Assembly: GCF_001894785.1 (NCBI RefSeq)
Contig: NZ_BCWW01000011.1
Coordinates: forward strand, 62,001-126,000
Origin: Rhodococcoides fascians NBRC 12155 = LMG 3623
GTDB lineage: Bacteria; Actinomycetota; Actinomycetes; Mycobacteriales; Mycobacteriaceae
Direction of reading: 5' to 3'
DNA length: 64,000 nt
The notes under the pieces were generated by a model. It did no database searches. It was not told where the DNA came from and saw only the letters and a list, made by a program, of their open reading frames with translations. Positions within the stretch are counted from its first letter, which is position 1. Every line of letters begins with the position of its first letter. Made by a program: the position numbers and the translations under genes. This document shows, piece by piece, positions 1 to 64,000 of this stretch.

Positions 1-765
1 CCCCAGCGCGCACAGCCCAAATGCGACCCCTCCCGCAGCACCGGTTCCCGGCATGGACGGGTCGGCCGGCAAGCCCGCATCGGCGAGCAGATCGGCCCAA
101 TACTCCAACGCTTCGTCGAGAGACTCGATGTCAGCGGCCGACGCACCCTTCTGCGGCCCGAAGATGTGTGCGGCACCGTCGAGTCCGAACAAGACCGCGC
201 GCGTATCGGTCAGCAATTCGATATCGGACGGCACCCCCGCGAGGCCCGACGCATCCACCGACCGGGCGGCCACCAGACCTGCACCGCCCTCCGGAACGTC
301 CTGACCCGATTGGTCCAGCACCCGAACGCCAAGCGCCCGAAGCACTCCTAGCCCGCCGTCGGTCGACGCCGAGCCCCCCAGCGCTACCGTAATTCGATCC
401 GAACCGCAGCCTCGAATGACCTCACCGAGCCCGCGGGTGGTCGCAGCAAATGCATTCAGCGACTCCATCATCGCGATGCCCGACGACTCCGAAAGCTCGA
501 TCACCGCCCGGCCGTTGTCGAGCATCAACCATCGCGCGTCGACCGGCCGACCGTCCGGGCCGCAGACACCGCGCACCGATGACCACGTCGAGTCTGCCGA
601 GCACGCTGCGAGCACGTCGAGCGTCCCTTCGCCCCCATCTGCCTGCGGCATCGACACCAGGTCGTCACCCTTGCGGACAGCCGCCCACCCCTCGATCAGT
701 GCCGCGGCGGCATCCACAGCGTCGATGGTGCCTTTGAAGGAATCGGGGGCGAAGAGAACTCTCAT
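1..765 (-). CDS. Glycerate kinase (type I, GlxK/GarK family), C-terminus beyond the left edge
   Basis: Phosphorylates glycerate to phosphoglycerate in the cytoplasm, feeding lower glycolysis. The reading frame is open for all 255 codons to the window edge and begins MRVLFAPDSFKGT, followed by the family motif ADGGEGT near residue 42 and the glycine-rich GGSASTDGG near residue 130. About 255 of the roughly 370-380 residues usual for the family are present, so the gene is cut by the window, not broken. Its ATG overlaps the stop of the upstream isomerase gene (ATGA), making it the last visible gene of a four-gene leftward operon. Glycerate is thus a likely end product of the pathway encoded upstream. 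Family assignment is secure; which phosphoglycerate isomer is made cannot be told. Confidence 0.9.
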   Translation of the reverse strand, partial: MRVLFAPDSFKGTIDAVDAAAALIEGWAAVRKGDDLVSMPQADGGEGTLDVLAACSADSTWSSVRGVCGPDGRPVDARWLMLDNGRAVIELSESSGIAMMESLNAFAATTRGLGEVIRGCGSDRITVALGGSASTDGGLGVLRALGVRVLDQSGQDVPEGGAGLVAARSVDASGLAGVPSDIELLTDTRAVLFGLDGAAHIFGPQKGASAADIESLDEALEYWADLLADAGLPADPSMPGTGAAGGVAFGLCALG

Positions 766-1613
766 GCGATCAGACTGGGAAGAACCAGATCGCGGTAGCG
801 CTGCTTCATCGTCTCGATCACCTGGTCTCCATCGGTCGCCCACACGGCAGCGTTGAAGATCTCCACTTCGACATCACCTCGGTACCCAGCGTCCTGAATC
901 CATCGGCCGATGGATTCGAAGTCGATCACACCGTCTCCCATCATTCCGCGCGACAGAAGCGGGTCGGCCTCCATCGGCACCAGCCAGTCGCACACCTGGT
1001 ACGAGCTGATGCGGCCACGGTCACCTGCCGTTCGGATCAATGACTCCAGGTCCGGATCCCACCACACGTGAAAGGTGTCGACCACGACGCCTACCGCTTC
1101 CACCGGATGCGGCTCGGCCATCGACAAAGCCTGTCCCAGTGTGGAGATGACAGCACGGTCGGCCGCGAACATCGGGTGCAGAGGTTCGAGCGCTATGCGA
1201 ACCCCCCGCTCGAGTGCATACGGAACGAGCAGAGCCAGCCTCTCTTCCACCCGAGCCCGCGCTCCGACGAGGTCGCGATCGGGGATGCCACCCATGACCA
1301 TCACGAGCTCGGGCGCTCCGAGTTCGGCGGCTTCGTCGAGAGCGCGACGGTTGTCATCGAGACCGTCGTCGTCGATCGCCGTGAGGAACCCACCGCGGCA
1401 GAGGCTCGACACCCGCAGACCGGCATCGGAGATGAGCTTGGCCGATTCGCTGACACCGGCCTCCTGAATCCGATCCCGCCACGGGGCCACCGCACCCAGC
1501 CCGGCTCGCGCGGCCCCGTCGACGGCTTGCTTCAGCGTCCAGCTATTCGTCGTCTTGGTGTTGAGAGATAGTGACGCGTAGGGGTTCTCGATATCGAACG
1601 GTAACAATTTCAC
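762..1613 (-). CDS. Sugar phosphate isomerase/epimerase (xylose isomerase-like TIM barrel)
   Basis: A 283-residue protein of the AP endonuclease 2/xylose isomerase-like TIM barrel family, which holds sugar epimerases, isomerases and some decarboxylase-like enzymes acting on sugars or sugar acids. Visible landmarks are a strand-like LVMVMGG near residue 105, the metal-site style segments ALEPLHPM and VVDTFHVWWDP, and the late VEVEIFN. The frame is open further upstream, but a GTG at 1611-1613 overlaps the stop of the upstream gene (GTGA) and is followed by the conserved start of the protein, so I use it. It is the third gene of the operon and probably rearranges the product of the DUF993 protein. 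The exact substrate is unknown. Confidence 0.85.
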   Translation of the reverse strand: MKLLPFDIENPYASLSLNTKTTNSWTLKQAVDGAARAGLGAVAPWRDRIQEAGVSESAKLISDAGLRVSSLCRGGFLTAIDDDGLDDNRRALDEAAELGAPELVMVMGGIPDRDLVGARARVEERLALLVPYALERGVRIALEPLHPMFAADRAVISTLGQALSMAEPHPVEAVGVVVDTFHVWWDPDLESLIRTAGDRGRISSYQVCDWLVPMEADPLLSRGMMGDGVIDFESIGRWIQDAGYRGDVEVEIFNAAVWATDGDQVIETMKQRYRDLVLPSLIA

Positions 1614-2791
1614 GAGGACACTCCGTTCAGATCCAGGTATAGCCCCATACGATGCGCAGCCAGCGACGGATCCGACAAGAGCCCGGCGCGATCGGCGAGG
1701 ACGAACAGCGTGGTCAGGTGTTCCACACTGCGACCCGACGACAGACCGCCCACCATCGAATAGCCCGGTTGCTTGCCGTTGAGCCACGACAGGAACGCAA
1801 TCCCGGTCTTGTAGTAATAGGTGGGCGCGGCGAAGATATGGCGGCCGAGCTCCTGCGTCGAACGCAGAATGGTCTCGGCGCGTGCAGTGTTCCCGCGGTC
1901 GAGCTCCTGCAACGCCGTCGACGCCGCCGGGTAGATGCCGGCGAAGATGCCGAGTAGTGCATCCGAATGATGCTGTCCATCGCCGATGATCAGCTCGGGG
2001 TAGTTGAAGTCGTCGCCGGTGTAGAGGCGGACGCCTGCGGGCAGCCCGGCTCGTAGTTCGATCTCGTGCTGAGCGTCGAGCAACGACACCTTCACTCCGT
2101 CGACCTTGGCTGCGTGCGACTCGATCAGCCCGCGGAAGGTACCCGTAGCGGACGAAATGTCAGCGCTACCCCAGTATCCGGCGAGCGCGGGATCGAACAT
2201 CGTTCCGAGCCAATGTAATACGACAGGCTGTTCGACTTCGTCGAGCAATGTCGAGTAGACGTGCAGATAGTCGTCGGGTGACGTCGCCACCCGAGCCAGG
2301 GCGCGTGAAGCCATGACGATGACCTTTGCTCCCGACTCGGTGACCACCGAGATCTGCTCGCGGTAGGCGTCGAGCACAGCAGCGAGACCGTCTTTGCCCG
2401 ACGGCAGCGCGTTCAAGTCGAGTTGGTCCGTTCCCGCGCCGCAGGCGAGTGATCCTCCGACGCGAGCGGCCTCGGCTCCAGAGCGACTGATCAGCTCGGA
2501 CGTAGCGGCCCAGTCCAGGCCCATGCCGCGCTGAGCGGTGTCCATCGCATCGGCGACACCCAATCCGTAGGACCAGAGTTCATGGCGGTACGCCATGGTG
2601 GCGTCCCAGTCGATGTCGGCGGGTGCCCCCGGGGTGTTGTCTCCTGTGGCCCTGGGGATCACGTGCGCTGCGGCATATGCGACGCGTGAGGTGATGGGGG
2701 CGGTGGGCTTGGTCCACTCACCCGGTTCGCCGAGCGCGTAGACCCCGCGGCCGGGGAGGGTGATCGACACCCTGGAGTCGACGGCGGTCAC
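1610..2791 (-). CDS. DUF993 protein of the dihydrodipicolinate synthase/aldolase superfamily
   Basis: A 393-residue protein that matches my knowledge of the DUF993 family, often called dihydrodipicolinate synthase family protein in actinobacteria. It shows AYRHELWSYGLGVADAMDTA near residue 70, barrel-strand segments VIVMASRALA and VVLHWLGTMFDP, and the DGVKVSLLD stretch near residue 230, whose lysine is at the place where DapA-type enzymes carry their Schiff-base lysine. The role is expected to be an aldolase or lyase step on a sugar or sugar-acid intermediate; no member with this context is known to me as characterised. ATG overlaps the oxidoreductase stop (ATGA), and its own stop overlaps the isomerase GTG, so it is translationally coupled on both sides. 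Confidence 0.85.
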   Translation of the reverse strand: MTAVDSRVSITLPGRGVYALGEPGEWTKPTAPITSRVAYAAAHVIPRATGDNTPGAPADIDWDATMAYRHELWSYGLGVADAMDTAQRGMGLDWAATSELISRSGAEAARVGGSLACGAGTDQLDLNALPSGKDGLAAVLDAYREQISVVTESGAKVIVMASRALARVATSPDDYLHVYSTLLDEVEQPVVLHWLGTMFDPALAGYWGSADISSATGTFRGLIESHAAKVDGVKVSLLDAQHEIELRAGLPAGVRLYTGDDFNYPELIIGDGQHHSDALLGIFAGIYPAASTALQELDRGNTARAETILRSTQELGRHIFAAPTYYYKTGIAFLSWLNGKQPGYSMVGGLSSGRSVEHLTTLFVLADRAGLLSDPSLAAHRMGLYLDLNGVSS

Positions 2792-3945
2792 AGCGCGATC
2801 TCCGGGACCTCGAGGCGACGGCCCTCGGCGGAGGATCGCAAACCGAGCTCGGCCAGCTGCACACCGCGGGCAGCGGAGAGCAGACCGTAGCGGTGCGGCC
2901 GTTCAGCGACGACGTCGCGCAGGAACTCTTCCCATTGCAACTTGAACCCGTTGTCCAAGTCCGCGTTCGCGGGAACCTCGAGCCACTGGTCGCGGAACGG
3001 TTCGGTGACGGGCAGATCTGGATTCCATACAGGCTTCGGGGTGTGCGAACGATGCTGGGCGACGCAGTTGCGCAACCCCGCGACCGCCGATCCGTGCGTG
3101 CCGTCGATCTGGAATTCGACCAGTTCGTCTCGGAACACTCGCACTGCCCACGACGAGTTGATCTGGGCGACAACGCCGTTCTCCATCTCGAAGATGCCGT
3201 AAGCGGCGTCGTCGGCGGTGGCGGCGTATTCGTTGCCCTGCTCGTCCCAGCGCGTCGGGATGTGGGTGGCGGTTTTCGCAATGACGGTCTCGACCTTGCC
3301 GAGGATGCCTTCGAGCACGTAGTTCCAGTGGCAGAACATGTCGACGACGATGCCGCCGCCGTCCTCGGCCCGGTAGTTCCAGCTGGGTCGTTGGGCGGGC
3401 TGACCGTCGCCTTCGAAGACCCAGTAGCCGAATTCGCCCCGTAGGGAGAGGATGCGGCCGAAGAATCCCTCGTCGACGAGCCGCTTGAGTTTGACCAGGC
3501 CTGGGAGGTAGAGCTTGTCGTGCACGACGCCGGCCGTGATGCCTGCGTTCTGCCCGATGCGGGCCAGTTCGATGGCTTGCGTCAGCGTTTCGGCTGTCGG
3601 CTTTTCCGTGAAGATGTGCTTGCCGGCCTTCATCGCCGACGAGAGCGCCTCGGCGCGCCGCGAAGTGACCTGAGCGTCGAAGTAGATGTCGACGGACGCG
3701 TCGTCGATGACCGATGCGCTGTCGGTGGTGTACTCGGCGATACCGTGTCGGCTGCAGAGCTCTTGGAGCTTGGCTTCGTTGCGGCCGACCAGGATCGGCT
3801 CGACCTGTATGCGTGAACCGTCGTCGAGGAGGAGCCCGCCGGCGTCGCGGATGGGCAGGATGGAGCGAAGAAGATGCTGACGGTAGCCCATGCGGCCGGT
3901 GACGCCGTTCATGGCGATGCGCAAGGTACGGGTGGGTGTGGGCAT
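2788..3945 (-). CDS. Gfo/Idh/MocA family NAD(P)-dependent oxidoreductase
   Basis: A 385-residue oxidoreductase. The N-terminal Rossmann fold is seen as LRIAMNGVTGRMGYRQHLL. It is followed by the family hallmark HIFTEKPTAET near residue 120, with the Glu-Lys-Pro catalytic lysine, and by a C-terminal alpha/beta domain with GGIVVDMFCHWNYVLEG near residue 210. Members oxidise sugars, inositols or sugar acids. The frame is open 19 codons upstream, but ATG at 3943-3945 begins the conserved sequence and has a GAAAGGGC stretch ahead of it. It is the first gene of the leftward operon and faces the LacI gene across a 211-bp region with an operator. It probably catalyses the first oxidation of the imported substrate. 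Confidence 0.9.
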   Translation of the reverse strand: MPTPTRTLRIAMNGVTGRMGYRQHLLRSILPIRDAGGLLLDDGSRIQVEPILVGRNEAKLQELCSRHGIAEYTTDSASVIDDASVDIYFDAQVTSRRAEALSSAMKAGKHIFTEKPTAETLTQAIELARIGQNAGITAGVVHDKLYLPGLVKLKRLVDEGFFGRILSLRGEFGYWVFEGDGQPAQRPSWNYRAEDGGGIVVDMFCHWNYVLEGILGKVETVIAKTATHIPTRWDEQGNEYAATADDAAYGIFEMENGVVAQINSSWAVRVFRDELVEFQIDGTHGSAVAGLRNCVAQHRSHTPKPVWNPDLPVTEPFRDQWLEVPANADLDNGFKLQWEEFLRDVVAERPHRYGLLSAARGVQLAELGLRSSAEGRRLEVPEIAL

Positions 3946-4067
3946 GAGAGATTGCCCTTTCTGTGCACTGATGACGAAGGACGTGGGACGACGGCGAGCC
4001 ATGACGGATGGGGCCGCGGCGACGGTGTGGCGGAAAGTCCACTACGCGTCGTGAGGGAAAGTCAGCT

Positions 4068-4085
4068 TTGGAATGCGCTTTCCAA
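4068..4085. promoter_or_regulatory. LacI-family operator 1
   Basis: The 18-bp near-palindrome TTGGAATGCGCTTTCCAA has the CG-centred shape typical of LacI/GalR operators. Its core GGAATGCGCTTTCC (4070-4083) is exactly the reverse complement of the core found at 5242-5255 before the ABC transporter operon. It lies between the divergent oxidoreductase operon and lacI, so it can control both directions, including autoregulation. Confidence 0.75.
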
Positions 4086-4156
4086 GCTATGCTGTCGATG
4101 TCGATCGGTCAAGTGCGACCGTCGATCACAACGATTTCGCAGGGGGTGAGGGGTTC

Positions 4157-5185
4157 ATGGCGGCAGTCCGACTCAGCGATGTGGCTGCGGCGGCCGGCGT
4201 CTCGCAGGCCACAGCGTCGCGGGTGCTCAACGGCTCGTCACGAGTGCCCGGCGAGGGTGTCGCCGATCGCGTCCGTGCAGCGGCGGCGGATCTCGGCTAT
4301 ATCGCCAACGCGCAGGCCCAGGCGCTGGCTCGGTCGTCGACCGGACTGATCGGGCTCGTGGTGCACGATGTGGCCGATCCGTACTTCTCCTCCATCGTTC
4401 GCGGCGTGCAGAACGAGGCGCGCGACGCAGGCAAGCTGGTGCTCCTGGCCAGTACCGAGCGCGATTTCGCTCTCGAGCGGCAGTCGGTCGCCACCTTCAT
4501 CTCGCACCGCGCCGATGCCATCATCCTGGCCGGCTCGAGGCAGAGCGGCGACTTGGACCGAGCGTTGGGACAGGAGTTCGCGGCATACCGCGACAACGGC
4601 GGCAGGGTGGTGGTGATCGGACAACCGGTGCCGTTCGCCTCTGCGGTCGAACCGGAGAACTTCGCCGCATCTGCGGCTTTGGCGCAGGCCCTGCACGAGC
4701 ACGGCCATCGTCGCTTTGCCATCATCGGCGGACCGGGAAATATCCGGACCTCGACCGATCGTCGCAACGGCTTCGTCGAGACACTGTGCACACACGGCAT
4801 CACACCGGAAATCGAAGTGGCCGGGGACTTCTCGCGAGACGGCGGCTACAGCGCCGCGCGGCGTCTGGCGGCTGCGCTCGAACTCTCCCCCGGCCACGGC
4901 GCTCCACCGTGCGTGTTCGCAGTCACCGACGTCATGGCCATCGGGGCAATCGCAGCGTGGCGTGAGCTGGGCCTGAGCGTGCCGGAGGATGTCTGCGTCG
5001 CCGGATTCGACGACATCCCTACACTGCGCGATCACTCTCCGAGCCTGACCACCGTCGCACTCTCGTTGGTGGATATCGGCGAGAGAGCCGTGCAGCTCGC
5101 CCTCGATCCGGACAGTCGCCCTGGCAGCCGGGAGTGGGCACCGGGCACCGTCGTCCTGCGCCGTAGCACCTCTCTGAACAGCTGA
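4157..5185 (+). CDS. LacI/GalR family transcriptional repressor
   Basis: A 342-residue regulator with an N-terminal helix-turn-helix (RLSDVAAAAGVSQATASRVL, residues 5-24), a hinge helix NAQAQALARS, and a periplasmic-binding-protein-like effector domain starting at TGLIGLVVHDVADPYFSSI. The frame is open 28 codons further upstream, but the HTH normally starts within the first residues and ATG 4157 follows a strong AGGGGGTGAGG ribosome site. It sits between the operon it probably represses on the left and the ABC transporter on the right, with matching operators at both. The inducer is probably the transported sugar or an early intermediate; this is inferred from context. Confidence 0.92.
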   Translation: MAAVRLSDVAAAAGVSQATASRVLNGSSRVPGEGVADRVRAAAADLGYIANAQAQALARSSTGLIGLVVHDVADPYFSSIVRGVQNEARDAGKLVLLASTERDFALERQSVATFISHRADAIILAGSRQSGDLDRALGQEFAAYRDNGGRVVVIGQPVPFASAVEPENFAASAALAQALHEHGHRRFAIIGGPGNIRTSTDRRNGFVETLCTHGITPEIEVAGDFSRDGGYSAARRLAAALELSPGHGAPPCVFAVTDVMAIGAIAAWRELGLSVPEDVCVAGFDDIPTLRDHSPSLTTVALSLVDIGERAVQLALDPDSRPGSREWAPGTVVLRRSTSLNS

Positions 5186-5198
5186 TTGTCCGAATTGC

Positions 5199-5228
5199 TT
5201 GACACTGTGGGCGCGATCACACTACGTT
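5199..5228 (+). promoter_or_regulatory. Putative promoter of the ABC transporter operon
   Basis: A full-consensus -35 TTGACA (5199-5204) is followed after 18 bp by a -10-like TACGTT (5223-5228). The LacI operator at 5242-5255 lies just downstream, around the expected start of transcription, a position suited to repression. Confidence 0.55.
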
Positions 5229-5241
5229 GGGCGACAGCTTC

Positions 5242-5255
5242 GGAAAGCGCATTCC
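5242..5255. promoter_or_regulatory. LacI-family operator 2
   Basis: The core GGAAAGCGCATTCC is identical to the reverse complement of the core of operator 1 (4070-4083). It lies between the promoter-like TTGACA/TACGTT pair and the permease start at 5301. The repeated core makes it very likely that one repressor controls both the transporter and the catabolic operon. Confidence 0.75.
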
Positions 5256-5300
5256 AGCGGGTGTAGACGGACCCGCCTCCTACTAGATCGAGGACTCCAT

Positions 5301-6170
5301 ATGACGACAACATCGTCGGTCGAAGTCCGTTCTGCCACTGCGTCGGTTCCTCAACCCGCACCGACCCGTCGTCGACGGTTCCCTTCGCTCCGCAATACCT
5401 GGTCCGGCCTCTGGCGACCTCTGGCCCTCGTGGCCGTGCTCGTCGCCGCATGGTGGGCCGTCACCGCCTCCGAACTCGTTGCGCCCTATATTCTTCCGTC
5501 ACCCGGTGACACGTGGTCGACGATGGTGGACAACGCGTCCTACCTCGCCGGCCACACCTGGGTGACAACGTACGAAACCGTCGCCGGCTTCATCATCGCC
5601 AGCGGCGTCGGAATCGCCGTTGCAGTGGTGATGATCTACTCGTCCTCGATCGAGAAGACGATGTACCCGCTCATCCTGTTCGCACAGGTGATCCCGAAGA
5701 TCGCCATCGCGCCACTGTTCGTCGTGTGGCTCGGCTTCGGTCCCAGCCCCAAGATCCTCGTGGCCGTCCTCATGGCCTTCTTCCCCATTGTCATCGCCGG
5801 AATGGCGGGATTGCGTTCCGTCGATCCCGAGATCCTCGAACTCACATCTACCATGGGTGCGAGCAAATGGAAGACGTTCTGCAAGGTGCGTTTTCCGGCG
5901 TCGTTGCCGCAGCTGATGTCCGGCCTCAAGATCGCCGCAACACTCGCGGTGACCGGAGCGGTGGTCGGTGAATTCGTCGGGGCCAACGAAGGTCTGGGGT
6001 ACGTGATCCTCCAGGCCAACGGAAACATCGATACAGCAATGCTTTTCGCCTCTCTGATCATCATGTCCCTGCTCGGCATCGTGCTCTTCCTGATCATCGA
6101 GATCGCCGAGAAGTTCCTTATCCCCTGGCACGCATCGCGTCGCTCCACCGCGTCCGTCGGCGCTGTGTGA
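5301..6170 (+). CDS. ABC transporter permease, NitT/TauT (SsuC) type
   Basis: A 289-residue inner-membrane permease with a basic N-terminus and about six hydrophobic segments, the first being LALVAVLVAAWWAV. The binding-protein-dependent transport EAA loop is visible near residue 190 (ILELTSTMGASKWKTFCKV). ATG 5301 is preceded by GAGGA and removes a 34-codon extension with no family character. This type of permease usually serves importers of nitrate, sulfonates, pyrimidine precursors or aromatic acids, so its place next to sugar-type enzymes under a LacI repressor is unusual. It forms an operon with the binding protein and ATPase downstream. Confidence 0.9.
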   Translation: MTTTSSVEVRSATASVPQPAPTRRRRFPSLRNTWSGLWRPLALVAVLVAAWWAVTASELVAPYILPSPGDTWSTMVDNASYLAGHTWVTTYETVAGFIIASGVGIAVAVVMIYSSSIEKTMYPLILFAQVIPKIAIAPLFVVWLGFGPSPKILVAVLMAFFPIVIAGMAGLRSVDPEILELTSTMGASKWKTFCKVRFPASLPQLMSGLKIAATLAVTGAVVGEFVGANEGLGYVILQANGNIDTAMLFASLIIMSLLGIVLFLIIEIAEKFLIPWHASRRSTASVGAV

Positions 6171-6205
6171 CCCGCTTGCTCTCCCTCCATCGAAGGACAT
6201 ATTCC

Positions 6206-7234
6206 ATGAAGCTCAAAAACGTTCTGGTGGCGACCGTCGCGTCGTCCGCTCTCGTACTCGCCGGATGCAGCGGAGGAGGTGGAGGCGAGGAGAAGGCCCC
6301 GGGTGCCGACGGTGAAACCACCGCGACCTCGCTGATGCTCAATTGGTATCCCTACGGCGAGCACGCCCCGTTCTACTACGGAGTGCAAGAAGGTATCTTC
6401 GCCGAGCACGGTATCGACCTCACCATCACTGCGGGCCAGGGATCGACCAAGACCGCACAGGCCGCGGGCTCCAACCAGACCGATTTCGGCTGGGCCGACA
6501 CTGCGGCCGTGATGTCCAACATCGACAAGGGGGTCAAGGTCAAGAGCCTCGGCGTATTCCTGCAGACGACGCCGTCGGCTGTGCAGGTCTACGCAGACGG
6601 ACCTATTCAGACCACCGCCGACCTCGCAGGAAAGACCATCGCCGTCTCCGCCGGGGATGCGCCCACCACTACATTCCCCATCTTCCTCGACCGCGTCGGC
6701 GTTCCCGAGGACCAAGTTCAGCAGCAGAGTCTGGACTCCGCGGGCAAGATCGCCGCGATGCTCTCGGGTCAGGTCGACGGTCTCATCGGCTTCGCACACG
6801 ACCAGGGGCCCAATATTGCGAACAAGTCCGGACGCGAGATGCGCTACCTCCGTTACTCCGACGAGGGCTTGAACTTCTACAGCAACGGCCTCATCGCCAA
6901 CACGTCGACCATCGAGCGCTCCCCCGAACTCGTTCAGGCCATGGTCGACGCCACCCGCGAATCGTTCGAGGCAGCCATCGCCAATCCTGAAGCGGCCGTG
7001 GCATCGATGGTCGGTAAGGACCCGCAGACTCCGCCGGAGTCGGTGCTTCTGCAGCAGTGGCAGGAAACCATTCCGCTGCTCACCACGGACAACACCGAAG
7101 GAATGGCTCCGGGTGTCAACAGCGACGAGGACTGGGCCAACACCATCAGCATCCTCAGCGATGCCGGACTCACCGAGGCTGGAGCCGAGTCCTCGACCTA
7201 CTGGGACTCGACCTTCACCTCCAACGAGGAATGA
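6206..7234 (+). CDS. ABC transporter substrate-binding lipoprotein (NMT1/THI5-like)
   Basis: A 342-residue extracytoplasmic binding protein. It has a signal sequence and a lipobox LVLAGC, so it should be anchored through the cysteine near residue 22. The mature part starts with a glycine-rich linker and the fold-typical LNWYPYGEHAPFYYGVQEG, as in THI5/SsuA-like proteins. ATG 6206 was chosen because it starts the signal peptide; the open frame runs 13 codons further upstream. It delivers the substrate to the permease at 5301-6170. NMT1-like proteins commonly bind pyrimidine precursors or other small planar compounds, but ligand identity cannot be read from the sequence. Confidence 0.9.
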   Translation: MKLKNVLVATVASSALVLAGCSGGGGGEEKAPGADGETTATSLMLNWYPYGEHAPFYYGVQEGIFAEHGIDLTITAGQGSTKTAQAAGSNQTDFGWADTAAVMSNIDKGVKVKSLGVFLQTTPSAVQVYADGPIQTTADLAGKTIAVSAGDAPTTTFPIFLDRVGVPEDQVQQQSLDSAGKIAAMLSGQVDGLIGFAHDQGPNIANKSGREMRYLRYSDEGLNFYSNGLIANTSTIERSPELVQAMVDATRESFEAAIANPEAAVASMVGKDPQTPPESVLLQQWQETIPLLTTDNTEGMAPGVNSDEDWANTISILSDAGLTEAGAESSTYWDSTFTSNEE

Positions 7235-7237
7235 GAC

Positions 7238-8053
7238 GTGACCATGAATGCGATCACCAGTGAACGGCCTCCCACCGTGACGGACACCGCGGTCTCTGTC
7301 GACAACCTCACCGTTCAGTTCTCGTCCAAACGAGGTGACGTGACCGCTCTCTCCGATGTCGACCTCCGGGTTGGGAAGGGTGAATTCGTCTCCATTGCAG
7401 GGCCTTCCGGTTGCGGCAAGTCCACCCTGCTCAAAGTGGTCGCCGGTCTCACCGGTGCCTCACGTGGGTCGGTCCAGCTGGTCGGCAAGGAGGTCAAGGG
7501 CCCGCAACGCAACATCGGCTACGTCTTCCAACGTGCTGCACTGCTCGAATGGCGGACCGTGCGCAAGAACATTCTGCTTCAGGGTGAGATGCGCGGAATG
7601 AACAAGAAGGTAGCGGCCGCGAAGGCCGATCAGCTCATCGAGATGACCGGGTTGACCGGTTTCGAGGGAGCACTCCCCCATGAGCTGTCCGGCGGCATGC
7701 AGCAGCGCGTATCACTTTGTCGCGCATTGCTTCACGAACCCGAAGTGTTGCTCATGGACGAGCCTTTCGGAGCTCTGGACGCTCTCACCCGCGAGAAGAT
7801 GAACGTCGAGCTGCACCGCATCTGGCGGGAGACCGGAACGACGGTCATGCTCGTCACCCACTCCGTCGCCGAAGCGGTCTACCTCGCCAACCGAGTGGTC
7901 GTCATGAGCCCACGGCCGGGTCGGATAGTGGACATCCTCGACGTCGACCTTCCTGTGCACCGCGATTACAGCGCAACGATGGAGAAGCCAGAATTCATCA
8001 GTGTTGCAAACACTGTCCGCGATCTCCTGGGAGCGACAACGAGCGCGGACTGA
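7238..8053 (+). CDS. ABC transporter ATP-binding protein, NitT/TauT (SsuB) type
   Basis: A 271-residue ATPase with Walker A GPSGCGKST near residue 54, Q-loop VFQRAALLEWRTVRKN, signature LSGGMQQR near residue 150, Walker B VLLMDEPFGALD and H-loop LVTHSVAEA. The start is taken as GTG 7238 because GAGGA at the end of the upstream gene is 8 nt before it; ATG 7244 is two codons in and possible. It is the last gene of the LacI-controlled transporter operon and is followed by a strong hairpin at 8067-8097. Confidence 0.92.
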   Translation: MTMNAITSERPPTVTDTAVSVDNLTVQFSSKRGDVTALSDVDLRVGKGEFVSIAGPSGCGKSTLLKVVAGLTGASRGSVQLVGKEVKGPQRNIGYVFQRAALLEWRTVRKNILLQGEMRGMNKKVAAAKADQLIEMTGLTGFEGALPHELSGGMQQRVSLCRALLHEPEVLLMDEPFGALDALTREKMNVELHRIWRETGTTVMLVTHSVAEAVYLANRVVVMSPRPGRIVDILDVDLPVHRDYSATMEKPEFISVANTVRDLLGATTSAD

Positions 8054-8066
8054 TCACCACGCACAA

Positions 8067-8097
8067 GGCCCTGCAGACCTCGATGGTCTGCAGGGCC
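8067..8097. terminator. Bidirectional hairpin terminator
   Basis: A perfect 13-bp stem (GGCCCTGCAGACC, loop tcgat, GGTCTGCAGGGCC) lies between the convergent ABC ATPase gene and the CitE-like lyase gene. There is no clear T-run, which is common for actinobacterial terminators. Confidence 0.75.
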
Positions 8098-8154
8098 GCC
8101 TGCCGTCGTGAGGGCTGCATTTCACGGGTGCATTGTTCTCCGGCGTCGAGCTTG

Positions 8155-8991
8155 TCAGCTCCGCGCCATCGTCTCCCGTGCGACTCCTCGCTGCGCCACG
8201 CGTCGAGCACTCCGCGCCACGGCTTCGTCGATCAGGAATCCTTTGCTGTCCACCGCCACACCCGAGGTGGCACGTTCCAAGTCGGCCAACAGTTCCTGAG
8301 CTTCTCGTACCTCGTCCTCCGAGGGCACGAACACCGTTCGCACAGGACCGAGTTGAGCCGGATGAATACACGCACGACCGACAAAACCGAGACCAGCAAG
8401 CGTTCGGGTATCGGCCTCGAACGCATCGGCATCGCGGAAATTTCGCGACACCGCAGCAGGCGGTGGATCGATCCCCGCCGCCACGCTGGCTGCGACCACC
8501 TGAGCCCGCACGAACGACAGTGATTCCGCGGAACCGTCGACGCCCAGATCGGCGGCGAGATCCACCTCACCGATCTGAAGAAACTTGACCCTAGGCGCAC
8601 GGGCGATCTCGAGAGCAGCGAACACTCCTGCGGCCGTCTCGATGAGGGGTGAGACCACCGCGCTGCTGCCACCCAGTAGAGCATCGGCCTGCTCCACCTC
8701 GCGAGCCGACGACACCTTCGGCAACCAGATACCGGTCAGGTTCGGGTGCAGCACTGCACGTATATCGTCCTCCTGCAACGGCCCTGGGTTGACCCGCACC
8801 CAGATCTGCACGTCACCCGGATCGCAGGCAGCAACCCACTCGGCTACCGTCGCGCGAGCGTGATCCTTGTTCGGCGCGGTGACGGCGTCCTCGAGATCCA
8901 GCACCACCGCGTCCGTGCCCGATGCCAGTGCTTTGTCGAACCGCTTTGGCACGTCCCCGGGAACGTAGAGGTACGTCAGAGCGGTCCTCAT
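8155..8991 (-). CDS. CoA ester lyase, HpcH/HpaI (CitE-like) family
   Basis: A 278-residue TIM-barrel lyase. CitE-type landmarks are TYLYVPGDVPKRFDKAL, the metal-site region VVLDLEDAV near residue 30, WVRVNPG, LIETAAGV near residue 137, IGEVDLAADLG and the late CIHPAQL. Such enzymes cleave malyl-, citramalyl- or methylmalyl-CoA type thioesters to acetyl- or propionyl-CoA and glyoxylate or pyruvate. The ATG overlaps the acyl-CoA dehydrogenase stop (ATGA), so it is the last gene of a five-gene leftward operon and probably does the final carbon-carbon cleavage. The exact thioester is not determinable. Confidence 0.88.
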   Translation of the reverse strand: MRTALTYLYVPGDVPKRFDKALASGTDAVVLDLEDAVTAPNKDHARATVAEWVAACDPGDVQIWVRVNPGPLQEDDIRAVLHPNLTGIWLPKVSSAREVEQADALLGGSSAVVSPLIETAAGVFAALEIARAPRVKFLQIGEVDLAADLGVDGSAESLSFVRAQVVAASVAAGIDPPPAAVSRNFRDADAFEADTRTLAGLGFVGRACIHPAQLGPVRTVFVPSEDEVREAQELLADLERATSGVAVDSKGFLIDEAVARSARRVAQRGVARETMARS

Positions 8992-10151
8992 CCGATGACG
9001 CCCGTGCCCGCTACGAGGGACTTGGCAATGACGGTGCGCATGATGTCGTTGGTGCCCTCACCGATGGCCATGAGAGGCGCATCGCGGTAGAGACGCTCGA
9101 CGACGAACTCGGTGGAGTATCCGTAGCCACCGTGGATGCGCATCGCTTCGAGGCTGGCGGTAATGGCGGCCTCGGAGGCGAAGTACTTCGCCATACCGGC
9201 TTCCATATCCACTCGCTTACCCGAATCTGCCTGCGATGCAGCCCAGTACGTCATCAGACGTGCAGCCTGCAGCTGGGTCGCGATGTCGGCGATCTTGAGC
9301 TGGATCGCCTGGAACTCGGCGATGGGCTGACCGAATGCGGTGCGCTGCTTGGCGTATTCGAGGGCGGCGTCGTAGGCAGCCTGCGCGATGCCGACGCTGC
9401 GGCCGGCGATGTTGAGACGGCCGATCTCGAGACCCGACAGTGCCTGCTGCAGACCGCGACCCTCGACGCCACCGAGCACTGCGTCGACGGGGACCCGTAC
9501 GTCGGTGAACGTGATCTCGCACGATTCGGTGCCCTTGTAGCCGAGCTTGCCCATGTCGCGCTGGACCTCGAACCCGTCGGTCGTGGTGTCGATCAGTAGC
9601 AGCGACATGCCCTTGTGCGCGGGAGTCGTGGTGGTGTCGGTCTTGACCAGTACCGGAAGCACATTCGCGTGTCGGGCATTGGTGATCCAGGTCTTCGCAC
9701 CGTTGACGACGTAGTGGTCGCCGTCGCGCTTGGCGGTGGTCTTGATGCCCTGCAGGTCGGTTCCGGCACCGGGCTCGGTCAGGCCGACTCCCGTACGCCA
9801 TTCACCGGACGCGAGCTTGGGCAGCAGTGTGTTCTTCTGCTCCTCGGTGCCGTGCTTGCCGATCATCCAGCACGAGAGGTTGTGGCTGCCGAGAATTCCG
9901 GCGACGCCCATCCATCCGCGGGCAAGCTCCTCGTAGACCAGGGTGAACGAGACCTTGTCGAGGTCGAGGCCGCCGTACTCCTCCGGCGTCGTGATCCCGA
10001 ACAGGCCCATGGCCTTCATGTGTTCGACGATCTCGGTGGGGTACCGGCCCGTCTTCTCCCACTCGTTGGCTACCGGGATGATTTCCTTGTCGACGAAGGT
10101 GCGCAAAGCTTTACGGAATGCCATCTGCTGTTCGTCGTACGTGAAGTCCAT
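8988..10151 (-). CDS. Acyl-CoA dehydrogenase
   Basis: A 387-residue FAD enzyme of full family length. Visible are the flavin-site segments TGVGLTEPGAGTDL near residue 117 and WITNARHANV, the KLGYKGTESCEITF segment, and the C-terminal GEGTNDIMRTVIAKSLV that holds the usual catalytic glutamate of this branch. It introduces an alpha,beta double bond into an acyl-CoA and passes electrons to ETF. In this operon the substrate is probably a short dicarboxylyl-CoA such as a (methyl)succinyl-CoA, which the MaoC hydratase and CitE-like lyase could then process. That substrate is an inference from neighbours. ATG 10151 has AGGAC ahead of it. Confidence 0.9.
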   Translation of the reverse strand: MDFTYDEQQMAFRKALRTFVDKEIIPVANEWEKTGRYPTEIVEHMKAMGLFGITTPEEYGGLDLDKVSFTLVYEELARGWMGVAGILGSHNLSCWMIGKHGTEEQKNTLLPKLASGEWRTGVGLTEPGAGTDLQGIKTTAKRDGDHYVVNGAKTWITNARHANVLPVLVKTDTTTTPAHKGMSLLLIDTTTDGFEVQRDMGKLGYKGTESCEITFTDVRVPVDAVLGGVEGRGLQQALSGLEIGRLNIAGRSVGIAQAAYDAALEYAKQRTAFGQPIAEFQAIQLKIADIATQLQAARLMTYWAASQADSGKRVDMEAGMAKYFASEAAITASLEAMRIHGGYGYSTEFVVERLYRDAPLMAIGEGTNDIMRTVIAKSLVAGTGVIG

Positions 10152-10175
10152 GATGATGTCCTGTCGGTTGAAGAG

Positions 10176-11546
10176 TCAGGGTGCCGGCGCGATGGCTGCG
10201 GCGAGATCGAGAATGGCGGTCAGGTCGGTTTCGTCGACCAATCCGAGGATGCGGTCGGAGAGCTCGGCAGCACGAGAATCGTTGCCGCAGTTGGCGAGAA
10301 ACTTCTCCAGCAGACGGTCGTCGCTCAGGGGGAATCCGGCGGATCCATGACTGCCGCCGACGGAGGCGTCGAGCACTCGTCCGTCGGTGAGGGTGAGAAC
10401 CGCCCTGCCCGACGCGGCGGCCGCGGGAACCTCGGACGGGAGGTTCGTCACCCGCACCTTCCGGGCGGTGACGAGTACGTCTTCGCGTGCGATGGATTCG
10501 TCGGTGTAGGTCGAGACGGTGATGGTTCCGTCGTGCAGTAGCGCCGCCACACTCCACGGCAGGTCGAACTTACCGTCGTAGGTGCTGCGCGGCGACGCGA
10601 CTCCGGTGTTGGGTCCGCACACGAAGGGACTCGAATCGGGGTGAACGTACACCTCGATGTCCGCGACATCACTGGCCTGAACTGCGTTGTCGCCGAGCGC
10701 CTTTGTCACTGCATCGAGCGTGACGTGCATCAGCTGGCAACTGGGGTACGGCTTGATGCCGATCCGGGTGGCTTCCCACCGCGTGCCGAGTCCCTCGGTC
10801 AGCGCCGCGAAGTTCGTCGGCCGGTCGGTCAACGCGGCGTAGATCCCGCGTCGACCTTCGAGAACCGACGACGGGCCGGTCGCACCGGCGGCCGCGAGCC
10901 GAGCAGCGAGAACACCGTTCATACTCGCTGATCCCGGATGCAGTGCCTTGGTATCGGCGTCGGTATCGAGAAACTCCAGCAGTCCCGAACTCGACGATCC
11001 GGCGATCCCCAGGGCGTTGACCAACGTCTCGGTGTCGAACTTCGAGAGGTGTCCGGCGACGAGGGCGGCTGTCAACGGTCCCACCGCTGCCGTGGCATGC
11101 ACACCCCGAGCATGGAATCCGTGCGGGCTGACTTCACCGAGGCGACAGGCGGTTTCGAGCCCGAGAGCTGCGGCGGTCAGCACATCTGCACCAGAAGCTG
11201 ATACCTGCTGCCCGACGGCGAATGCCGCAGGAAGAGATACGGCCGTCGCGTGCACCAGTGCGCCCGCATGCGTGTCGTCGAAGTCCAGAGAGTGCAGCAT
11301 CACCCCGGTCGCGAAGGCGGCTGCGGGCGCGGACAGACCTCGAGTGCCGGTGAGAGGACGCGCCTCCGGTGGGCCGCCGAGAGCGTCGGCCACTGTCCAG
11401 CCCGGTCGGCCGTAGCCGAGTCTTTGAGCCGCAACGGTATTGCCGACGCCATCGAGCAGGTGGCGCGCGGCCGCGTGCCGGACGTCCTCGGACAGATCGG
11501 CAACGGTGACACTCGATGCCCACTCCGCCAAGATCGTCGAGGTCAC
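10176..11546 (-). CDS. MmgE/PrpD family protein
   Basis: A 456-residue member of the family that includes 2-methylcitrate dehydratase, cis-aconitate decarboxylase (CadA/IRG1) and iminodisuccinate epimerase. Seen are AARHLLDGVGNTVAAQRLG near the N-terminus, the conserved HSLDFDDTHAGALVHATAV near residue 85, HPGSASMNGVLAARLAA near residue 200 and IGIKPYPSCQLMH near residue 265. The GTG start at 11544-11546 overlaps the CaiB stop (GTGA). In this operon it may isomerise, dehydrate or decarboxylate a branched di- or tricarboxylate. The family is certain; the reaction is not. Confidence 0.88.
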   Translation of the reverse strand: MTSTILAEWASSVTVADLSEDVRHAAARHLLDGVGNTVAAQRLGYGRPGWTVADALGGPPEARPLTGTRGLSAPAAAFATGVMLHSLDFDDTHAGALVHATAVSLPAAFAVGQQVSASGADVLTAAALGLETACRLGEVSPHGFHARGVHATAAVGPLTAALVAGHLSKFDTETLVNALGIAGSSSSGLLEFLDTDADTKALHPGSASMNGVLAARLAAAGATGPSSVLEGRRGIYAALTDRPTNFAALTEGLGTRWEATRIGIKPYPSCQLMHVTLDAVTKALGDNAVQASDVADIEVYVHPDSSPFVCGPNTGVASPRSTYDGKFDLPWSVAALLHDGTITVSTYTDESIAREDVLVTARKVRVTNLPSEVPAAAASGRAVLTLTDGRVLDASVGGSHGSAGFPLSDDRLLEKFLANCGNDSRAAELSDRILGLVDETDLTAILDLAAAIAPAP

Positions 11547-12760
11547 GCCCGCACCTCGTCCTTCGCCGTACCGAAGGCACCCTCCGCCTTCAGTTTTGCG
11601 ACGCGTTCGTCGTCGTAGCCCAACTGATCGCGCACGATGTCGTCGAAGTGCTCGTTGCGCTGCGGCGCTCGGCGGTACTGCTTGGCCTCGGAACCGAAGT
11701 TCACCGGGGAGGCGACCTGGCGGACCGTGTTGTACACCGGGTGCTCGGTCTCGACCACAAGATTGCGTGCGAGCGTGTGCGGTTCGGTGAGTGCGTGCTC
11801 GACGTCGTTGATCGGACCGGTAGGCACCCCGGCTGGGCCGAGCTTCGAGAGCCAGTGCTCGACGGTGTTGGTGGCGAACACCTCTTCCAGGATCGGCAGC
11901 AGCACGTCCTGGTGCTTGCCGCGCAGGGAGAAGTTGGTGAACCGTGGATCGGCACCGAGGTCCGGGCGATCGATGGCGACGACGAGCCGGTCCCAGAACT
12001 TCTCCTTGGCGCAGCCGACGATGAGCCAGCCGTCCGTTGCCTCGAAGGCCTGGAACGGAACCAGGGACGGGTGAGCGGAGTTCTTCGTGCGGATCGGCTC
12101 GAAGCCGGCGTTGAGATGCCAGGTCGCGGGATAGGTGAGCAGCGACATCGCCGTGTCGTACAGCGAGACGTCGCAGTCACCGCCGATGCCGTCGCGTCGG
12201 GCAGCGTGCAATCCCGACAGCAGTGAGATCGCGGCGACGAATCCACCGGAGTAATCGACCAGCGACAGACCGGATTTGGTGGGCGGGCCGTCCGGGTCGC
12301 CGGTGACGCTCATCCATCCGGCGAGACCCTGCAGAATGTAGTCGTAGCCAGGCTCTTTCGCGCGCGGGCCGGTCATACCGAAGCCGGTGAGACTGCAGCA
12401 CACGATCGCAGGATTGAGGTGCTTGAGCTGGTCGTAGGTGATGCCGATCTTCTCGGGCACGTCACCGCGGAGATTGGAGTAGACGGCGTCGCTGGTACGG
12501 ACGAGGTCTTCGAACACCGCCCGCCCGCTCGGGGTCGAAAGGTCCAGTGAGAGAGAGCGTTTGTTGCGATTGAAGCTCTCGAAGAACAGCGAGTCCTCAC
12601 CCTCGTTGTAGGGCGGGACGTAGCGGCCGACGTCGCCGCCGACGCTGGGGTCCTCGATCTTGATGACATCCGCGCCGAGGTCGGCCAGATGCAGGCTGCC
12701 GAACGGCCCTGCGCCGTACTGCTCGAGGGAGATGATGCGGACGTCTTCGAGTGGCCTCAT
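11543..12760 (-). CDS. CaiB/BaiF family (class III) CoA-transferase
   Basis: A 405-residue transferase that moves CoA from a donor thioester to a carboxylic acid. It shows the family start RPLEDVRIISLEQYGAGPF, LADLGADVIKIEDP near residue 35, NRNKRSLSLDL, SLTGFGMTGP and the LVDYSGG segment near residue 180 where the catalytic aspartate normally lies. The frame is open far upstream across the MaoC gene, but ATG 12758-12760 begins the conserved sequence and overlaps the MaoC stop (ATGA). In the operon it would activate the free dicarboxylate to its CoA ester. Itaconate or mesaconate CoA-transferases belong here, so such a substrate is a reasonable guess. Confidence 0.9.
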   Translation of the reverse strand: MRPLEDVRIISLEQYGAGPFGSLHLADLGADVIKIEDPSVGGDVGRYVPPYNEGEDSLFFESFNRNKRSLSLDLSTPSGRAVFEDLVRTSDAVYSNLRGDVPEKIGITYDQLKHLNPAIVCCSLTGFGMTGPRAKEPGYDYILQGLAGWMSVTGDPDGPPTKSGLSLVDYSGGFVAAISLLSGLHAARRDGIGGDCDVSLYDTAMSLLTYPATWHLNAGFEPIRTKNSAHPSLVPFQAFEATDGWLIVGCAKEKFWDRLVVAIDRPDLGADPRFTNFSLRGKHQDVLLPILEEVFATNTVEHWLSKLGPAGVPTGPINDVEHALTEPHTLARNLVVETEHPVYNTVRQVASPVNFGSEAKQYRRAPQRNEHFDDIVRDQLGYDDERVAKLKAEGAFGTAKDEVRA

Positions 12761-13305
12761 GCGTCGGAATCTTTCGTCGTGGGGAGTTCGAGCGGGCCGT
12801 TCTGCGCTTCGGGGAAGTAGTTCTGCCCGATGCCACTGTCGCGGGTGGCGACCATGACCGAGCGTTTCCACGAAATGACCTCGACCCCATCCTGATTGAG
12901 GCCGCGGGTGATCATCGAGACAATGCCTGCGTAGGGGCGTGACTCCGACTTGCGCAGCCCGGTGCAGATGCTTTCGGCATACAGGGTGTCGCCTGCATAG
13001 ACGGGGTGGGACATCTTGATGTCGGTGAAGGCGAGGTTCGAGATCGCGTTCTGGCTCATGTCGATCACCGAAAGTCCCAGCACCACAGAGACTGTGAAGC
13101 CGGAGTTGACGATGACCTTCCCATCGGTGATGGGGTTCTGCGACGCCAGGTGCGCGTTGAAGTGATTCTGGTTGGTGTTGAGCGACAGCAGCGTGATCCA
13201 CGTGTTGTCGGTCTCCGAGATCGTCCGCCCGAAGGGATGTTGGTAGACGTCCCCCACGGTGTAGTCGTCGAAGAAGCGCCCCAGAACGGCCGGATGGATT
13301 GCCAC
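12757..13305 (-). CDS. MaoC family acyl-CoA hydratase
   Basis: A 182-residue hot-dog-fold protein with GRFFDDYTVGDVYQHPFGRT at the start and the hydratase motif region NTNQNHFNAHLASQ near residue 43. An Asn stands where the classical (R)-hydratase motif has its catalytic Asp, while the His and following Asn are kept; similar NTNQ-type sequences occur in mesaconyl- and itaconyl-CoA hydratase-like members, as far as I recall. The GTG start at 13303-13305 has a strong GAGGAG site. It is the first gene of the leftward operon and is expected to hydrate an unsaturated dicarboxylyl-CoA ahead of the CitE-like lyase. Confidence 0.87.
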   Translation of the reverse strand: MAIHPAVLGRFFDDYTVGDVYQHPFGRTISETDNTWITLLSLNTNQNHFNAHLASQNPITDGKVIVNSGFTVSVVLGLSVIDMSQNAISNLAFTDIKMSHPVYAGDTLYAESICTGLRKSESRPYAGIVSMITRGLNQDGVEVISWKRSVMVATRDSGIGQNYFPEAQNGPLELPTTKDSDA

Positions 13306-13344
13306 CGTGTCTCCTCGTGTCGGTTTGGCGAGTGCCTTACCTAG

Positions 13345-13374
13345 ACCATAAACATCAGATGTTTACGGCGTCAA
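13345..13374 (-). promoter_or_regulatory. Promoter of the acyl-CoA operon
   Basis: On the minus strand TTGACG (13369-13374) and TATGGT (13345-13350) are 18 bp apart and read toward the MaoC gene. The GntR operator lies almost entirely in the spacer, so repressor binding should block RNA polymerase directly. Confidence 0.65.
13349..13365. promoter_or_regulatory. GntR (FadR-type) operator, perfect palindrome
   Basis: TAAACATCAGATGTTTA has perfect 8-bp arms around a central A. The same layout recurs at 14349-14365 and 19645-19661. It is placed between the -35 and -10 elements of the acyl-CoA operon promoter. A half-site GATGTTTAC is also present at 13432-13440, at the end of the GntR gene. Confidence 0.75.
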
Positions 13375-13436
13375 GGGTTCGCGAAAACCGGTAATCGGCA
13401 GACTTCCCCTGAATCGACTCGATAAAGAGCAGATGT

Positions 13437-14171
13437 TTACGGGTTGCGGAGTCGATCCATCCGTCGGTACGAGTCACCGAGGTGATCGAGATGCTTGCGC
13501 ATGAGATCCATGGCAGCCATCGAGTCACCGGCCTCCACCACGTCGAGCAGTCCCCGGTGGTCGCTGTCGACGCACTGCCAGAAGCCCTCAGGTGCGTGGT
13601 CACGGCCGAAGCGGCCGGACAGGACACGGAAGACAGGTGCGGTGATGAGCTCGAGCAGGGGGTTGTGGGCTGCGCGCAGCAAGACGAGGTGAAATTCCTG
13701 GTTCTTGGCGAAGGTTTCGGGCCCCTGCACTTGGTTGGGGTCGAAGATGGTCTCGTTGAGCTGCTCGAGATGCTCGTCGGTGCGGCGGAACGCGGCAATG
13801 CCCGCCGCCGGAACCTCCATCAGGTTGCGCACTTCCATGAGCTGGTCGACGGTGACAGTCTCCGCGGCAGCCATCAGAGCGACACCGGTTTCCAGGTGCT
13901 CACTGATGTGTCCGACACTGGGGACGGCGACGAAGCTTCCCCCGGTCACTCCCCTGGTCGTCTCGATCAGGTTCTGGCTGGCCAGGGACCGGAGGGCTTC
14001 ACGAATAGTGCTACGCCCGACGCCGAATTCGGCGGTGAGTTCGGCTTCCCCGGGTAGCCGCTCCCCTGGCTGCAGCTCACCGGAGAGAATGCGGCCCCGA
14101 AGATGGCCGGCGAGAACCGCATACGCGGGGACACTCTTGGCGGTCGCCTTGAGCGGAGCCGATTGGGCCAC
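13437..14171 (-). CDS. GntR family transcriptional regulator (FadR subfamily, FCD domain)
   Basis: A 244-residue regulator with an N-terminal winged helix (LAGHLRGRILSGELQPGERL, then FGVGRSTIREALRSLASQNL, residues 20-71) and an all-helical FCD effector domain. The FCD histidines that bind a metal and ligand are suggested by FHLVLLRAAHNP and DSDHRGLLDVVEAGD. The start is GTG 14171. It lies between the acyl-CoA operon, in the same direction, and the divergent hyuA operon. The 17-bp palindromes in front of each flanking operon are its likely targets; the ligand is probably the pathway substrate or an acyl-CoA. Confidence 0.9.
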   Translation of the reverse strand: MAQSAPLKATAKSVPAYAVLAGHLRGRILSGELQPGERLPGEAELTAEFGVGRSTIREALRSLASQNLIETTRGVTGGSFVAVPSVGHISEHLETGVALMAAAETVTVDQLMEVRNLMEVPAAGIAAFRRTDEHLEQLNETIFDPNQVQGPETFAKNQEFHLVLLRAAHNPLLELITAPVFRVLSGRFGRDHAPEGFWQCVDSDHRGLLDVVEAGDSMAAMDLMRKHLDHLGDSYRRMDRLRNP

Positions 14172-14486
14172 GTCTTCCCCCTGATGTCGCTCGACTGTTT
14201 CTGCCGACTGGTGGGTACCAGTCGGCTCGAGCTTAGCCTGGCCGATGCCCGGAGATGCGGAGATCGCAACCCTCGATACATCCGCTTTTTAGCAAGAAAC
14301 CACGCATACCTACCCGAATCTAGGCCGATATCTGGACAAAGCCGACGCAATACATCAGAGGTATTGCTTTTCCCGTCGATCATCAGCACTATGACTCATG
14401 TCACCTCAGCAGTGACCCCACGACTTCGTAGGACACGCGGAGCACGCCTTCCCGCTCCCCTCGGGCACCGACAGAACGGACGCAGC
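14172..14486. other. Divergent intergenic region between gntR and hyuA
   Basis: These 315 bp separate the divergent GntR and hydantoinase A genes. They hold the operator at 14349-14365 and a possible hyuA promoter, TTGCTT (14364-14369) with CACTAT (14387-14392) 17 bp away. A reading frame that joins hyuA upstream from 14103 overlaps the GntR gene and has no family similarity, so nothing here is taken as coding. Confidence 0.5.
14349..14365. promoter_or_regulatory. GntR operator, second copy (hyuA side)
   Basis: AATACATCAGAGGTATT shares the form ACATC-A-GAnGT with the palindrome at 13349-13365 and has the same 17-bp span. It overlaps the possible -35 element of hyuA, which fits repression of the hydantoinase operon by the neighbouring GntR protein. 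Confidence 0.55.
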
Positions 14487-16568
14487 ATGAAACGCATTGG
14501 AGTCGACGTCGGCGGCACGTTCACCGACCTCGTCCTGTGGGACGACGACGGCACGGTCGTCGTGCACAAGACCCCGTCCACCAACCACGATCCCTCGATC
14601 GGCACGATGGACGGAATCAAGGTTCTCGCCGAACGTGCCGGCATTGACCCGTCCGAAATCGACATGTTCTTCCACGGCACCACCGTGGCGACTAACATTG
14701 TGCTCGAGCACAACGGCTGCGACGTCGGCATGATCACCACCGAGGGTTTCCGCGACCTGCTGCACATCGCGCGTAAGAAGCGTCCTCTCAATTACTCGAA
14801 CTACCAGGATCTTCCGTGGCAGAAGTGGCAGCTCGTGCCGCGACGCAACCGTCGGGTGGTCCCGGAGCGCATCGATGCCGCGGGAAATATTCTGACCCCA
14901 CTCGACGAAGATGCGGTGCGCGAGCAGGTTCGCCTGCTGCGTGAGCGCGGCGTACAGGCCATCGCCGTCGCATTCCTGCACGCGTACCGCAACCCCACGC
15001 ACGAGCAGCGCGTGCGAGCCATCATCGAGGAAGAGTTTCCCGGCGTCTTCATCTCACTCTCCAGCGAGGTGGCTCCGCAATACCGCGAGTACGAACGCTT
15101 TTCGACCGCAGCGCTCAACGCGTTCATCGGACCGAAGACCTCGAAGTACATCGAGAACCTGGCCGGTAAGGCCAAGGCGGCGCAGGTCGGCGAAGACGTA
15201 CACCTCATGACCTCGGCCGGCGGGCTCGTCACCTCGCGCAGCGCCAGCGAAATCCCGGTCTCACTCCTGACCAGCGGTGTGGTCGCCGGCCTGCTCGGTG
15301 GCTGCGCCATCGGCAAGGCATCCGGGTTCCCGAGTGTCATCACTCTCGATGTAGGCGGCACCTCCGCGGATGTCGGCGTGGCCCCGGACGGCGCGCTGCG
15401 GATGAAGCATCTGCTCGACACGCGGATCGGTGACTACCACGCGATGGTGCCGATGGCCGAGGTCGACACCATCGGTGCCGGAGGCGGTTCCATCGCTGTG
15501 GTCGACGACGGGGGCATGTTCCGCGTCGGTCCTCGCAGCGCGGGTGCTGTTCCCGGACCGGCGTGCTACGGACACGGCGGCACCGAACCGACCTCCACCG
15601 ACGCCATGGTGATGATGGGATGGCTGCGCGAGAAGAGCTTCCTGTCCGGAACCATGGAGGTCAAGCCCGAGCTGGCACGCGAGGCGATTCAGACTCACAT
15701 TGCCGACAAACTCGACACCCCACTCGACGATGCCGCGATGGGCATCTTCAAGATCCTCGCCCATTCCATGACCGAGGCGATCAGCCTGCACTCGGTGCGC
15801 AAAGGCTATGACCCGCGCGACTTCTCACTGATCGCCGAGGGTGGTGCCGGCCCGCTGTTCGCCTGGCAGATCGCCGACCAGCTCGGTATTCCGCGCGTGA
15901 TCGTGCCCGGTCACCCCGGCATCACCTCCGCTGTCGGCCTGCTCACCACCGACATCCGCTACGAGGAGCCGACGACGGTGTGGACGTCGTCTGCGGACCC
16001 GAACATCGAACTGCTGCAGGAGCAGGTCGAGCGTCTGTCCGCACTGGCCGTCGCGCAGCTCGAGAAGGACGGCGTTGCAGCCGAGAATATTTCGCTCGAA
16101 CGCAGCGTCGACTGCCGTTATGTCGGCCAGGGCTACGAATTGCGCGTCGCCGCGCCGGACGGCGACATCGACGACGTGTGGGTCAAGACGGTTGCCGAGG
16201 CATTCCACGACGTGCACGGACGCACCTACTCTCAGCGGTTCGACGACAAGCCCGTGCAGCTGATCAACGTCCGCGTCACCGGCGTCGGTGCGGTCCCGCA
16301 CGTGCAGATCGCCGACATCGCCGTAGGCTCCGCCGACTCCTCGGCCGCGATCAAGACGACCACCCAGGCGCTGTTCTGGCAGGACGAGACGTCCGCGCCG
16401 CAGTGGGTGGACACCCCTGTCTACGAGCGGTCGTTGTTGTTGGCGAACAACGAGATCGAGGGCCCGGCGATCGTCGAGCAGTTCGATTCCACCACGATCA
16501 TCGGCATGAACCAGCACGCCACCGTCGACGCCGTCGGCCACATCATCATCGAGAGGAACCCCGCATGA
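14487..16568 (+). CDS. Hydantoinase/oxoprolinase subunit A
   Basis: A 693-residue ATP-dependent amidohydrolase subunit of the HyuA/OplA family. It begins KRIGVDVGGTFTDLVLWDDD, the actin-like phosphate loop, and has FFHGTTVATNIVLEHNG near residue 66, TLDVGGTSADVGV near residue 287 and the GGAGPLFAWQIADQLG segment in the C-terminal half. With subunit B it opens five-membered cyclic amides (5-oxoproline, hydantoins, N-methylhydantoin) with ATP hydrolysis. ATG 14487 starts the conserved sequence. The stop overlaps the subunit B start (ATGA), so the two are made together. The exact ring substrate is not determined. Confidence 0.92.
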   Translation: MKRIGVDVGGTFTDLVLWDDDGTVVVHKTPSTNHDPSIGTMDGIKVLAERAGIDPSEIDMFFHGTTVATNIVLEHNGCDVGMITTEGFRDLLHIARKKRPLNYSNYQDLPWQKWQLVPRRNRRVVPERIDAAGNILTPLDEDAVREQVRLLRERGVQAIAVAFLHAYRNPTHEQRVRAIIEEEFPGVFISLSSEVAPQYREYERFSTAALNAFIGPKTSKYIENLAGKAKAAQVGEDVHLMTSAGGLVTSRSASEIPVSLLTSGVVAGLLGGCAIGKASGFPSVITLDVGGTSADVGVAPDGALRMKHLLDTRIGDYHAMVPMAEVDTIGAGGGSIAVVDDGGMFRVGPRSAGAVPGPACYGHGGTEPTSTDAMVMMGWLREKSFLSGTMEVKPELAREAIQTHIADKLDTPLDDAAMGIFKILAHSMTEAISLHSVRKGYDPRDFSLIAEGGAGPLFAWQIADQLGIPRVIVPGHPGITSAVGLLTTDIRYEEPTTVWTSSADPNIELLQEQVERLSALAVAQLEKDGVAAENISLERSVDCRYVGQGYELRVAAPDGDIDDVWVKTVAEAFHDVHGRTYSQRFDDKPVQLINVRVTGVGAVPHVQIADIAVGSADSSAAIKTTTQALFWQDETSAPQWVDTPVYERSLLLANNEIEGPAIVEQFDSTTIIGMNQHATVDAVGHIIIERNPA

Positions 16569-18382
16569 GCAAGGCGCTGATGCCCACCACCGGAGTATCT
16601 CTGGCGGGCGAATCCACTCGAACCTGGAACGACGTCGAGGTCGATCCCATCACCCTGCGCGTCATCGGCGGAGCCCTGCAGTCGATGGCCAAGGAGATGG
16701 CCCAGGTCCTCTATCGCATGGCGTACTCCTCGCTCATCCGAGAGTCCGAGGACCTCGGCGCGGGCATCTTCGACATCAACGGACGTGAACTGTGCGAATC
16801 GGATTCGACTCCGATGCACTGTGGTTCGATTCCGGCGTACATCAAGGGTGTCAACCGTCGCCTCGCGGGAACGTACAAGCCCGGAGACGTGGTGCTGCAC
16901 AATCATCCGTACCACGGCGCGGCTCACTCCCCCGATTACGGCGTGATCATTCCGATCTTCTGGCAGGGCGAGCACATCGGCTTCGCCGGGTGTACCGGTC
17001 ACGTGTCCGACGTCGGCGGCAACTTCCCCGGCCTGTGCATGGACGTCGTCGATGTGTGGGCCGAGGGCAAGCTGATGGACTCGATGAAGATCTACGAGGC
17101 CGGGGTCCGCAACGACTACCTGATTCAGCACATCCTCGACAACGTCCGTACCCCGGAGCAGAATCGCGGCGACCTCGAAGCACTGATCGCGTGCTCGCGC
17201 ATCGGGGAGAGGCGGTTCACCGAGCTGCTAGAGAAGTACGGCCTCGACACCGTCATGAGTGCGGGCGAGCGGTGGATGGACTACTCCGAATCCATGCTGC
17301 GCAAAAAGATTCGCGAGATTCCCGACGGCAGCTACACCGCACCCATCGGCTACCTCGACGACGACGGCAAGAACCGCGGCGAACCGCTGAAGGTGGCCGT
17401 GCGGGTGCAGGTCGAGGGCGAGGACATTCTCATCGACCTCACCGGCTCGAACAGCCAAGTGCCCACTGCGTTCAACGTCCCGTTCGAGGGTTCGGTTCTG
17501 CCGGTGACCGTCTCGGCCATTCGCACGATTCTGCTCGACGAGGATCTGACCGAGGAATTCGTTCCCCAGAACGACGGGTGCTTCCGACCCGTCAAGGCCT
17601 ATGCCCCCGAGGGGACCATCTTCAACCCGGACTTCCCCGCGTCGTGCTTCGCGCGGTTCTCTCAGGTGAACCGGGTGTTCGACTCGATCAACCTGGCTCT
17701 GGCCCCGGTGCTTCCGGATCATGCCATCGCCGGATCGTCCGCCGCTCTGTGCGCCATCGCGTATTCCGGCATTGCGCCGGACGGCGAATCCTATTGGGTC
17801 TACATCGAAATCAACGAGGGCTCTTACGGTGGCCGCAACGGCAAGGACGGCATGGACGCCGTCGACGCCCTGATGGCAAACACCCGTAACAACCCCATCG
17901 AGGAACTCGAGCTCAACCACGCCATGCGCGCGTTGCGGTACGAGCTGCGCGACGAGGCTCCCGCACCAGGGAAGTGGCGCGGCGGTATCGGCAGTGTGCG
18001 CAAGTGGTTGATGGAGACCGATACGTTCCTCGGTTCCGAGGCCGACAATCGATCGGATCCGCCGGCCGGTGCTCTCGGCGGGCACGACGGTGTGTCCGGC
18101 TCGTTCACCAGGAACGCCGGGACCGATCGCGAGGAAGTGTTGTACTCCAAGGTCACTCAGGAGACGATTCGCTCCGGTGAGACGCTGGAGATCAAGCTCC
18201 CCTCAGGCGGTGGCTTCGGAAACCCGTTCGAGCGTGATCCGTTCCAGGTGCTCAGCGACGTCTGGGACGAGTACCTCACCGAGGACGATGCTCGACGCGA
18301 CTACGGTGTGGTCGTGAACACCGATTCGTGGACGGTAGACGAGGACGCGACGGCCGAGCTGCGCGCCCGGAGCGCCGCCTGA
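16565..18382 (+). CDS. Hydantoinase/oxoprolinase subunit B
   Basis: A 605-residue HyuB-family subunit that carries the metal-dependent amide hydrolysis. Landmarks are DPITLRVIGGALQSMAKEMA near residue 25, SLIRESEDLGAGIFD, HNHPYHGAAHSPDYGV near residue 120 with the metal-site style histidines, GHVSDVGGNFPG, and the late GGRNGKDGMDAVDALMANTR. Length is within the family range. It is coupled to subunit A by a 4-nt overlap. Its last 55 nt appear to overlap the amidase start, consistent with a single hyuA-hyuB-amidase transcript. Confidence 0.92.
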   Translation: MSKALMPTTGVSLAGESTRTWNDVEVDPITLRVIGGALQSMAKEMAQVLYRMAYSSLIRESEDLGAGIFDINGRELCESDSTPMHCGSIPAYIKGVNRRLAGTYKPGDVVLHNHPYHGAAHSPDYGVIIPIFWQGEHIGFAGCTGHVSDVGGNFPGLCMDVVDVWAEGKLMDSMKIYEAGVRNDYLIQHILDNVRTPEQNRGDLEALIACSRIGERRFTELLEKYGLDTVMSAGERWMDYSESMLRKKIREIPDGSYTAPIGYLDDDGKNRGEPLKVAVRVQVEGEDILIDLTGSNSQVPTAFNVPFEGSVLPVTVSAIRTILLDEDLTEEFVPQNDGCFRPVKAYAPEGTIFNPDFPASCFARFSQVNRVFDSINLALAPVLPDHAIAGSSAALCAIAYSGIAPDGESYWVYIEINEGSYGGRNGKDGMDAVDALMANTRNNPIEELELNHAMRALRYELRDEAPAPGKWRGGIGSVRKWLMETDTFLGSEADNRSDPPAGALGGHDGVSGSFTRNAGTDREEVLYSKVTQETIRSGETLEIKLPSGGGFGNPFERDPFQVLSDVWDEYLTEDDARRDYGVVVNTDSWTVDEDATAELRARSAA

Positions 18383-19587
18383 TCGAGGACGGGACCTTCG
18401 GCGGTGTCGTCCGGTGGATCGACGACCGGAACGACACCCCGGGGCCCCTGTCCGGCCTGAGCATCGGCGTCAAGGACAACATCGACGTGGCCGGCGTCGA
18501 GACCACCTGCGCGTCGAAGTTCCTCGAGCACAACGTCGCCGACGCTGATGCCGACGTCATCACCCGCCTGCGGCGCGCAGGCGGGTCGGTGGTCGCGAAA
18601 CTGAACATGGCCGAGTTCGCCGTCGGAGTCACCTCGCAGAACTCGGCTGCAGGCCCGTCGTACAACCCGTGGGACCGCACTCGGGTCCCCGGCGGATCGA
18701 GCGGCGGTTCGGGGATTGCCGTCGCCGCCGGACTGGTCGACGCATCCCTGGGCACCGACACCGGCGGGTCGGTGCGCCTCCCCGCCGCGGCATGCGGAAT
18801 CACCGGTCTACGCCCGAGCTGGGCATCGATCAGCAACGACGGCGTCTTCCCGGTGAGCGAGCAATTCGACACAGTCGGCCCGATGGCGCGGTCGGTCACC
18901 GAGGTGAAAGCCCTGTTCGACGTCCTGTCCGCCAGCCCATCCGAGCCCTCGAAGGTGACGCGCATCGGTGTCCCCACCGTGTTCCTCACCGCAGACGTGG
19001 ACCCCGGCGTCGCGCAGACCGTTGCGGCCGCGGTGCGCACGTTCGCCGAACTGGGGTACGAGATCGTCCCCATCGAACTGGGGCATGCCGCCGATGCCCA
19101 GGACATCGTCTACACGATTGTCTACAGCGACCTCGCTCGCCGCCATCGGCACCGGCTCGACACCGAGCCTTCACGTTTCCAACCCGCGACCTACGAGCGA
19201 ATAGCGTTGGGCCTGAGCATCTCCGAGTTCGACCGTGCCCGTGCACTCACCGGCCGTGATCGGTTCCATCAGGCCATGACCGCCACGTTCGAGACCGTCG
19301 ACGTGGTGTTGACCCCGGCCATGCCTGTCGACGTTCCCCCGAGGGACGGGGGTGACGACGTCGTCGCGCTCTCGCGCCGGATGGGACAATTCACGTACCC
19401 GTGGTCGTTGCACGACGGCCCGACGCTGGCTCTGCCGGTCGGGTTCCACCCGTCCTCGGGCATGCCGGTGGGAGCGCAACTCACCGCTGCGGTGCACCGT
19501 GAGGGCGCGTTGTTCGGCGTGGGCGAGCGCTATCAGTCGGTGACCAACTGGCATCGGGCGACACCACCGCATACATCTGATCTTTAA
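18328..19587 (+). CDS. Amidase signature family amidase
   Basis: A roughly 419-residue serine amidase. The Ser-cisSer-Lys triad is visible: the lysine in IGVKDNIDVAG near residue 50, and the two serines in PGGSSGGSG and DTGGSVRLPAA (residues 120-155). The start is uncertain. GTG 18328 is the only clear start codon before the conserved region and overlaps hyuB by 55 nt, but the first 17 residues lack family similarity, so a start near the hyuB stop is possible. It probably hydrolyses the open-chain amide released by the hydantoinase/oxoprolinase. Confidence 0.87.
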   Translation: MDGRRGRDGRAARPERRLIEDGTFGGVVRWIDDRNDTPGPLSGLSIGVKDNIDVAGVETTCASKFLEHNVADADADVITRLRRAGGSVVAKLNMAEFAVGVTSQNSAAGPSYNPWDRTRVPGGSSGGSGIAVAAGLVDASLGTDTGGSVRLPAAACGITGLRPSWASISNDGVFPVSEQFDTVGPMARSVTEVKALFDVLSASPSEPSKVTRIGVPTVFLTADVDPGVAQTVAAAVRTFAELGYEIVPIELGHAADAQDIVYTIVYSDLARRHRHRLDTEPSRFQPATYERIALGLSISEFDRARALTGRDRFHQAMTATFETVDVVLTPAMPVDVPPRDGGDDVVALSRRMGQFTYPWSLHDGPTLALPVGFHPSSGMPVGAQLTAAVHREGALFGVGERYQSVTNWHRATPPHTSDL

Positions 19588-19635
19588 CCCCGGCCGTTCC
19601 GTCAATCAGCGGGTATTGTCCGTATTTACCTCATC

Positions 19636-19665
19636 TTGACGCCTAAAACATCTTATGTTTAAGTG
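19636..19665 (+). promoter_or_regulatory. Putative promoter of the second ABC transporter operon
   Basis: TTGACG (19636-19641) is followed by the operator at 19645-19661 and a weak -10 candidate (TTAAGT or TAAGTG at 19659-19665). This copies the layout of the acyl-CoA operon promoter at 13345-13374, where the operator also fills the spacer behind TTGACG. Confidence 0.5.
19645..19661. promoter_or_regulatory. GntR operator, third copy (transporter operon)
   Basis: AAAACATCTTATGTTTA matches the palindrome at 13349-13365 in 14 of 17 positions with the same spacing of ACAT and ATGT arms. A weaker relative, ATACATCTGATCTTTAA at 19571-19587, overlaps the end of the amidase gene. Both would place the transporter under the same GntR protein. 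Confidence 0.6.
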
Positions 19666-19762
19666 GTGAGCAGCTGTTACGTACGTCTCACTACGGGTGG
19701 GCCTGCGACAGCCGACACTCCTACTTCGGCACCGTCACGCCGATCAGCAAGCGAGGACGCAG

Positions 19763-20779
19763 ATGCATTTACGCCGAATCACCTCGATCATGACAGCAGT
19801 AGCGCTGTCCGGCGCGCTGGTGGCGTGCGGATCGGATCCCGGCCCCGACGCGGACCCCGCCAATCCGGTCACGATCGATGTCACCGTCTCGGCAGCGGCC
19901 GAAATCTACAGCATCCCTTGGCTTGTCGCGCAGAAGCAGGGACTGTTCGAGAAGCACGGCGTGATCGTCGAGAACATCGTGCCGGGCAAGGGCGGTAGCG
20001 CGACCATGCGCACGCTGCTCGACGGCAACATCCCCATCGGTGAGGTCAGCTACCCGTCGATCGTGCAGGCGGACGCGGCCGGCTCCGAACTGCGCATCGT
20101 CGGCGGCGGCACGCAGGGGCCGTACCCGATGAACTTCTACGCACTCGCCTCCAACCCCGACACCAACTCCATCGAGGACGTCCGCCGGTGGGCTTACACC
20201 CGGCCCAACTCGGCGTCCGATGCTCTGACGCGTCTGCTTCCCTCCGTTGCGGGCGTCGACCCGAGCCGGATCGAGCGGGTTGCCTCCGGCGGTATCGGCG
20301 AGGGCTTCGCACTACTCGAAGCCGGCAACGTCGATATCGCACTCGTTCCCTCCATCGTCGCCGAACAGCGACCGGGGGATTTCAAGCTGATCGTCAGCAG
20401 CCCCGACTACATGTCGCGATTCCTGCAGTCGACGATCACCACGACCAAGGATTACGCCGCGAGTAATCCCGGCGTCGTGCGCGCCATCAATGCCGGTTAC
20501 ACCGAGGCGGTGGCGTCGATCAAGGCCGATCCTGTTGCGGCAGCGCAGATTTATTCGGATTACACCGGATTCGATATGGAGTCGGCTATCGCGGTGGTCG
20601 AGCGCGCATCCTCGGTCGACACCTGGGGTGGCGGCTTCGACGCCGCGTCGGTCGAATCCGCCCAGGACGGCGTGGAAGCGTCCGGGAGCGATCGAGTACC
20701 CAACTTCTGCACCCTGTTCGACCCGGACTTCCTCGCCGCGGGAGTAGAGAACGATGTTCCCGGCGACTGCGACTCCTGA
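19763..20779 (+). CDS. ABC transporter substrate-binding lipoprotein
   Basis: A 338-residue secreted binding protein with a short signal peptide and lipobox ALVACG, so it is lipid-anchored at the cysteine near residue 22. The fold-typical opening IYSIPWLVAQKQGLFEKHGV marks it as SsuA/NMT1-like. ATG 19763 was chosen for the signal peptide and the GAGGAC 10 nt upstream; the open frame continues 22 codons further back without similarity. It heads an importer operon with one ATPase and two permeases, and its location behind the hydantoinase and amidase genes suggests that it brings in the amide or imide substrate. Confidence 0.9.
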   Translation: MHLRRITSIMTAVALSGALVACGSDPGPDADPANPVTIDVTVSAAAEIYSIPWLVAQKQGLFEKHGVIVENIVPGKGGSATMRTLLDGNIPIGEVSYPSIVQADAAGSELRIVGGGTQGPYPMNFYALASNPDTNSIEDVRRWAYTRPNSASDALTRLLPSVAGVDPSRIERVASGGIGEGFALLEAGNVDIALVPSIVAEQRPGDFKLIVSSPDYMSRFLQSTITTTKDYAASNPGVVRAINAGYTEAVASIKADPVAAAQIYSDYTGFDMESAIAVVERASSVDTWGGGFDAASVESAQDGVEASGSDRVPNFCTLFDPDFLAAGVENDVPGDCDS

Positions 20780-20810
20780 CCGCAATTTCCCACCACCAGA
20801 AGGTAGCGAC

Positions 20811-21620
20811 GTGACTCACGCAACGACTCGACCCCGCCCCGACACCACCTCCGCCATCGCCGTCGCCTCGTCGGTCTCGCGGCACTTCGGTGATGTCACC
20901 GCCCTCCACGAGATCGACTTGTCCATCGGCCGAGGAGAATTCGTCTCCGTCGTCGGTCCCAGTGGCTGCGGCAAGTCCACCCTGCTCGAGGTGTTCGCCG
21001 GACTCCAGGATCACGATGGCGGCACCGTGCAGGTCGACGGGCAACCGCTCACCGGCCCTCGATCCAAGACTGCGGTCATCTTCCAGGAATCGGCGACGCT
21101 GCCCTGGCGGACCGTCCGCGACAACGTCGGGTTCGCTCTCGAAGTCCGAGGTGTCGGCAAGAAAGAGAGGCGCGCCCGCGCCGACGAGCTGCTGAACACA
21201 GTGGGGCTGAGCAAGTTCGGTGACCACTACCCCACCCAGTTGTCCGGCGGTATGCGCCAGCGTGTGGCCATCGCGCGCTGCCTGTCCATGGAACCCGACC
21301 TCATACTCGCGGACGAGCCGTTCGGTGCGCTCGACGAGCAGACGCGACTGGTCATGTCGTACGAGCTACTCAAGATCGTCGAAAAGCTGACGTGCGGAGT
21401 CTTGTTCATCACCCACAGCATCCAGGAAGCGGTACTGCTATCCGATCGCGTACTGGTGATGAGTGCGCGGCCCGGTCGATTCATCGACGAGATGGACATC
21501 GACCTGCCCCGTCCGCGCTCCGAGGACGTTCTCGCCAGCCCAGCGGCTACTGCTCTGCACGAACGCATTTGGTCGAGTCTGCGCGACGAAGCCAAGAAGA
21601 CGATGAGCATCGAACCATGA
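20811..21620 (+). CDS. ABC transporter ATP-binding protein, NitT/TauT type
   Basis: A 269-residue ATPase with Walker A GPSGCGKST near residue 50, Q-loop IFQESATLPWRTVRDN, signature LSGGMRQR near residue 142, Walker B LILADEPFGALDEQ and H-loop FITHSIQEAV. The GTG start at 20811 has an AGAAGGTAG site ahead of it and removes a 19-codon open extension that overlaps the binding-protein gene. It is translationally coupled to the first permease by an ATGA overlap. It energises import together with the two permeases that follow. Confidence 0.92.
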   Translation: MTHATTRPRPDTTSAIAVASSVSRHFGDVTALHEIDLSIGRGEFVSVVGPSGCGKSTLLEVFAGLQDHDGGTVQVDGQPLTGPRSKTAVIFQESATLPWRTVRDNVGFALEVRGVGKKERRARADELLNTVGLSKFGDHYPTQLSGGMRQRVAIARCLSMEPDLILADEPFGALDEQTRLVMSYELLKIVEKLTCGVLFITHSIQEAVLLSDRVLVMSARPGRFIDEMDIDLPRPRSEDVLASPAATALHERIWSSLRDEAKKTMSIEP

Positions 21621-22441
21621 GTGCGCCGACGCGCGAGAGCACGCGCGCCTCCGTGGTCCCCGGATACATCCGGCCGGCACCCTCCACACAACTCGGTCTC
21701 CCCGCATGGGGCTGGACCGTACTCATCCTCGTCGCGGCACTGGTGACCATCGACATCTCGGCACGGTTCTTCGCTTCTCCGCTCGACATCGTGCCGGTGA
21801 CCGATATGATCTCGACGTCGCTGAGCCTGCTGACCGACCCGGACTTCCTGGTCGACGAGTTGGGCCGGACGCTCGGCATCATCGTTCTGGCGTTCGTGCT
21901 CAGCTCCGTACTCGGTGTCGCCGCCGCATACGTTCTGTGGCGGTACGAGCTGTGGGACAGAGCATTTCAGCCGTACCTCAACGTCTACTACGCCGTCCCG
22001 ACGTTCGCGCTGTACCCCATCATGGTGGTGCTGTTCGGTGCCGGTGTGGCTCCGATCGCCATTCTGTCCACCATCTTCGCCTTCGGCGTAGTCGCGTTGA
22101 ACGCACGCACCGGTTTCAACTCGGTGTCGCCGATCGTCACCAAGCTCGGCACCACACTGATGCTCACGCGGTGGCAGTACTTCCGATCGGTTCTGCTTCC
22201 GTACGCGTTGCCGAGCATCGTGACCGGACTGAAACTGGGGCTCTCGTACGCCGTCATTTCGGTGTTGGCCAGCGAGTTCATCCTGTCGACGCAAGGGCTC
22301 GGGCACTTCATCTCGATAGCCTACGACGGGTTCGACATCGCCGACATGTACGCCGGGATCCTCATCGTGGCGCTGATCGCTCTGCTCTCGACCTCGCTGA
22401 TCTCTCTCGCGCTCAACCGATTCGATTGGAGGCGCCGCTGA
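21617..22441 (+). CDS. ABC transporter permease 1, NitT/TauT type
   Basis: A 274-residue membrane permease. Hydrophobic segments include WTVLILVAALVTI, IIVLAFVLSSVLGVAAAYVL and IAILSTIFAFGVVAL. The cytoplasmic EAA-type loop is the SPIVTKLGTTLMLTRWQYF region near residue 180. Its start overlaps the ATPase stop and its stop overlaps the next permease start by one base (TGATG). The presence of two different permease genes suggests a heterodimeric channel, unlike the first transporter in the window, which has only one. Confidence 0.9.
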   Translation: MSAPTRESTRASVVPGYIRPAPSTQLGLPAWGWTVLILVAALVTIDISARFFASPLDIVPVTDMISTSLSLLTDPDFLVDELGRTLGIIVLAFVLSSVLGVAAAYVLWRYELWDRAFQPYLNVYYAVPTFALYPIMVVLFGAGVAPIAILSTIFAFGVVALNARTGFNSVSPIVTKLGTTLMLTRWQYFRSVLLPYALPSIVTGLKLGLSYAVISVLASEFILSTQGLGHFISIAYDGFDIADMYAGILIVALIALLSTSLISLALNRFDWRRR

Positions 22442-23262
22442 TGAGCAGCACCTTGGACAGAGTAGCCACCACACCCACCGCTCCCCCGAAGGTCACCTCG
22501 TCCGCGGGCCGCACCAACGCCCGCCGCTTCCTCCCACCACTGGTCGTGGCCGTCGTCGCGGTCTTGATCTGGTGGGTAGCGGCCGTTCTGGTCGACAGTC
22601 TCATCTTCCCGACGCCTGCCGAGGCCATGGCCTCGCTCGTCGAAGACCTGGGCAAGGCAGACTTCCGCGCCAACGTCGGCGACTCGCTACGTATTCTTGT
22701 GCTCGCGTTTCTGGCCAGCACGGTCGTGGGTTCCCTGCTGGGCCTGACGCTCGGACTGAGTCCGTTCTGGACCCGAACCATCGCCCCGATCGTCTACTCG
22801 ATCAACAGCATCCCGAAGATCGTGCTATACCCGATCTTCCTGTCATTCCTCGGTATCGGCGCATTGAGCCGATTCGGATTCTCCTTCTACGCCGCCTTCA
22901 TCCCGATGTTCCTCGTCGCCGTCGAGGCCACGGCATCGGTCCAGAGAATTCACTTGAACATGGCAGCATCACTGCAGGTGAGCTGGCCCAGGTTGATCCG
23001 TCAGATCGTCATTCCCGCCGTGCTCCCGGCGCTCGCGACGGGTATGCGAATGACCTTCGGCTTGGCGTTCCTGGGACTGCTTCTGGCCGAGATGTTCTCG
23101 TCGTCCAGCGGCATCGGATACGAACTGCTCCGCAACGTCAGCCTGGTGCGGATGGAAAACATCATGGGCACGGTTGTGTTGATACTCGTGATGGCACTGC
23201 CGCCCACGATTGCGCTGCAGTGGTTGGAAAGTCGCACCACCTCGAAATACGGCGGTCGGTGA
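22441..23262 (+). CDS. ABC transporter permease 2, NitT/TauT type
   Basis: A 273-residue permease with an N-terminal cytoplasmic stretch, then LVVAVVAVLIWWVAAVLV and several further membrane segments. The EAA-like loop is seen near residue 165 (IHLNMAASLQVSWPRLIRQI). It ends the importer operon, and a strong hairpin follows at 23364-23390. It probably pairs with the permease encoded at 21617-22441. Confidence 0.9.
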   Translation: MSSTLDRVATTPTAPPKVTSSAGRTNARRFLPPLVVAVVAVLIWWVAAVLVDSLIFPTPAEAMASLVEDLGKADFRANVGDSLRILVLAFLASTVVGSLLGLTLGLSPFWTRTIAPIVYSINSIPKIVLYPIFLSFLGIGALSRFGFSFYAAFIPMFLVAVEATASVQRIHLNMAASLQVSWPRLIRQIVIPAVLPALATGMRMTFGLAFLGLLLAEMFSSSSGIGYELLRNVSLVRMENIMGTVVLILVMALPPTIALQWLESRTTSKYGGR

Positions 23263-23363
23263 CGACGACAGCTCAGGTTCTTGGCTCCTTGAGCTGAACT
23301 GAGACGAGACGCCGGCAGTCGGGCGGCGATTACCCACAATCTCGCTAGCTGACTACGGCGAAT

Positions 23364-23390
23364 GGCCGGGCACCGTCTCGGTGCCCGGCC
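23364..23390. terminator. Bidirectional hairpin terminator
   Basis: A perfect 11-bp stem (GGCCGGGCACC, loop gtctc, GGTGCCCGGCC) lies between the convergent permease and DUF4352 genes and is followed by AACGAAAACC. It closes the GntR-controlled region. Confidence 0.75.
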
Positions 23391-23406
23391 AACGAAAACC
23401 TCTAAG

Positions 23407-24177
23407 CTATCGCAGGGAGATCTCAGCCCCACCGGAGAAGACGGAATCGTGTACTTCGAGTGTCGCGGGGACCGCATCCGCGGGGATGTCGAACACGATC
23501 GTTATGTTCTGCGACAGACCGGGGTTGATATCTCCCCCGATTGCAGTTTCTGCCTCCAGATTGATCGCTGCCATCGCGTCGTTCTCGAACTCGCGACCTT
23601 GGACATCGATCAGCTTCTGGTTCGAGCCGAAGTAGCTTTGCGCCTTATCGGAAACATTGGTCACCGTGACACTGACCAGCACGAACTGCCCTAGTGCGTC
23701 TTTCTGAAGGTACGGGTTGTCGCCCAGGGTCGTAACACCTGTCTCGACGCCAGTCACGACGAAACCGAACTTGCCATCGCGGACTTCCTGGCCGATACCC
23801 GGTGCCGCCTGCTCGGGTTCGGTTGCGGGGGAAACCGATTCGACAGGAGCAACGACCGCAGCAGAAGGAGCATTTCCGGCTGCGACAGGTGCAGCCGTGG
23901 ACGAGGTTGTGGATTGTGCCGTTGTGGACTTCTCATCATCACCCCCACCCAACATTCCGCCCACAACAAGAACCAGCACGACGCCACCCACAACCCACGG
24001 CCACTTCCGCTTCTTCTTCGCGGGCGGCTGCGGCTGTCCATACGGCTGCTGAGCGTAAGGCTGCTGCGCGTAAGGCTGTCCCTGCGTAGGTGGCTGGGCA
24101 CCGTAAGAGCCTTGTGGCTGCCCGTAGGGGGCCTGCCCTGAGGACTGCGGCTGATTCGGATCGTGCGGAAATGTCAT
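23407..24177 (-). CDS. DUF4352 membrane-anchored protein (paralogue A)
   Basis: A 256-residue protein with a Gln/Pro/Tyr-rich N-terminus carrying repeats of PYAQQ, a basic KKKRK, one membrane segment (WPWVVGGVVLVLVVGGML, residues about 68-85), a Ser/Thr/Ala-rich linker, and a C-terminal immunoglobulin-like DUF4352 domain. The domain is recognisable by GQFVLVSVTVTNVSDKAQSY and the ending VHDSVFSGGAEISLR. ATG 24175-24177 starts the low-complexity head; the open frame upstream is not family-like. A paralogue lies at 26906-27529. The domain probably sits outside the membrane; function is unknown. Confidence 0.85.
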   Translation of the reverse strand: MTFPHDPNQPQSSGQAPYGQPQGSYGAQPPTQGQPYAQQPYAQQPYGQPQPPAKKKRKWPWVVGGVVLVLVVGGMLGGGDDEKSTTAQSTTSSTAAPVAAGNAPSAAVVAPVESVSPATEPEQAAPGIGQEVRDGKFGFVVTGVETGVTTLGDNPYLQKDALGQFVLVSVTVTNVSDKAQSYFGSNQKLIDVQGREFENDAMAAINLEAETAIGGDINPGLSQNITIVFDIPADAVPATLEVHDSVFSGGAEISLR

Positions 24178-24310
24178 GAAGTCCTGGTCTCTGGTCGAAG
24201 TGGTGCTGAGTAGGTATAGGACCGGCGGGTCGGAATGTTTCAGTGCAGCGCAAAAATTCATTCGACCGAATGAACTAAGAGCATTTTCGCTTCCCCATAG
24301 GCAATCTCTG

Positions 24311-24477
24311 CTAGTCCCCTCGTGCGCGTCTGCGGTCCTCGGAAGTGAAGGCCGACGCCGAATACGCATCGACACCGGCCGATCGCTTCCGATGCTGGAA
24401 GTCCGCAACCGAATCGAAGGCCGCCGTCACCCGGCCGACGTCGAAACGTACGTCATCGACCTGCCGCGCTGAAAGCC
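24311..24477 (-). pseudogene. Relic of the 3' end of a VWA-domain gene
   Basis: These about 167 bp align base for base, at roughly 80-85 percent by eye, with 26182-26348, the last part of the intact VWA gene. Both share FDSVAD, QHRKRSAGVDA and DRRRARG and both end in the same TAG stop. A one-base deletion in the GTCACCCGG region puts the two halves (SMTYVSTS and VTAAFDSVAD) in different frames. No 5' part of the gene remains, so this is a decayed fragment. It lies just beyond the end of the LysR gene and marks one edge of the LysR-SDR segment. Confidence 0.8.
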
Positions 24478-24503
24478 TTGCCATCGCCCAAGTTTGCAGT
24501 CCA

Positions 24504-25337
24504 TCACTCGAACGCAATCCCGACGGCCGACCGGACCAGTGCCGATACCGCCGGCGATCGGACTCCGGCCGGCCACGCGATGACCGTCGTGATCATCGGC
24601 GCATCGGACACAGGTACGGCCACATGCTCGGGCCATTGCCACGCGCGACTCGATGCTGGGATCACCAGCAGCGCCTGACCCAGCGCGACCAGTTGTGCGA
24701 TCTGCGTTTGAGCGCGTACCTCGGGCCCGGGACCCTTCGGATAGGTGCCGTCGAGCTGCGGCCAGCGGGCCATCGGCAGATCCGGGACGTCACGGATATC
24801 GTCCATGCTCAGTTCGTCTTTCGAGGCCAAGGGGTGATCACACGGAACGATCGCGACTTGCCCCTCTGTGAGGAGGTCCTCGGAGTCGAACCCGACGAGG
24901 TCATCGACGGGACGATGCATCAACGCAACGTCGGCGTCACCGCGGCGAAGATATTCGGCCTGCTCACCGACTTCGCATAACAAGACATCCACGTCAGCGG
25001 GGTACGCATCGAGAACGCGGCGTAGGAGCTCGTGGGACGCACCGGCTTTGGTCACCAGCTTGACTCTGGCACCGGCGGCTCGCGCTCGCTGCGCTGCCGC
25101 TGCGACAGCGTCGAGCGCCGTCGCAGCGTCCCTCAGGAGCACGGCACCGGCAACAGTGAGTGCGACTCCGCGGCGATTCCGATCCAGGAGGGCGACGCCG
25201 AGTCGGCGCTCAATCCTGCTGATCGCTCGCGAGAGCGGTGGCTGGGCGATCCCCAATCGTTGCGCTGCGCGTCCGAAGTGCAGCTCCTCTGCAACGGCGA
25301 TGAAGTACCGGAGTTCGCGTGTTTCGAGATCGTCCAC
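24504..25337 (-). CDS. LysR family transcriptional regulator
   Basis: A 277-residue regulator with the N-terminal winged helix ELRYFIAVAEELHFGRAAQR and AQPPLSRAISRIERRLG (residues 6-45), followed by a co-inducer domain. The open frame extends 121 codons upstream through the divergent SDR gene, but GTG at 25335-25337 starts the conserved HTH sequence, so the longer version is rejected. It is divergent from the SDR gene, with a 21-bp interrupted palindrome between them at 25353-25373, a typical LysR arrangement. It probably activates the SDR gene in response to an unknown small molecule. Confidence 0.9.
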   Translation of the reverse strand: MDDLETRELRYFIAVAEELHFGRAAQRLGIAQPPLSRAISRIERRLGVALLDRNRRGVALTVAGAVLLRDAATALDAVAAAAQRARAAGARVKLVTKAGASHELLRRVLDAYPADVDVLLCEVGEQAEYLRRGDADVALMHRPVDDLVGFDSEDLLTEGQVAIVPCDHPLASKDELSMDDIRDVPDLPMARWPQLDGTYPKGPGPEVRAQTQIAQLVALGQALLVIPASSRAWQWPEHVAVPVSDAPMITTVIAWPAGVRSPAVSALVRSAVGIAFE

Positions 25338-25352
25338 TACGGCAGCGTAGCT

Positions 25353-25373
25353 GTGATACCCGTCGAGTATCAC
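25353..25373. promoter_or_regulatory. LysR binding site candidate
   Basis: GTGATAC-ccgtcga-GTATCAC is a perfect 7-bp inverted repeat with a 7-bp centre that contains the T-N11-A form. It starts 16 bp upstream of the LysR start and 55 bp upstream of the SDR start, suiting both autoregulation and activation of the divergent gene. Confidence 0.65.
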
Positions 25374-25427
25374 TGGTTGGTCGATCGGTATTGGACGCAC
25401 TTGCTCTCGACGCCGACCATGGATCGC

Positions 25428-26120
25428 ATGACGACAAAGACCGCGCTGATCACCGGCGCCAACAAAGGGATCGGCTTTGCTATCGCACACGGACTCGGAA
25501 TGCAGGGAATCAGAGTAGGAGTAGGGGCCCGCAACGATGCACGACGACAGGATGCGGTCGACAAGCTTCGTACTGCGGGCATCGATGCCTTCGGAGTCCC
25601 TCTCGATGTCACCTCCGACGACAGCGTTGCTGCCGCCGCCGCCTCGATCGACGACCTGGACATACTGGTGAACAACGCAGGCATTTCCGGCGGCGACCAA
25701 CAGAATCCGACGACGCTGGATATCGACGTGCTGCGAACTACGTTAAACACCAACGTATTCGGAGTCATCCGAGTGACGAACGCACTACTTCCGACGCTTC
25801 TTCGGTCTGCCTCGCCACGCATTGTCAATGTCTCGAGCAACATGGGCTCGCTCGCGCTACAGACCGGCCCGGTAATGGCGGCATATGCTCCATCCAAGAC
25901 CATGGTGAACGCGATGACCGTGCAGTACGCACGGCAGCTCGCGGATACTGCGGTGATCGTGAATGCATGCTGCCCGGGCTATGTGGCAACGGATTTCACC
26001 GGATTTGCATCCACACGCACGCCGGAGGAGGGTGCGCGCATCGCTCTGAAGCTTGCCAGTCTGCCCGACGATGGCCCGCGGGGCGGATTCTTCGACGACG
26101 CCGGACCGGTGGCCTGGTGA
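25428..26120 (+). CDS. Short-chain dehydrogenase/reductase (SDR)
   Basis: A 230-residue classical SDR. It has the dinucleotide-binding TGANKGIGFAIAHGLG near residue 10, the NNAG motif (ILVNNAGIS) near residue 80, the catalytic Ser in RIVNVSSNMGSL and the YAPSK tyrosine-lysine pair near residue 150, then CCPGYVATDFTG. It should reduce or oxidise a carbonyl or alcohol with NAD(P)H. ATG 25428 is used; ATG 25419 adds three residues and is equally possible. The frame open from 25032 overlaps the LysR gene and is not used. It is controlled in all likelihood by the divergent LysR. Confidence 0.9.
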   Translation: MTTKTALITGANKGIGFAIAHGLGMQGIRVGVGARNDARRQDAVDKLRTAGIDAFGVPLDVTSDDSVAAAAASIDDLDILVNNAGISGGDQQNPTTLDIDVLRTTLNTNVFGVIRVTNALLPTLLRSASPRIVNVSSNMGSLALQTGPVMAAYAPSKTMVNAMTVQYARQLADTAVIVNACCPGYVATDFTGFASTRTPEEGARIALKLASLPDDGPRGGFFDDAGPVAW

Positions 26121-26181
26121 GACTCTCGGTGCCGAGCTGACCACCGCCGGCGGTGTCGAGGAGAAAGTAGTAGACCTCCCC

Positions 26182-26826
26182 CTACTCCCCTCGCGCCCGT
26201 CTGCGGTCCGCCGGGGTAAAGGCCGATACCGAACACGCATCGACACCCGCCGATCGCTTCCGGTGTTGGTAGTCCGCCACCGAATCGAAAGCTGCCGTCA
26301 CACCCAACGACGTCGAGACGTATGTCATCGACTTGCGACGCTGAAAGCCCAGGTCGGCACCCACCTCGACGGCGTCGATGTTCGATCCCAAGAACACGAA
26401 GTCCCAGTTGTACTCAGCCTCCTGCCGCTGGATCAACTCGCGCACAGCCGAATTCGTCCACTCCTGGCTTGAGTTCTCGTGACCGTCCGTCATCACGAGC
26501 ACCGTTACCGAGCCGGGGCGCTCATCCTCCGGCATCGTGGCCAGCCCGGCCCCGACCTCGCTGACGAGCCGGCCGATCGCGTCGTACAACGCGGTGCCAC
26601 CCCGCGGCTCGAGCATGAGCGGGTCGACGTCCTCGATCGGCACGTTGTCGTAGACCAGCTCGTACCGGTTGTCGAACTGCGCCAGCGTGACCACGGTCCG
26701 ACCGTCGGCCTCACGCTCCCTGGCAATGAACGAATCGAATCCGCCGCGGGTGTCGTCGGCGATGGAATGCATCGAACCGGACCTGTCGAGCAAAGCAGCA
26801 ACGAGAGATAGTTTCGGGTTGGTCAT
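26182..26826 (-). CDS. von Willebrand factor A (VWA) domain protein
   Basis: A 214-residue cytoplasmic VWA protein. The metal-ion-dependent adhesion site is visible as LLDRSGSMHS (DxSxS, residues 13-22), the later Thr in GGTALYDAIG and the Asp in MTDGHENSS. The C-terminal tail is basic and ends DRRRARGE. ATG 26824-26826 is preceded by AAGGAAAC. VWA proteins of this small type mediate metal-dependent protein contacts; the partner is unknown, but the DUF4352 gene is adjacent upstream in the same direction. A decayed copy of its 3' end lies at 24311-24477. Confidence 0.85.
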   Translation of the reverse strand: MTNPKLSLVAALLDRSGSMHSIADDTRGGFDSFIAREREADGRTVVTLAQFDNRYELVYDNVPIEDVDPLMLEPRGGTALYDAIGRLVSEVGAGLATMPEDERPGSVTVLVMTDGHENSSQEWTNSAVRELIQRQEAEYNWDFVFLGSNIDAVEVGADLGFQRRKSMTYVSTSLGVTAAFDSVADYQHRKRSAGVDACSVSAFTPADRRRARGE

Positions 26827-26905
26827 TGTTTCCTTCCGTGGGACGCAGCCTGAGCTGCGTCGAATGAATTGAATTGCGGGATAACGGAAGAGCGAATAGC
26901 GACGG

Positions 26906-27529
26906 CTACCGCAGCGCAACCGTCGTACCGCCCGAGAACGCCGAATCATGCAGCTCGATTTCCGCAGGCACGGTCCCGACGGGGACGTCGAACACGACAG
27001 TCGTGTCCAGCGCGTTGCCCGGGTTGATTTGCTCGTAGCCGATGCCCTCGTCGAGGTAGGCAGTTGCGAGGCTGTCGACCGAGTACTGCTTGCCGTCCGC
27101 GTCGAGCAACTTCTGCGAGGAAGCGTCCAAGCTCTGCGCACGATCGCCGATGTTGCGCACGGTCATCGTCACCTGAACGAACTCGCCCTGTGCGGTCTGC
27201 GTCAGGTATTCCGAACCGACCGTCGCGACGGGTGGTACGACCGCGGTGACGACGAACTCGAACTTTCCGTCGCGCACTGGGACGCCGATGCCCGGCTGAG
27301 TCGGCTCGGCCGGGGCCGCAGGAGCCGCTTCTTCCGACGACGGGGATCCGGCCGGCGCGGGAGCTGTCGGGCTCTCCGACGAACCACCACCGATGAGCCG
27401 AATGAGGACACCCAGCACGACGATAGCCAGGATGACGGTCAGGATCTTGTGTCGGGCAAACCAACTCTTCTTCTGCTCGGGAGCGGGCGGGGCGTACTGC
27501 TGCTGGGGGTTCGGGTTGTGGTTGGTCAT
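26906..27529 (-). CDS. DUF4352 membrane-anchored protein (paralogue B)
   Basis: A 207-residue relative of the protein at 23407-24177. It has a short Asn/Gln/Pro head, one membrane segment (ILTVILAIVVLGVLIRLIGG, residues about 30-49), an Ala/Pro/Glu-rich linker and a DUF4352 domain with GEFVQVTMTVRNIGDRAQSL and the ending LHDSAFSGGTTVALR. ATG 27527-27529 follows a GAGAGGAATT site. It lies 79 bp upstream of the VWA gene and is probably cotranscribed with it. Function unknown; the domain is expected outside the membrane. Confidence 0.85.
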   Translation of the reverse strand: MTNHNPNPQQQYAPPAPEQKKSWFARHKILTVILAIVVLGVLIRLIGGGSSESPTAPAPAGSPSSEEAAPAAPAEPTQPGIGVPVRDGKFEFVVTAVVPPVATVGSEYLTQTAQGEFVQVTMTVRNIGDRAQSLDASSQKLLDADGKQYSVDSLATAYLDEGIGYEQINPGNALDTTVVFDVPVGTVPAEIELHDSAFSGGTTVALR

Positions 27530-27694
27530 GTCGAAATTCCTCTCGTTCGGCGATGCATCAACCACACCGCAGTCGGCCCTGTCCGCGCCTCGGCTGACCG
27601 GTCGGTACGCCTCCTCCTTTCGGTCGCATCCGATGGGTCATGCGGGCCGTTCGGACGATTCGCCGTGTCGGTGCACGGCCGTACGCTTCTCCTC

Positions 27695-28900
27695 GTGAGC
27701 ACCCACCGGGCAGGCACCCTGCGCCGCAAAGCCTGGACTACGGCGGCGGTGGCCTTCAGCCTGTTCTGCTCGTTGATGACCGCCGGGTTGGCGGGCTCGT
27801 CCGGGACGCCCGGGTGGAACCTGGGCCTCGGAGTCACGCTCAACCTGATCGCCGGTGTCGCGTTGATCTGGCGACACGAACGGCCATGGGTGGTTCTGGG
27901 ACTGGCGTTGGCCGGGCCGTTGTTCTTCGCCACCGATGCGACGGCCGCGTTGATTGCCCTGTTTGCCGTCGGTGCGTTCGCACGCACCAAGCCGCTGGTG
28001 CTTGCTGCCGTCGCGGTATATGTCGCGTGCGGGGTGTCGTTGACGTACGACGCGCATCGCAGTCGGTACTACTCCGTCCTGACCATCGGTTCGACGAAGG
28101 CCGAGGACGGATCCGTACCGGTGGAATGGGACGTCCCGGCCTGGATTCCGTGGGTCGTCGCGGCAGTGCTCGTCGGGTTGGTCGTGGGTGGAGCAATACT
28201 GCGCCGCACGCGATCCGACCTGACGGAGGCTGTGGTCACCCGTGACAAGGTGACGGTGGAGTCCAACGCTCTTCGTGAGGAGATGCTGCTGAATGCGGAA
28301 CGTGCCCGCATCGCCCGCGACATGCACGACACCCTCGCCGCGAGCCTGAGCCGCATCTCGTTGTTCGCAGGCGGAATGCAGGTCAACAGCGCCGACGGGC
28401 CCGAGAAGGTAGCCCAGACGGCGTCGATGATTCGGCAGACCGCCCACGATGCGCTCGATGAGCTCAAGCGCATCATCGGTGTGCTGCGCGGATCGGCCGA
28501 TGCCTCGAGCGGTGGCCGGCAGAGTGTCGAGGGCATCTCCGATCTGGTGCACTCGGCGCTGGACGCGGGCTTGCACACGTCACTGATGCTCGACGTGACG
28601 CCCGGTGATATTGGGGCTGCGAGCAGTCATGTGGCGTATCGGGTGGTGCAGGAATCGCTGACCAATGCGCAGAAGCACGCTGACGGTTCGACCGTTCGGG
28701 TGGCGGTGCACGGGTCAGATCAGACGGGCGTGCGCGTCGATGTGCGCAATCAGCTGATGGGGCAACCTGCGTTCGCGCACGGGTCGGGCACAGGGTTGGC
28801 GGGCTTGGCCGAGCAGGTCCACGGGGTAGGCGGCACGTTCAGTGCCGGCGCGCAGCCTGGTGAGTTCGTGGTGTCGTGCTGGTTGCCGTGGTACTCCTGA
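27695..28900 (+). CDS. Two-component sensor histidine kinase (NarL/DesK type)
   Basis: About 401 residues. An N-terminal membrane block has several hydrophobic segments (for example AAVAFSLFCSLMTAGLA and PWVVAAVLVGLVVGGAIL). Then comes a HisKA_3 dimerisation domain with the phospho-acceptor in RIARDMHDTLAASLSRISLF, and a HATPase domain with VVQESLTNAQKHADGS and a glycine-rich GSGTGLAGLAEQV. The start is uncertain: GTG 27695 is used, GTG 27665 is also in frame, and the frame is open to 26948 across the divergent DUF4352 gene. It is followed after 38 bp by its response regulator. No separate sensing domain is seen, so the membrane part may sense the signal. Confidence 0.87.
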   Translation: MSTHRAGTLRRKAWTTAAVAFSLFCSLMTAGLAGSSGTPGWNLGLGVTLNLIAGVALIWRHERPWVVLGLALAGPLFFATDATAALIALFAVGAFARTKPLVLAAVAVYVACGVSLTYDAHRSRYYSVLTIGSTKAEDGSVPVEWDVPAWIPWVVAAVLVGLVVGGAILRRTRSDLTEAVVTRDKVTVESNALREEMLLNAERARIARDMHDTLAASLSRISLFAGGMQVNSADGPEKVAQTASMIRQTAHDALDELKRIIGVLRGSADASSGGRQSVEGISDLVHSALDAGLHTSLMLDVTPGDIGAASSHVAYRVVQESLTNAQKHADGSTVRVAVHGSDQTGVRVDVRNQLMGQPAFAHGSGTGLAGLAEQVHGVGGTFSAGAQPGEFVVSCWLPWYS

Positions 28901-28938
28901 CGGGCAGTGTCGGAGTCGCGTTCTAAGCTCAGCGAACC

Positions 28939-29592
28939 ATGACAGCGCCAGCCGTGATCACCGTTCTGATCGTCGACGACGACCCCTTCGTTCGGCGGGG
29001 CGTGACCGACATCTTCGCGAAGACCACGGACATTTCGGTGGTCGCCGACGTGGAGGACGGTGACCAGGTGTCTGCTGCAGTGGCGGCGTACCGGCCGCAC
29101 GTGGTGCTGATGGATCTTCAGATGCGACGGGTCGGCGGACTGGATTCCACCCGCGAGTTGATGACGCTGGCCCACCCACCGAAAGTCATCGCGATGACGG
29201 CGATGGATGTGGACGATCTGGTGGTACGGGCCATCGAGGTTGGGGCGCATAGCTTCCTGAGCAAGAGCGAGGCACCCGAGACGTTCCATCAGTCGGTTCG
29301 AGCAGTGGCATCCGGCAACACGTTGTTCAGTGAGGATTCGCTCCGGAAGATTGTGGCGACGTCGATGCTGCCGGCGGCCCGGCAATCGGTGTCGATGGAC
29401 ATGCTGAGCCCACGGGAGCGAGATGTGCTGCGCATCTTGGCTACTGGTTCGACCAATGCGGACATCTCCTCTGAGCTGTACCTCAGTGAGACAACGGTGA
29501 AAACCCATATCTCCGGGATCTTCGTGAAACTCGGTGTGCGCAATCGAGTCGAGGCGGCACTGGCTGCCTTTCGGGCAGGAATGGTTACGTGA
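28939..29592 (+). CDS. Response regulator, NarL/FixJ family
   Basis: A 217-residue partner of the kinase upstream. The receiver domain shows the acidic pair VLIVDDDPF near residue 10, the phosphorylated Asp in VVLMDLQM near residue 57, the switch Thr in AMTAMD and the Lys in FLSKSE. The C-terminal LuxR-type HTH is LSPRERDVLRILATGSTNADI with SETTVKTHISGIFVKLGV. Its targets are unknown; the divergent DUF4352-VWA operon beside the kinase gene is a natural candidate. Confidence 0.92.
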   Translation: MTAPAVITVLIVDDDPFVRRGVTDIFAKTTDISVVADVEDGDQVSAAVAAYRPHVVLMDLQMRRVGGLDSTRELMTLAHPPKVIAMTAMDVDDLVVRAIEVGAHSFLSKSEAPETFHQSVRAVASGNTLFSEDSLRKIVATSMLPAARQSVSMDMLSPRERDVLRILATGSTNADISSELYLSETTVKTHISGIFVKLGVRNRVEAALAAFRAGMVT

Positions 29593-30853
29593 GCGAAATC
29601 AAGCCACGATCGCCGGCCGCCTGAGTTCGAACTGCCGTGGAACAGAATGCGCCGCCGGATTAGGAGCCAGTCTCGCGCAATATGCATCTCGACAACGGAC
29701 GGTCGATCTTGGAGCGCGAGGTATCCATTGGAGCGTTTGCTCCAAGACATCCGAATACCGCGCCAAGATCTCCTCGCGGCTTCTCGACGGCAATTCTGTC
29801 ACCGTACAAGCACACGGCACCCAACCGCGGAAAGCCCGCCCATGTCACCCCCGGAGGGACAGTACCGGGCCTCTAGTCCTTGATCTGAGTGGCTCTTCGC
29901 AAGAACCGTGCCGAAGTCGACAACAGCGACCTCGGCAGCCATGCTTTACTCGCGGGTCAAATTCGGACAGACATGCTCGAAAAGCTGCGGACAATGGTAT
30001 CGGGTGTGTGCGCAGAAATGCATTCCCATCAAGTTGACAACCAGCGCGCCTGCGGCCTTCACCACCCAAGGATCGGGTATCAACTTGGTGAGCGTGTCCA
30101 GCTCTTTGATCCAAAGCCTTAGCGTGCCAGCCCCCACGACTTCGCAGCCAGTCTCTAAGACTTCGACGCCTCGGATCACTCCCTCTTAAGGTTAAGTTCT
30201 GGCTGATGTTAATCGGTATCGACTCTCGCACCATACGGGCGGAATTGATGCGATTCTGGTGGACGAGAAACCGCACTCTCGGCCTGGGGCATCCCGTATA
30301 CGCATGCGGAGCGGGTCTGCCTCAAGAGTAGCTGGTGGGTGGTACGAGACCATCGGCATCCCGGGAGACCCGCCCTGGTTGGCGGTGCCACCCAGGAGGG
30401 GAATTTCAGTGAGCGTCCATGTGGCATCTCGATGAGCGCTACCAGCAGTGGCGAATACCATCTGCGGAGAGCGCAAGGTAGCCCCTGCGGACGGTGGAGC
30501 AGCGCGGCCGATCTAAGACCCTACAACAGTCGACGCTAAAGCATGTCTCGTTCAACCTGGGGCCACCCGCCGCGATTCTCATCACTAAGCTGTACTCATA
30601 AATCGAAACATATACGCTTGGTTCTGCTTCAATGGCAAAGGTGAACTCGATCCAATACGAAGCCGCAAAATTTCCGGCATCAATCGCGAAGGCCGGCCAC
30701 TGTCTGGTCAGTGATGCCAAGATGATCCATGCGGCCACAACCGTCGGGGTCGCACCCGCTGGATCCGGAGGAAGTCGTGCCGTTCGCACGGCATTGCACG
30801 GAAGAGCCCGAGCAGGACACCGCTCGTTGGCAGAGCTGATATGGAGAGTCGCG
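29593..30853. other. Gene-poor tract, about 1.26 kb
   Basis: No gene could be recognised here. Base composition is less GC-rich and short open frames occur on all six frames without family similarity. The best candidate, on the minus strand at 29946-30179, is listed separately. The stretch marks the transition from the ordinary chromosome on the left to the defence island on the right and may hold debris of lost genes. An open frame from ATG 30632 runs into the nuclease-like gene downstream and could be its true N-terminus. Confidence 0.5.
29946..30179 (-). CDS. Possible small orphan ORF
   Basis: A 77-residue open frame starting at GTG 30179. The protein has a plausible amino-acid make-up, including a central hydrophobic stretch WVVKAAGALVVNLMG and three cysteines with two or more histidines towards the C-terminus. 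There is no convincing ribosome site and no family resemblance. Overlapping frames on the plus strand look less protein-like. It may be a remnant. Confidence 0.2.
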   Translation of the reverse strand: MIRGVEVLETGCEVVGAGTLRLWIKELDTLTKLIPDPWVVKAAGALVVNLMGMHFCAHTRYHCPQLFEHVCPNLTRE

Positions 30854-31654
30854 ATGACCGACGCAAACCTAGTACGTCAGTCGACCGGATTTATGCGAAG
30901 CGACGGCTATATGCGTCTGGATCCGAGCGAAAAGTCCGCTGTAAGCTACTTCCTCGGAATGGTGCAAGCCAAAATCATCGCGGGTGATGTTCTGAATATC
31001 TCTCATCTCGTACACCTCGATAGCCTACCGTCGTTCTCTACAGCAACACGGTCCCGCCCCGATTTCTACGGAATTGACTGGTCACACCCGAAAACTTGTT
31101 ACTTCTTAGAAGCCAAGGGGCGAACAATGGGCTACTCGGCAAGTGTGGTCGCAAAGGCAAAAAAGCAGACCACTCTGGTGACACACCACCCAAATTTCGA
31201 CAGATTGACCGGCATCGCCTCCTTATCCTATTTCAATAGAAATGGGTTCTGGACTTCCTACCTTGAAGATCCACCCGCGGAATCAAAGACTTCTCCGAAC
31301 GCTCCTTCCGCCGGCTCTCTGTACGCGTCTTATTACACACCCATTATCGACGCAATGACCAATGCAGATGTCGACAGACAGGATTCCAGTATTAGAACGG
31401 CATACATCGATGCGTTCGACTTTCAGCTCAGCTGCCCCACGTCTGTCTTCGACCTTTTAACTAGTAAACAAAATGACACCAGCCGAAGCGAACTGCCCGA
31501 GGCGCTCAACGAAGAACTTTCACGGCCTAGGAACAAATTGGAAGGATACCAAGACGGTAGTTCAAACTTCACCGGGTCAGATGGTATTCGAATCGAATTG
31601 GGCCCCTCGTGGTCCTCGAACGCCGACAGGGCGACGGAGGGAAACGAATCATGA
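30854..31654 (+). CDS. PD-(D/E)XK nuclease-like protein
   Basis: About 266 residues, not a family I can name. A nuclease-like signature is visible: RPDFYGIDW (Asp near residue 70) followed by CYFLEAKGRT (Glu 86, Lys 88), i.e. D-x15-E-x-K. Upstream the helical LDPSEKSAVSYFLGMVQAKI offers a further Glu. ATG 30854 is chosen because GGAGAG lies 5 nt before it; ATG 30632 would add 74 residues and lacks a ribosome site. The stop overlaps the start of the next gene (ATGA), so both products are made together. Codon use is less GC-biased than in the flanking genes, a sign of acquisition by transfer. Confidence 0.65.
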   Translation: MTDANLVRQSTGFMRSDGYMRLDPSEKSAVSYFLGMVQAKIIAGDVLNISHLVHLDSLPSFSTATRSRPDFYGIDWSHPKTCYFLEAKGRTMGYSASVVAKAKKQTTLVTHHPNFDRLTGIASLSYFNRNGFWTSYLEDPPAESKTSPNAPSAGSLYASYYTPIIDAMTNADVDRQDSSIRTAYIDAFDFQLSCPTSVFDLLTSKQNDTSRSELPEALNEELSRPRNKLEGYQDGSSNFTGSDGIRIELGPSWSSNADRATEGNES

Positions 31655-32607
31655 CAATAATACTCAGAGCAGTTGCCACTGACGGAGTGGTGATGGCAAG
31701 TGATGGCCGTACGGTGCACGGCTGGCCACACACTTCCATTAGCGAATACACTGAAAAAATCAGAGATTTCAAGCTTTGCTCTTCGGGCTTCATGGTGGCA
31801 ACTTCAGGAAGGGCAACCATTGACCAGAAGCCTGTAAATGCCCACATTTCCGAAATAGTTTCGGAAATGGGTGTGATGAAATCGCTCGATACGAATCGAT
31901 TGTTTGAGAATATTCAACAACGGATGCGTTCCGCACCGCCTACAAATGAGCATGATCAGGTCCTTCAGCTCGTCATCCAAGAGTATGACCTAGGCGGCCC
32001 GACGCGGTGCACTAGGTGGGCGGTCAATTCTGACAAGACTGTCGCTTTGGACTGCGCTACAACGTTCTCTGTTCAAGGAGAGCTGGAAGGCGAGCAAACG
32101 AATGGGATTAAACACAGAGTTCAACAAATAATGGACGAGAGAGCGCTACTCCCGCTTACAAATATGCGCACGACACGAAATATAGTGAAGGGCATACTGT
32201 CGTTCGCCTATAAAGATTCGTCTACAATCGCAAAGCGGCAGCCGTTTATGTATTGGCCGGAGTTCATCGAGGCTGAACTAGAGCTTAAGGAGTACGTTAC
32301 AAAGAAATGGGGAGCTAACTGGAGTAATCTTTCAGAAAAAGCAAGACAAACTAACATTACGGATCTATCTGATTACCGCGAATTCGACAGAGATCTTCAA
32401 TCGGCCATCGATGCCGGCACGATCTCAGCAGAGGAATCGGAGTTAATCATGGCTTCCGGCGGAGCTGCAGGAGTGGGGGGTTCAGCGCTCATTACTCAGA
32501 TTGGGATGGACGGTCACGTCGATCTGGCCAATTTCGAGGAAAGGCAGGTCTTGGAGTGGGATCCGAATTTCGTAATCGAGGAAGTTCCAGGCGTTGGCGG
32601 ACACTAA
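31651..32607 (+). CDS. Proteasome-like Ntn-hydrolase protein
   Basis: A 318-residue protein beginning MTIILRAVATDGVVMASDGR. This resembles the mature start of proteasome beta subunits: Thr2 could become the N-terminal nucleophile after Met removal, Asp18 falls where Asp17 lies, and Lys36 in TEKIRDF is near the Lys33 position, followed by the SSGFMVATSGRA strand pattern. A Gly/Ala-rich segment GGAAGVGGSALI lies near residue 280. The C-terminal third has no known match for me. ATG 31651 has a GGAGGG site and overlaps the stop of the nuclease-like gene. Proteolytic activity is an inference. Codon use is AT-richer than the neighbours. Confidence 0.65.
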   Translation: MTIILRAVATDGVVMASDGRTVHGWPHTSISEYTEKIRDFKLCSSGFMVATSGRATIDQKPVNAHISEIVSEMGVMKSLDTNRLFENIQQRMRSAPPTNEHDQVLQLVIQEYDLGGPTRCTRWAVNSDKTVALDCATTFSVQGELEGEQTNGIKHRVQQIMDERALLPLTNMRTTRNIVKGILSFAYKDSSTIAKRQPFMYWPEFIEAELELKEYVTKKWGANWSNLSEKARQTNITDLSDYREFDRDLQSAIDAGTISAEESELIMASGGAAGVGGSALITQIGMDGHVDLANFEERQVLEWDPNFVIEEVPGVGGH

Positions 32608-34156
32608 CGTCTTACCCATTCAAATTCAAAAGAGCTCCTAAACAGACGCGATCAAGCTATCCACAGAGCGCTTTTAAAGGCGAGGACACGGTAGCCACGA
32701 TTTGCGGTACCCCGTTGTCTGATTATCCGATGCCATTGGAAGTGCAATCCGGCGAGGGTGTTAGCAGCTGCTGCCAACTGGCACCAAGCTACTCGGCTCT
32801 CCCACCCACATGACCGCAAGCTCGTCTCTCGCCCTGGTTGCCGCGCCGTAGACCAACGACCGTTCCCGCTGCAGGGCATCGACACGGTCACCCTCCGGCA
32901 GTTGGGCGATAACGTAATCGCGGGGCATCGAGTTGGCACTGACGCCCACAAGGATGACGTTGGCAAACTCCATCCCCTTCGCCCGGTACATGGTCATCAC
33001 CTGCACTCCCGCTGATGACGATTTGGTCGAATTGTCGACGAAGGTTGCCGTCACCCCTCGCTCGCCGAGAGCGCGTGGCAGCGCAGAGGCCTCTTTGTTT
33101 GCCGGAGCCAGTAGCCCGATGGATGACTCAGCACCACCGCCCCAGGCTGAACCTGCTCAGCCACCTTGTCGTACAAGTCCGTCAAATTCTTGGCGCGGGC
33201 AGCCGTTGGGGCGGGTCCCATACGTGCGGACCGATCGCCGACAGGTATTTCTTTGTCGCCCTCGAGACCGACAAATTCTTCCCCGGTCAACACAGCGAGT
33301 GCATAGTGCAAGTTCTGCTGTGTCGTGGGGTAGTTAAGAGTCAGCCGCCTGGACCACCCGACGATGTTGATTCCGAATTATTTCAGCCCAATCTTCTGAC
33401 CATAGATTCGCTGATGAGCGTCCTCGGCGAAGAAAATGCACCGAGGGCGTGCAGCGCAACGTCATGGCCACGCCGGCGCAAGCGTAAACGGAACAACTCG
33501 ATGTATTTCAAGACACTATCGAACAGAACCCACGGCCTCTGCAGGAGCGTCGTAAGTGGACCGTCATCCTCGATAGTGGAGGACCTTGAATTTTCGGTCA
33601 CGAATAAGGTATTTTCCATTCGGGCCGGTTCTCACTTTCGCACACTTTTCAGGAAGTGCTTACGTTTTAAGCACGATCCACTACTCGAATTCCGGCCCTG
33701 TGATGTACCCCTGTTCTCATCCATATCGGATTTGAATGTCCCCACTCGTGGACTCTCCTCCGCGCAGCACTCCGCGCCGTTCATAGCGATTGACCAAGCC
33801 GCCTCTATTACGGTCCTCCGGCTTGATTTACGGGTATCCCGAGTCGGCTGCAGGTTCGATTGTGGGGCAACGAGGGACACGGACTGTGTACGACCCATCG
33901 GTGTTGACCGAGATGCCGCCGTAATCGCACGGTCGGGCCAATCTACGCAAAGTCGTACCGTTGCGCACCAGTGCCGCTCCAGGCTGACGAAGGACCCGAT
34001 GGTTTGCCGGTGGCCACGGCGCTCCAACTAGCGCGGGGGATCATGCGGCATCTGCGACACCTTGTTGGTTCACGCTAAACCGGCATCGTCCTCGGCTATG
34101 CTCGAACAAAACCGGTGAAACCAGGTTTGGTCGAAGCGAAAGGTTCTGCGTTCTCT
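32608..34156. other. Decayed tract between the Ntn-hydrolase gene and BREX
   Basis: About 1.55 kb without an intact gene. Its left part holds the UvrD-like helicase relic (32761 to about 33450). The right part, 33450-34100, has only frames with no recognisable similarity; on the minus strand a stretch ending at the stop at 33828-33830 could be the end of another broken gene, but support is weak. A -10-like TATGCT at 34097-34102 may belong to the promoter of the BREX operon. No insertion sequence or attachment site was recognised. Confidence 0.5.
32761..33450 (-). pseudogene. UvrD/Rep-like SF1 helicase remnant
   Basis: Read on the minus strand, three pieces of one SF1A helicase follow in order. 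The first is FFAEDAHQRIYGQKIG with the DxxQxIY motif and, a few codons on, an in-frame TAA at 33378-33380. The second is SRRLTLNYPTTQQNLHYAL (motif IV-like) with the following linker down to about 33130. After a frame change the third runs from 33054 to 32761 with VMTMYRAKGMEFANVILVG (motif V) and YGAATRARDELAVMWVGE (motif VI). The N-terminal ATP-binding half is absent. The stop, frameshift and truncation show it is dead. Confidence 0.75.
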
Positions 34157-34357
34157 ATGTCTGAGCCTTGGCTGTCTGCCGACGATATCGCCGCCCACCT
34201 GGGCGTCACGAAGGACACGGTCTACTCGTGGATCGCCGATAAGGCGATGCCCGCTCACAAGATCGGCCGTCTCTGGAAGTTCCAAGCGAGCGAGGTCGAC
34301 GAGTGGGTCCGCAATGGCGGAGCAGCTGTCCCAGAGGCGCAGCCCCCACCCAAATGA
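34157..34357 (+). CDS. Excisionase/MerR-like helix-turn-helix protein at the head of the BREX locus
   Basis: A 66-residue DNA-binding protein that is nearly all one winged HTH: WLSADDIAAHLGVTKDTVYS, then the turn KAMPAHKIGRLWKFQASEVDEWV. This is the DNA-binding domain, excisionase family, type. ATG 34157 starts the domain; GTG 34115 would add 14 residues. It sits 82 bp upstream of brxA in the same direction. BREX loci often carry a regulator at this place (commonly a WYL-type protein, BrxR), so this small protein may control the operon. Alternatively it is a leftover of a mobile element. Confidence 0.75.
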   Translation: MSEPWLSADDIAAHLGVTKDTVYSWIADKAMPAHKIGRLWKFQASEVDEWVRNGGAAVPEAQPPPK

Positions 34358-34439
34358 CGGCACTGATCATCGTCAGGCCGGGATGTCTGACGGTCGCGAT
34401 ATCTTGAACGACTTTGTTGGTGGCCAGAAGGAGGTGCAC

Positions 34440-35054
34440 ATGATGATGGACACGTCTCGGGGTTCGCGCTACGCACTGTCGTTCACCAGCGGTGCGCTTC
34501 TCATGCGCGAAGCGCTCATCGCTGCTCCGATGTACCTCCGCGAGCACGACTGGATGAAGGTCCGCCAGCTCATTGATGACGACAACCTGCTCCAGTCTCG
34601 AACCGTTGCTACCGGACGGCGGCTCGCTCGCGAGGTTGCCCAGCGTCTTTCCGTCCTGAGCGACGGCGAACTCGAATTAGTAATCGACGCGACGACATCA
34701 GAGCGCGGTCACCTGTTGTGGACTGCCGCATGCCGCCGCTACAGCCTGATCGGCGAGTTCGCCGAAGAGGTCCTTCGTGAGCGCTTTCTTCTCCTGACAG
34801 CCACGCTCGATTACGACGACTTCGACGGGTTCATCCGGAGCAAGGCGCTCTGGCACGAAGAGGTCGCGAACCTCAAGAGCTCCACCCTGCAGAGGCTCCG
34901 CTCCAACCTGTTTCAGATGCTCGTCGAGGCAGTGCTTCTCACGGATGACGGCCGAATCGTCCCCACCGTGCTGTCATCTCGCGTCTCCGACGTGCTGTAT
35001 GCCCGCGCTCCGAGCGACATTCGCTTCTTCCCCACGGCAGTGGGTGTGCAATGA
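34440..35054 (+). CDS. brxA: BREX protein BrxA (DUF1819)
   Basis: A 204-residue BrxA, a small mostly helical protein required in type 1 BREX phage defence; family members have been reported to bind DNA. Landmarks are RYALSFTSGALLMREALIAA near the N-terminus, ATGRRLAREVAQRLSVLSDG near residue 55, and the C-terminal ALWHEEVANLKSSTLQRLRS. The ATG at 34440 follows a near-perfect AGGAGG five bases upstream. The stop overlaps the brxB start (ATGA). Order brxA-brxB-brxC-pglX-pglZ-brxL is the standard type 1 layout. Confidence 0.93.
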   Translation: MMMDTSRGSRYALSFTSGALLMREALIAAPMYLREHDWMKVRQLIDDDNLLQSRTVATGRRLAREVAQRLSVLSDGELELVIDATTSERGHLLWTAACRRYSLIGEFAEEVLRERFLLLTATLDYDDFDGFIRSKALWHEEVANLKSSTLQRLRSNLFQMLVEAVLLTDDGRIVPTVLSSRVSDVLYARAPSDIRFFPTAVGVQ

Positions 35055-35650
35055 GCAGCGTCGACCTAGCCAAGCAAGAGAAGCACCTGTTCGCAGTGCT
35101 CAGCAGTAAGCGGTTTCTCCAGATGGAGGGCCTCGGCAACGAAGTGCCGTTCTTCATCTACCCATATCCGCCGGAGGACGCTCTTGCGGTCGCGCAGATC
35201 AAGAAGCGGGTCAAGAACAGACTGAGCCAGATGGGCATCAACGTTCGCGAGGTCAACCTCTACGACCTCTCGGTCGAGATCCTCAAGGAACGCGGCGTGT
35301 GGGAACGCGTACTCGCCGCGGAGCCCGACCAAGACAAAGACGACTTCCGCGAGCTCCTCCAAGGCATGCTGGATCCGCAGCTCCACCTCGCGCCCGCCAT
35401 TCGCTCCAAGGTCGACGACGGCGACTTCGACATCTTCTTCCTCACCGGAATCGGCGAGGTCTTCCCGTACATCCGGTCACACAACGTGCTGAACAACCTC
35501 CAGAGCGTCGTGACCGGCAAACCAATGCTCATGTTCTTCCCCGGCCGCTACGAGCAGTCCGACACCCTCGGATCCACGCTCGTGCTCTTCGGTCGGCTGA
35601 AGGACGATCAGTACTACCGGGCCAAGAACATCCTGGAACAGGAAGCGTGA
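35051..35650 (+). CDS. brxB: BREX protein BrxB (DUF1788)
   Basis: A 199-residue BrxB of normal length. Visible family features are the PFFIYPYPPEDALAVAQ stretch near residue 33, VNLYDLSVEILKERG near residue 65 and, near the end, MLMFFPGRYEQSDTLGST. BrxB is essential for type 1 BREX defence, but its biochemical role is not settled. It overlaps brxA by 4 nt and its stop lies at the brxC start, so the three are translationally coupled. Confidence 0.93.
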   Translation: MSSVDLAKQEKHLFAVLSSKRFLQMEGLGNEVPFFIYPYPPEDALAVAQIKKRVKNRLSQMGINVREVNLYDLSVEILKERGVWERVLAAEPDQDKDDFRELLQGMLDPQLHLAPAIRSKVDDGDFDIFFLTGIGEVFPYIRSHNVLNNLQSVVTGKPMLMFFPGRYEQSDTLGSTLVLFGRLKDDQYYRAKNILEQEA

Positions 35651-35655
35651 CAACG

Positions 35656-38600
35656 ATGTTGCTGAACGAGATCTTCGCTAAGGACGTGCAACGTCCGATC
35701 GAGGGCGTCATCAAGGCGGACGACACTGCGCATCTGCGTACCGAGGTGGACGAGTACGTCCTGACCAATGAGGCAGCCAAAGGCCTTGAGCTTCTACTCG
35801 AGGCCTACACGAATTACACCAACGCCAACGGGGTGTGGATCTCAGGCTTCTTCGGTTCGGGTAAGTCGCACCTTCTGAAGATGCTCGCTCACCTTCTCGG
35901 CGACGTCGAGGGCCAGACGTTCGACCGCACCAAGGCCACGGAAAGCTTCCGCGCCAAGGCAGCTGGCGCTTTCCTGCCCGCCCTTCTGACAAAGGCCGAG
36001 CGCATCCCTGCCAAGAGCCTGCTGTTCAACATCGATCAGAAGGCCACGCTCATCACGAAGGATCAGACCGACGCCTTGCTGAAGGTGTTCGTGAAGGTCT
36101 TCGACGAGAGTCGCGGTTACTACGGAAACCAGGGCCACGTGGCTCGCTTCGAACGAGACCTCGACAACCGCGGTCAGTACGTAGCGTTCAAGGGCGCGTA
36201 CAGGCGAATCTCTGGCCGTGACTGGACCCAGGGGCGCGAGGAGGGCGTTCTCGAAGAACCCAACGTCGCCGCGGCCTACGCCGAGGTGAGCGGTCAGGGA
36301 GGAGCACCGACCAACATCCTCACCAAGTACCGCAACGAGTACTCGGTTTCCATCGAGGACTTCGCCGAGGAAGTCACCACGTGGCTCAACAAGCAGTCCG
36401 ACGGCTTCCGGCTCAACTTCTTCGTGGACGAGGCGGGCCAGTTCATCGGCTCGAACACCCACTTGATGCTCAACCTCCAGACGATTGCGGAGAGCCTCAA
36501 CACCAAGTGCCAGGGCCGCGCGTGGGTGTTCGTAACCTCGCAGGAGGACATGGACAAGGTCGTCGGAGACCGAACCAAGCAACAGGGCAACGATTTCTCG
36601 AAGATCCAGGCGCGCTTCAAGACTCGCGTGAAGCTCACCAGCGCCGATGTCGAAGAAGTCATCCGCAAACGCCTGCTGGAGAAGAACGCGGCAGGTGCCG
36701 CCGCACTCAGCGTCATCTACAACAAGGAGGCGGCCAACTTCAAGACCCTGTTTGACTTCGTCGATGGGGCGAAGGGCTACCGCAACTACACCGACGAAGC
36801 TCACTTCGTCGGTACCTATCCGCTTGTGAGCTACCAGTTCCCGCTGTTTCAAGCGGCAATCGAAGGCATCTCCGATCACAACGTTTTCGAGGGGCGCAAC
36901 AGCTCGGTGGGCGAGAGGTCGATGCTCGGCGTCGTCCAGCAGGTCGCCAAGGATATCGGCGACGTGGAGGTCGGTCGCCTGGCCACCTTCGACCACATGT
37001 TTGCCGGTATCCGAGCGTCGTTGAAGTCGGCGGCTCAGCGCTCCATCGACGTCGCTGAGCGAAACCTCGACAACTTGCTCGCGATCCGCCTCCTCAAGGC
37101 ACTCTTCCTCGTCAAGTACGTCGAGAGCTTCCGGGCCACACCGCGCAACCTGACCGTGCTCGTCTATGACCGCTTCGGCCTCGATCTGCCCGCGTTGTCG
37201 GCGGAGGTCAAGGAAGCGCTCACGCTGCTGGAGGCGCAGACCTACGTCCAGCGTAACGGCACCATCTTTGAGTACCTGACCAATGAAGAGCAGGTCATCG
37301 AAGAAGAGATTAAGAACGTCGACTTCGACTCCTCCGAGGTGAGCGCACGACTCTCCAGGATGCTCTCTGGCGACGTCATCAAGACCAACAAACTCCGCTA
37401 CGCAAAGAACGGTCAGGACTTCCCATTCGGCTTCAAACTCGACGACCAGATCCACGGCCCCCAACGGGAACTTTCAATTCACTTCATCACACCGGAGTAC
37501 CCGTTCACGGCAGACGAGACGCGGATGCACAGCGCCGGGAAGGACGAACTGCGCGTCATCCTCGAGCCAGACGCTCGCGTGCTCGCAGATCTCCGCCTAC
37601 TAATCAAGACGGAGAAGTACACGAAACGCAAGCAGACCAGCGCACTTTCGGCAATCGAGGATCAGATCCTTCGATCCAAAGCTGCTCAGAACGTCGACCG
37701 CGAGAAGGAACTCATTGGGCGTCTCCGTCGCGCCGTGGGTGAAGCTGCGCTGATCATCAACGCCACCGACGTCTCCTCGAGCTCGCAGGACGGGCTTGCC
37801 CGCGTGACCGACGGTTTCCAGGACCTCGTCAGCCGCACCTACACTCAGTTGAAACTGCTCGACGGCGTTACCTATGCCGAGCAGCAGGTGGCCGGGGCGG
37901 CTAATCCGGACAGCGGCCTCTTCGACCCCGCGGCGTGGACTAAGCTCGCCATTCCCGGCGAGGAGGTGCTGTCGTTCGTTCTCCGCAAGGAGGCACAAGG
38001 TGAGCAGGTCACCGTCAAGGCGATCGTCGACGCCTTCCAGGCAAAGCCCTACGGGTGGGACCTCGCCTCGATCGAAGTATTCGTGGCCTTCCTGATCGGT
38101 GCCTCGAAGGTGACCCTGACAGTGGACGGTAACGTCCTCAAGCGAAGCGAAGTGGCGGCTGTGCTTCGGAATACGCAGAAGCATTCGCACGCAGTCGTCG
38201 CTCCGCAGAAAACGTTCGACGAACGTAAAGTCACCGCCTTCCGAAAGTTCTGCACGGACTTCTTCGACGATGCCAACGCGCCAAAAGATCCCCTCGAGCT
38301 GGCCCGCTACGGTGCTAACAGGCTCAAGGTCAAGCTCGGCGAACTAAAGGCCGTCGCCACTGGCTCGAAGTACCCGTTCGTGGAGCAACTCCACGGCCCC
38401 ATCGGTTTGCTCGACCAGGCAGCAGGCAAACCCAACGAGTGGTACCTCACCGACTTCAATCTTGGCGATGAACTACTCGACGCCAAGGAAAGCACCGCCG
38501 ACCCGATCCAGTCGTTCCTCAACGGGGCGCAAAGTGCGATCTATGACGAGGCCGTAGCACTGCTCGCCACACACAGCAGCAACCTCAGGTATCTGCCCGA

Positions 38601-39123
38601 CGGCAGTGACAAGAGTGTCCGGTCTGGGCTCGCGGACCCAAATGCTTTCCGGGGCAACCGGATGGCGCAGCTCAAGAAGACCACCGACGAACTTCGCAGC
38701 CTCATAGACGACGTCATCGCTGCCAACCGGGAGAGTGTCGCCACCTCGATCGAAGGACGCAGGATCGAGCTTGTCGCCGGCGCCTATTACGAGAAGGCCA
38801 CCGCTGAAGCCCAACAGGGCGTCGTCCGGCGGATCGACCTGACGCTCTCGCGAATCGGCGCAGAGAGCCAGGTGGCCCTCATTCTGCAGATCGGAACCGA
38901 CTTCGAGGCCAGCGTGTATCCCTCGCTGGTCGACCAACTGGCCGCGTCCCAACAGGCCAGCGGGGACGGTCCGCCCCCGAAGCAGACGGTGGCGGTCAAG
39001 TCCGTCGTTGTGCCAGGAGCCACTGGCGTCCTCGAAACAGAGGACGACGTCGACAACTACCTCACCGAGCTCCGTGAAGCGCTGCTCCAGACCCTAGACG
39101 ACGGAAAGCGAATCTCACTCTGA
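35656..39123 (+). CDS. brxC: BREX ATPase BrxC
   Basis: A 1155-residue P-loop ATPase (PglY/BrxC family), the core motor of the BREX complex. It starts MLLNEIFAKDVQRPIEGVIK, very close to the family start, with Walker A GFFGSGKSHL at residues 64-73 and a Walker B-like NFFVDEAGQFI near residue 255. The frame is open upstream to 35299 inside brxB; I use ATG 35656 with AGGAAG upstream, while GTG 35647, overlapping the brxB stop, would add three residues. The stop overlaps the pglX ATG by one base. Length and order are normal for type 1 BREX. Confidence 0.93.
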   Translation: MLLNEIFAKDVQRPIEGVIKADDTAHLRTEVDEYVLTNEAAKGLELLLEAYTNYTNANGVWISGFFGSGKSHLLKMLAHLLGDVEGQTFDRTKATESFRAKAAGAFLPALLTKAERIPAKSLLFNIDQKATLITKDQTDALLKVFVKVFDESRGYYGNQGHVARFERDLDNRGQYVAFKGAYRRISGRDWTQGREEGVLEEPNVAAAYAEVSGQGGAPTNILTKYRNEYSVSIEDFAEEVTTWLNKQSDGFRLNFFVDEAGQFIGSNTHLMLNLQTIAESLNTKCQGRAWVFVTSQEDMDKVVGDRTKQQGNDFSKIQARFKTRVKLTSADVEEVIRKRLLEKNAAGAAALSVIYNKEAANFKTLFDFVDGAKGYRNYTDEAHFVGTYPLVSYQFPLFQAAIEGISDHNVFEGRNSSVGERSMLGVVQQVAKDIGDVEVGRLATFDHMFAGIRASLKSAAQRSIDVAERNLDNLLAIRLLKALFLVKYVESFRATPRNLTVLVYDRFGLDLPALSAEVKEALTLLEAQTYVQRNGTIFEYLTNEEQVIEEEIKNVDFDSSEVSARLSRMLSGDVIKTNKLRYAKNGQDFPFGFKLDDQIHGPQRELSIHFITPEYPFTADETRMHSAGKDELRVILEPDARVLADLRLLIKTEKYTKRKQTSALSAIEDQILRSKAAQNVDREKELIGRLRRAVGEAALIINATDVSSSSQDGLARVTDGFQDLVSRTYTQLKLLDGVTYAEQQVAGAANPDSGLFDPAAWTKLAIPGEEVLSFVLRKEAQGEQVTVKAIVDAFQAKPYGWDLASIEVFVAFLIGASKVTLTVDGNVLKRSEVAAVLRNTQKHSHAVVAPQKTFDERKVTAFRKFCTDFFDDANAPKDPLELARYGANRLKVKLGELKAVATGSKYPFVEQLHGPIGLLDQAAGKPNEWYLTDFNLGDELLDAKESTADPIQSFLNGAQSAIYDEAVALLATHSSNLRYLPDGSDKSVRSGLADPNAFRGNRMAQLKKTTDELRSLIDDVIAANRESVATSIEGRRIELVAGAYYEKATAEAQQGVVRRIDLTLSRIGAESQVALILQIGTDFEASVYPSLVDQLAASQQASGDGPPPKQTVAVKSVVVPGATGVLETEDDVDNYLTELREALLQTLDDGKRISL

Positions 39124-42100
39124 TGGAGACTGCACCACTCAAATCCTTCGCGACGTGGGCGCGCACCGCACTCATTCGCGAAGTCACCGCGCGCATCGCC
39201 GTCGTGCTAGCACCGGCGTCACCGGAGCGAGTCGAGCAGCCCACAATCGTTTCCGCCCTTGAGAAATCCGTCAACGCCGCAGGGGGTGGCGACAAGGGTC
39301 GGTCGGCCGTGGCGGACCGGGTCGCCTACACCTGGTTCAACCGAATCATCGCTCTGCGCTTCATGGACGCCAACGGCTACACCGGTATCGGAGTCGTCTC
39401 GCCCCAAATGGGAGTTGACGTTGGCCAGCCAGAGATCCTCGCCGAGGCGAAGCGAGGCAACATCGACCCCGAAGTAGTCGGCCAGAAGGCTCGTGAGACC
39501 GTCACGGCGCTGCTCAACGGAACCCGACGCAGTGACGACCCGCAGGGCGAGACCTATGCGCTGCTGCTCGCCGAGTACTGCCGCTACTGGAACCGCTCCA
39601 TGCCGTTCATGTTCGAGCGTGCAGGCGACTTCACTGAGTTGCTCATCCCGGCCAACCTCCTCGCCGACGAGTCGGTGCTGAACCGTGCGACGAAGGTCCT
39701 GACATCGGACGTGTGCCAGGACGTCGAGGTGATCGGCTGGCTGTACCAGTTCTACATCTCGGAGCGGAAAGATGAGGTCTTTGCCGGCTTCAAGAAGAAC
39801 AAGAAGGCTGGCGCGGATGAAATCCCGGCTGCCACTCAACTTTTCACACCGCACTGGATCGTTCGATATCTTGTCGAGAACTCACTCGGGCGACTGTGGA
39901 TGCTGAACCGCCCGAACTCGCGCCTGATCGACCAAATGGAGTACTACATTGCTCCTGTCGATGTAGAAACCGACTTCCTCAAAATCGATAGCCCCGAAGA
40001 GCTCAAAGTCATTGATCCCGCCTGCGGTTCGGGTCATATGCTCACCTACGCTTTCGACCTGTTGTGGGCGATCTACGAGGACGAAGGCTACGCCCCATCT
40101 CAGATCCCCGGACTGATCCTTACAAATAATCTTTACGGCACTGAGATTGATCCACGGGCCGGGGCGCTCGCCGCCTTCGCGCTCACGATGAAGGCCCGCG
40201 CGAGGCAGCGGACGTTTTTCAACAATCAGGTCGAGCCAAATGTTTGCGTAATCGATCCGATCTCGTTCGACCTCAACGAGATCGACATTCTCCTCAGTTC
40301 GGGCGACGATCGCCAAGAGCAGATTTCCTTCTGGAACCAATTCGCGGATGCCGACACTTTCGGATCTCTGATCGAGCCCAACGCCGACCAGACTTCTGAA
40401 CTCGCGCGTAATCTTGAAACCCTCGACGATAGCGGAGACCTGTTCAATGCTGACGTCATCTGCCGGGCCGAACGCGTCGTACGTCAGGCTGAATTCCTCG
40501 CGACGACGTACGCAGTCGTCATCACGAATCCTCCGTATATGGGTACCGGGAACATGAGCGGCTCACTATCTTTGTGGCTAAAGGCGAACTATCCAAGCAC
40601 GCGCTTCGATCTAATGACTGCGTTCATGGCTAGAGCGTTGTCACTTTGTTTAAAAGGAGGCGTGGTCGGCATGATCAATCTGCCTTCTTGGATGTTCTTG
40701 AGTTCGTACATAACGATGCGGTCAGAGTTACTAAAACGGGCCTGCATTGCTTCGATGCTTCACCTCGGCCGAGGGGTCTTTGGCTCCGATTTTGGCTCGG
40801 TCGCATTCGTGATTTGCCGTCAACCGCCAGTGGCAGACACTGGGGGTTCGTACCGCCGACTGTTCGATACAAGCTCCGAAGTCCGGTCCAACTCGGTGAT
40901 AGAGGCGCGCTTTCAGGAGCGTAACCGCGATCGATACGAGGTTCGACAAAAGGACCTTGAATCCCTTCCAGGGACGCCGATTGCCTACTGGCTGTCCCCA
41001 GCCATGCGAACAGCATTTCGTGTCGGCCAGCCGATGATCGAAGTGGCAGAGCCGCGCCAGGGGATGGCCACGGCGGAAAACGCCCGGTTCCTGCGCCTCT
41101 GGTTCGAGGTTTCAGGAGATAGGTTTGGTCGCGGTTGCACCCGTGAAGTCGCCCGCACAAGTTCCTTCAAGTGGTTCCCGTACAACAAGGGCGGGGAGTA
41201 TCGGAAGTGGTACGGAAATCATGAATGGGTTGTGAACTGGCAGAACGATGGAGCTGAGCTCTACGCTGAACGACCCAAGGCTGTTGTTCGAAGCCCGCAA
41301 ATGTACTTCCGCCCATCGGTCTCGTGGTCCAAGGTTGGAATCGGGATTCCGGCGTTTCGTTACTTCCCTGCCGGGTTCCTATTCGACGTGGCAGGCACGT
41401 CAATCTTCGCCTCTGAAGAGCGACTGCTTCAGATAGCTGCCATCTGTAACTCGAATGTAGTTCAGGCGATGCTGGCCGCAACGTCACCCACCTTGAATGT
41501 GGAGGTGGGAACTATCGCCCAGCTTCCTGTGGTTGAGGTCTCAAGGACTGTGACCGAGGCGGCCCACGAGTTGATCGGGATTCATCGCGATGACTGGAAT
41601 AGGCAAGAAAACTCCTGGGATTTCTCAACTCTCGACCTTGTGGAGACGAGGGAGCTGACGGTTAATGGAGCCGTCCAGGCAGTTCTCAAGTTCGGGCGTC
41701 GCCTGGCCGATGAGGTCCGCACTCTCGAAACCGAGATGAACGCCGAGATTGCACAGGCATACGGCCTGGAGGAAGAAGTCAACCCGGACGTACCTCTTAA
41801 GCGCGTCACACTTAATGCCAATCCTGAGTTCCGCTACGGGGTGGGGCTCACTCAGACTGAGCTTGCGGCCCGTTTCGCAACGGACCGAGTGGGCGCCCTC
41901 ATCTCATACGCCGTGGGTTGCATGTTTGGTCGCTACAGCCTGGACGAGCCGGGCCTGATCCTTGCAGACCAAGGCGCCACGTTGCAGGACTATCTAGCCA
42001 AGATTCCGTCGCCGTCGTTCGTGCCGGACGCAGACAATGTGCTCCCCGTCGTGGACGGTGATTGGTTCGAGGACGACATCGTTGCCCGGTTCCGGCATTT

Positions 42101-42611
42101 TCTTCGTGCGGCTTTTGGTGAAAAGCATTTCGAGGAAAACCTTCGGTTCGTTACCGAGGCGCTCGGGGTGAAGGAGTTGCGCGACTACTTCGTGAAGTCC
42201 TTCTACAAAGACCACATCCAGCGGTATAAGAAGCGTCCGATCTACTGGTTGTTCTCCAGTCCGAAAGGCTCGTTCAACGCGCTGATCTACATGCATCGTT
42301 ACACGCCATCGACGGTCTCGACGGTGCTCAATGAGTACCTGCGCGAGTACAAGGCCAAGCTGGGGTCCAGCCTTCAGCATCATGAGCGCTTCGCCTCGGG
42401 CGGCGGTCCACCTCGGGAATCAGCTGCGGCTCAGAAAGAAGTGGACCGGCTCCGCAAAGTTCTGCTGGAGCTCGACGAGTACGAGCACGATGTGATGTAT
42501 CCCTTGGCAACCAAACAGATCGAGATCGATCTGGATGACGGCGTGAAGACAAACTACCCGAAATTTGGTGCCGGGCTGAAAAGGATTATCGGGTTGGATG
42601 TGGCGGAATGA
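39123..42611 (+). CDS. pglX: BREX DNA adenine methyltransferase PglX (BrxX)
   Basis: A 1162-residue N6-adenine methyltransferase that marks host DNA at a non-palindromic BREX site and is needed for defence. The SAM motif VIDPACGSGHMLTYAFD is near residue 296 and the catalytic motif NPPYMG near residue 470; the C-terminal half contains the target-recognition region. The full length is intact, with no frameshift or repeat tract of the kind that causes phase variation. It starts on the brxC stop (TGATG). The target sequence cannot be read from the protein. Confidence 0.94.
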   Translation: METAPLKSFATWARTALIREVTARIAVVLAPASPERVEQPTIVSALEKSVNAAGGGDKGRSAVADRVAYTWFNRIIALRFMDANGYTGIGVVSPQMGVDVGQPEILAEAKRGNIDPEVVGQKARETVTALLNGTRRSDDPQGETYALLLAEYCRYWNRSMPFMFERAGDFTELLIPANLLADESVLNRATKVLTSDVCQDVEVIGWLYQFYISERKDEVFAGFKKNKKAGADEIPAATQLFTPHWIVRYLVENSLGRLWMLNRPNSRLIDQMEYYIAPVDVETDFLKIDSPEELKVIDPACGSGHMLTYAFDLLWAIYEDEGYAPSQIPGLILTNNLYGTEIDPRAGALAAFALTMKARARQRTFFNNQVEPNVCVIDPISFDLNEIDILLSSGDDRQEQISFWNQFADADTFGSLIEPNADQTSELARNLETLDDSGDLFNADVICRAERVVRQAEFLATTYAVVITNPPYMGTGNMSGSLSLWLKANYPSTRFDLMTAFMARALSLCLKGGVVGMINLPSWMFLSSYITMRSELLKRACIASMLHLGRGVFGSDFGSVAFVICRQPPVADTGGSYRRLFDTSSEVRSNSVIEARFQERNRDRYEVRQKDLESLPGTPIAYWLSPAMRTAFRVGQPMIEVAEPRQGMATAENARFLRLWFEVSGDRFGRGCTREVARTSSFKWFPYNKGGEYRKWYGNHEWVVNWQNDGAELYAERPKAVVRSPQMYFRPSVSWSKVGIGIPAFRYFPAGFLFDVAGTSIFASEERLLQIAAICNSNVVQAMLAATSPTLNVEVGTIAQLPVVEVSRTVTEAAHELIGIHRDDWNRQENSWDFSTLDLVETRELTVNGAVQAVLKFGRRLADEVRTLETEMNAEIAQAYGLEEEVNPDVPLKRVTLNANPEFRYGVGLTQTELAARFATDRVGALISYAVGCMFGRYSLDEPGLILADQGATLQDYLAKIPSPSFVPDADNVLPVVDGDWFEDDIVARFRHFLRAAFGEKHFEENLRFVTEALGVKELRDYFVKSFYKDHIQRYKKRPIYWLFSSPKGSFNALIYMHRYTPSTVSTVLNEYLREYKAKLGSSLQHHERFASGGGPPRESAAAQKEVDRLRKVLLELDEYEHDVMYPLATKQIEIDLDDGVKTNYPKFGAGLKRIIGLDVAE

Positions 42612-42696
42612 CTCGAATCGCAGCCTTGGTGGTGAGCAACCCCCTAAATGGGACCGCTCACGTTGGTAAACCGTCGCGGCGAATTCGAGGTCTTCC

Positions 42697-45186
42697 ATGA
42701 GTGGCATTCGTGATCACCTGGTGCGTCGATTCGAGGGAACACGGGTCGTGTTCTGGCATGACCCCGATGGCCAGTACACCGCAGACTTGGACGGTCTCGA
42801 TCTGGTGGATGTGGAGACGCTCTGCGTCGCAGACAACGAGTACGGCATCAAGCAGCGGTTGCTGCACGACGAGCCAGCGGGCAAGTTTCTCGTCTACCGC
42901 TCTGGGCAGGTGCCTAGCGGGATCGGCAACTGGCTACTCGATCTGGAGCTGGCCTACGGAGTATTCACTGCGGATCGCACGTCCCTGGTCGCTCAAGAAC
43001 TCGGTCTCACTGGGAACGGCATCGCTGAGGTCGTCCAGGCGCATGAGAAGTTCTTCAATGCCGGTAAACGCATTCACAGTCTAAAGGGGCTGCTGAAACC
43101 TGACGACGACCCGACAGTCGTGCGCGCCAAGATGACCGCGGTGGTGCTGGGCCTTAAGGATTCGCACAGTCTGTTGGAGGTCACCCGGACGCTTCTGATG
43201 GAGAACGCCAAGGGCATCCGAACGAAGTACGACGCCCTCGTCGACTACGCACTGGACGACTTCTATTGGCGCGGCGTCGCTTCCATCTATGGATACGAGT
43301 CTCCGACTCCGAGCATCGACGACTTCGTGTTGTGGACCTTTCGCAAGGCGATCGAAGGCTTTGCGTCGGAACGACCGGGCGGCCTGCAGAACATACAGCT
43401 CGATTTCGCCAGCCTCCGCAACGACCGGCGCAGCCAGGAGTCGCTCGCCACGCTCGCCAAGCGCGCGGCTGTCGACCTCGACTACGCCTCCTCCATCGAA
43501 GACGCGAGCTTCCGCGACCTCGCAGCGGTCGACCTATTCGAAGAGACTGACCAGAAGATCCTCAGCGACCTAGCACGCGCGGTGGCCGAGCGAACCGTCA
43601 CCGCGCGAGAAGTCGCCGAGGTCGTGCGTGCGCGGCAGAGCAGCGTATGGATCGATGGTTATAAGCAGCTCTATACGGCGATCGCCTGCGCGTCAGAGTT
43701 GCTGACCGAACTGGTATCGCTGAACCTCGTTGCGCAGTCGTTCGACGAGGCACTGGAGCGGTACCGCCGCGAATGGTTCCGTATCGACCAACTCTATCGG
43801 CAGTTCACCTTCGCCTATCGCACCTACGAAGGCCCGCATCCGCTTGGACCGCTTCGTGACCGAGTTGAGAAGCGCTACACCAACACATTCGTCTACGAAC
43901 TGGGCAATGCTTGGCAGCAGAAGGTCGACGATACGAGCGCGTGGACGTCGTCCGTCCTGCGATCGCAAACCTCCTTCTACGCCGACTATGTCGAGCCGCT
44001 GGTGCGCGACGGCGACAAGAAGGCGGTCGTCATCATCTCCGATGCGCTGCGTTACGAGGTGGCCGACGAGCTCGGCTCCCGCATCCGCCAGGAGGATCGT
44101 TTCGACGCCTCACTCGACGCGGTCCTCGGTGTCCTGCCTAGTTACACACAATTGGGAATGGCAGCACTGCTGCCTCACACCACCCTCAAGCACTCCGGTG
44201 ACGCGAAGATAGTGCTGGCGGACGACCAGCCCACTAACGGAACAGTCCTACGCGGCAAAATCCTTAAGCACGTTGGTGGTTCGGCGATCCAGGCCGAGGA
44301 CTTCAAGGCCTTGAGTGCTGACGAGCGCCGGGAGCTATTCAAAGCCAACCGGGTACTGTACGTCTACCACAACCGCATCGACGCCACCGGCGACAAGCCC
44401 GGCACCGAGCGGCAGGTCTTCGAGGCCGTCGAGGACTCCCTGCGCGACATCGTCGACCTCGTGAAGAAGCTGGCCAACGCCAACGCCACGAACATCTTCA
44501 TCACGGCCGACCACGGATTCCTCTTCCAAGACGACGCCCTCGCTGATTCGTTCTTCCTCTCGACGAAGCCGCAGGGCGACGACATCAAGGTGGTCAACCG
44601 CCGCTACATCCTCGGGCGCGGCCTCAAGATCGACATCGCCTTCAACACGTTCACCTCTGCACAACTCAACCTCGGCAGCGACTTCGAGGTGCAGATCCCC
44701 AAATCGATTCATCGACTCCGACTACCCGGTGGCGGCACGCGATTCGTCCACGGCGGCTCCACACTTCAGGAAGTCGTCGTACCGGTTCTCGCTGTCAACA
44801 AGAAGCGCAAGACCGACACCCGCTTGGTCAACGTCGAGGTGTGGCCGGAGTCCGACAAGATCACCACGGGGCAGGTCGTCGTTCGCCTGTTCCAGTCCGA
44901 GCCGGTGAGCGACAAGGTCCAACCGCGCACCGTCCGTGCTGGCCTCTACGTCGGGGAAACCCTGATCTCGAACCAAATTGAATTGGCTTTCGATCAGTCC
45001 TCAACCGATAAGCGGGACCGCTACCAGAGCGCTCACATGTTGCTTAGCCAGGACGCCAACGACTACAACAACCGCGCGGTTGATTTCCGAATTGAAGAGC
45101 GCATCCCCAATACCAACCAATGGCGCGTCTACGCGAAGGCTATTTACACGTTGAAGCGTTCGTTTGCCTCGGATTTCGACTTCTAA
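42697..45186 (+). CDS. pglZ: BREX phosphatase-domain protein PglZ (BrxZ)
   Basis: An 829-residue PglZ protein of the alkaline phosphatase superfamily, a core BREX component. It begins SGIRDHLVRRFEGTRVVFWH, with the family-typical FWHDPDG, and has the metal-site segments VVIISDALRYEVADELGSRI near residue 445 and FITADHGFLF near residue 602. ATG 42697 follows a GAGG site. An 85-bp gap from pglX holds no gene. The length fits type 1 PglZ. Confidence 0.94.
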   Translation: MSGIRDHLVRRFEGTRVVFWHDPDGQYTADLDGLDLVDVETLCVADNEYGIKQRLLHDEPAGKFLVYRSGQVPSGIGNWLLDLELAYGVFTADRTSLVAQELGLTGNGIAEVVQAHEKFFNAGKRIHSLKGLLKPDDDPTVVRAKMTAVVLGLKDSHSLLEVTRTLLMENAKGIRTKYDALVDYALDDFYWRGVASIYGYESPTPSIDDFVLWTFRKAIEGFASERPGGLQNIQLDFASLRNDRRSQESLATLAKRAAVDLDYASSIEDASFRDLAAVDLFEETDQKILSDLARAVAERTVTAREVAEVVRARQSSVWIDGYKQLYTAIACASELLTELVSLNLVAQSFDEALERYRREWFRIDQLYRQFTFAYRTYEGPHPLGPLRDRVEKRYTNTFVYELGNAWQQKVDDTSAWTSSVLRSQTSFYADYVEPLVRDGDKKAVVIISDALRYEVADELGSRIRQEDRFDASLDAVLGVLPSYTQLGMAALLPHTTLKHSGDAKIVLADDQPTNGTVLRGKILKHVGGSAIQAEDFKALSADERRELFKANRVLYVYHNRIDATGDKPGTERQVFEAVEDSLRDIVDLVKKLANANATNIFITADHGFLFQDDALADSFFLSTKPQGDDIKVVNRRYILGRGLKIDIAFNTFTSAQLNLGSDFEVQIPKSIHRLRLPGGGTRFVHGGSTLQEVVVPVLAVNKKRKTDTRLVNVEVWPESDKITTGQVVVRLFQSEPVSDKVQPRTVRAGLYVGETLISNQIELAFDQSSTDKRDRYQSAHMLLSQDANDYNNRAVDFRIEERIPNTNQWRVYAKAIYTLKRSFASDFDF

Positions 45187-45198
45187 GGAAGGTACGTG

Positions 45199-47334
45199 AT
45201 GAGCGAAGTGGGTGAGCTAAGCGAGGAGGCCATGGACGACAGGGCTCCTGATCCACTGGCGCAGTCGGCGCTCGACCGCAAGATCAACGAGCACTTTGCC
45301 GGAGTCGTCGTGCGCAAGGACTTGGTCAAGGCGGTCAAGGGCAACGCAATCGTGCCGTCATATGTGCTGGAATATCTACTCGGTCAGTACGCCGCCTCTG
45401 ACGACGAAGCCACCATCCAGGCCGGCATCGACACGGTCCGGCAGATCCTTGCCGATCACTACGTTCACCGGAATCAGTCCGAGCTGGTGAAGTCGACGAT
45501 CCGAGAACGCGGACGCTACAAGATCATCGACAAAGTCACCGTCACCCTCAACGACAAGGACGACGTTTACGAAGCCACCTTCTCCAACCTCGGTATCAAG
45601 CAGGTTCTCGTCGAGCCGTCCACCATCACGGCCCATCCCAAGCTACTTGTCGGCGGCGTCTGGTGCATCTGCGACATCGAGTATTTCCACAGCGACAGCG
45701 CAAAGGTCGTGCCCTGGATCCTTGGGTCGATCAAACCTATCCAGCTGTCCAACTTCGACTTCGACGGCTACATCGCGGCGCGACGCGAGCTTACTACCGA
45801 CGAGTGGATCGATCTGTTGATCCAGTCGATCGGATTTAACCCGGAATTGTTCGGCCGGCGCGCCAAACTGATCCAGCTCGTTCGTCTCATCCCGTTCGTC
45901 GAGCGCAACTACAACCTCGTTGAGCTCGGGCCGAAAGGCACCGGAAAATCGCACATCTTCTCGGAATTCTCTCCCCACGGCATGCTCATCTCCGGCGGCG
46001 AGGTCACCGTTCCCAAGCTCTTCGTCAACAACTCCAACGGCCGCCTCGGCCTGGTCGGCTACTGGGATGTCGTCGCGTTCGACGAGTTCGCCGGCAAGAA
46101 GAAGCGCACCGACAAAGCGCTCGTGGACATTTTGAAGAACTATATGGCGAACAAGTCGTTCTCCCGCGGCGTCGAGACTCTCGGTGCCGAGGCCTCGATG
46201 GTGTTCGTCGGCAACACGTCACACACCGTGCCCTACATGCTGAAGAACTCCGACCTCTTCGACGAGCTGCCCGAGAGCTACCACGACTCGGCCTACCTCG
46301 ACCGTTTGCACTACTACATCCCCGGTTGGGAAGTCGACACCATCCGCGGCGAGATGTTCTCCGACGGTTACGGATTCGTCGTCGACTACATCGCTGAAGT
46401 TCTCAAGTCGATGCGAGACGCCGACTACTCGGACCGCTACCAGCAGCACTTCACGCTCGGCTCCGACATCTCCACCCGTGACCGCGACGGCATCCACAAG
46501 ACGTTCTCCGGGCTGTCGAAGATCCTCTTCCCACACGGGGAAGCCACGAAGGACGAGGTCGAAGAGATCCTCCGGTTCGCCATCGAAGGCCGTAAGCGGG
46601 TCAAGGACCAGATCCTGCGGATCGACACCACAATGGCCAACGTCAAATTCGGCTACCTCGATAAGGCTGAGGAGTGGCACGCCGTCACTACACTCGAAGA
46701 GGACGAGTACCCGAGGTATTACCACCGGCTTCAGTCCGAAGTCGACGACAACAAGGGCTCGCCGGGCAGCTCGATCCATGAGCCCGAAGTGCCGGATACG
46801 CCACCTGTCAATACCGCGCCAAAACCGGAGCGACTCTTTGAGGGGCACCTCGAATTTCAGGAGAACCAGCGCGGCGTCTCCTACGAGACGTTGCTACTCC
46901 CGTACCTCCGTGGCGCAAGCGAGATCACCGTCGTCGATCCGTACATCCGGCTACCGCACCAAGGCCGCAACCTTGTCGACCTTCTCGCACTGCTGGCTTC
47001 AGCGAAGGACCCGGCCGACGAAATCTCGGTGACATTGGTGACGAAGGAAGACACCGGCGAGTTCCAGAGGCAGCATCTGTTGATGCTCAAGGACATTCAG
47101 GAGGGGGCAGCTTCAGTCGGGATCAAGTTCAACGTCGAGTGGGACGCGTCGATCCACGACAGATCGATCCGAGCGGACAACGGCTGGAAGATCCTCCTCG
47201 GTCGGGGCCTCGACATCTTCCAGAAGGGATCCGGCAGCCAGTTCGATATCGGTGCTCGGCGTCAGGAGTTCCGGCAGGTCGTTGCATTTGGGATCACCTA
47301 CATCCGACAATCGGAGAGCGAGCACCATGCCTGA
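45199..47334 (+). CDS. brxL: BREX AAA+ protein BrxL, variant with a MITD1-like C-terminus
   Basis: A 711-residue BrxL. The N-terminal part is typical (KINEHFAGVVVRKDLVKAVK, SYVLEYLLGQYAASDDE) and is followed by the AAA+ core with Walker A LGPKGTGKSHIF near residue 245 and GYWDVVAFDEFAG near residue 290. Beyond residue about 520 I see no Lon-type Ser-Lys protease domain. Instead, after a Pro-rich linker, residues about 550-711 contain VDPYIR and HDRSIRADNGWKILLGRGLD, closely resembling the phospholipase D-like C-terminal domain of MITD1. ATG 45199 has AAGGAAGG 6 nt upstream. Its last 8 nt overlap the SIR2 gene. Confidence 0.92.
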   Translation: MSEVGELSEEAMDDRAPDPLAQSALDRKINEHFAGVVVRKDLVKAVKGNAIVPSYVLEYLLGQYAASDDEATIQAGIDTVRQILADHYVHRNQSELVKSTIRERGRYKIIDKVTVTLNDKDDVYEATFSNLGIKQVLVEPSTITAHPKLLVGGVWCICDIEYFHSDSAKVVPWILGSIKPIQLSNFDFDGYIAARRELTTDEWIDLLIQSIGFNPELFGRRAKLIQLVRLIPFVERNYNLVELGPKGTGKSHIFSEFSPHGMLISGGEVTVPKLFVNNSNGRLGLVGYWDVVAFDEFAGKKKRTDKALVDILKNYMANKSFSRGVETLGAEASMVFVGNTSHTVPYMLKNSDLFDELPESYHDSAYLDRLHYYIPGWEVDTIRGEMFSDGYGFVVDYIAEVLKSMRDADYSDRYQQHFTLGSDISTRDRDGIHKTFSGLSKILFPHGEATKDEVEEILRFAIEGRKRVKDQILRIDTTMANVKFGYLDKAEEWHAVTTLEEDEYPRYYHRLQSEVDDNKGSPGSSIHEPEVPDTPPVNTAPKPERLFEGHLEFQENQRGVSYETLLLPYLRGASEITVVDPYIRLPHQGRNLVDLLALLASAKDPADEISVTLVTKEDTGEFQRQHLLMLKDIQEGAASVGIKFNVEWDASIHDRSIRADNGWKILLGRGLDIFQKGSGSQFDIGARRQEFRQVVAFGITYIRQSESEHHA

Positions 47335-48784
47335 AATGCCCGAGGTGCCTGAGCCATCCCCGGTGGAGCCCGACGGCGAGACGGCGCAGGAGAATTCGGG
47401 AACGGTATCTGCACATCCTCGAGGACTATTCGTGGTCGGCGGTGTCGTCAAACAGCTGATCAAGACAGGCGACGCGCACGTAGTGCGCGAGCATTTGAGC
47501 TCACTCTTACAGGTGAACAACCTCGTCGTGCTTTTGGGGTCAGGGGCCTCGTTCCACCTCGGGTCTCCACAGACTCGCAACCTCACCAACGAGAGCGTGC
47601 TGAAGCTGATCACAAAGGCTGGAGGCGAACCAACCGACTCTGACGTGGAGCTTCTCAACATCATCAACCCAACCGACAGTGGTGACCTGGAGAGGCTACT
47701 CAACGGACTGCAACTCGCTTCCTCACTCGCAAGGCAAGCTGGTCAAGACTCAGTTGCACTCGGCACTGGGGAGGCCACCCAGGCCTACCCGAAGGAGCAG
47801 GTCGAACGTCTCCGCCGAAGCATCAACCGGGCGCTGGCAGAAGCTTGTCGTCTGCCATCTGATGCAGCGGCACTTGACCCGCCGTTCGACGCAGACCCGT
47901 TCCACGCACACCGGACCTTCTTGTCACGGATCGTGCGCAGCCGGCGGTCAAACCTCCCGCGCCCGAGCATCTTCACGACCAATTACGACCTCGTGATCGA
48001 GCAAGCTCTCGATGAACTCGGATATCCGTACATCGACGGCTTCAGCGGTACTGTGGATCGGCGCTTGAACCTGGCGTATTACGGACTGGACTTCCACCGA
48101 GTCGAGACGAGCACCCAATCGGTTGTCGCAAGGGCAGAGGGAGCTGTGTACCTCCACAAAGTGCATGGCAGTCTCAACTGGCGCTCATCCATTGAGCGGG
48201 ACCCTCTCACCGGCCTCGAATCACTGGAGGTCAAGCAGTTCGCCGATATGAACGCCGGAGACGACCTTGTGCTCATTTATCCGACCGCTTCTAAGGAGGC
48301 TGACTCGTTGGCCTACCCGTATTCCGACCTCCTGCGCCTTCTCGGAGACGCTGTACAGCAGGACGACACCGCAGTCCTCGCAATCGGATACGGCTTCGCC
48401 GATCCGCACATCAACCGCCTCCTGTTGCGCAGTCTTGCCAGTAATCCAGCACTCAACGTCTTTGTTGCCGACCCCAAGGCTGTGCTGACCGACGAAGATG
48501 TGGTGGCGGTTACGGACAACACAGATAACCTGGGCAGGGCGTTAACCGAAACCGGCGGGAACCTGAAATCGACGGCGATTGCAGCGCTTGCAGCCGCAGC
48601 CGATTCGCGTATCGCGGTCCTCACCGGAGACCTCGGTAAATTCTCTGAACTCGCCGAGTTGATGCCGGACATGAGTAGGCACGGACGCGTGCGTCCACCT
48701 GCGGCGATCACGAGCCTCATCGAGGCCCTGGAGCGGGCATCAAGCGGAGTTGTACCGCCTCTCCCTGGGATTGATCCCGCGTGA
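47327..48784 (+). CDS. SIR2-like NADase-type defence protein
   Basis: A 485-residue SIR2-domain protein. The NAD-binding motif LVVLLGSGASFHLG is at residues 67-80, the sirtuin-like IFTTNYDLVIEQAL near residue 214, the likely catalytic His in HKVHGSLNW near residue 278 and IGYGFADPHINRLL near residue 353. A Pro/Glu-rich head of about 35 residues precedes the domain. Proteins of this type in defence loci deplete NAD+ on infection. It overlaps brxL by 8 nt and its stop overlaps the HerA GTG start (GTGA), so all three are coupled. It is not a canonical BREX gene; with HerA it matches known SIR2-HerA antiphage pairs. Confidence 0.9.
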   Translation: MPEMPEVPEPSPVEPDGETAQENSGTVSAHPRGLFVVGGVVKQLIKTGDAHVVREHLSSLLQVNNLVVLLGSGASFHLGSPQTRNLTNESVLKLITKAGGEPTDSDVELLNIINPTDSGDLERLLNGLQLASSLARQAGQDSVALGTGEATQAYPKEQVERLRRSINRALAEACRLPSDAAALDPPFDADPFHAHRTFLSRIVRSRRSNLPRPSIFTTNYDLVIEQALDELGYPYIDGFSGTVDRRLNLAYYGLDFHRVETSTQSVVARAEGAVYLHKVHGSLNWRSSIERDPLTGLESLEVKQFADMNAGDDLVLIYPTASKEADSLAYPYSDLLRLLGDAVQQDDTAVLAIGYGFADPHINRLLLRSLASNPALNVFVADPKAVLTDEDVVAVTDNTDNLGRALTETGGNLKSTAIAALAAAADSRIAVLTGDLGKFSELAELMPDMSRHGRVRPPAAITSLIEALERASSGVVPPLPGIDPA

Positions 48785-50850
48785 GGGACGTAGGTGTGAT
48801 CGGGCGGATCATCGATGTTCGCAGCACCACGATCCGCGTCGGGTTGGAGGTCGGCGCAAAGGGCTTCACCAAAGTTGGCCCCGACGGTGTTCAGACAGTA
48901 GGTGTTGTCAACTCATACATCACCGTGCCAGCCGGAGCGCACCGCGTCGTGGGAATTGTCACCGCTGTGTACATCAGCGGGCGTCAGGATCCCAAGGCGC
49001 ACATCGGATTGCTGAGCCAGGACGATACGGCTACCTACGAACTGGAAGCCACTGTCGTAGGGCGGTTCGAGGGAGACAAGTTCAAGTCTGGGCTAACCGG
49101 TTACCCACCGCTACACGCGCCCGTACAGGCGGCGACTCCCCACGAAGTCAAGGATATCTTCCATCCCAGAGGGGGCCTTGCGCTTCGGATCGGAACATCA
49201 GCTGTGGCCAGCGAACAGTCGGTCTACCTGGATGCGAATCTACTGCTAGGGCATCACTGTGCGGTTGTCGGTTCAACCGGTTCCGGCAAGTCATGCACCG
49301 TAACAGCCATCATTGATGGCCTTCTCGATCACGCGATACCTAACGGGCACATCGTCATCTTTGATATCAACGGTGAGTACGCTCAATCGTTTTCCACGTC
49401 GAGCGCCCGAGGCAAGAAGACGCGGCCCTTGATCCTCGGTCCTCGTCCAGGACCTTCGAGTGGCCTCTTCCTTCCGCATTGGTTCTTGAACAACGAAGAG
49501 CATCTGACGATGTTCAAGGCAAGCGAAGGCGTTCAAGCACCCGTTCTTCAGCGCTCGATTGCAGACGCACGTGTCGCTGGCACAGCGACCAATTTGGAGC
49601 TGCTCCGCCTACAGAATGTCTTGAGTTCAATGGTGATCACCGAGGGAGCGTTCTCAAACACCAGATCGGGCTCAGATACGACCTTTGCACAACTTGCAGG
49701 GATGCAGACCCTAGTTCACGACGTAGCGAGCCAGACGAGTGCGTGCTCTGCCCTGTGGGCCCAGATCAAGCACATCCTCGACACGGGAATCCCGCTGGCC
49801 GACGTTCAAAATGTCCAGTGGACACCATTGACGGCACCCCAACGGGATGTCCTTGCGCGCATGTTCTTTCGAATGAGGGGTCACATCCGGGAAGCGTTCG
49901 GCATCTTGGGCATGGGAAGTGCCCAGGCAGCACCGGATTTCGATGCGCCCGTGTATTACTCCCTTCAGGATCTCTGCGACCTATTCCTCCCTAATCGCAT
50001 CCAATTGGAACAGGCGGTCGACAACAAGATCGCGGGCTACGTGGCAACGCTGCAGATGCGACTGAGCCGCCTTCTGGCTGATGGGCGCTACGACTTCATC
50101 ACGCGCGTCGAGAAACATGCCGACCCGCTCGGCAACTACCTCAAGGCCCTAATGGGCGTCGATCCGACCGGAGGGAAATCCGACTCCGACTGGCCGGCGA
50201 CGGACGCCTACCGCGCCCAGGCAGTCACCCATGGCTCGGGGCCGTCAGTCACGATATTCGACCTGAGCCTGGTCGCCGACGACGTGCTTGAAAACGTCAC
50301 CGCTCTTCTCGGCCGGATCCTGTTCGACTTCGCGGTGCGAAGCCAGCCCCGAGCTGAGCATCCACTATTGCTGGTGCTGGAAGAGGCCCACCGATTTATC
50401 CCTTCCCGGCGCGACCTCGACGGGTCCGGCAGTCGCTCGGCAGCGGTCTTCGAGCGAATAGCTAAGGAGGGCAGAAAGTTTGGGCTGTCACTGCTCCTGG
50501 CAAGCCAGCGACCGAGTGAACTGAGCGAGACTGTCGTCGCCCAGTGTGGAACCGTTATCGCGCACAGGCTCACTCACGAAGCGGACCAGAGCTTGCTGCG
50601 GCATGCGACCGCCCTGAGTTCCCGCGCGCTACTCGACCAGCTGCCTAGCCTCGCGCAACAGCATGCCCTTGTGACCGGTGTCAGCACCGGTGTGCCAGTC
50701 TCGGTCCGCGTCCGTGATGTCGATGACCCGCCGAAGAGTAATGATCCAGACTTTATGAGCACTTGGGGAGAAACCGAGAAGTTATCCGGGCTCGAGGAAC
50801 ATATTGATCGGGTGGTCAAGGACTGGCAGGGCGACGAGCCGTCGAATTGA
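48781..50850 (+). CDS. HerA-like hexameric ATPase/helicase of a SIR2-HerA pair
   Basis: A 689-residue HerA/FtsK-type motor. It has an N-terminal HAS-barrel-like domain (GVIGRIIDVRSTTIRVGLEV), Walker A VGSTGSGKSCTV at residues 163-174, IVIFDINGEYAQ, Walker B LLLVLEEAHRFIP near residue 530 and ASQRPSELS near residue 577. The GTG start at 48781 overlaps the SIR2 stop. In SIR2-HerA defence systems HerA assembles with the SIR2 protein and they act together on NAD+ and nucleic acid during infection; that role is transferred here by family and context. It ends the 16.7-kb rightward BREX transcription unit. Confidence 0.9.
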   Translation: MRDVGVIGRIIDVRSTTIRVGLEVGAKGFTKVGPDGVQTVGVVNSYITVPAGAHRVVGIVTAVYISGRQDPKAHIGLLSQDDTATYELEATVVGRFEGDKFKSGLTGYPPLHAPVQAATPHEVKDIFHPRGGLALRIGTSAVASEQSVYLDANLLLGHHCAVVGSTGSGKSCTVTAIIDGLLDHAIPNGHIVIFDINGEYAQSFSTSSARGKKTRPLILGPRPGPSSGLFLPHWFLNNEEHLTMFKASEGVQAPVLQRSIADARVAGTATNLELLRLQNVLSSMVITEGAFSNTRSGSDTTFAQLAGMQTLVHDVASQTSACSALWAQIKHILDTGIPLADVQNVQWTPLTAPQRDVLARMFFRMRGHIREAFGILGMGSAQAAPDFDAPVYYSLQDLCDLFLPNRIQLEQAVDNKIAGYVATLQMRLSRLLADGRYDFITRVEKHADPLGNYLKALMGVDPTGGKSDSDWPATDAYRAQAVTHGSGPSVTIFDLSLVADDVLENVTALLGRILFDFAVRSQPRAEHPLLLVLEEAHRFIPSRRDLDGSGSRSAAVFERIAKEGRKFGLSLLLASQRPSELSETVVAQCGTVIAHRLTHEADQSLLRHATALSSRALLDQLPSLAQQHALVTGVSTGVPVSVRVRDVDDPPKSNDPDFMSTWGETEKLSGLEEHIDRVVKDWQGDEPSN

Positions 50851-51123
50851 TGTCGGCGGGGAGCGCCGCGATAGTTCGAGAACCCTGTCGGGGTGCGATC
50901 GCAACACGCCGGAACTATGGACGAAACCCGCATTCGGTCGGTTAGGTCAGCGGAGACCTGGACAACGCCAACCGCCGCTACCCAATTCTGGATGCACGCA
51001 TCGCCTGCCACGGTCACGTTTCATACTGATGTCCATCATCCGGGATGACCAAGAACACTCGGTATTCGTCTGCACTAAGCTGAACTTTGTCGTGTCTTCC
51101 TTTTGCCTACTTATTGTGCGGCT

Positions 51124-52863
51124 TTACATTGCTTGCGACTGAGACTGAGCGACCGGCGCCGCAGAAGGCATTGCACTGTTGCCCTCTAGCGACTCGAACC
51201 TACGTATAGCGTCGATCCCTTTTTCTCGTATTTTGGCCACGTTTTCGATCGGAATGCCTTCTGATCTCGCCACTGTCATCACCGATCGACGCTGTTGCCC
51301 GCCCAAACCGAAGACATCGACGAGAATCCGAGCCTCCTTTGCTGTCAACGTCGCGGCATATCGCAACATCAAATCGAGATTGCCGGAAGCACCGCTCAAA
51401 TCTGAGATTGAATCCGCTTGCACTGCGGTCGGGCTCGGCACAGTGGTAGGTGAGACAGCGGCATCATGATCCCTCCCTTGGGACCGGGACAGTTCACCAC
51501 TGGCACCAGGCTCGATGAACGTCGGAGGCTTGGAGGGGACCCGGACCGGTTCCGGTTTGGGTTCGACGGGTCGCGTCAGCCATCCCGTGAGTAGCGTCGG
51601 CGCTTGCGCGATGGGGACATCAACCTGCTCCTCAGCAATCTCGAGGAGTTGCTCCAAGAACGCCTCGTGCGCGCCGAGCGCCGGGTCTTCCATGGTCCCC
51701 GGGACGTACATGATCACGAATGCCGCTGCCCGGTCTCCGGGCTTGAGCCGCAGTACCCGACCCATGCGCTGAATCATCTGCCGACGGGAACTGCTGCTGG
51801 CGATGATGACGCCGACATCGACGGCAGGAACGTCGATTCCCTCGTCCAGCACCCTCGGTGCGACGAGGTTTGTCAGTGCTCCGCTACGGAACTGCTGCAA
51901 AACGCGGGTTCTGGCCAGTCGGTCCAGTCCGCTGGAGTAAGCACTGGACTGCACGCCACGCTCACACAATATTGCCGAGCCGGCCTCAGCCGAAGCCTTC
52001 GTCTCGGAGAACACGATCGACCGGTCCGACTTCGCCAACGCCGATGCCAACGTGCCGAGCGCATCGATCTTGCCCTGGCAGTCCGCCAGCAACGACCGCC
52101 GCTTGCTGAATGCCGACAAGTACCGGCTGGCGAGTCGTCCTTCTGGGAGATCTCTTTGTTCGGCGAGCTTCGTCACGGTCTTCATGAACTCACCGAAAGG
52201 CGATGCGACACAGTCGTATTTGTTGATCAGATTCTTGCGCGAATCTCTTGCGATCGCATCGTGTTCCTCGAACTTGGCACGTTCGTCTGGTGTGAAGTCG
52301 ATGGCAACCGTCATCACGCGGACCGGAGCAAGGACGTTGTCTCTCCGCCCACGGGCAAAGTCGCATCCTGCGATCTTCGTCCGGAAATACGGGAGGATGT
52401 GCGTGTCCACACCTTCGTCCTGGCGCTCCAGCGTGGCCGTCAATCCGAGACGATGATCGAACCTATCGGTGAAGACCCGCGCGAACCCATCGGTGCCATA
52501 GCGGTGGACTTCGTCCGCGATCATCAAGGCACCGGGACGCGGCTGAGGTGCACCCTTCATGATCGCCGACTGAATTGTGGTGATCAGAACGCTGCTGTGC
52601 CGGAAGTCATCCCGATGGCCATTCCCCCGCCTACCGACCGATACCGAGGGAAGTTGCTGTTTGACCTCCGTGTGCCACTGTTCGAGGAGGTCGATGGTCG
52701 GCACCACAACGAGGACCTGTTGGTTCAGGCTCCGCGCCGACACGATCGCAGCCACACCGACCCGTGTTTTACCAGTGCCTGTGACTGCTTCGACGATGGC
52801 GCGATTGCCAGCCCCTCGCCAGGCCTCGAATGCTTCCTTCTGCCAAGCCCTCAGTTCCGTCAT
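51124..52863 (-). CDS. SF2 DEAD/DEAH-box helicase with C-terminal HTH
   Basis: A 579-residue helicase related to the ResIII/type III restriction motor group. It shows a Q-motif-like LRAWQKEAFEAW, Walker A VTGTGKT (residues 27-33), DEVH at 117-120, LGLTAT, and motifs V/VI LDEGIDVPAVDVGVI and QMIQRMGRVLRLKPGDRA. After a Pro-rich linker the last about 80 residues (AATLTAKEARILVDVFGLGG, then RSEGIPIENVAKIREKGIDA) resemble a sigma-70 region 4 HTH. ATG 52863 overlaps the stop of the giant helicase-nuclease gene upstream (ATGA). The pair probably works as one system, likely in phage or plasmid defence; that role is inferred. Confidence 0.85.
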   Translation of the reverse strand: MTELRAWQKEAFEAWRGAGNRAIVEAVTGTGKTRVGVAAIVSARSLNQQVLVVVPTIDLLEQWHTEVKQQLPSVSVGRRGNGHRDDFRHSSVLITTIQSAIMKGAPQPRPGALMIADEVHRYGTDGFARVFTDRFDHRLGLTATLERQDEGVDTHILPYFRTKIAGCDFARGRRDNVLAPVRVMTVAIDFTPDERAKFEEHDAIARDSRKNLINKYDCVASPFGEFMKTVTKLAEQRDLPEGRLASRYLSAFSKRRSLLADCQGKIDALGTLASALAKSDRSIVFSETKASAEAGSAILCERGVQSSAYSSGLDRLARTRVLQQFRSGALTNLVAPRVLDEGIDVPAVDVGVIIASSSSRRQMIQRMGRVLRLKPGDRAAAFVIMYVPGTMEDPALGAHEAFLEQLLEIAEEQVDVPIAQAPTLLTGWLTRPVEPKPEPVRVPSKPPTFIEPGASGELSRSQGRDHDAAVSPTTVPSPTAVQADSISDLSGASGNLDLMLRYAATLTAKEARILVDVFGLGGQQRRSVMTVARSEGIPIENVAKIREKGIDAIRRFESLEGNSAMPSAAPVAQSQSQAM

Positions 52864-55800
52864 GATGCCGCGTCCTCGGGTCGTACCCATTCGGCAACGC
52901 CGTTGGGCCGCTGTCTGCGCACGAGCTTCTTTGTCAGTTCCAAGTCTGCGAGCAGTTGCTGAGCAGCGATCGGGTTCATGCCTGTGATCAACGAGCAACG
53001 CCGCAACGTCAGTGGCGCATCACGACGCGCTGCAGCCACTGCGATGACGCGCCCCGTCGAACGGGAAGCCGCGGGTAGCGATGCCAATGCCGCTTGCACC
53101 GCGGCAGGGAGCGTTTCGATACCGACCCCCGCTGTAGCCGCGGCAGCAGGTGCTGTCGAAACGACGGGCTTTTTCGACGGTGCCCGTTTCGGCATGACTG
53201 CTGGCGAAGGACGCGTCCTGACAGGCTCGCGCTTGACCGGGGTGCTCCGTCGTGGGGTCGAGTATCGAGAGTCGACCCGAATCTCGCGCGAACCGTCGAA
53301 CTTCGGCGGTCGTGTCTCTCCCGGCTCGAGCTCGACGACCTGAACGGAAGTCGATCGGACTGGATATTTTTCCTCGATTATGGTGGGCAACGGCGCGACC
53401 ACGGTATCCACAACAGGAGCAGGAGTCACCGGCTTCTCGTCAGGAAGGGCGTCCTCGCTGGAATTCGCACTCAGTACAACCGGTTTCCAATTCGCATCCC
53501 GATTAGCGTCAGCAATCTCTACTTCGCCGGGAAGAATTCCGACCGCGTCCAGAATCTCGATGATCGGGGCGAGTGCCATCTCCACGTCGACGACGACCTG
53601 GGACGCACGCACTCTTCCGAACGTCCACCCACACCGCTTCAAATCCATTTCTCGGCGGAGGCGTTCGACAACAACGTCTCTCGAACGCATACGGTCGTCG
53701 TCGCATTCGATCGCGACCTTCGATGCGACACCGGTGACCACCAGATCCAGGACGAGTTCGTTGATCTCGATCGCAGGATTGACGTGGTATCCGCGATCAC
53801 GCAGGGCGACGAACACCCTTTGCGCCGTCATCGATAGGAAATCGCTGTGGAGGGCTTTCTCGTCGACAACCTGCGGCATCTCCGGAACCGGGACAGTGGG
53901 GGCAGCTTCCACATAGGTGAGCAGCGATGCCCGCAGGTCCATCGGCGAGAGGTCCTCTGCCCGGACAGAATGGAACAGCCACACCTGGTCTCGTGCACGA
54001 GTTGCCGCAACATTGAAACGGCGCTGCCAGGATTCGCTGGTGAGCGCATTGCTCGACGATCCCGCGCCGACGACCATCGACACGAACACAACGTCCCGCT
54101 CATCACCCTGGAATTCGGGTGCCGTTCCCACGCGTAAACGCAGATTGTCCCGCTGCTCGGCCGGGATACGCTCCGAGATCAGCGAGCGGATCAACTCGAC
54201 CTGCGCGCGGCTCTGCAAGACGACGACTCCGAAAGTCATACCGTCGTAGTCAGGATCGGAGATGCACCCGCACAGTCTCTCGACGAGGCCACGTGCTTCG
54301 ATCTCGTTGACCAAGGTCGCACTCGACCCCGTCGTTTCAGCGCCCTCGACGTAGGTCGACACGAGCGGTTGCAGGCGTTCCGCTCCGAACTGTCGAACAG
54401 GAATCAGCGGAGTGTCTCGATAGAACTGCTGCGACGACCATTCGATGATCTCCGGCATGGACCGGAAGTGCTCACGTAGCCGTACACGCTGGTTGTACCG
54501 GCTCCGGAAAAGCGAGAACAGGCTCGAGCGAGGGCTGAAATTGTTCCGGACGTGCATCGGTAGATCTCCGAGGTGAGAGTCCAGACGCTCGAAAACAGTG
54601 TCGTCGGAGACCTGCTGTATTCGATCCGGTGCGCACTGCTTGTCGTCGCCCACCACGATCACCCGCGGTGCGAGCCACATCAGAAACAGACTGCTGACGT
54701 CGGCCTGACTCGCTTCATCGACAATCACGACGTCGAAGACGTTCTGCTGCGCGGGAATCGAAGACAGAACCTGCCCGATCGGCATGATCCACGCCGGCAC
54801 AGCGCTCTGCGCTTCCTGCATTGCTGCCCGCGCGGCGGCTCGGTAACGCTGTGCGATTTTGGTACTGCCAACACCGATATTGCTGATGCTCTCCTGGTAT
54901 GTGCGGAGCGCCTGCATCTGCCGTGACGTCATGCGCTGCAGACACTCTCGCCATGCTTTCTCGGCCGCCAGTGTCGCTGTGAGCTGGGAGATCTCTCCAT
55001 CTACATCGTCGTACAGATCGTCCAAGTTCGAAGCCTCGGGACGGACGAGACGCTGCTCGACGTGCTGGTTCGCCCACCTCCACGCCCATGAGTCCTCGAA
55101 ATCGCCGGCAACAGCCACCCAGTCGGTGACGCGGTCGCTCGTGACCAGATGACCAAGTGTCGGTGCTGCTGCATCGAGATCCCGCAGCAATATGTCCATC
55201 GACAACTGTTGCTGCTGTTCGACACTCGCGCGTGCGTATCCACGGACCGCAGCGTCGAATGCCTCGCGGTCGGCGGTGCGGAGCGCATCCGAGAGTGCGA
55301 GCGCTTCTGTGCTGTTCGCCCCGCCGGTGGCAGCGTCGAAACCATCGGCGACGATCACAAGCCGCTCCAGCGCGTCGCGTGCATTCGCGCCCGCCAGCGC
55401 CTTCTCGATATCCGACAACAGTCCTTCCACGCCGTCGAGCGTTCGTAGTGCCACCTGGTCTTCGAGCTCATCCGAGATTGTTGCAATACGCTCGACGACG
55501 TCCTGCACCAATACCACGTTGCGAACTGCACCGTCCACCTCGTTGATACGCGCCGCGCGACTCTCTCGGCCCGGAAGGCGAATACCGATGTCCGCCAATA
55601 ACGATGCGGCCTCGTCTACCGAACGAAGCGCACGAATATGTTCTGCAACAAGGCGGTACGCATGGCCTCCTTGCGCCGGAACGCCATCGACTGTGGCCGT
55701 TACGGCCAGTTCGTCGACCGCGGTCTGCTCCTTCGGCATCCGCAACCACCGAAGGGTGTCGAACCGTCCTTCTGTGTAGAGACGCGCGGCGGCGTCGTAC

Positions 55801-57755
55801 GTCTCCAGAGCAACGAGATCGGCTCTGTCGACGACCACATTCGCTGTACCGACCAATGCGTCGGCAGATTTCGCGTCGTCGAGCAGGGCTGACGCCCCGA
55901 TTGCCCTCGTCCACAGGTAACCGAGCGAACCGGACAACACACCGTCCAGGACGGCGCGGAGGTCCCCATCCAGCTGCGTGCCGCGCGCAAGAACCTGACG
56001 AGACAGTGCTGCGAGTCGGCGCAGCTCCGCCGTCGGGAGATCAGCCAGTGCAGATACCGAAGCCCGACTGCTTGCACCGTCGCACAGTCGAGTGACCACG
56101 GTCTTGCTCGGTAGCACCGTTGACAGGTCCGGAAGAGACTGTTCGCGGCGATCCGCCGCATGAAGCTCGCTCTCGACCAGCAGACCCGCGAGTTCAGCAA
56201 ATTGTGCCGAGGTGATTGGCGGCGACTCCTTATAGAGCGGACCCGGCACCCAGGACAGCTCTGCGGCCGACGCAGCAAGCTGCAAGGCCACTCCCGACAT
56301 CGTTCCGTCGTAGTGCGAGCCGAAATTCTGGACCTCGGACTCGTCGGACCTCGTCGACGTCAGCGCTTCTTCCAGGGTGTACTTCTTGTTGATCGCTCGG
56401 TAACGGTCCCCGGCGATTCGCTCTATGTGCCGGTCCGCCTGCGCGATCTCGAAATCCGCAAGACGGCCGGCAATAACCGAGACACTGTGGTCGAGTTCCT
56501 CCGACCCGCCCTTCGCAAGGTCGGTGATCGACACACACAGATCTTGCAGTTCCGCCGGCAACTTGTCTCGTAGCACTCGCAATGCCTGCGACTTCTCACT
56601 GGTAACGAGAACTCGCTGCCCCTGAGCCAGCAACGCAGACATCAGGTTTGCGATGGTGTGGGTCTTTCCCGTTCCAGGCGGCCCTTCGACAACCACACCT
56701 GTGTCGTGTGAGAGCTTTTCCATGATGCTGGACTGCGCACGGTTAGCGGCAAGTGGAAACAGGATCTCGGGCGTCGGCTCTGAGGTGGGACGCGCCAACC
56801 AGTCGAGCCGGTCTGTCGACTCGATGCTTTCGACGAGCTGTTGAAGTCCTAACGGGACATCGGCACCGTCGTTCAACGCAGCAATCATGGCGTCGTAGTA
56901 GGAGACGAGCGCAAAGCCGGTTCGACGACGAAGCAGCAACGCAGGTGACTCTCGAACCGTCCCGCGTCGCGCAGCAGGCGGAAGATGCCGATCGGCGATG
57001 TACGTGATGCTGGAGATGGCCGAATTCGACCACTCCTTCAGAATTGCGGATGCAGAACTTGCGATCGGCGAGCCCGCGACGTCGCCCAGTTTCTGTGCAA
57101 GGGATGCTGCTGACGCCGTGCGGAGTCCATTGAGCCCGAGCAACAGTTGCCGGTCTTCGAGCCGAGGGCTGCTTCCAGCCGTCAACTTCACCAGCAGATC
57201 CCCGGTGTCCTCGTCTCTGATGACCTCCACAGGTTGCGTCACTAGGTGGGAATCGATGGACACTCCGGACACTGTCGCCGACAGGAGTCCTGATGCCAGA
57301 ACGACTTCGACCGTCTCCGGCTGTGTGTGCGACTCTTCTCGCATTCGATCGACCGACAAGTACAGCTCGGCCAGCGGACGTTTCGTCGCGTCGTCGGCCG
57401 CCCACACCTGCCATTCGTTGAGCCACGATCGAAACAGCTCGGACTCGGCTGCAACGGCTCCGCGCGCGAGTGTCGGCGGTTGGGCGGCACGGTCGATCGG
57501 ACCTTGCACCGCATCGACGAGCTGCTCGGGCAGTTGCGGGGGAGGTTCGACACTGACGCGGACAACTCTGACGACTGTGTCGCCTGCCGTTGCGTTGGCA
57601 TCGACCTGGACATCGCGGTCCCGCCGATACAACCACTCGAGCCGAGTCGTCGGCCCGTAGGCGCGAACCGGTTTGGACTGAGCCGAGACCGTCTCGCGCA
57701 AGAACTCGAGCAACCGACGGACTCGCCCGCCGACCTCATCGCTGTGAACGGTCAC
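52860..57755 (-). CDS. Giant SF1 helicase / Vsr-like nuclease / winged-helix fusion
   Basis: About 1631 residues. An N-terminal region of unknown fold precedes an SF1 (COG1112, DNA2/NAM7-like) helicase with Walker A EGPPGTGKTHT near residue 358, a long insertion, motif II VVIVDEASQADVS near 1013, then GDDKQCAP and the late VAATRARDQVWLFHS. Near residue 1350 LDLVVTG and KVAIECDDDRMRSRDVVVER form a D...ExD nuclease core of the Vsr/MTES_1575 type. The end holds a Pro-rich linker and a winged helix (TLRRCSLITGMNPIAAQQLL). GTG 57755 is chosen over GTG 57767 because GAGGAG lies just before it. Helicase-nuclease fusions of this kind are known in antiphage loci (for example Hhe). Confidence 0.85.
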   Translation of the reverse strand: MTVHSDEVGGRVRRLLEFLRETVSAQSKPVRAYGPTTRLEWLYRRDRDVQVDANATAGDTVVRVVRVSVEPPPQLPEQLVDAVQGPIDRAAQPPTLARGAVAAESELFRSWLNEWQVWAADDATKRPLAELYLSVDRMREESHTQPETVEVVLASGLLSATVSGVSIDSHLVTQPVEVIRDEDTGDLLVKLTAGSSPRLEDRQLLLGLNGLRTASAASLAQKLGDVAGSPIASSASAILKEWSNSAISSITYIADRHLPPAARRGTVRESPALLLRRRTGFALVSYYDAMIAALNDGADVPLGLQQLVESIESTDRLDWLARPTSEPTPEILFPLAANRAQSSIMEKLSHDTGVVVEGPPGTGKTHTIANLMSALLAQGQRVLVTSEKSQALRVLRDKLPAELQDLCVSITDLAKGGSEELDHSVSVIAGRLADFEIAQADRHIERIAGDRYRAINKKYTLEEALTSTRSDESEVQNFGSHYDGTMSGVALQLAASAAELSWVPGPLYKESPPITSAQFAELAGLLVESELHAADRREQSLPDLSTVLPSKTVVTRLCDGASSRASVSALADLPTAELRRLAALSRQVLARGTQLDGDLRAVLDGVLSGSLGYLWTRAIGASALLDDAKSADALVGTANVVVDRADLVALETYDAAARLYTEGRFDTLRWLRMPKEQTAVDELAVTATVDGVPAQGGHAYRLVAEHIRALRSVDEAASLLADIGIRLPGRESRAARINEVDGAVRNVVLVQDVVERIATISDELEDQVALRTLDGVEGLLSDIEKALAGANARDALERLVIVADGFDAATGGANSTEALALSDALRTADREAFDAAVRGYARASVEQQQQLSMDILLRDLDAAAPTLGHLVTSDRVTDWVAVAGDFEDSWAWRWANQHVEQRLVRPEASNLDDLYDDVDGEISQLTATLAAEKAWRECLQRMTSRQMQALRTYQESISNIGVGSTKIAQRYRAAARAAMQEAQSAVPAWIMPIGQVLSSIPAQQNVFDVVIVDEASQADVSSLFLMWLAPRVIVVGDDKQCAPDRIQQVSDDTVFERLDSHLGDLPMHVRNNFSPRSSLFSLFRSRYNQRVRLREHFRSMPEIIEWSSQQFYRDTPLIPVRQFGAERLQPLVSTYVEGAETTGSSATLVNEIEARGLVERLCGCISDPDYDGMTFGVVVLQSRAQVELIRSLISERIPAEQRDNLRLRVGTAPEFQGDERDVVFVSMVVGAGSSSNALTSESWQRRFNVAATRARDQVWLFHSVRAEDLSPMDLRASLLTYVEAAPTVPVPEMPQVVDEKALHSDFLSMTAQRVFVALRDRGYHVNPAIEINELVLDLVVTGVASKVAIECDDDRMRSRDVVVERLRREMDLKRCGWTFGRVRASQVVVDVEMALAPIIEILDAVGILPGEVEIADANRDANWKPVVLSANSSEDALPDEKPVTPAPVVDTVVAPLPTIIEEKYPVRSTSVQVVELEPGETRPPKFDGSREIRVDSRYSTPRRSTPVKREPVRTRPSPAVMPKRAPSKKPVVSTAPAAAATAGVGIETLPAAVQAALASLPAASRSTGRVIAVAAARRDAPLTLRRCSLITGMNPIAAQQLLADLELTKKLVRRQRPNGVAEWVRPEDAAS

Positions 57756-57958
57756 CGCACTCCTCACTCGAACGTTGTTCCGACAATCTAGCGGCAGAGT
57801 CGGACAAACGTGACGGGCGGTCGGTTGGTGACGTGGGCTTGGTGCTGAGCCGTCGCGGGGGCAGGTCGGAGATCACGCCGTGGTCCCGCGTAAACCAGCG
57901 TGGATGTCGTGGGTGGTATGTACCGTGTGACTCACCGAGCAGGCAACCGAGGAGTCGT
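57756..57958. promoter_or_regulatory. Divergent promoter region of the second defence cluster
   Basis: These 203 bp separate the leftward helicase pair from the rightward DUF262 gene and must hold promoters for both. I see no clear -35/-10 pair or palindrome. The longer frame that reads through here into the DUF262 gene (from 57590) overlaps the giant helicase gene and is not taken as coding. Confidence 0.4.
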
Positions 57959-60082
57959 GTGAAGACCGAAGTCCGTTCCCCCCTGGATATTTTCAATCTC
58001 CCTCAGCACCTGGTCATTCCGTTGTTCCAACGGCCCTACGTGTGGAGTCTCGAAAACCAGTGGGCACCCCTGTGGGACGACATTCGCAGGTTGTCCGAGC
58101 TCCGCTTGAAAGACCCGTCGAGTAGCGCCACCCACTTCTTCGGAGCTGTTGTTCTGCAAGCGCAGGAAAATCAGACGGGCACATTTCAGCCGCGCCTGAT
58201 CATCGACGGCCAACAGCGCCTCACCACACTGCAGCTCGTCATGGACGCAACTGCGTCCGTACTCGAGGCACGAGCCGAAGACAATCTGGCCAGACGACTG
58301 GAGGAGTTGACCCACAACCCCGCCCACTATGTCGACCAGGAAGAAGATCGCCTCAAGCTCCGACATACCAACCGGGACCGGATGGCCTTCGACGAGGTCA
58401 TGCAGGCCGACCCGCCAATCGACTACGCGGGACTCACGCACGCACAGAGTCTGCTTTCGCAAGGGCATCAATACTTCAGCGCCGCCGTGGAGGAATGGCT
58501 AGGACCGGTGACCGACTCGTCCGCGCATTCCCGTGCGGAGGCACTGACGGGAGTGTTGACAAGAGGGCTGCAGCTAGTTGTCATCGACCTTCAAGCCGAC
58601 GAGAACTCGCAGGAGATCTTCGAGACGCTCAATGCCCGTGGCACACCGTTGACCGCGGCCGATCTGATCAAGAACTTTGTATTTCAGAGACTGGATTCGG
58701 AGGGCACTGACACTGCGAAGTCTTACAAGGACGACTGGCCGTTCGACTCCACATTCTGGGAGCGCGAGGTCAGCGTCGGTCGGTACCTCGTCTCTCGGAG
58801 TTCGCTGTTCCTCAATCAGTGGCTGGTGGCACGCGTGGGTGAGGAGATCAGCCCCCGCCATACGTTCACACGGTTCAAGCACTTTGCCGAACACGAAGCG
58901 ACACAGTCGATGACAACGCTTCTGCCGATCATCAAGGTGCAGGCCGATCAGTACAGGAGTTGGACCGAGCGCGCCGCTGAGCCTCACGCACCATTGACCG
59001 CGGTGGAACTCAACGTCTACCGACTGCATGCGAGCGAGCTCGAACTGCTCAAACCGGTACTCATCTGGCTCCACGAGCCGGACTCGAATTACGACCAGGC
59101 GACAATCGACGGAGTTGTCAACGCTTGCGAAAGCTGGGTGATGCGGCGAGTCCTCACCCGATTGGGGACGAGCGATCTCGGGCGGGTGGTGGCGGACCTC
59201 ATCAAGAGCAACCGCCAGACACCGCCCGAGAATCTGATCAACGCAGTCCAGCTCTACCTCACCCGTCTGAACGCGGCCGGTACGTACTGGCCCGGCGACA
59301 AGCAAGTACTTGAGGACGTCAGGACGCAAGCTGTCTACCGTCGGTTCAAACGAGGCCGGCTCCGTGTGTTCCTCGAAGCGGTCGAAGATCACTTACGCGG
59401 CTTCACAACTGCGAAGCCGATGAGTAACTCCCGAGTTCCGCGAATTGGCTATCCCATCGAACACTTGATGCCTCAGAAGTGGGAGGCCCACTGGCCAGCG
59501 AAGACCCCACAGGGGCAAGACCAGCGGAGAGAACACATCCATCGGCTCGGCAACCTCACATTGCTGACGCAGGCTCTCAACGGGAAAGTGTCCAACGGTC
59601 CGTGGTTGGGCGAAAACGGCAAACGCGCGAGTTTGGACACTCACGACACCTTCTTGATGAATCGACGGAAGAACATCGCCGCCGACGGCTGGTCAGAGAA
59701 GGAGATCAACGAGCGAACCAATGCACTCATCCAATCTTTGCTCGCGACGTGGCCGGTTCCTGAAGGCCATATCGGGGAGGTCAAGGACAAGCCAGCAGAG
59801 CAAGCAGCATCGGTCACTCTCACGCAACTTGTTTCTGCTGGGCTCCTCGAGCCAGGCACTGAGCTTCACGCACGCTCGGGGACCTGGAAAGACCTGCGCG
59901 CCATAGTCAACGAAGATTCCAGCCTGTCTTTGGACGGACAACGGTTCACCACGCCGTCGGGTGCAGGCCATCACCTCAGGAAAGGTGCCACCAATGGGTG
60001 GTATTTCTGGCTTCTTCCGGACGGCCGGAAGTTGAAGGATCTTCGAGACGAGTACGTCGCCGGCCGTCAGCAGCAGGTCTGA
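57959..60082 (+). CDS. DUF262-DUF1524 (GmrSD-like) protein with C-terminal RAMA-like domain
   Basis: A 707-residue relative of the type IV restriction enzyme GmrSD. The N-terminal DUF262 nucleotide-using domain shows IPLFQRPYVWS, IIDGQQRLTTLQLV near residue 80 and LNARGTPLTAADLIKNFVF near 225. The DUF1524 His-Me finger nuclease is YPIEHLMPQKW near residue 500 with HRLGNLTLLTQALN. The last 90 residues (LVSAGLLEPGTEL to NGWYFWLLPDGRKL) resemble a RAMA domain, proposed to sense modified DNA. GTG 57959 follows GAGGAG. Modified-DNA restriction is the expected role. It is divergent from the helicase pair and leads a rightward gene set. Confidence 0.87.
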   Translation: MKTEVRSPLDIFNLPQHLVIPLFQRPYVWSLENQWAPLWDDIRRLSELRLKDPSSSATHFFGAVVLQAQENQTGTFQPRLIIDGQQRLTTLQLVMDATASVLEARAEDNLARRLEELTHNPAHYVDQEEDRLKLRHTNRDRMAFDEVMQADPPIDYAGLTHAQSLLSQGHQYFSAAVEEWLGPVTDSSAHSRAEALTGVLTRGLQLVVIDLQADENSQEIFETLNARGTPLTAADLIKNFVFQRLDSEGTDTAKSYKDDWPFDSTFWEREVSVGRYLVSRSSLFLNQWLVARVGEEISPRHTFTRFKHFAEHEATQSMTTLLPIIKVQADQYRSWTERAAEPHAPLTAVELNVYRLHASELELLKPVLIWLHEPDSNYDQATIDGVVNACESWVMRRVLTRLGTSDLGRVVADLIKSNRQTPPENLINAVQLYLTRLNAAGTYWPGDKQVLEDVRTQAVYRRFKRGRLRVFLEAVEDHLRGFTTAKPMSNSRVPRIGYPIEHLMPQKWEAHWPAKTPQGQDQRREHIHRLGNLTLLTQALNGKVSNGPWLGENGKRASLDTHDTFLMNRRKNIAADGWSEKEINERTNALIQSLLATWPVPEGHIGEVKDKPAEQAASVTLTQLVSAGLLEPGTELHARSGTWKDLRAIVNEDSSLSLDGQRFTTPSGAGHHLRKGATNGWYFWLLPDGRKLKDLRDEYVAGRQQQV

Positions 60083-60175
60083 GATCTCGGTGACTGACAG
60101 TGCGACGACCTTCGGGCAGCTGCACTGGGCCAAACCCATTCGTGAACAGGATAAATCGACAGCCGGAGGCATGTA

Positions 60176-61504
60176 GTGGCTACGACCGAGGACGGGTTCG
60201 CATTGTTCGAGGCAGAAGTACGTCGGCGCGGCGGAACCACGCAGCGGATGCCGGGCCTTGAAGCAGTCGTCGAGGTGCGGGGTCGAGATGCCCGTGTACA
60301 CCGAGTCAGACTCAAGACGAAGAAGTCGGGAGACTGGCAAGACACCAAGAAGTCACGACTTGTTCGCCCACCACACAGACGCATCGACGCCTGGGCGTTC
60401 GTTGACGTGCGACTCGACGCGTCGAACATCAGCATCGTCGAACACGACTGGATGCGACAAACCATCGCCGGCGACGTGGATGTGTGGCTCTCACGGGACC
60501 CATCGCGCAACGCCGATACCGACACGCATCACAGGATCACCGATGCCCAGGTGATCGACTGGCGTGGTCGTTGGGATGTCATCGGGCTATCGGAAATACC
60601 TGCGATGCAGAGTGATTCCGTAACTTTGTCCAATCTGGGCGCCTGGGTCTTCAAGTGCAATCCGAAAACATGGGACCTGAAGTCATTCATGGCTGACGGT
60701 CATACCCTTATCGATAGTTGGTCCGTTGCGAACAACTACCGATCCGAGCTGATTCAGCACGGGCAGCGGGTAATTTTCTGGGTGAGCGGCGCCGAAGACG
60801 GCGCTATGCCGCGGGGAATCTGGGGCTACGGGTGGACGACTGGCACTCCCGATTTTGTGGCCCACCCATCCGAAGGCTATTGGGTGGACGACGACAAACG
60901 GATCGACGCTCACTCGTTCGCCCCTACCGATCTGCACTTGCTCGATGCGCCTCTGACAAGCGCAGAGTTGAAACAGATCAAGGTTCTCGATAACCTCGAA
61001 GTGCTTCGCCAGCCGTTCGCGAGCAACCCATCGTGGGTAAATCAGTCTCAGCTCGCAGCCATCCAAGATCTGCTGCCGCCGTGGCCCGAACTCGGTGAAC
61101 CGGCCGGCCAGGCGATCACCGTGAGTGAGCGCGGAGCGGGCTTCGGCGATCCTGTCACGAACAAGCTTATCGAGAATGCCGCAGTCGATGCCGTGACTGA
61201 CTACTATCGCGATCAATTCCATTGCGAGGTAACCGATGTAGGTTACCAAAAGCTGGGATGGGATCTTTCATGTGTGGCACCGGACGGCACGTTGTACAGG
61301 GTCGAGGTCAAGGGCGTCGCGGGTGCCAAGCCGTCAATTCTCCTGACGCGGAACGAATTGCGTTCCGCCAGAGAAGACCCCAACTGGGAGCTTGCGGTGG
61401 TTACAAAAGCTCTGAGCAGTCCGACAGTGTCGATCTACTACCCCGAAGACGTAGTCGACATCGCAGAGAGCATGGTCTACCGGGTCGACCTACCGCCAGT
61501 GTGA
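60176..61504 (+). CDS. EVE-DUF3883 protein (modified-base reader plus Mrr-like nuclease)
   Basis: A 442-residue protein. Residues 1-140 have a basic RVRLKTKKSGDWQ strand and may be a degenerate nuclease or DNA-binding domain. Residues about 155-260 look like a PUA-fold EVE domain (GAWVFKCNPKTWDLKSF, QHGQRVIFWVSGAEDGAMP, GIWGYGW). Residues about 330-430 are DUF3883-like (NKLIENAAVDAVTDYYRDQF, GWDLSC, YRVEVKGV), with a D...ExK nuclease pattern. GTG 60176 follows a GGAGG site. EVE domains bind modified bases, so restriction of modified phage DNA is a reasonable inference alongside the GmrSD-like gene 93 bp upstream. Confidence 0.8.
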   Translation: MATTEDGFALFEAEVRRRGGTTQRMPGLEAVVEVRGRDARVHRVRLKTKKSGDWQDTKKSRLVRPPHRRIDAWAFVDVRLDASNISIVEHDWMRQTIAGDVDVWLSRDPSRNADTDTHHRITDAQVIDWRGRWDVIGLSEIPAMQSDSVTLSNLGAWVFKCNPKTWDLKSFMADGHTLIDSWSVANNYRSELIQHGQRVIFWVSGAEDGAMPRGIWGYGWTTGTPDFVAHPSEGYWVDDDKRIDAHSFAPTDLHLLDAPLTSAELKQIKVLDNLEVLRQPFASNPSWVNQSQLAAIQDLLPPWPELGEPAGQAITVSERGAGFGDPVTNKLIENAAVDAVTDYYRDQFHCEVTDVGYQKLGWDLSCVAPDGTLYRVEVKGVAGAKPSILLTRNELRSAREDPNWELAVVTKALSSPTVSIYYPEDVVDIAESMVYRVDLPPV

Positions 61505-61688
61505 CGCGACGAGCGCCCGGTTGACCCGGCCGGAGCCGTAGTCCACATCGACGGACTGAGCACGGTAACTATGTTTCCGCCTTACGTCCGGCGTAGACCC
61601 CTGGGCTGCCCGGCACAAGCCGAACAGCCGGTATTAACCTTTCGCTCGAAACAGACTCAATCCGCTCCGCTCGAAGGGCAGTCCATCA

Positions 61689-63482
61689 ATGAAGTTGATC
61701 TACTTGCACGGTGTCGGCGACGGCGACACGAGCCGGGCGTGGCTCGACGCGCTCAACGAAAGCTTGTGTGACGAGAACCTGCCGGTGATCGACCCGAAGG
61801 ACGTGATCGCACCTCACTACAGCGACCTCCTCTCCTCTTTGGACGCCGAGGCAAGCATTCCAAGGCCAACGGTAAGTACCGAGAAGTCCGACCAGTCTGC
61901 GGAGCGTGCTCAGTTCATCAACCGTCAAATCGAAGCCGCCCGAGTGGTTGGCGTCGACCCGAGGGTCGAGAGCCTTGGATTCCCGCTACCCGACTTCGAT
62001 CCGTCGGATTCGATGTTGGGCGCATTTGCGAAAGCGATGCCCGACAAGTGGTTCGCTGACGAGATCAGCCAGATCAGGGCCTACGTGCACCGCAAAGGTC
62101 TTCGTGGGGCTGTCTTGACACGGGTGCTGGAATCGGTGCCACTACAGGGCGAGATCGTGATCGTGGGCCACAGCCTGGGTAGCGTCGTCACCGTCGATCT
62201 CTTGTCTCGATTGCCGGTTGACCTATCGGTCCGTCGCGTAATCACTATAGGAAGCCCCGCACAGACCAAATTATTTGCCGTGTCTCGGCGCGAACTAATC
62301 GGCAACTTCCCCTACGCGCAAACCAACTCGTGGTTGAACTTCTTCAGCGGACGAGACCCGGTGACACGAGCCCGCGGGCTTGCGTCGGTGTTCGCCGATG
62401 TGCAGGACATTCGGGTCGGCATCGGCCTCGTCGGTCACAGCTCGGCTGCATACCTATCGCAACCTTCCGTAGCCAGAGCCGTCGGAAGCGCATTCCACCA
62501 GTCTGCTCTCACTCCTCGACGCACGACGAGGGTGACAACGAAGCTGACCGACGATACGGCCGCCTTAATATTGGAACTGCATTTTCGGTACGCGGTATCC
62601 GACGCGATCACCGATTCGAAGGTGAAGGCTCGTTTCATCGAAGCAATCCGGATCAAGCGACTTGACCTAGTGACCCAGATATGGGAGGCAGACAGCAAGG
62701 GAGTGCCCCTCCCCCGCGAGCTGCACTTGTTGGCCGAAGGAGAAACACCAAAGGTACCGAAGTACTGGAGTGTGCCAAAAATGATCGAACAGCTCACCAT
62801 CCTCGCGCTCAGCGACCTCACCGCACCCTTCGAGATCGATATCGCAGACAGTAGTTTCAAAGCACTTCCAGAGTTCGTCAAGCAAGTCGGCCGTACCCCG
62901 GAATTCGGAAATACTTTGGCTGGTGCGATACGAACTTTTAACAACAAAATGGCGAAACTCGGCAAACCCGAGGCAAATTGGCAGCGATGGGCAATCGCGG
63001 GCGCAGGAGTCGCAGTAATTGCAATTGCCCCTATCAGTCTTATCGCTCTTGCACCGGCTGGAGCTGCGGGCGCAGCAGCAATGACGGGTGGACTAGCGGC
63101 GTTGGGACCCGGAGGCATGGCGGGCGGTCTTGCGACCATCGGCGGAATCGCTGGATCGGGTGCAGCCATTACAACAGCGGCAACCGTTTCCGGACGTCGA
63201 GGTCAGCATCGCTTGAGCTCGGCGGAACTCTTGCTCGCTGTAGCCGTTGCCTACGCCCAGAAAGTTCTCGGCCATGCTTTCGACGACGAGCTTTGGCTGA
63301 AAGCATCTGGTGCTGTGTCGGAGCTGTCCGCTCAGATCAACACAGTTGAGGCGTTGAGCGATGCCAAGGCACCTTCGGTAGCAGCCATGATCGCGGAGCG
63401 AGACATGACGCAGAACCTAGTGCAGTTCATGGAATTGAACGATCTCATGCCAGTCGCCGTACCGCGAATAGCCCTAGCCTGA
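61689..63482 (+). CDS. Lipase-like alpha/beta hydrolase with Gly/Ala-rich membrane segment
   Basis: A 597-residue protein. The N-terminus KLIYLHGVGDGDTSRAW has an oxyanion-type HG, and the nucleophile elbow GHSLGS puts the catalytic Ser at residue 162, followed by VITIGSPAQTKLF as in class 3 lipases. Residues about 435-490 are strongly hydrophobic and rich in Gly and Ala (for example GVAVIAIAPISLIALAPAGA), suited to membrane insertion. A helical tail follows. ATG 61689 has GAAGGGC 10 nt upstream. A lipase tied to a membrane segment next to restriction-type genes suggests an abortive-infection effector that attacks membrane lipids, but this is inference; housekeeping hydrolase is an alternative. 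Confidence 0.75.
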   Translation: MKLIYLHGVGDGDTSRAWLDALNESLCDENLPVIDPKDVIAPHYSDLLSSLDAEASIPRPTVSTEKSDQSAERAQFINRQIEAARVVGVDPRVESLGFPLPDFDPSDSMLGAFAKAMPDKWFADEISQIRAYVHRKGLRGAVLTRVLESVPLQGEIVIVGHSLGSVVTVDLLSRLPVDLSVRRVITIGSPAQTKLFAVSRRELIGNFPYAQTNSWLNFFSGRDPVTRARGLASVFADVQDIRVGIGLVGHSSAAYLSQPSVARAVGSAFHQSALTPRRTTRVTTKLTDDTAALILELHFRYAVSDAITDSKVKARFIEAIRIKRLDLVTQIWEADSKGVPLPRELHLLAEGETPKVPKYWSVPKMIEQLTILALSDLTAPFEIDIADSSFKALPEFVKQVGRTPEFGNTLAGAIRTFNNKMAKLGKPEANWQRWAIAGAGVAVIAIAPISLIALAPAGAAGAAAMTGGLAALGPGGMAGGLATIGGIAGSGAAITTAATVSGRRGQHRLSSAELLLAVAVAYAQKVLGHAFDDELWLKASGAVSELSAQINTVEALSDAKAPSVAAMIAERDMTQNLVQFMELNDLMPVAVPRIALA

Positions 63483-63528
63483 GGATAGGTTCCAATGTGA
63501 GGTTGTCACTGGTACGTGCGCTGTGTCG

Positions 63529-64000
63529 TTATATCGACACATAGATCTGGCTGCGATGCCAGTTGAGGTACGACACTTCGGGCGCTACAGACTCCGGACC
63601 CAGAAAAATTCGATCCCCTAACGGCGGCTTTCCCAGTGCGTATCTAAGCGGGGCGGCAGCCGACACGTCGTCCTCAACACTGGGCGCGTAGCTGATGCTG
63701 AGATCGTCATTCACCGTGATGAGCCCAGTATCGAATGCAACATCATGAGTGGGACACGCCGTCAGACCATTTCGCGGGTCCAGGCGCTCCTTGTTGTTGC
63801 TGTCCCGCCAGGGTTTGATGTGGCTTGCAGCCATCATCCGCGGTCGCCGCTTACCGCCGATCACCCCGCTCATTCCGCAGAACACGCACCGGTGCTGATG
63901 ATTTCGCAACACCGATTGCGCAAACCGATGCTGCCCTACGCGTACCGCTGACGTCAGCATCCTCTCGGTCGTCAGAATGGGGATGTCGGCCCGCTTGCGC
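63529..64000 (-). CDS. HNH endonuclease, N-terminus beyond the right edge
   Basis: The visible part, 157 codons, is the C-terminal portion of an HNH restriction-type endonuclease. It shows AVRVGQHRFAQSVLRNHQHR, a CxxC knuckle (CVFCG) that lacks the usual second pair, then AASHIKPWRDSNNKERLDP, RNGLTACPTHDVAFDTGLI. The order of His in ASHI, Asn in RNGL and His in THDVAFD is the HNH core. An ATG exists at 63960, but the frame stays open to the edge (KRADIPILTTERM) and the conserved VRVGQHRF block begins only five residues after it, so the gene almost surely starts outside the window. Its role would be DNA cleavage; it is convergent with the lipase-like gene. Confidence 0.85.
   Translation of the reverse strand, partial: RKRADIPILTTERMLTSAVRVGQHRFAQSVLRNHQHRCVFCGMSGVIGGKRRPRMMAASHIKPWRDSNNKERLDPRNGLTACPTHDVAFDTGLITVNDDLSISYAPSVEDDVSAAAPLRYALGKPPLGDRIFLGPESVAPEVSYLNWHRSQIYVSI

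Follow-up and report, generated by a model that had tools for sequence, protein, structure and literature searches.

Two overlapping genes at the edge of a BREX island in Rhodococcoides fascians encode a putative PD-(D/E)XK nuclease (gene 1) and a putative proteasome-like Ntn hydrolase (gene 2), and each belongs to a family without a name in the libraries searched. Both lie in the stretch of 64,000 nucleotides analysed here, which we call the window. They are probably two accessory defence-island genes of separate descent that are encoded together at this site. A joint function is possible. An earlier note on this DNA, which likewise had put no name to either family, proposed one undescribed two-gene system of a defence or toxin type; the relatives of the two genes do not support that proposal.

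The gene pair and its island

Both open reading frames are found on the plus strand and are intact over 340 and 318 codons (Table 1). Several features reported in the earlier note are present as described. The genes overlap by ATGA, gene 2 begins MT and has Asp18 and Lys36, and gene 1 contains RPDFYG...FLEAKGRT, with Asp70, Glu86 and Lys88 when residues are counted from the ATG at 30854. Codon use is also less GC-rich than in the neighbours, as the note had it. In 1-kb windows GC is 0.495-0.528 over 30500-32499, which spans the pair, compared with 0.64-0.66 over 26000-28999 and 0.55-0.64 over BREX. At third codon positions, gene 1 has a GC of 0.58 and gene 2 one of 0.52, compared with 0.76 for the response regulator gene and 0.70-0.81 for BrxC, PglX, PglZ and BrxL. 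Codon bias of gene 1 is weak, and no sigma-70-like promoter pattern was found within 29590-34400.

The response-regulator region was compared with 37 same-genus genomes, which yielded seven relatives with a match of at least 90% over the whole query. All seven diverge just after the LuxR-type response regulator gene, the match ending at 29595-29621, and therefore the pair comes first in a variable hotspot, where it is followed by a Gabija helicase remnant, BREX and a SIR2-HerA gene pair. Beyond this left edge the only further match is one of 241 bases at 71% between one relative (L090) and window positions 33689-33929. Four proteins of the same-genus relatives were a type I restriction enzyme, a ThsA/SIR2-like protein, one with a weak match and one with no match. 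A comparison of 13-14 kb from each relative with the remainder of the contig did not reveal the right edge of the hotspot. The placement at the edge of a BREX island is thus borne out, with the BrxA frame 1.7 kb downstream of gene 2. We considered the pair as part of BREX itself and rejected this, since a decayed gene and 1.7 kb of DNA separate it from the operon and the pair has no PADLOC match.

Table 1. Coordinates of the gene pair, predicted active-site codons and surrounding features (window positions)
Feature	Position	Strand	Remark
Left edge of variable hotspot	29593..29621		End of the match in 7 same-genus relatives, at 29595-29621
Gene 1, putative PD-(D/E)XK nuclease, 340 aa	30632..31654	+	Likely start 30632 ATG or 30641 GTG
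Alternative ATG of gene 1, used in the earlier note	30854..30856	+	Would drop about 74 conserved N-terminal residues
Asp144 codon (earlier Asp70)	31061..31063	+	Invariant in 9/9 aligned members including gene 1 itself
Glu160-Ala161-Lys162 codons (earlier Glu86, Lys88)	31109..31117	+	Glu and Lys invariant in 9/9
ATGA overlap, gene 1 stop and gene 2 start	31651..31654	+	Possible translational coupling
Gene 2, putative proteasome-like Ntn hydrolase, 318 aa	31651..32607	+	
Thr2 codon, predicted N-terminal nucleophile after Met removal	31654..31656	+	
Asp18 codon (proteasome Asp17)	31702..31704	+	By alignment
Lys36 codon (proteasome Lys33)	31756..31758	+	By alignment
Ser52-Gly53 codons, proposed oxyanion-hole glycine (proteasome Gly47)	31804..31809	+	Invariant in 7/7; Gly47 equivalence by eye
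GajB-like (Gabija) UvrD helicase C-terminus remnant, 97 residues	32764..33054	-	Between pair and BREX
Type 1 BREX operon: BrxA, BrxB, BrxC, PglX, PglZ, BrxL	34314..47334	+	PADLOC models
SIR2 and HerA genes	47252..50850	+	Directly after BREX

One coordinate of the earlier note needs revision, namely the start of gene 1, which it had placed at 30854. The frame is open upstream of this position. In the long form, residues 1-90 can be aligned with the relatives P0013 (E 1e-8) and P0009 (E 2e-4) from two other actinobacteria, these E-values referring to a set of seven sequences, and Phe14 and Gly39 of the N-terminal stretch are invariant in a seven-row alignment. Because homology extends upstream of 30854, gene 1 probably starts near 30632, and Asp70, Glu86 and Lys88 become Asp144, Glu160 and Lys162. 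A start at 30854 was rejected as the main one, homologues aligning across the extra residues. A shorter form from 30854 is possible, because GGAGAG, a ribosome-binding-like sequence read by eye, precedes that ATG.

Predicted folds and active sites

The fold of gene 1 is likely that of a nuclease, judging from a structure model built on six aligned sequences (pLDDT 74.8, pTM 0.79). Residues 98-201 of the model have the alpha-beta-beta-beta-alpha-beta order of the PD-(D/E)XK core, with helices at 98-119 and 170-180 and strands at 125-128, 145-149, 155-163 and 191-201. Asp144 borders strand 145-149, and Glu160 and Lys162 sit inside the adjacent strand 155-163. These three residues and Gly163 are invariant in 9/9 aligned members of the family.

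Structural comparison gave modest matches. Foldseek returned nothing at E <= 0.001 with the gene 1 model, the best match being EcoRV (E 0.27). With VIA-align the rows, mostly of this superfamily, scored Z 4.2-5.9; none reaches Z 8, and the tool calls this range common. They include a Holliday junction resolving enzyme, 1ob8 (Z 5.9, rmsd 6.9, 104 aligned), LHK-Exo (Z 5.9, rmsd 3.8, 107 aligned), Hjc 1gef (Z 5.5, rmsd 3.1, 94 aligned), SSO0001 (Z 5.3, rmsd 4.5, 106 aligned) and EcoRV (Z 5.0, rmsd 4.9, 122 aligned). Among the first 35 rows there is one protein without a known function, and nearly all of them are, by superfamily, PD-(D/E)XK enzymes, including Holliday junction resolvases, LHK-Exo, SSO0001, SPARDA, EcoRV and cap-snatching endonucleases. 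Lower rows (Z 4.2-4.5) hold the kinase PRPK, aligned to residues 227-330, and a tRNA splicing endonuclease, and the PRPK rows fall only slightly short of those of the nucleases. The short form of gene 1 had no match at the curated cut-off in Pfam or NCBIfam and none in PADLOC; the long form had no cut-off match in Pfam (one weak match) and none in PHROGs. Neither the short form nor the gene-1 profile matched PDB sequences.

The PD-(D/E)XK reading of the earlier note is therefore upheld by the predicted model, its element order, the conserved residues and the best, if modest, structural matches. Gene 1 has the predicted core fold and the D...ExK motif in common with PD-(D/E)XK nucleases such as Holliday junction resolvases, LHK-Exo, EcoRV, SSO0001 and the SPARDA nuclease, but differs in having no HMMER relation to them, extra N- and C-terminal regions and no named family. 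Like Shedu and the accessory PD-(D/E)XK effectors of BREX loci, it would be a stand-alone nuclease adjoining BREX, as far as the available part of the description goes (PMC12839542), whereas its short form has no PADLOC match. The same source, in the part available, ranks PD-(D/E)XK enzymes first in prevalence among the effectors of BREX and related systems, and its main text contains neither proteasome nor NTN as a term (PMC12839542).

Gene 2 is likely a proteasome-like Ntn hydrolase. The assignment rests on sequence, because the structure model of gene 2, made from five sequences, failed (pLDDT 36.4); of the two structure predictions that the earlier note had called for, that of gene 1 gave a PD-(D/E)XK-like core and that of gene 2 gave nothing usable. 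Gene 2 and six relatives form a set of seven members. Thr follows an ATG or GTG in 7/7, and Asp18, Gly19, Arg20, Lys36 and Ser52-Gly53-Arg54 are invariant in all of them. Earlier in-frame starts are present in four loci (L006, L007, L010 and L023), where a start with Thr second is the simplest reading of the sequence. In an N-terminal alignment Thr, Asp and Lys stay in register across the seven members, five MT-type proteins and seven PrcB proteins. A profile search of the PDB returned a proteasome beta subunit as best match, in the expected register (E 0.12).

Profile comparison by hhalign points the same way. The gene-2 profile scored 27.05 against 22 PrcB sequences, a value reached by 0/100 and 0/200 column shuffles, and 27.7 against a second proteasome-like family of five sequences, exceeded by one of 200 shuffles. 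Against a combined template the score was 34.5 (E 0.0004 for one comparison), reached by none of 200 shuffles, whose maximum was 23.2. HH probabilities against these templates are low (5.5, 7.5 and 34%). With default settings the aligned part is 23-34 columns and covers Thr1 and Asp17, with PrcB also Lys33. Global hhalign of gene 2 found nothing, and relaxed gap settings extended the alignment to 157-212 columns, though unconvincingly so past the N-terminus.

Gene 2 had no cut-off match in Pfam or NCBIfam (three NCBIfam matches lay far below) and none in PADLOC or PHROGs; as a single protein it matched no PDB sequence. The Pfam proteasome model matched none of the seven members. PF00227 matched two adjacent loci elsewhere in the window's own genome, read as prcB and prcA, and did not match gene 2. 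It also matches an actinobacterial proteasome-like family that starts (M/V)TVVLA (L073-L077) and is related to PrcB by hhalign at 95% probability.

These observations could be read otherwise: gene 2 would not be an Ntn hydrolase at all, and its N-terminal likeness would be a chance match of a short beta-hairpin. The short default alignments with their low probabilities, the one shuffle in 200 that beat the score against one of two template families, the failed model and the missing Pfam proteasome matches all fit such a chance likeness. It is nevertheless unlikely to be the explanation, given a Thr at position 2 after a possible start codon in every member, a Thr, Asp and Lys register identical to that of the MT-type and PrcB proteins, the combined template that no shuffle equalled and a proteasome beta subunit as best PDB profile match. 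We thus retain the likely Ntn assignment, and at the level of sequence the earlier note's alignment to proteasome beta subunits stands.

Gene 2 has in common with 20S proteasome beta subunits and proteasome-like homologues the predicted Thr1, Asp17 and Lys33, a proposed oxyanion glycine and a strand-strand N-terminus, going by the accessible part of a 2021 survey by Fuchs, Alva and Lupas (PMC8665760). It differs from them in having no Pfam proteasome match and in starting directly with MT, without a propeptide. The survey, as far as available, describes 22 new proteasome-like families, which it calls uncharacterised, with conserved Thr/Ser1, Asp17, Lys33 and Gly47 and with insertions at particular sites; neither defence nor defense is a word of its main text (PMC8665760). 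Insertions after the first helices are common to the gene-2 family and, in the portion seen, several proteasome homologues (PMC8665760). Unlike proteasome beta subunits and their homologues, five of the six gene-2 relatives carry a Cys-rich insert, which is reduced in G587; the window's gene 2 is without it and has an insertion of its own. In the relatives at L006 1649-2728, L007 6001-7077 and L008 8001-9092 this insert follows the first helices, is about 80 residues long and is possibly metal-binding. Among the literature matches listed, judged by titles, abstracts and term counts, no paper ties a proteasome-like or Ntn hydrolase to phage defence.

Relatives of the two genes and their neighbours

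The gene-2 family is rare and was seen only in Rhodococcus-type genomes among those searched. As a single protein, gene 2 matched 1/397 genomes of the order, namely its own. Profiles matched 4/37 genomes of the genus, 1/198 of the phylum (again its own) and 7/401 of the family, the last including two weak matches with stops that were left uncounted. Those two candidates, G575 and G487, were rejected as members for weakness and stops in frame; on re-scanning, L027 gave nothing at E <= 1 and L028 gave E 0.002-0.003. A scan of 84,980 genomes produced 98 pattern stretches, of which two were confirmed, against the window's gene 2 only, so that distant members would escape.

Six gene-2 relatives were opened: three on plasmids (Rhodococcus sp. 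DMU1, R. erythropolis PR4 and R. jostii RHA1), two on contigs of Rhodococcus sp. 06-235-1A and EPR-157, which share the genus group of the window's genome, and G587. The plasmid relatives come from six matching plasmid records, three of which were opened, the other three matching the same part at about the PR4 identity. Records of the window's own locus (L001, L002, L014, L018, L019 and similar) were left out when relatives were counted, and duplicate loci were paired as L011/L009, L012/L010, L013/L008 and L033/L003. One relative (L009, 2281-11366) has a Hachiman-like HamB on one side and, on the other, a CBASS cyclase with a 2TM effector, with strong PADLOC matches beside it. A possible HamA-like gene beside this HamB was noticed by eye and has no PADLOC match. 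L010 has, by eye, the same convergent cyclase-like frame; these two loci closely resemble each other and are not independent cases. In L023 the relative adjoins a type I RM cluster, a strong PADLOC match. Near the relatives in L006 and L008 there are weak PADLOC matches only, and among the proteins scanned in L007 a chance-level one only (E 0.008, Cas9 model).

Gene-1 profiles matched 4/296 genomes of the phylum and 6/394 of the class, in overlapping samples that include the own genome, and at E <= 0.01 gene 1 has matches in 107 plasmid records. Of the nine loci opened, four are on plasmids, three from these records and one from a further search (Streptomyces L003, Rothia L004, an Agrobacterium Ti plasmid L005 and Azospirillum L029), and five are genomic (L024, L025, L026, L039 and L040). 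PADLOC matches lie beside seven of the nine relatives, the neighbours having been picked by eye and without a background rate. They are type I RM in L025, whose first gene, a methylase, lies 33 nt downstream in the same direction; Gabija in L026; an Orf5/HEC-06-like protein in L039; an OLD/GajA-like protein in the same direction in L040; Vsr in L024; Lit in L005; and an Abi protein matching PD-T4-5 in L004. One neighbour was scanned in each of L003 and L029, with no PADLOC match. The relative in L024 (G925) is interrupted by stops. On the Ti plasmid (L005, 5833-6788) the gene-1 relative is seemingly split into two overlapping frames, the second of which resembles the C-terminal part of the Azospirillum protein, both read by eye.

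One system or two genes brought together

The pair has so far been seen in the window's genome only. Gene 1 was beside none of the six gene-2 relatives and gene 2 beside none of the nine gene-1 relatives, in flank scans that mostly spanned 3-9 kb, with one shorter side in each of L006 and L010. Searching whole genomes or records gave the same answer. Gene 1 was found in 0/6 with a gene-2 relative (four genomes and two plasmid records), the own genome serving as positive control. Gene 2 was found in 0/10 with a gene-1 relative (six genomes and four plasmid records, two of one strain); this run had no positive control of its own, and the same seven sequences had found members in the genus search. 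No other constant partner was seen by eye beside the gene-2 relatives. Phage records matched neither gene, and 109 and 42 pattern stretches from viral contigs yielded none that was confirmed. The earlier note had set co-occurrence elsewhere as one test of its two-gene system. Such co-occurrence in unrelated genomes, which a conserved system requires, was not found in any genome or record searched, in what is a small sample of two rare families.

What the two proteins might do follows from their predicted sites. The gene 1 nuclease would most likely cut DNA in a metal-dependent manner through Asp144, Glu160 and Lys162, and it may act as a solo effector or alongside various partners, its family lying near different defence systems in different bacteria. 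For gene 2, methionine aminopeptidase should expose Thr2, and Thr2, Asp18 and Lys36 would then form a threonine-protease active site without propeptide autocleavage. The ATGA overlap implies that synthesis of the two may be coupled and roughly matched at this site. The nuclease and peptidase activities, a role in phage defence and co-translation are all inferred.

A true two-component defence or toxin-type system would go further, with the Ntn peptidase controlling the nuclease, either by cleaving an inhibitory part of it or by degrading it when phage is absent, or with both enzymes attacking phage DNA and protein together. The overlap, the shared low GC and the BREX setting fit such a system. 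So do the varied same-direction neighbours of gene-1 relatives, as an effector with exchangeable controllers might have, among them the type I RM methylase gene in L025 and the OLD/GajA-like gene in L040, and so does the paired gene 2, with its own insertion in place of the Cys-rich one of its relatives. The absence of co-occurrence in all nine and six opened relatives, and of gene 1 or any other constant partner beside a gene-2 relative, makes it unlikely. A rare true pair is still conceivable, because both families are rare and were sampled only. Rather unlikely, too, is a more specific form of it, in which a PD-(D/E)XK nuclease and a proteasome-like threonine peptidase that controls it would be translated from one message as a two-enzyme unit of phage defence, and the nuclease family would swap controllers between loci (an Ntn peptidase here, type I RM or an OLD-type ATPase elsewhere). 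No unfoldase gene was seen among the immediate neighbours. The genes might also be the debris of a decaying island, non-functional at the hotspot edge, next to a decayed Gabija helicase fragment, with a relative broken by stops (G925), weak codon bias in gene 1 and no promoter pattern; this we consider improbable, as both frames are intact and keep all predicted catalytic residues.

Separate descent, the explanation we favour, has its own difficulties. Two overlapping genes that look foreign and are alike in their low GC might equally well have arrived as a unit. The lack of a significant Foldseek match, the VIA-align scores below Z 8, the failed gene 2 model and the low HH probabilities count against the fold assignments, and the weak matches in L006 and L008, with none that counts in L007, and the choice of neighbours by eye count against the defence association. 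Since neither family depends on the other elsewhere, the two genes were most likely brought together at the level of the island and do not represent an ancient machine of two parts.

Two unnamed protein families thus recur beside defence systems. One would be a proteasome-like peptidase lineage occurring in defence islands of Rhodococcus, and the other a nuclease family with changing defence neighbours. For proteasome-like families that the survey, in its available part, calls uncharacterised (PMC8665760), the defence-island setting would make one of them testable.
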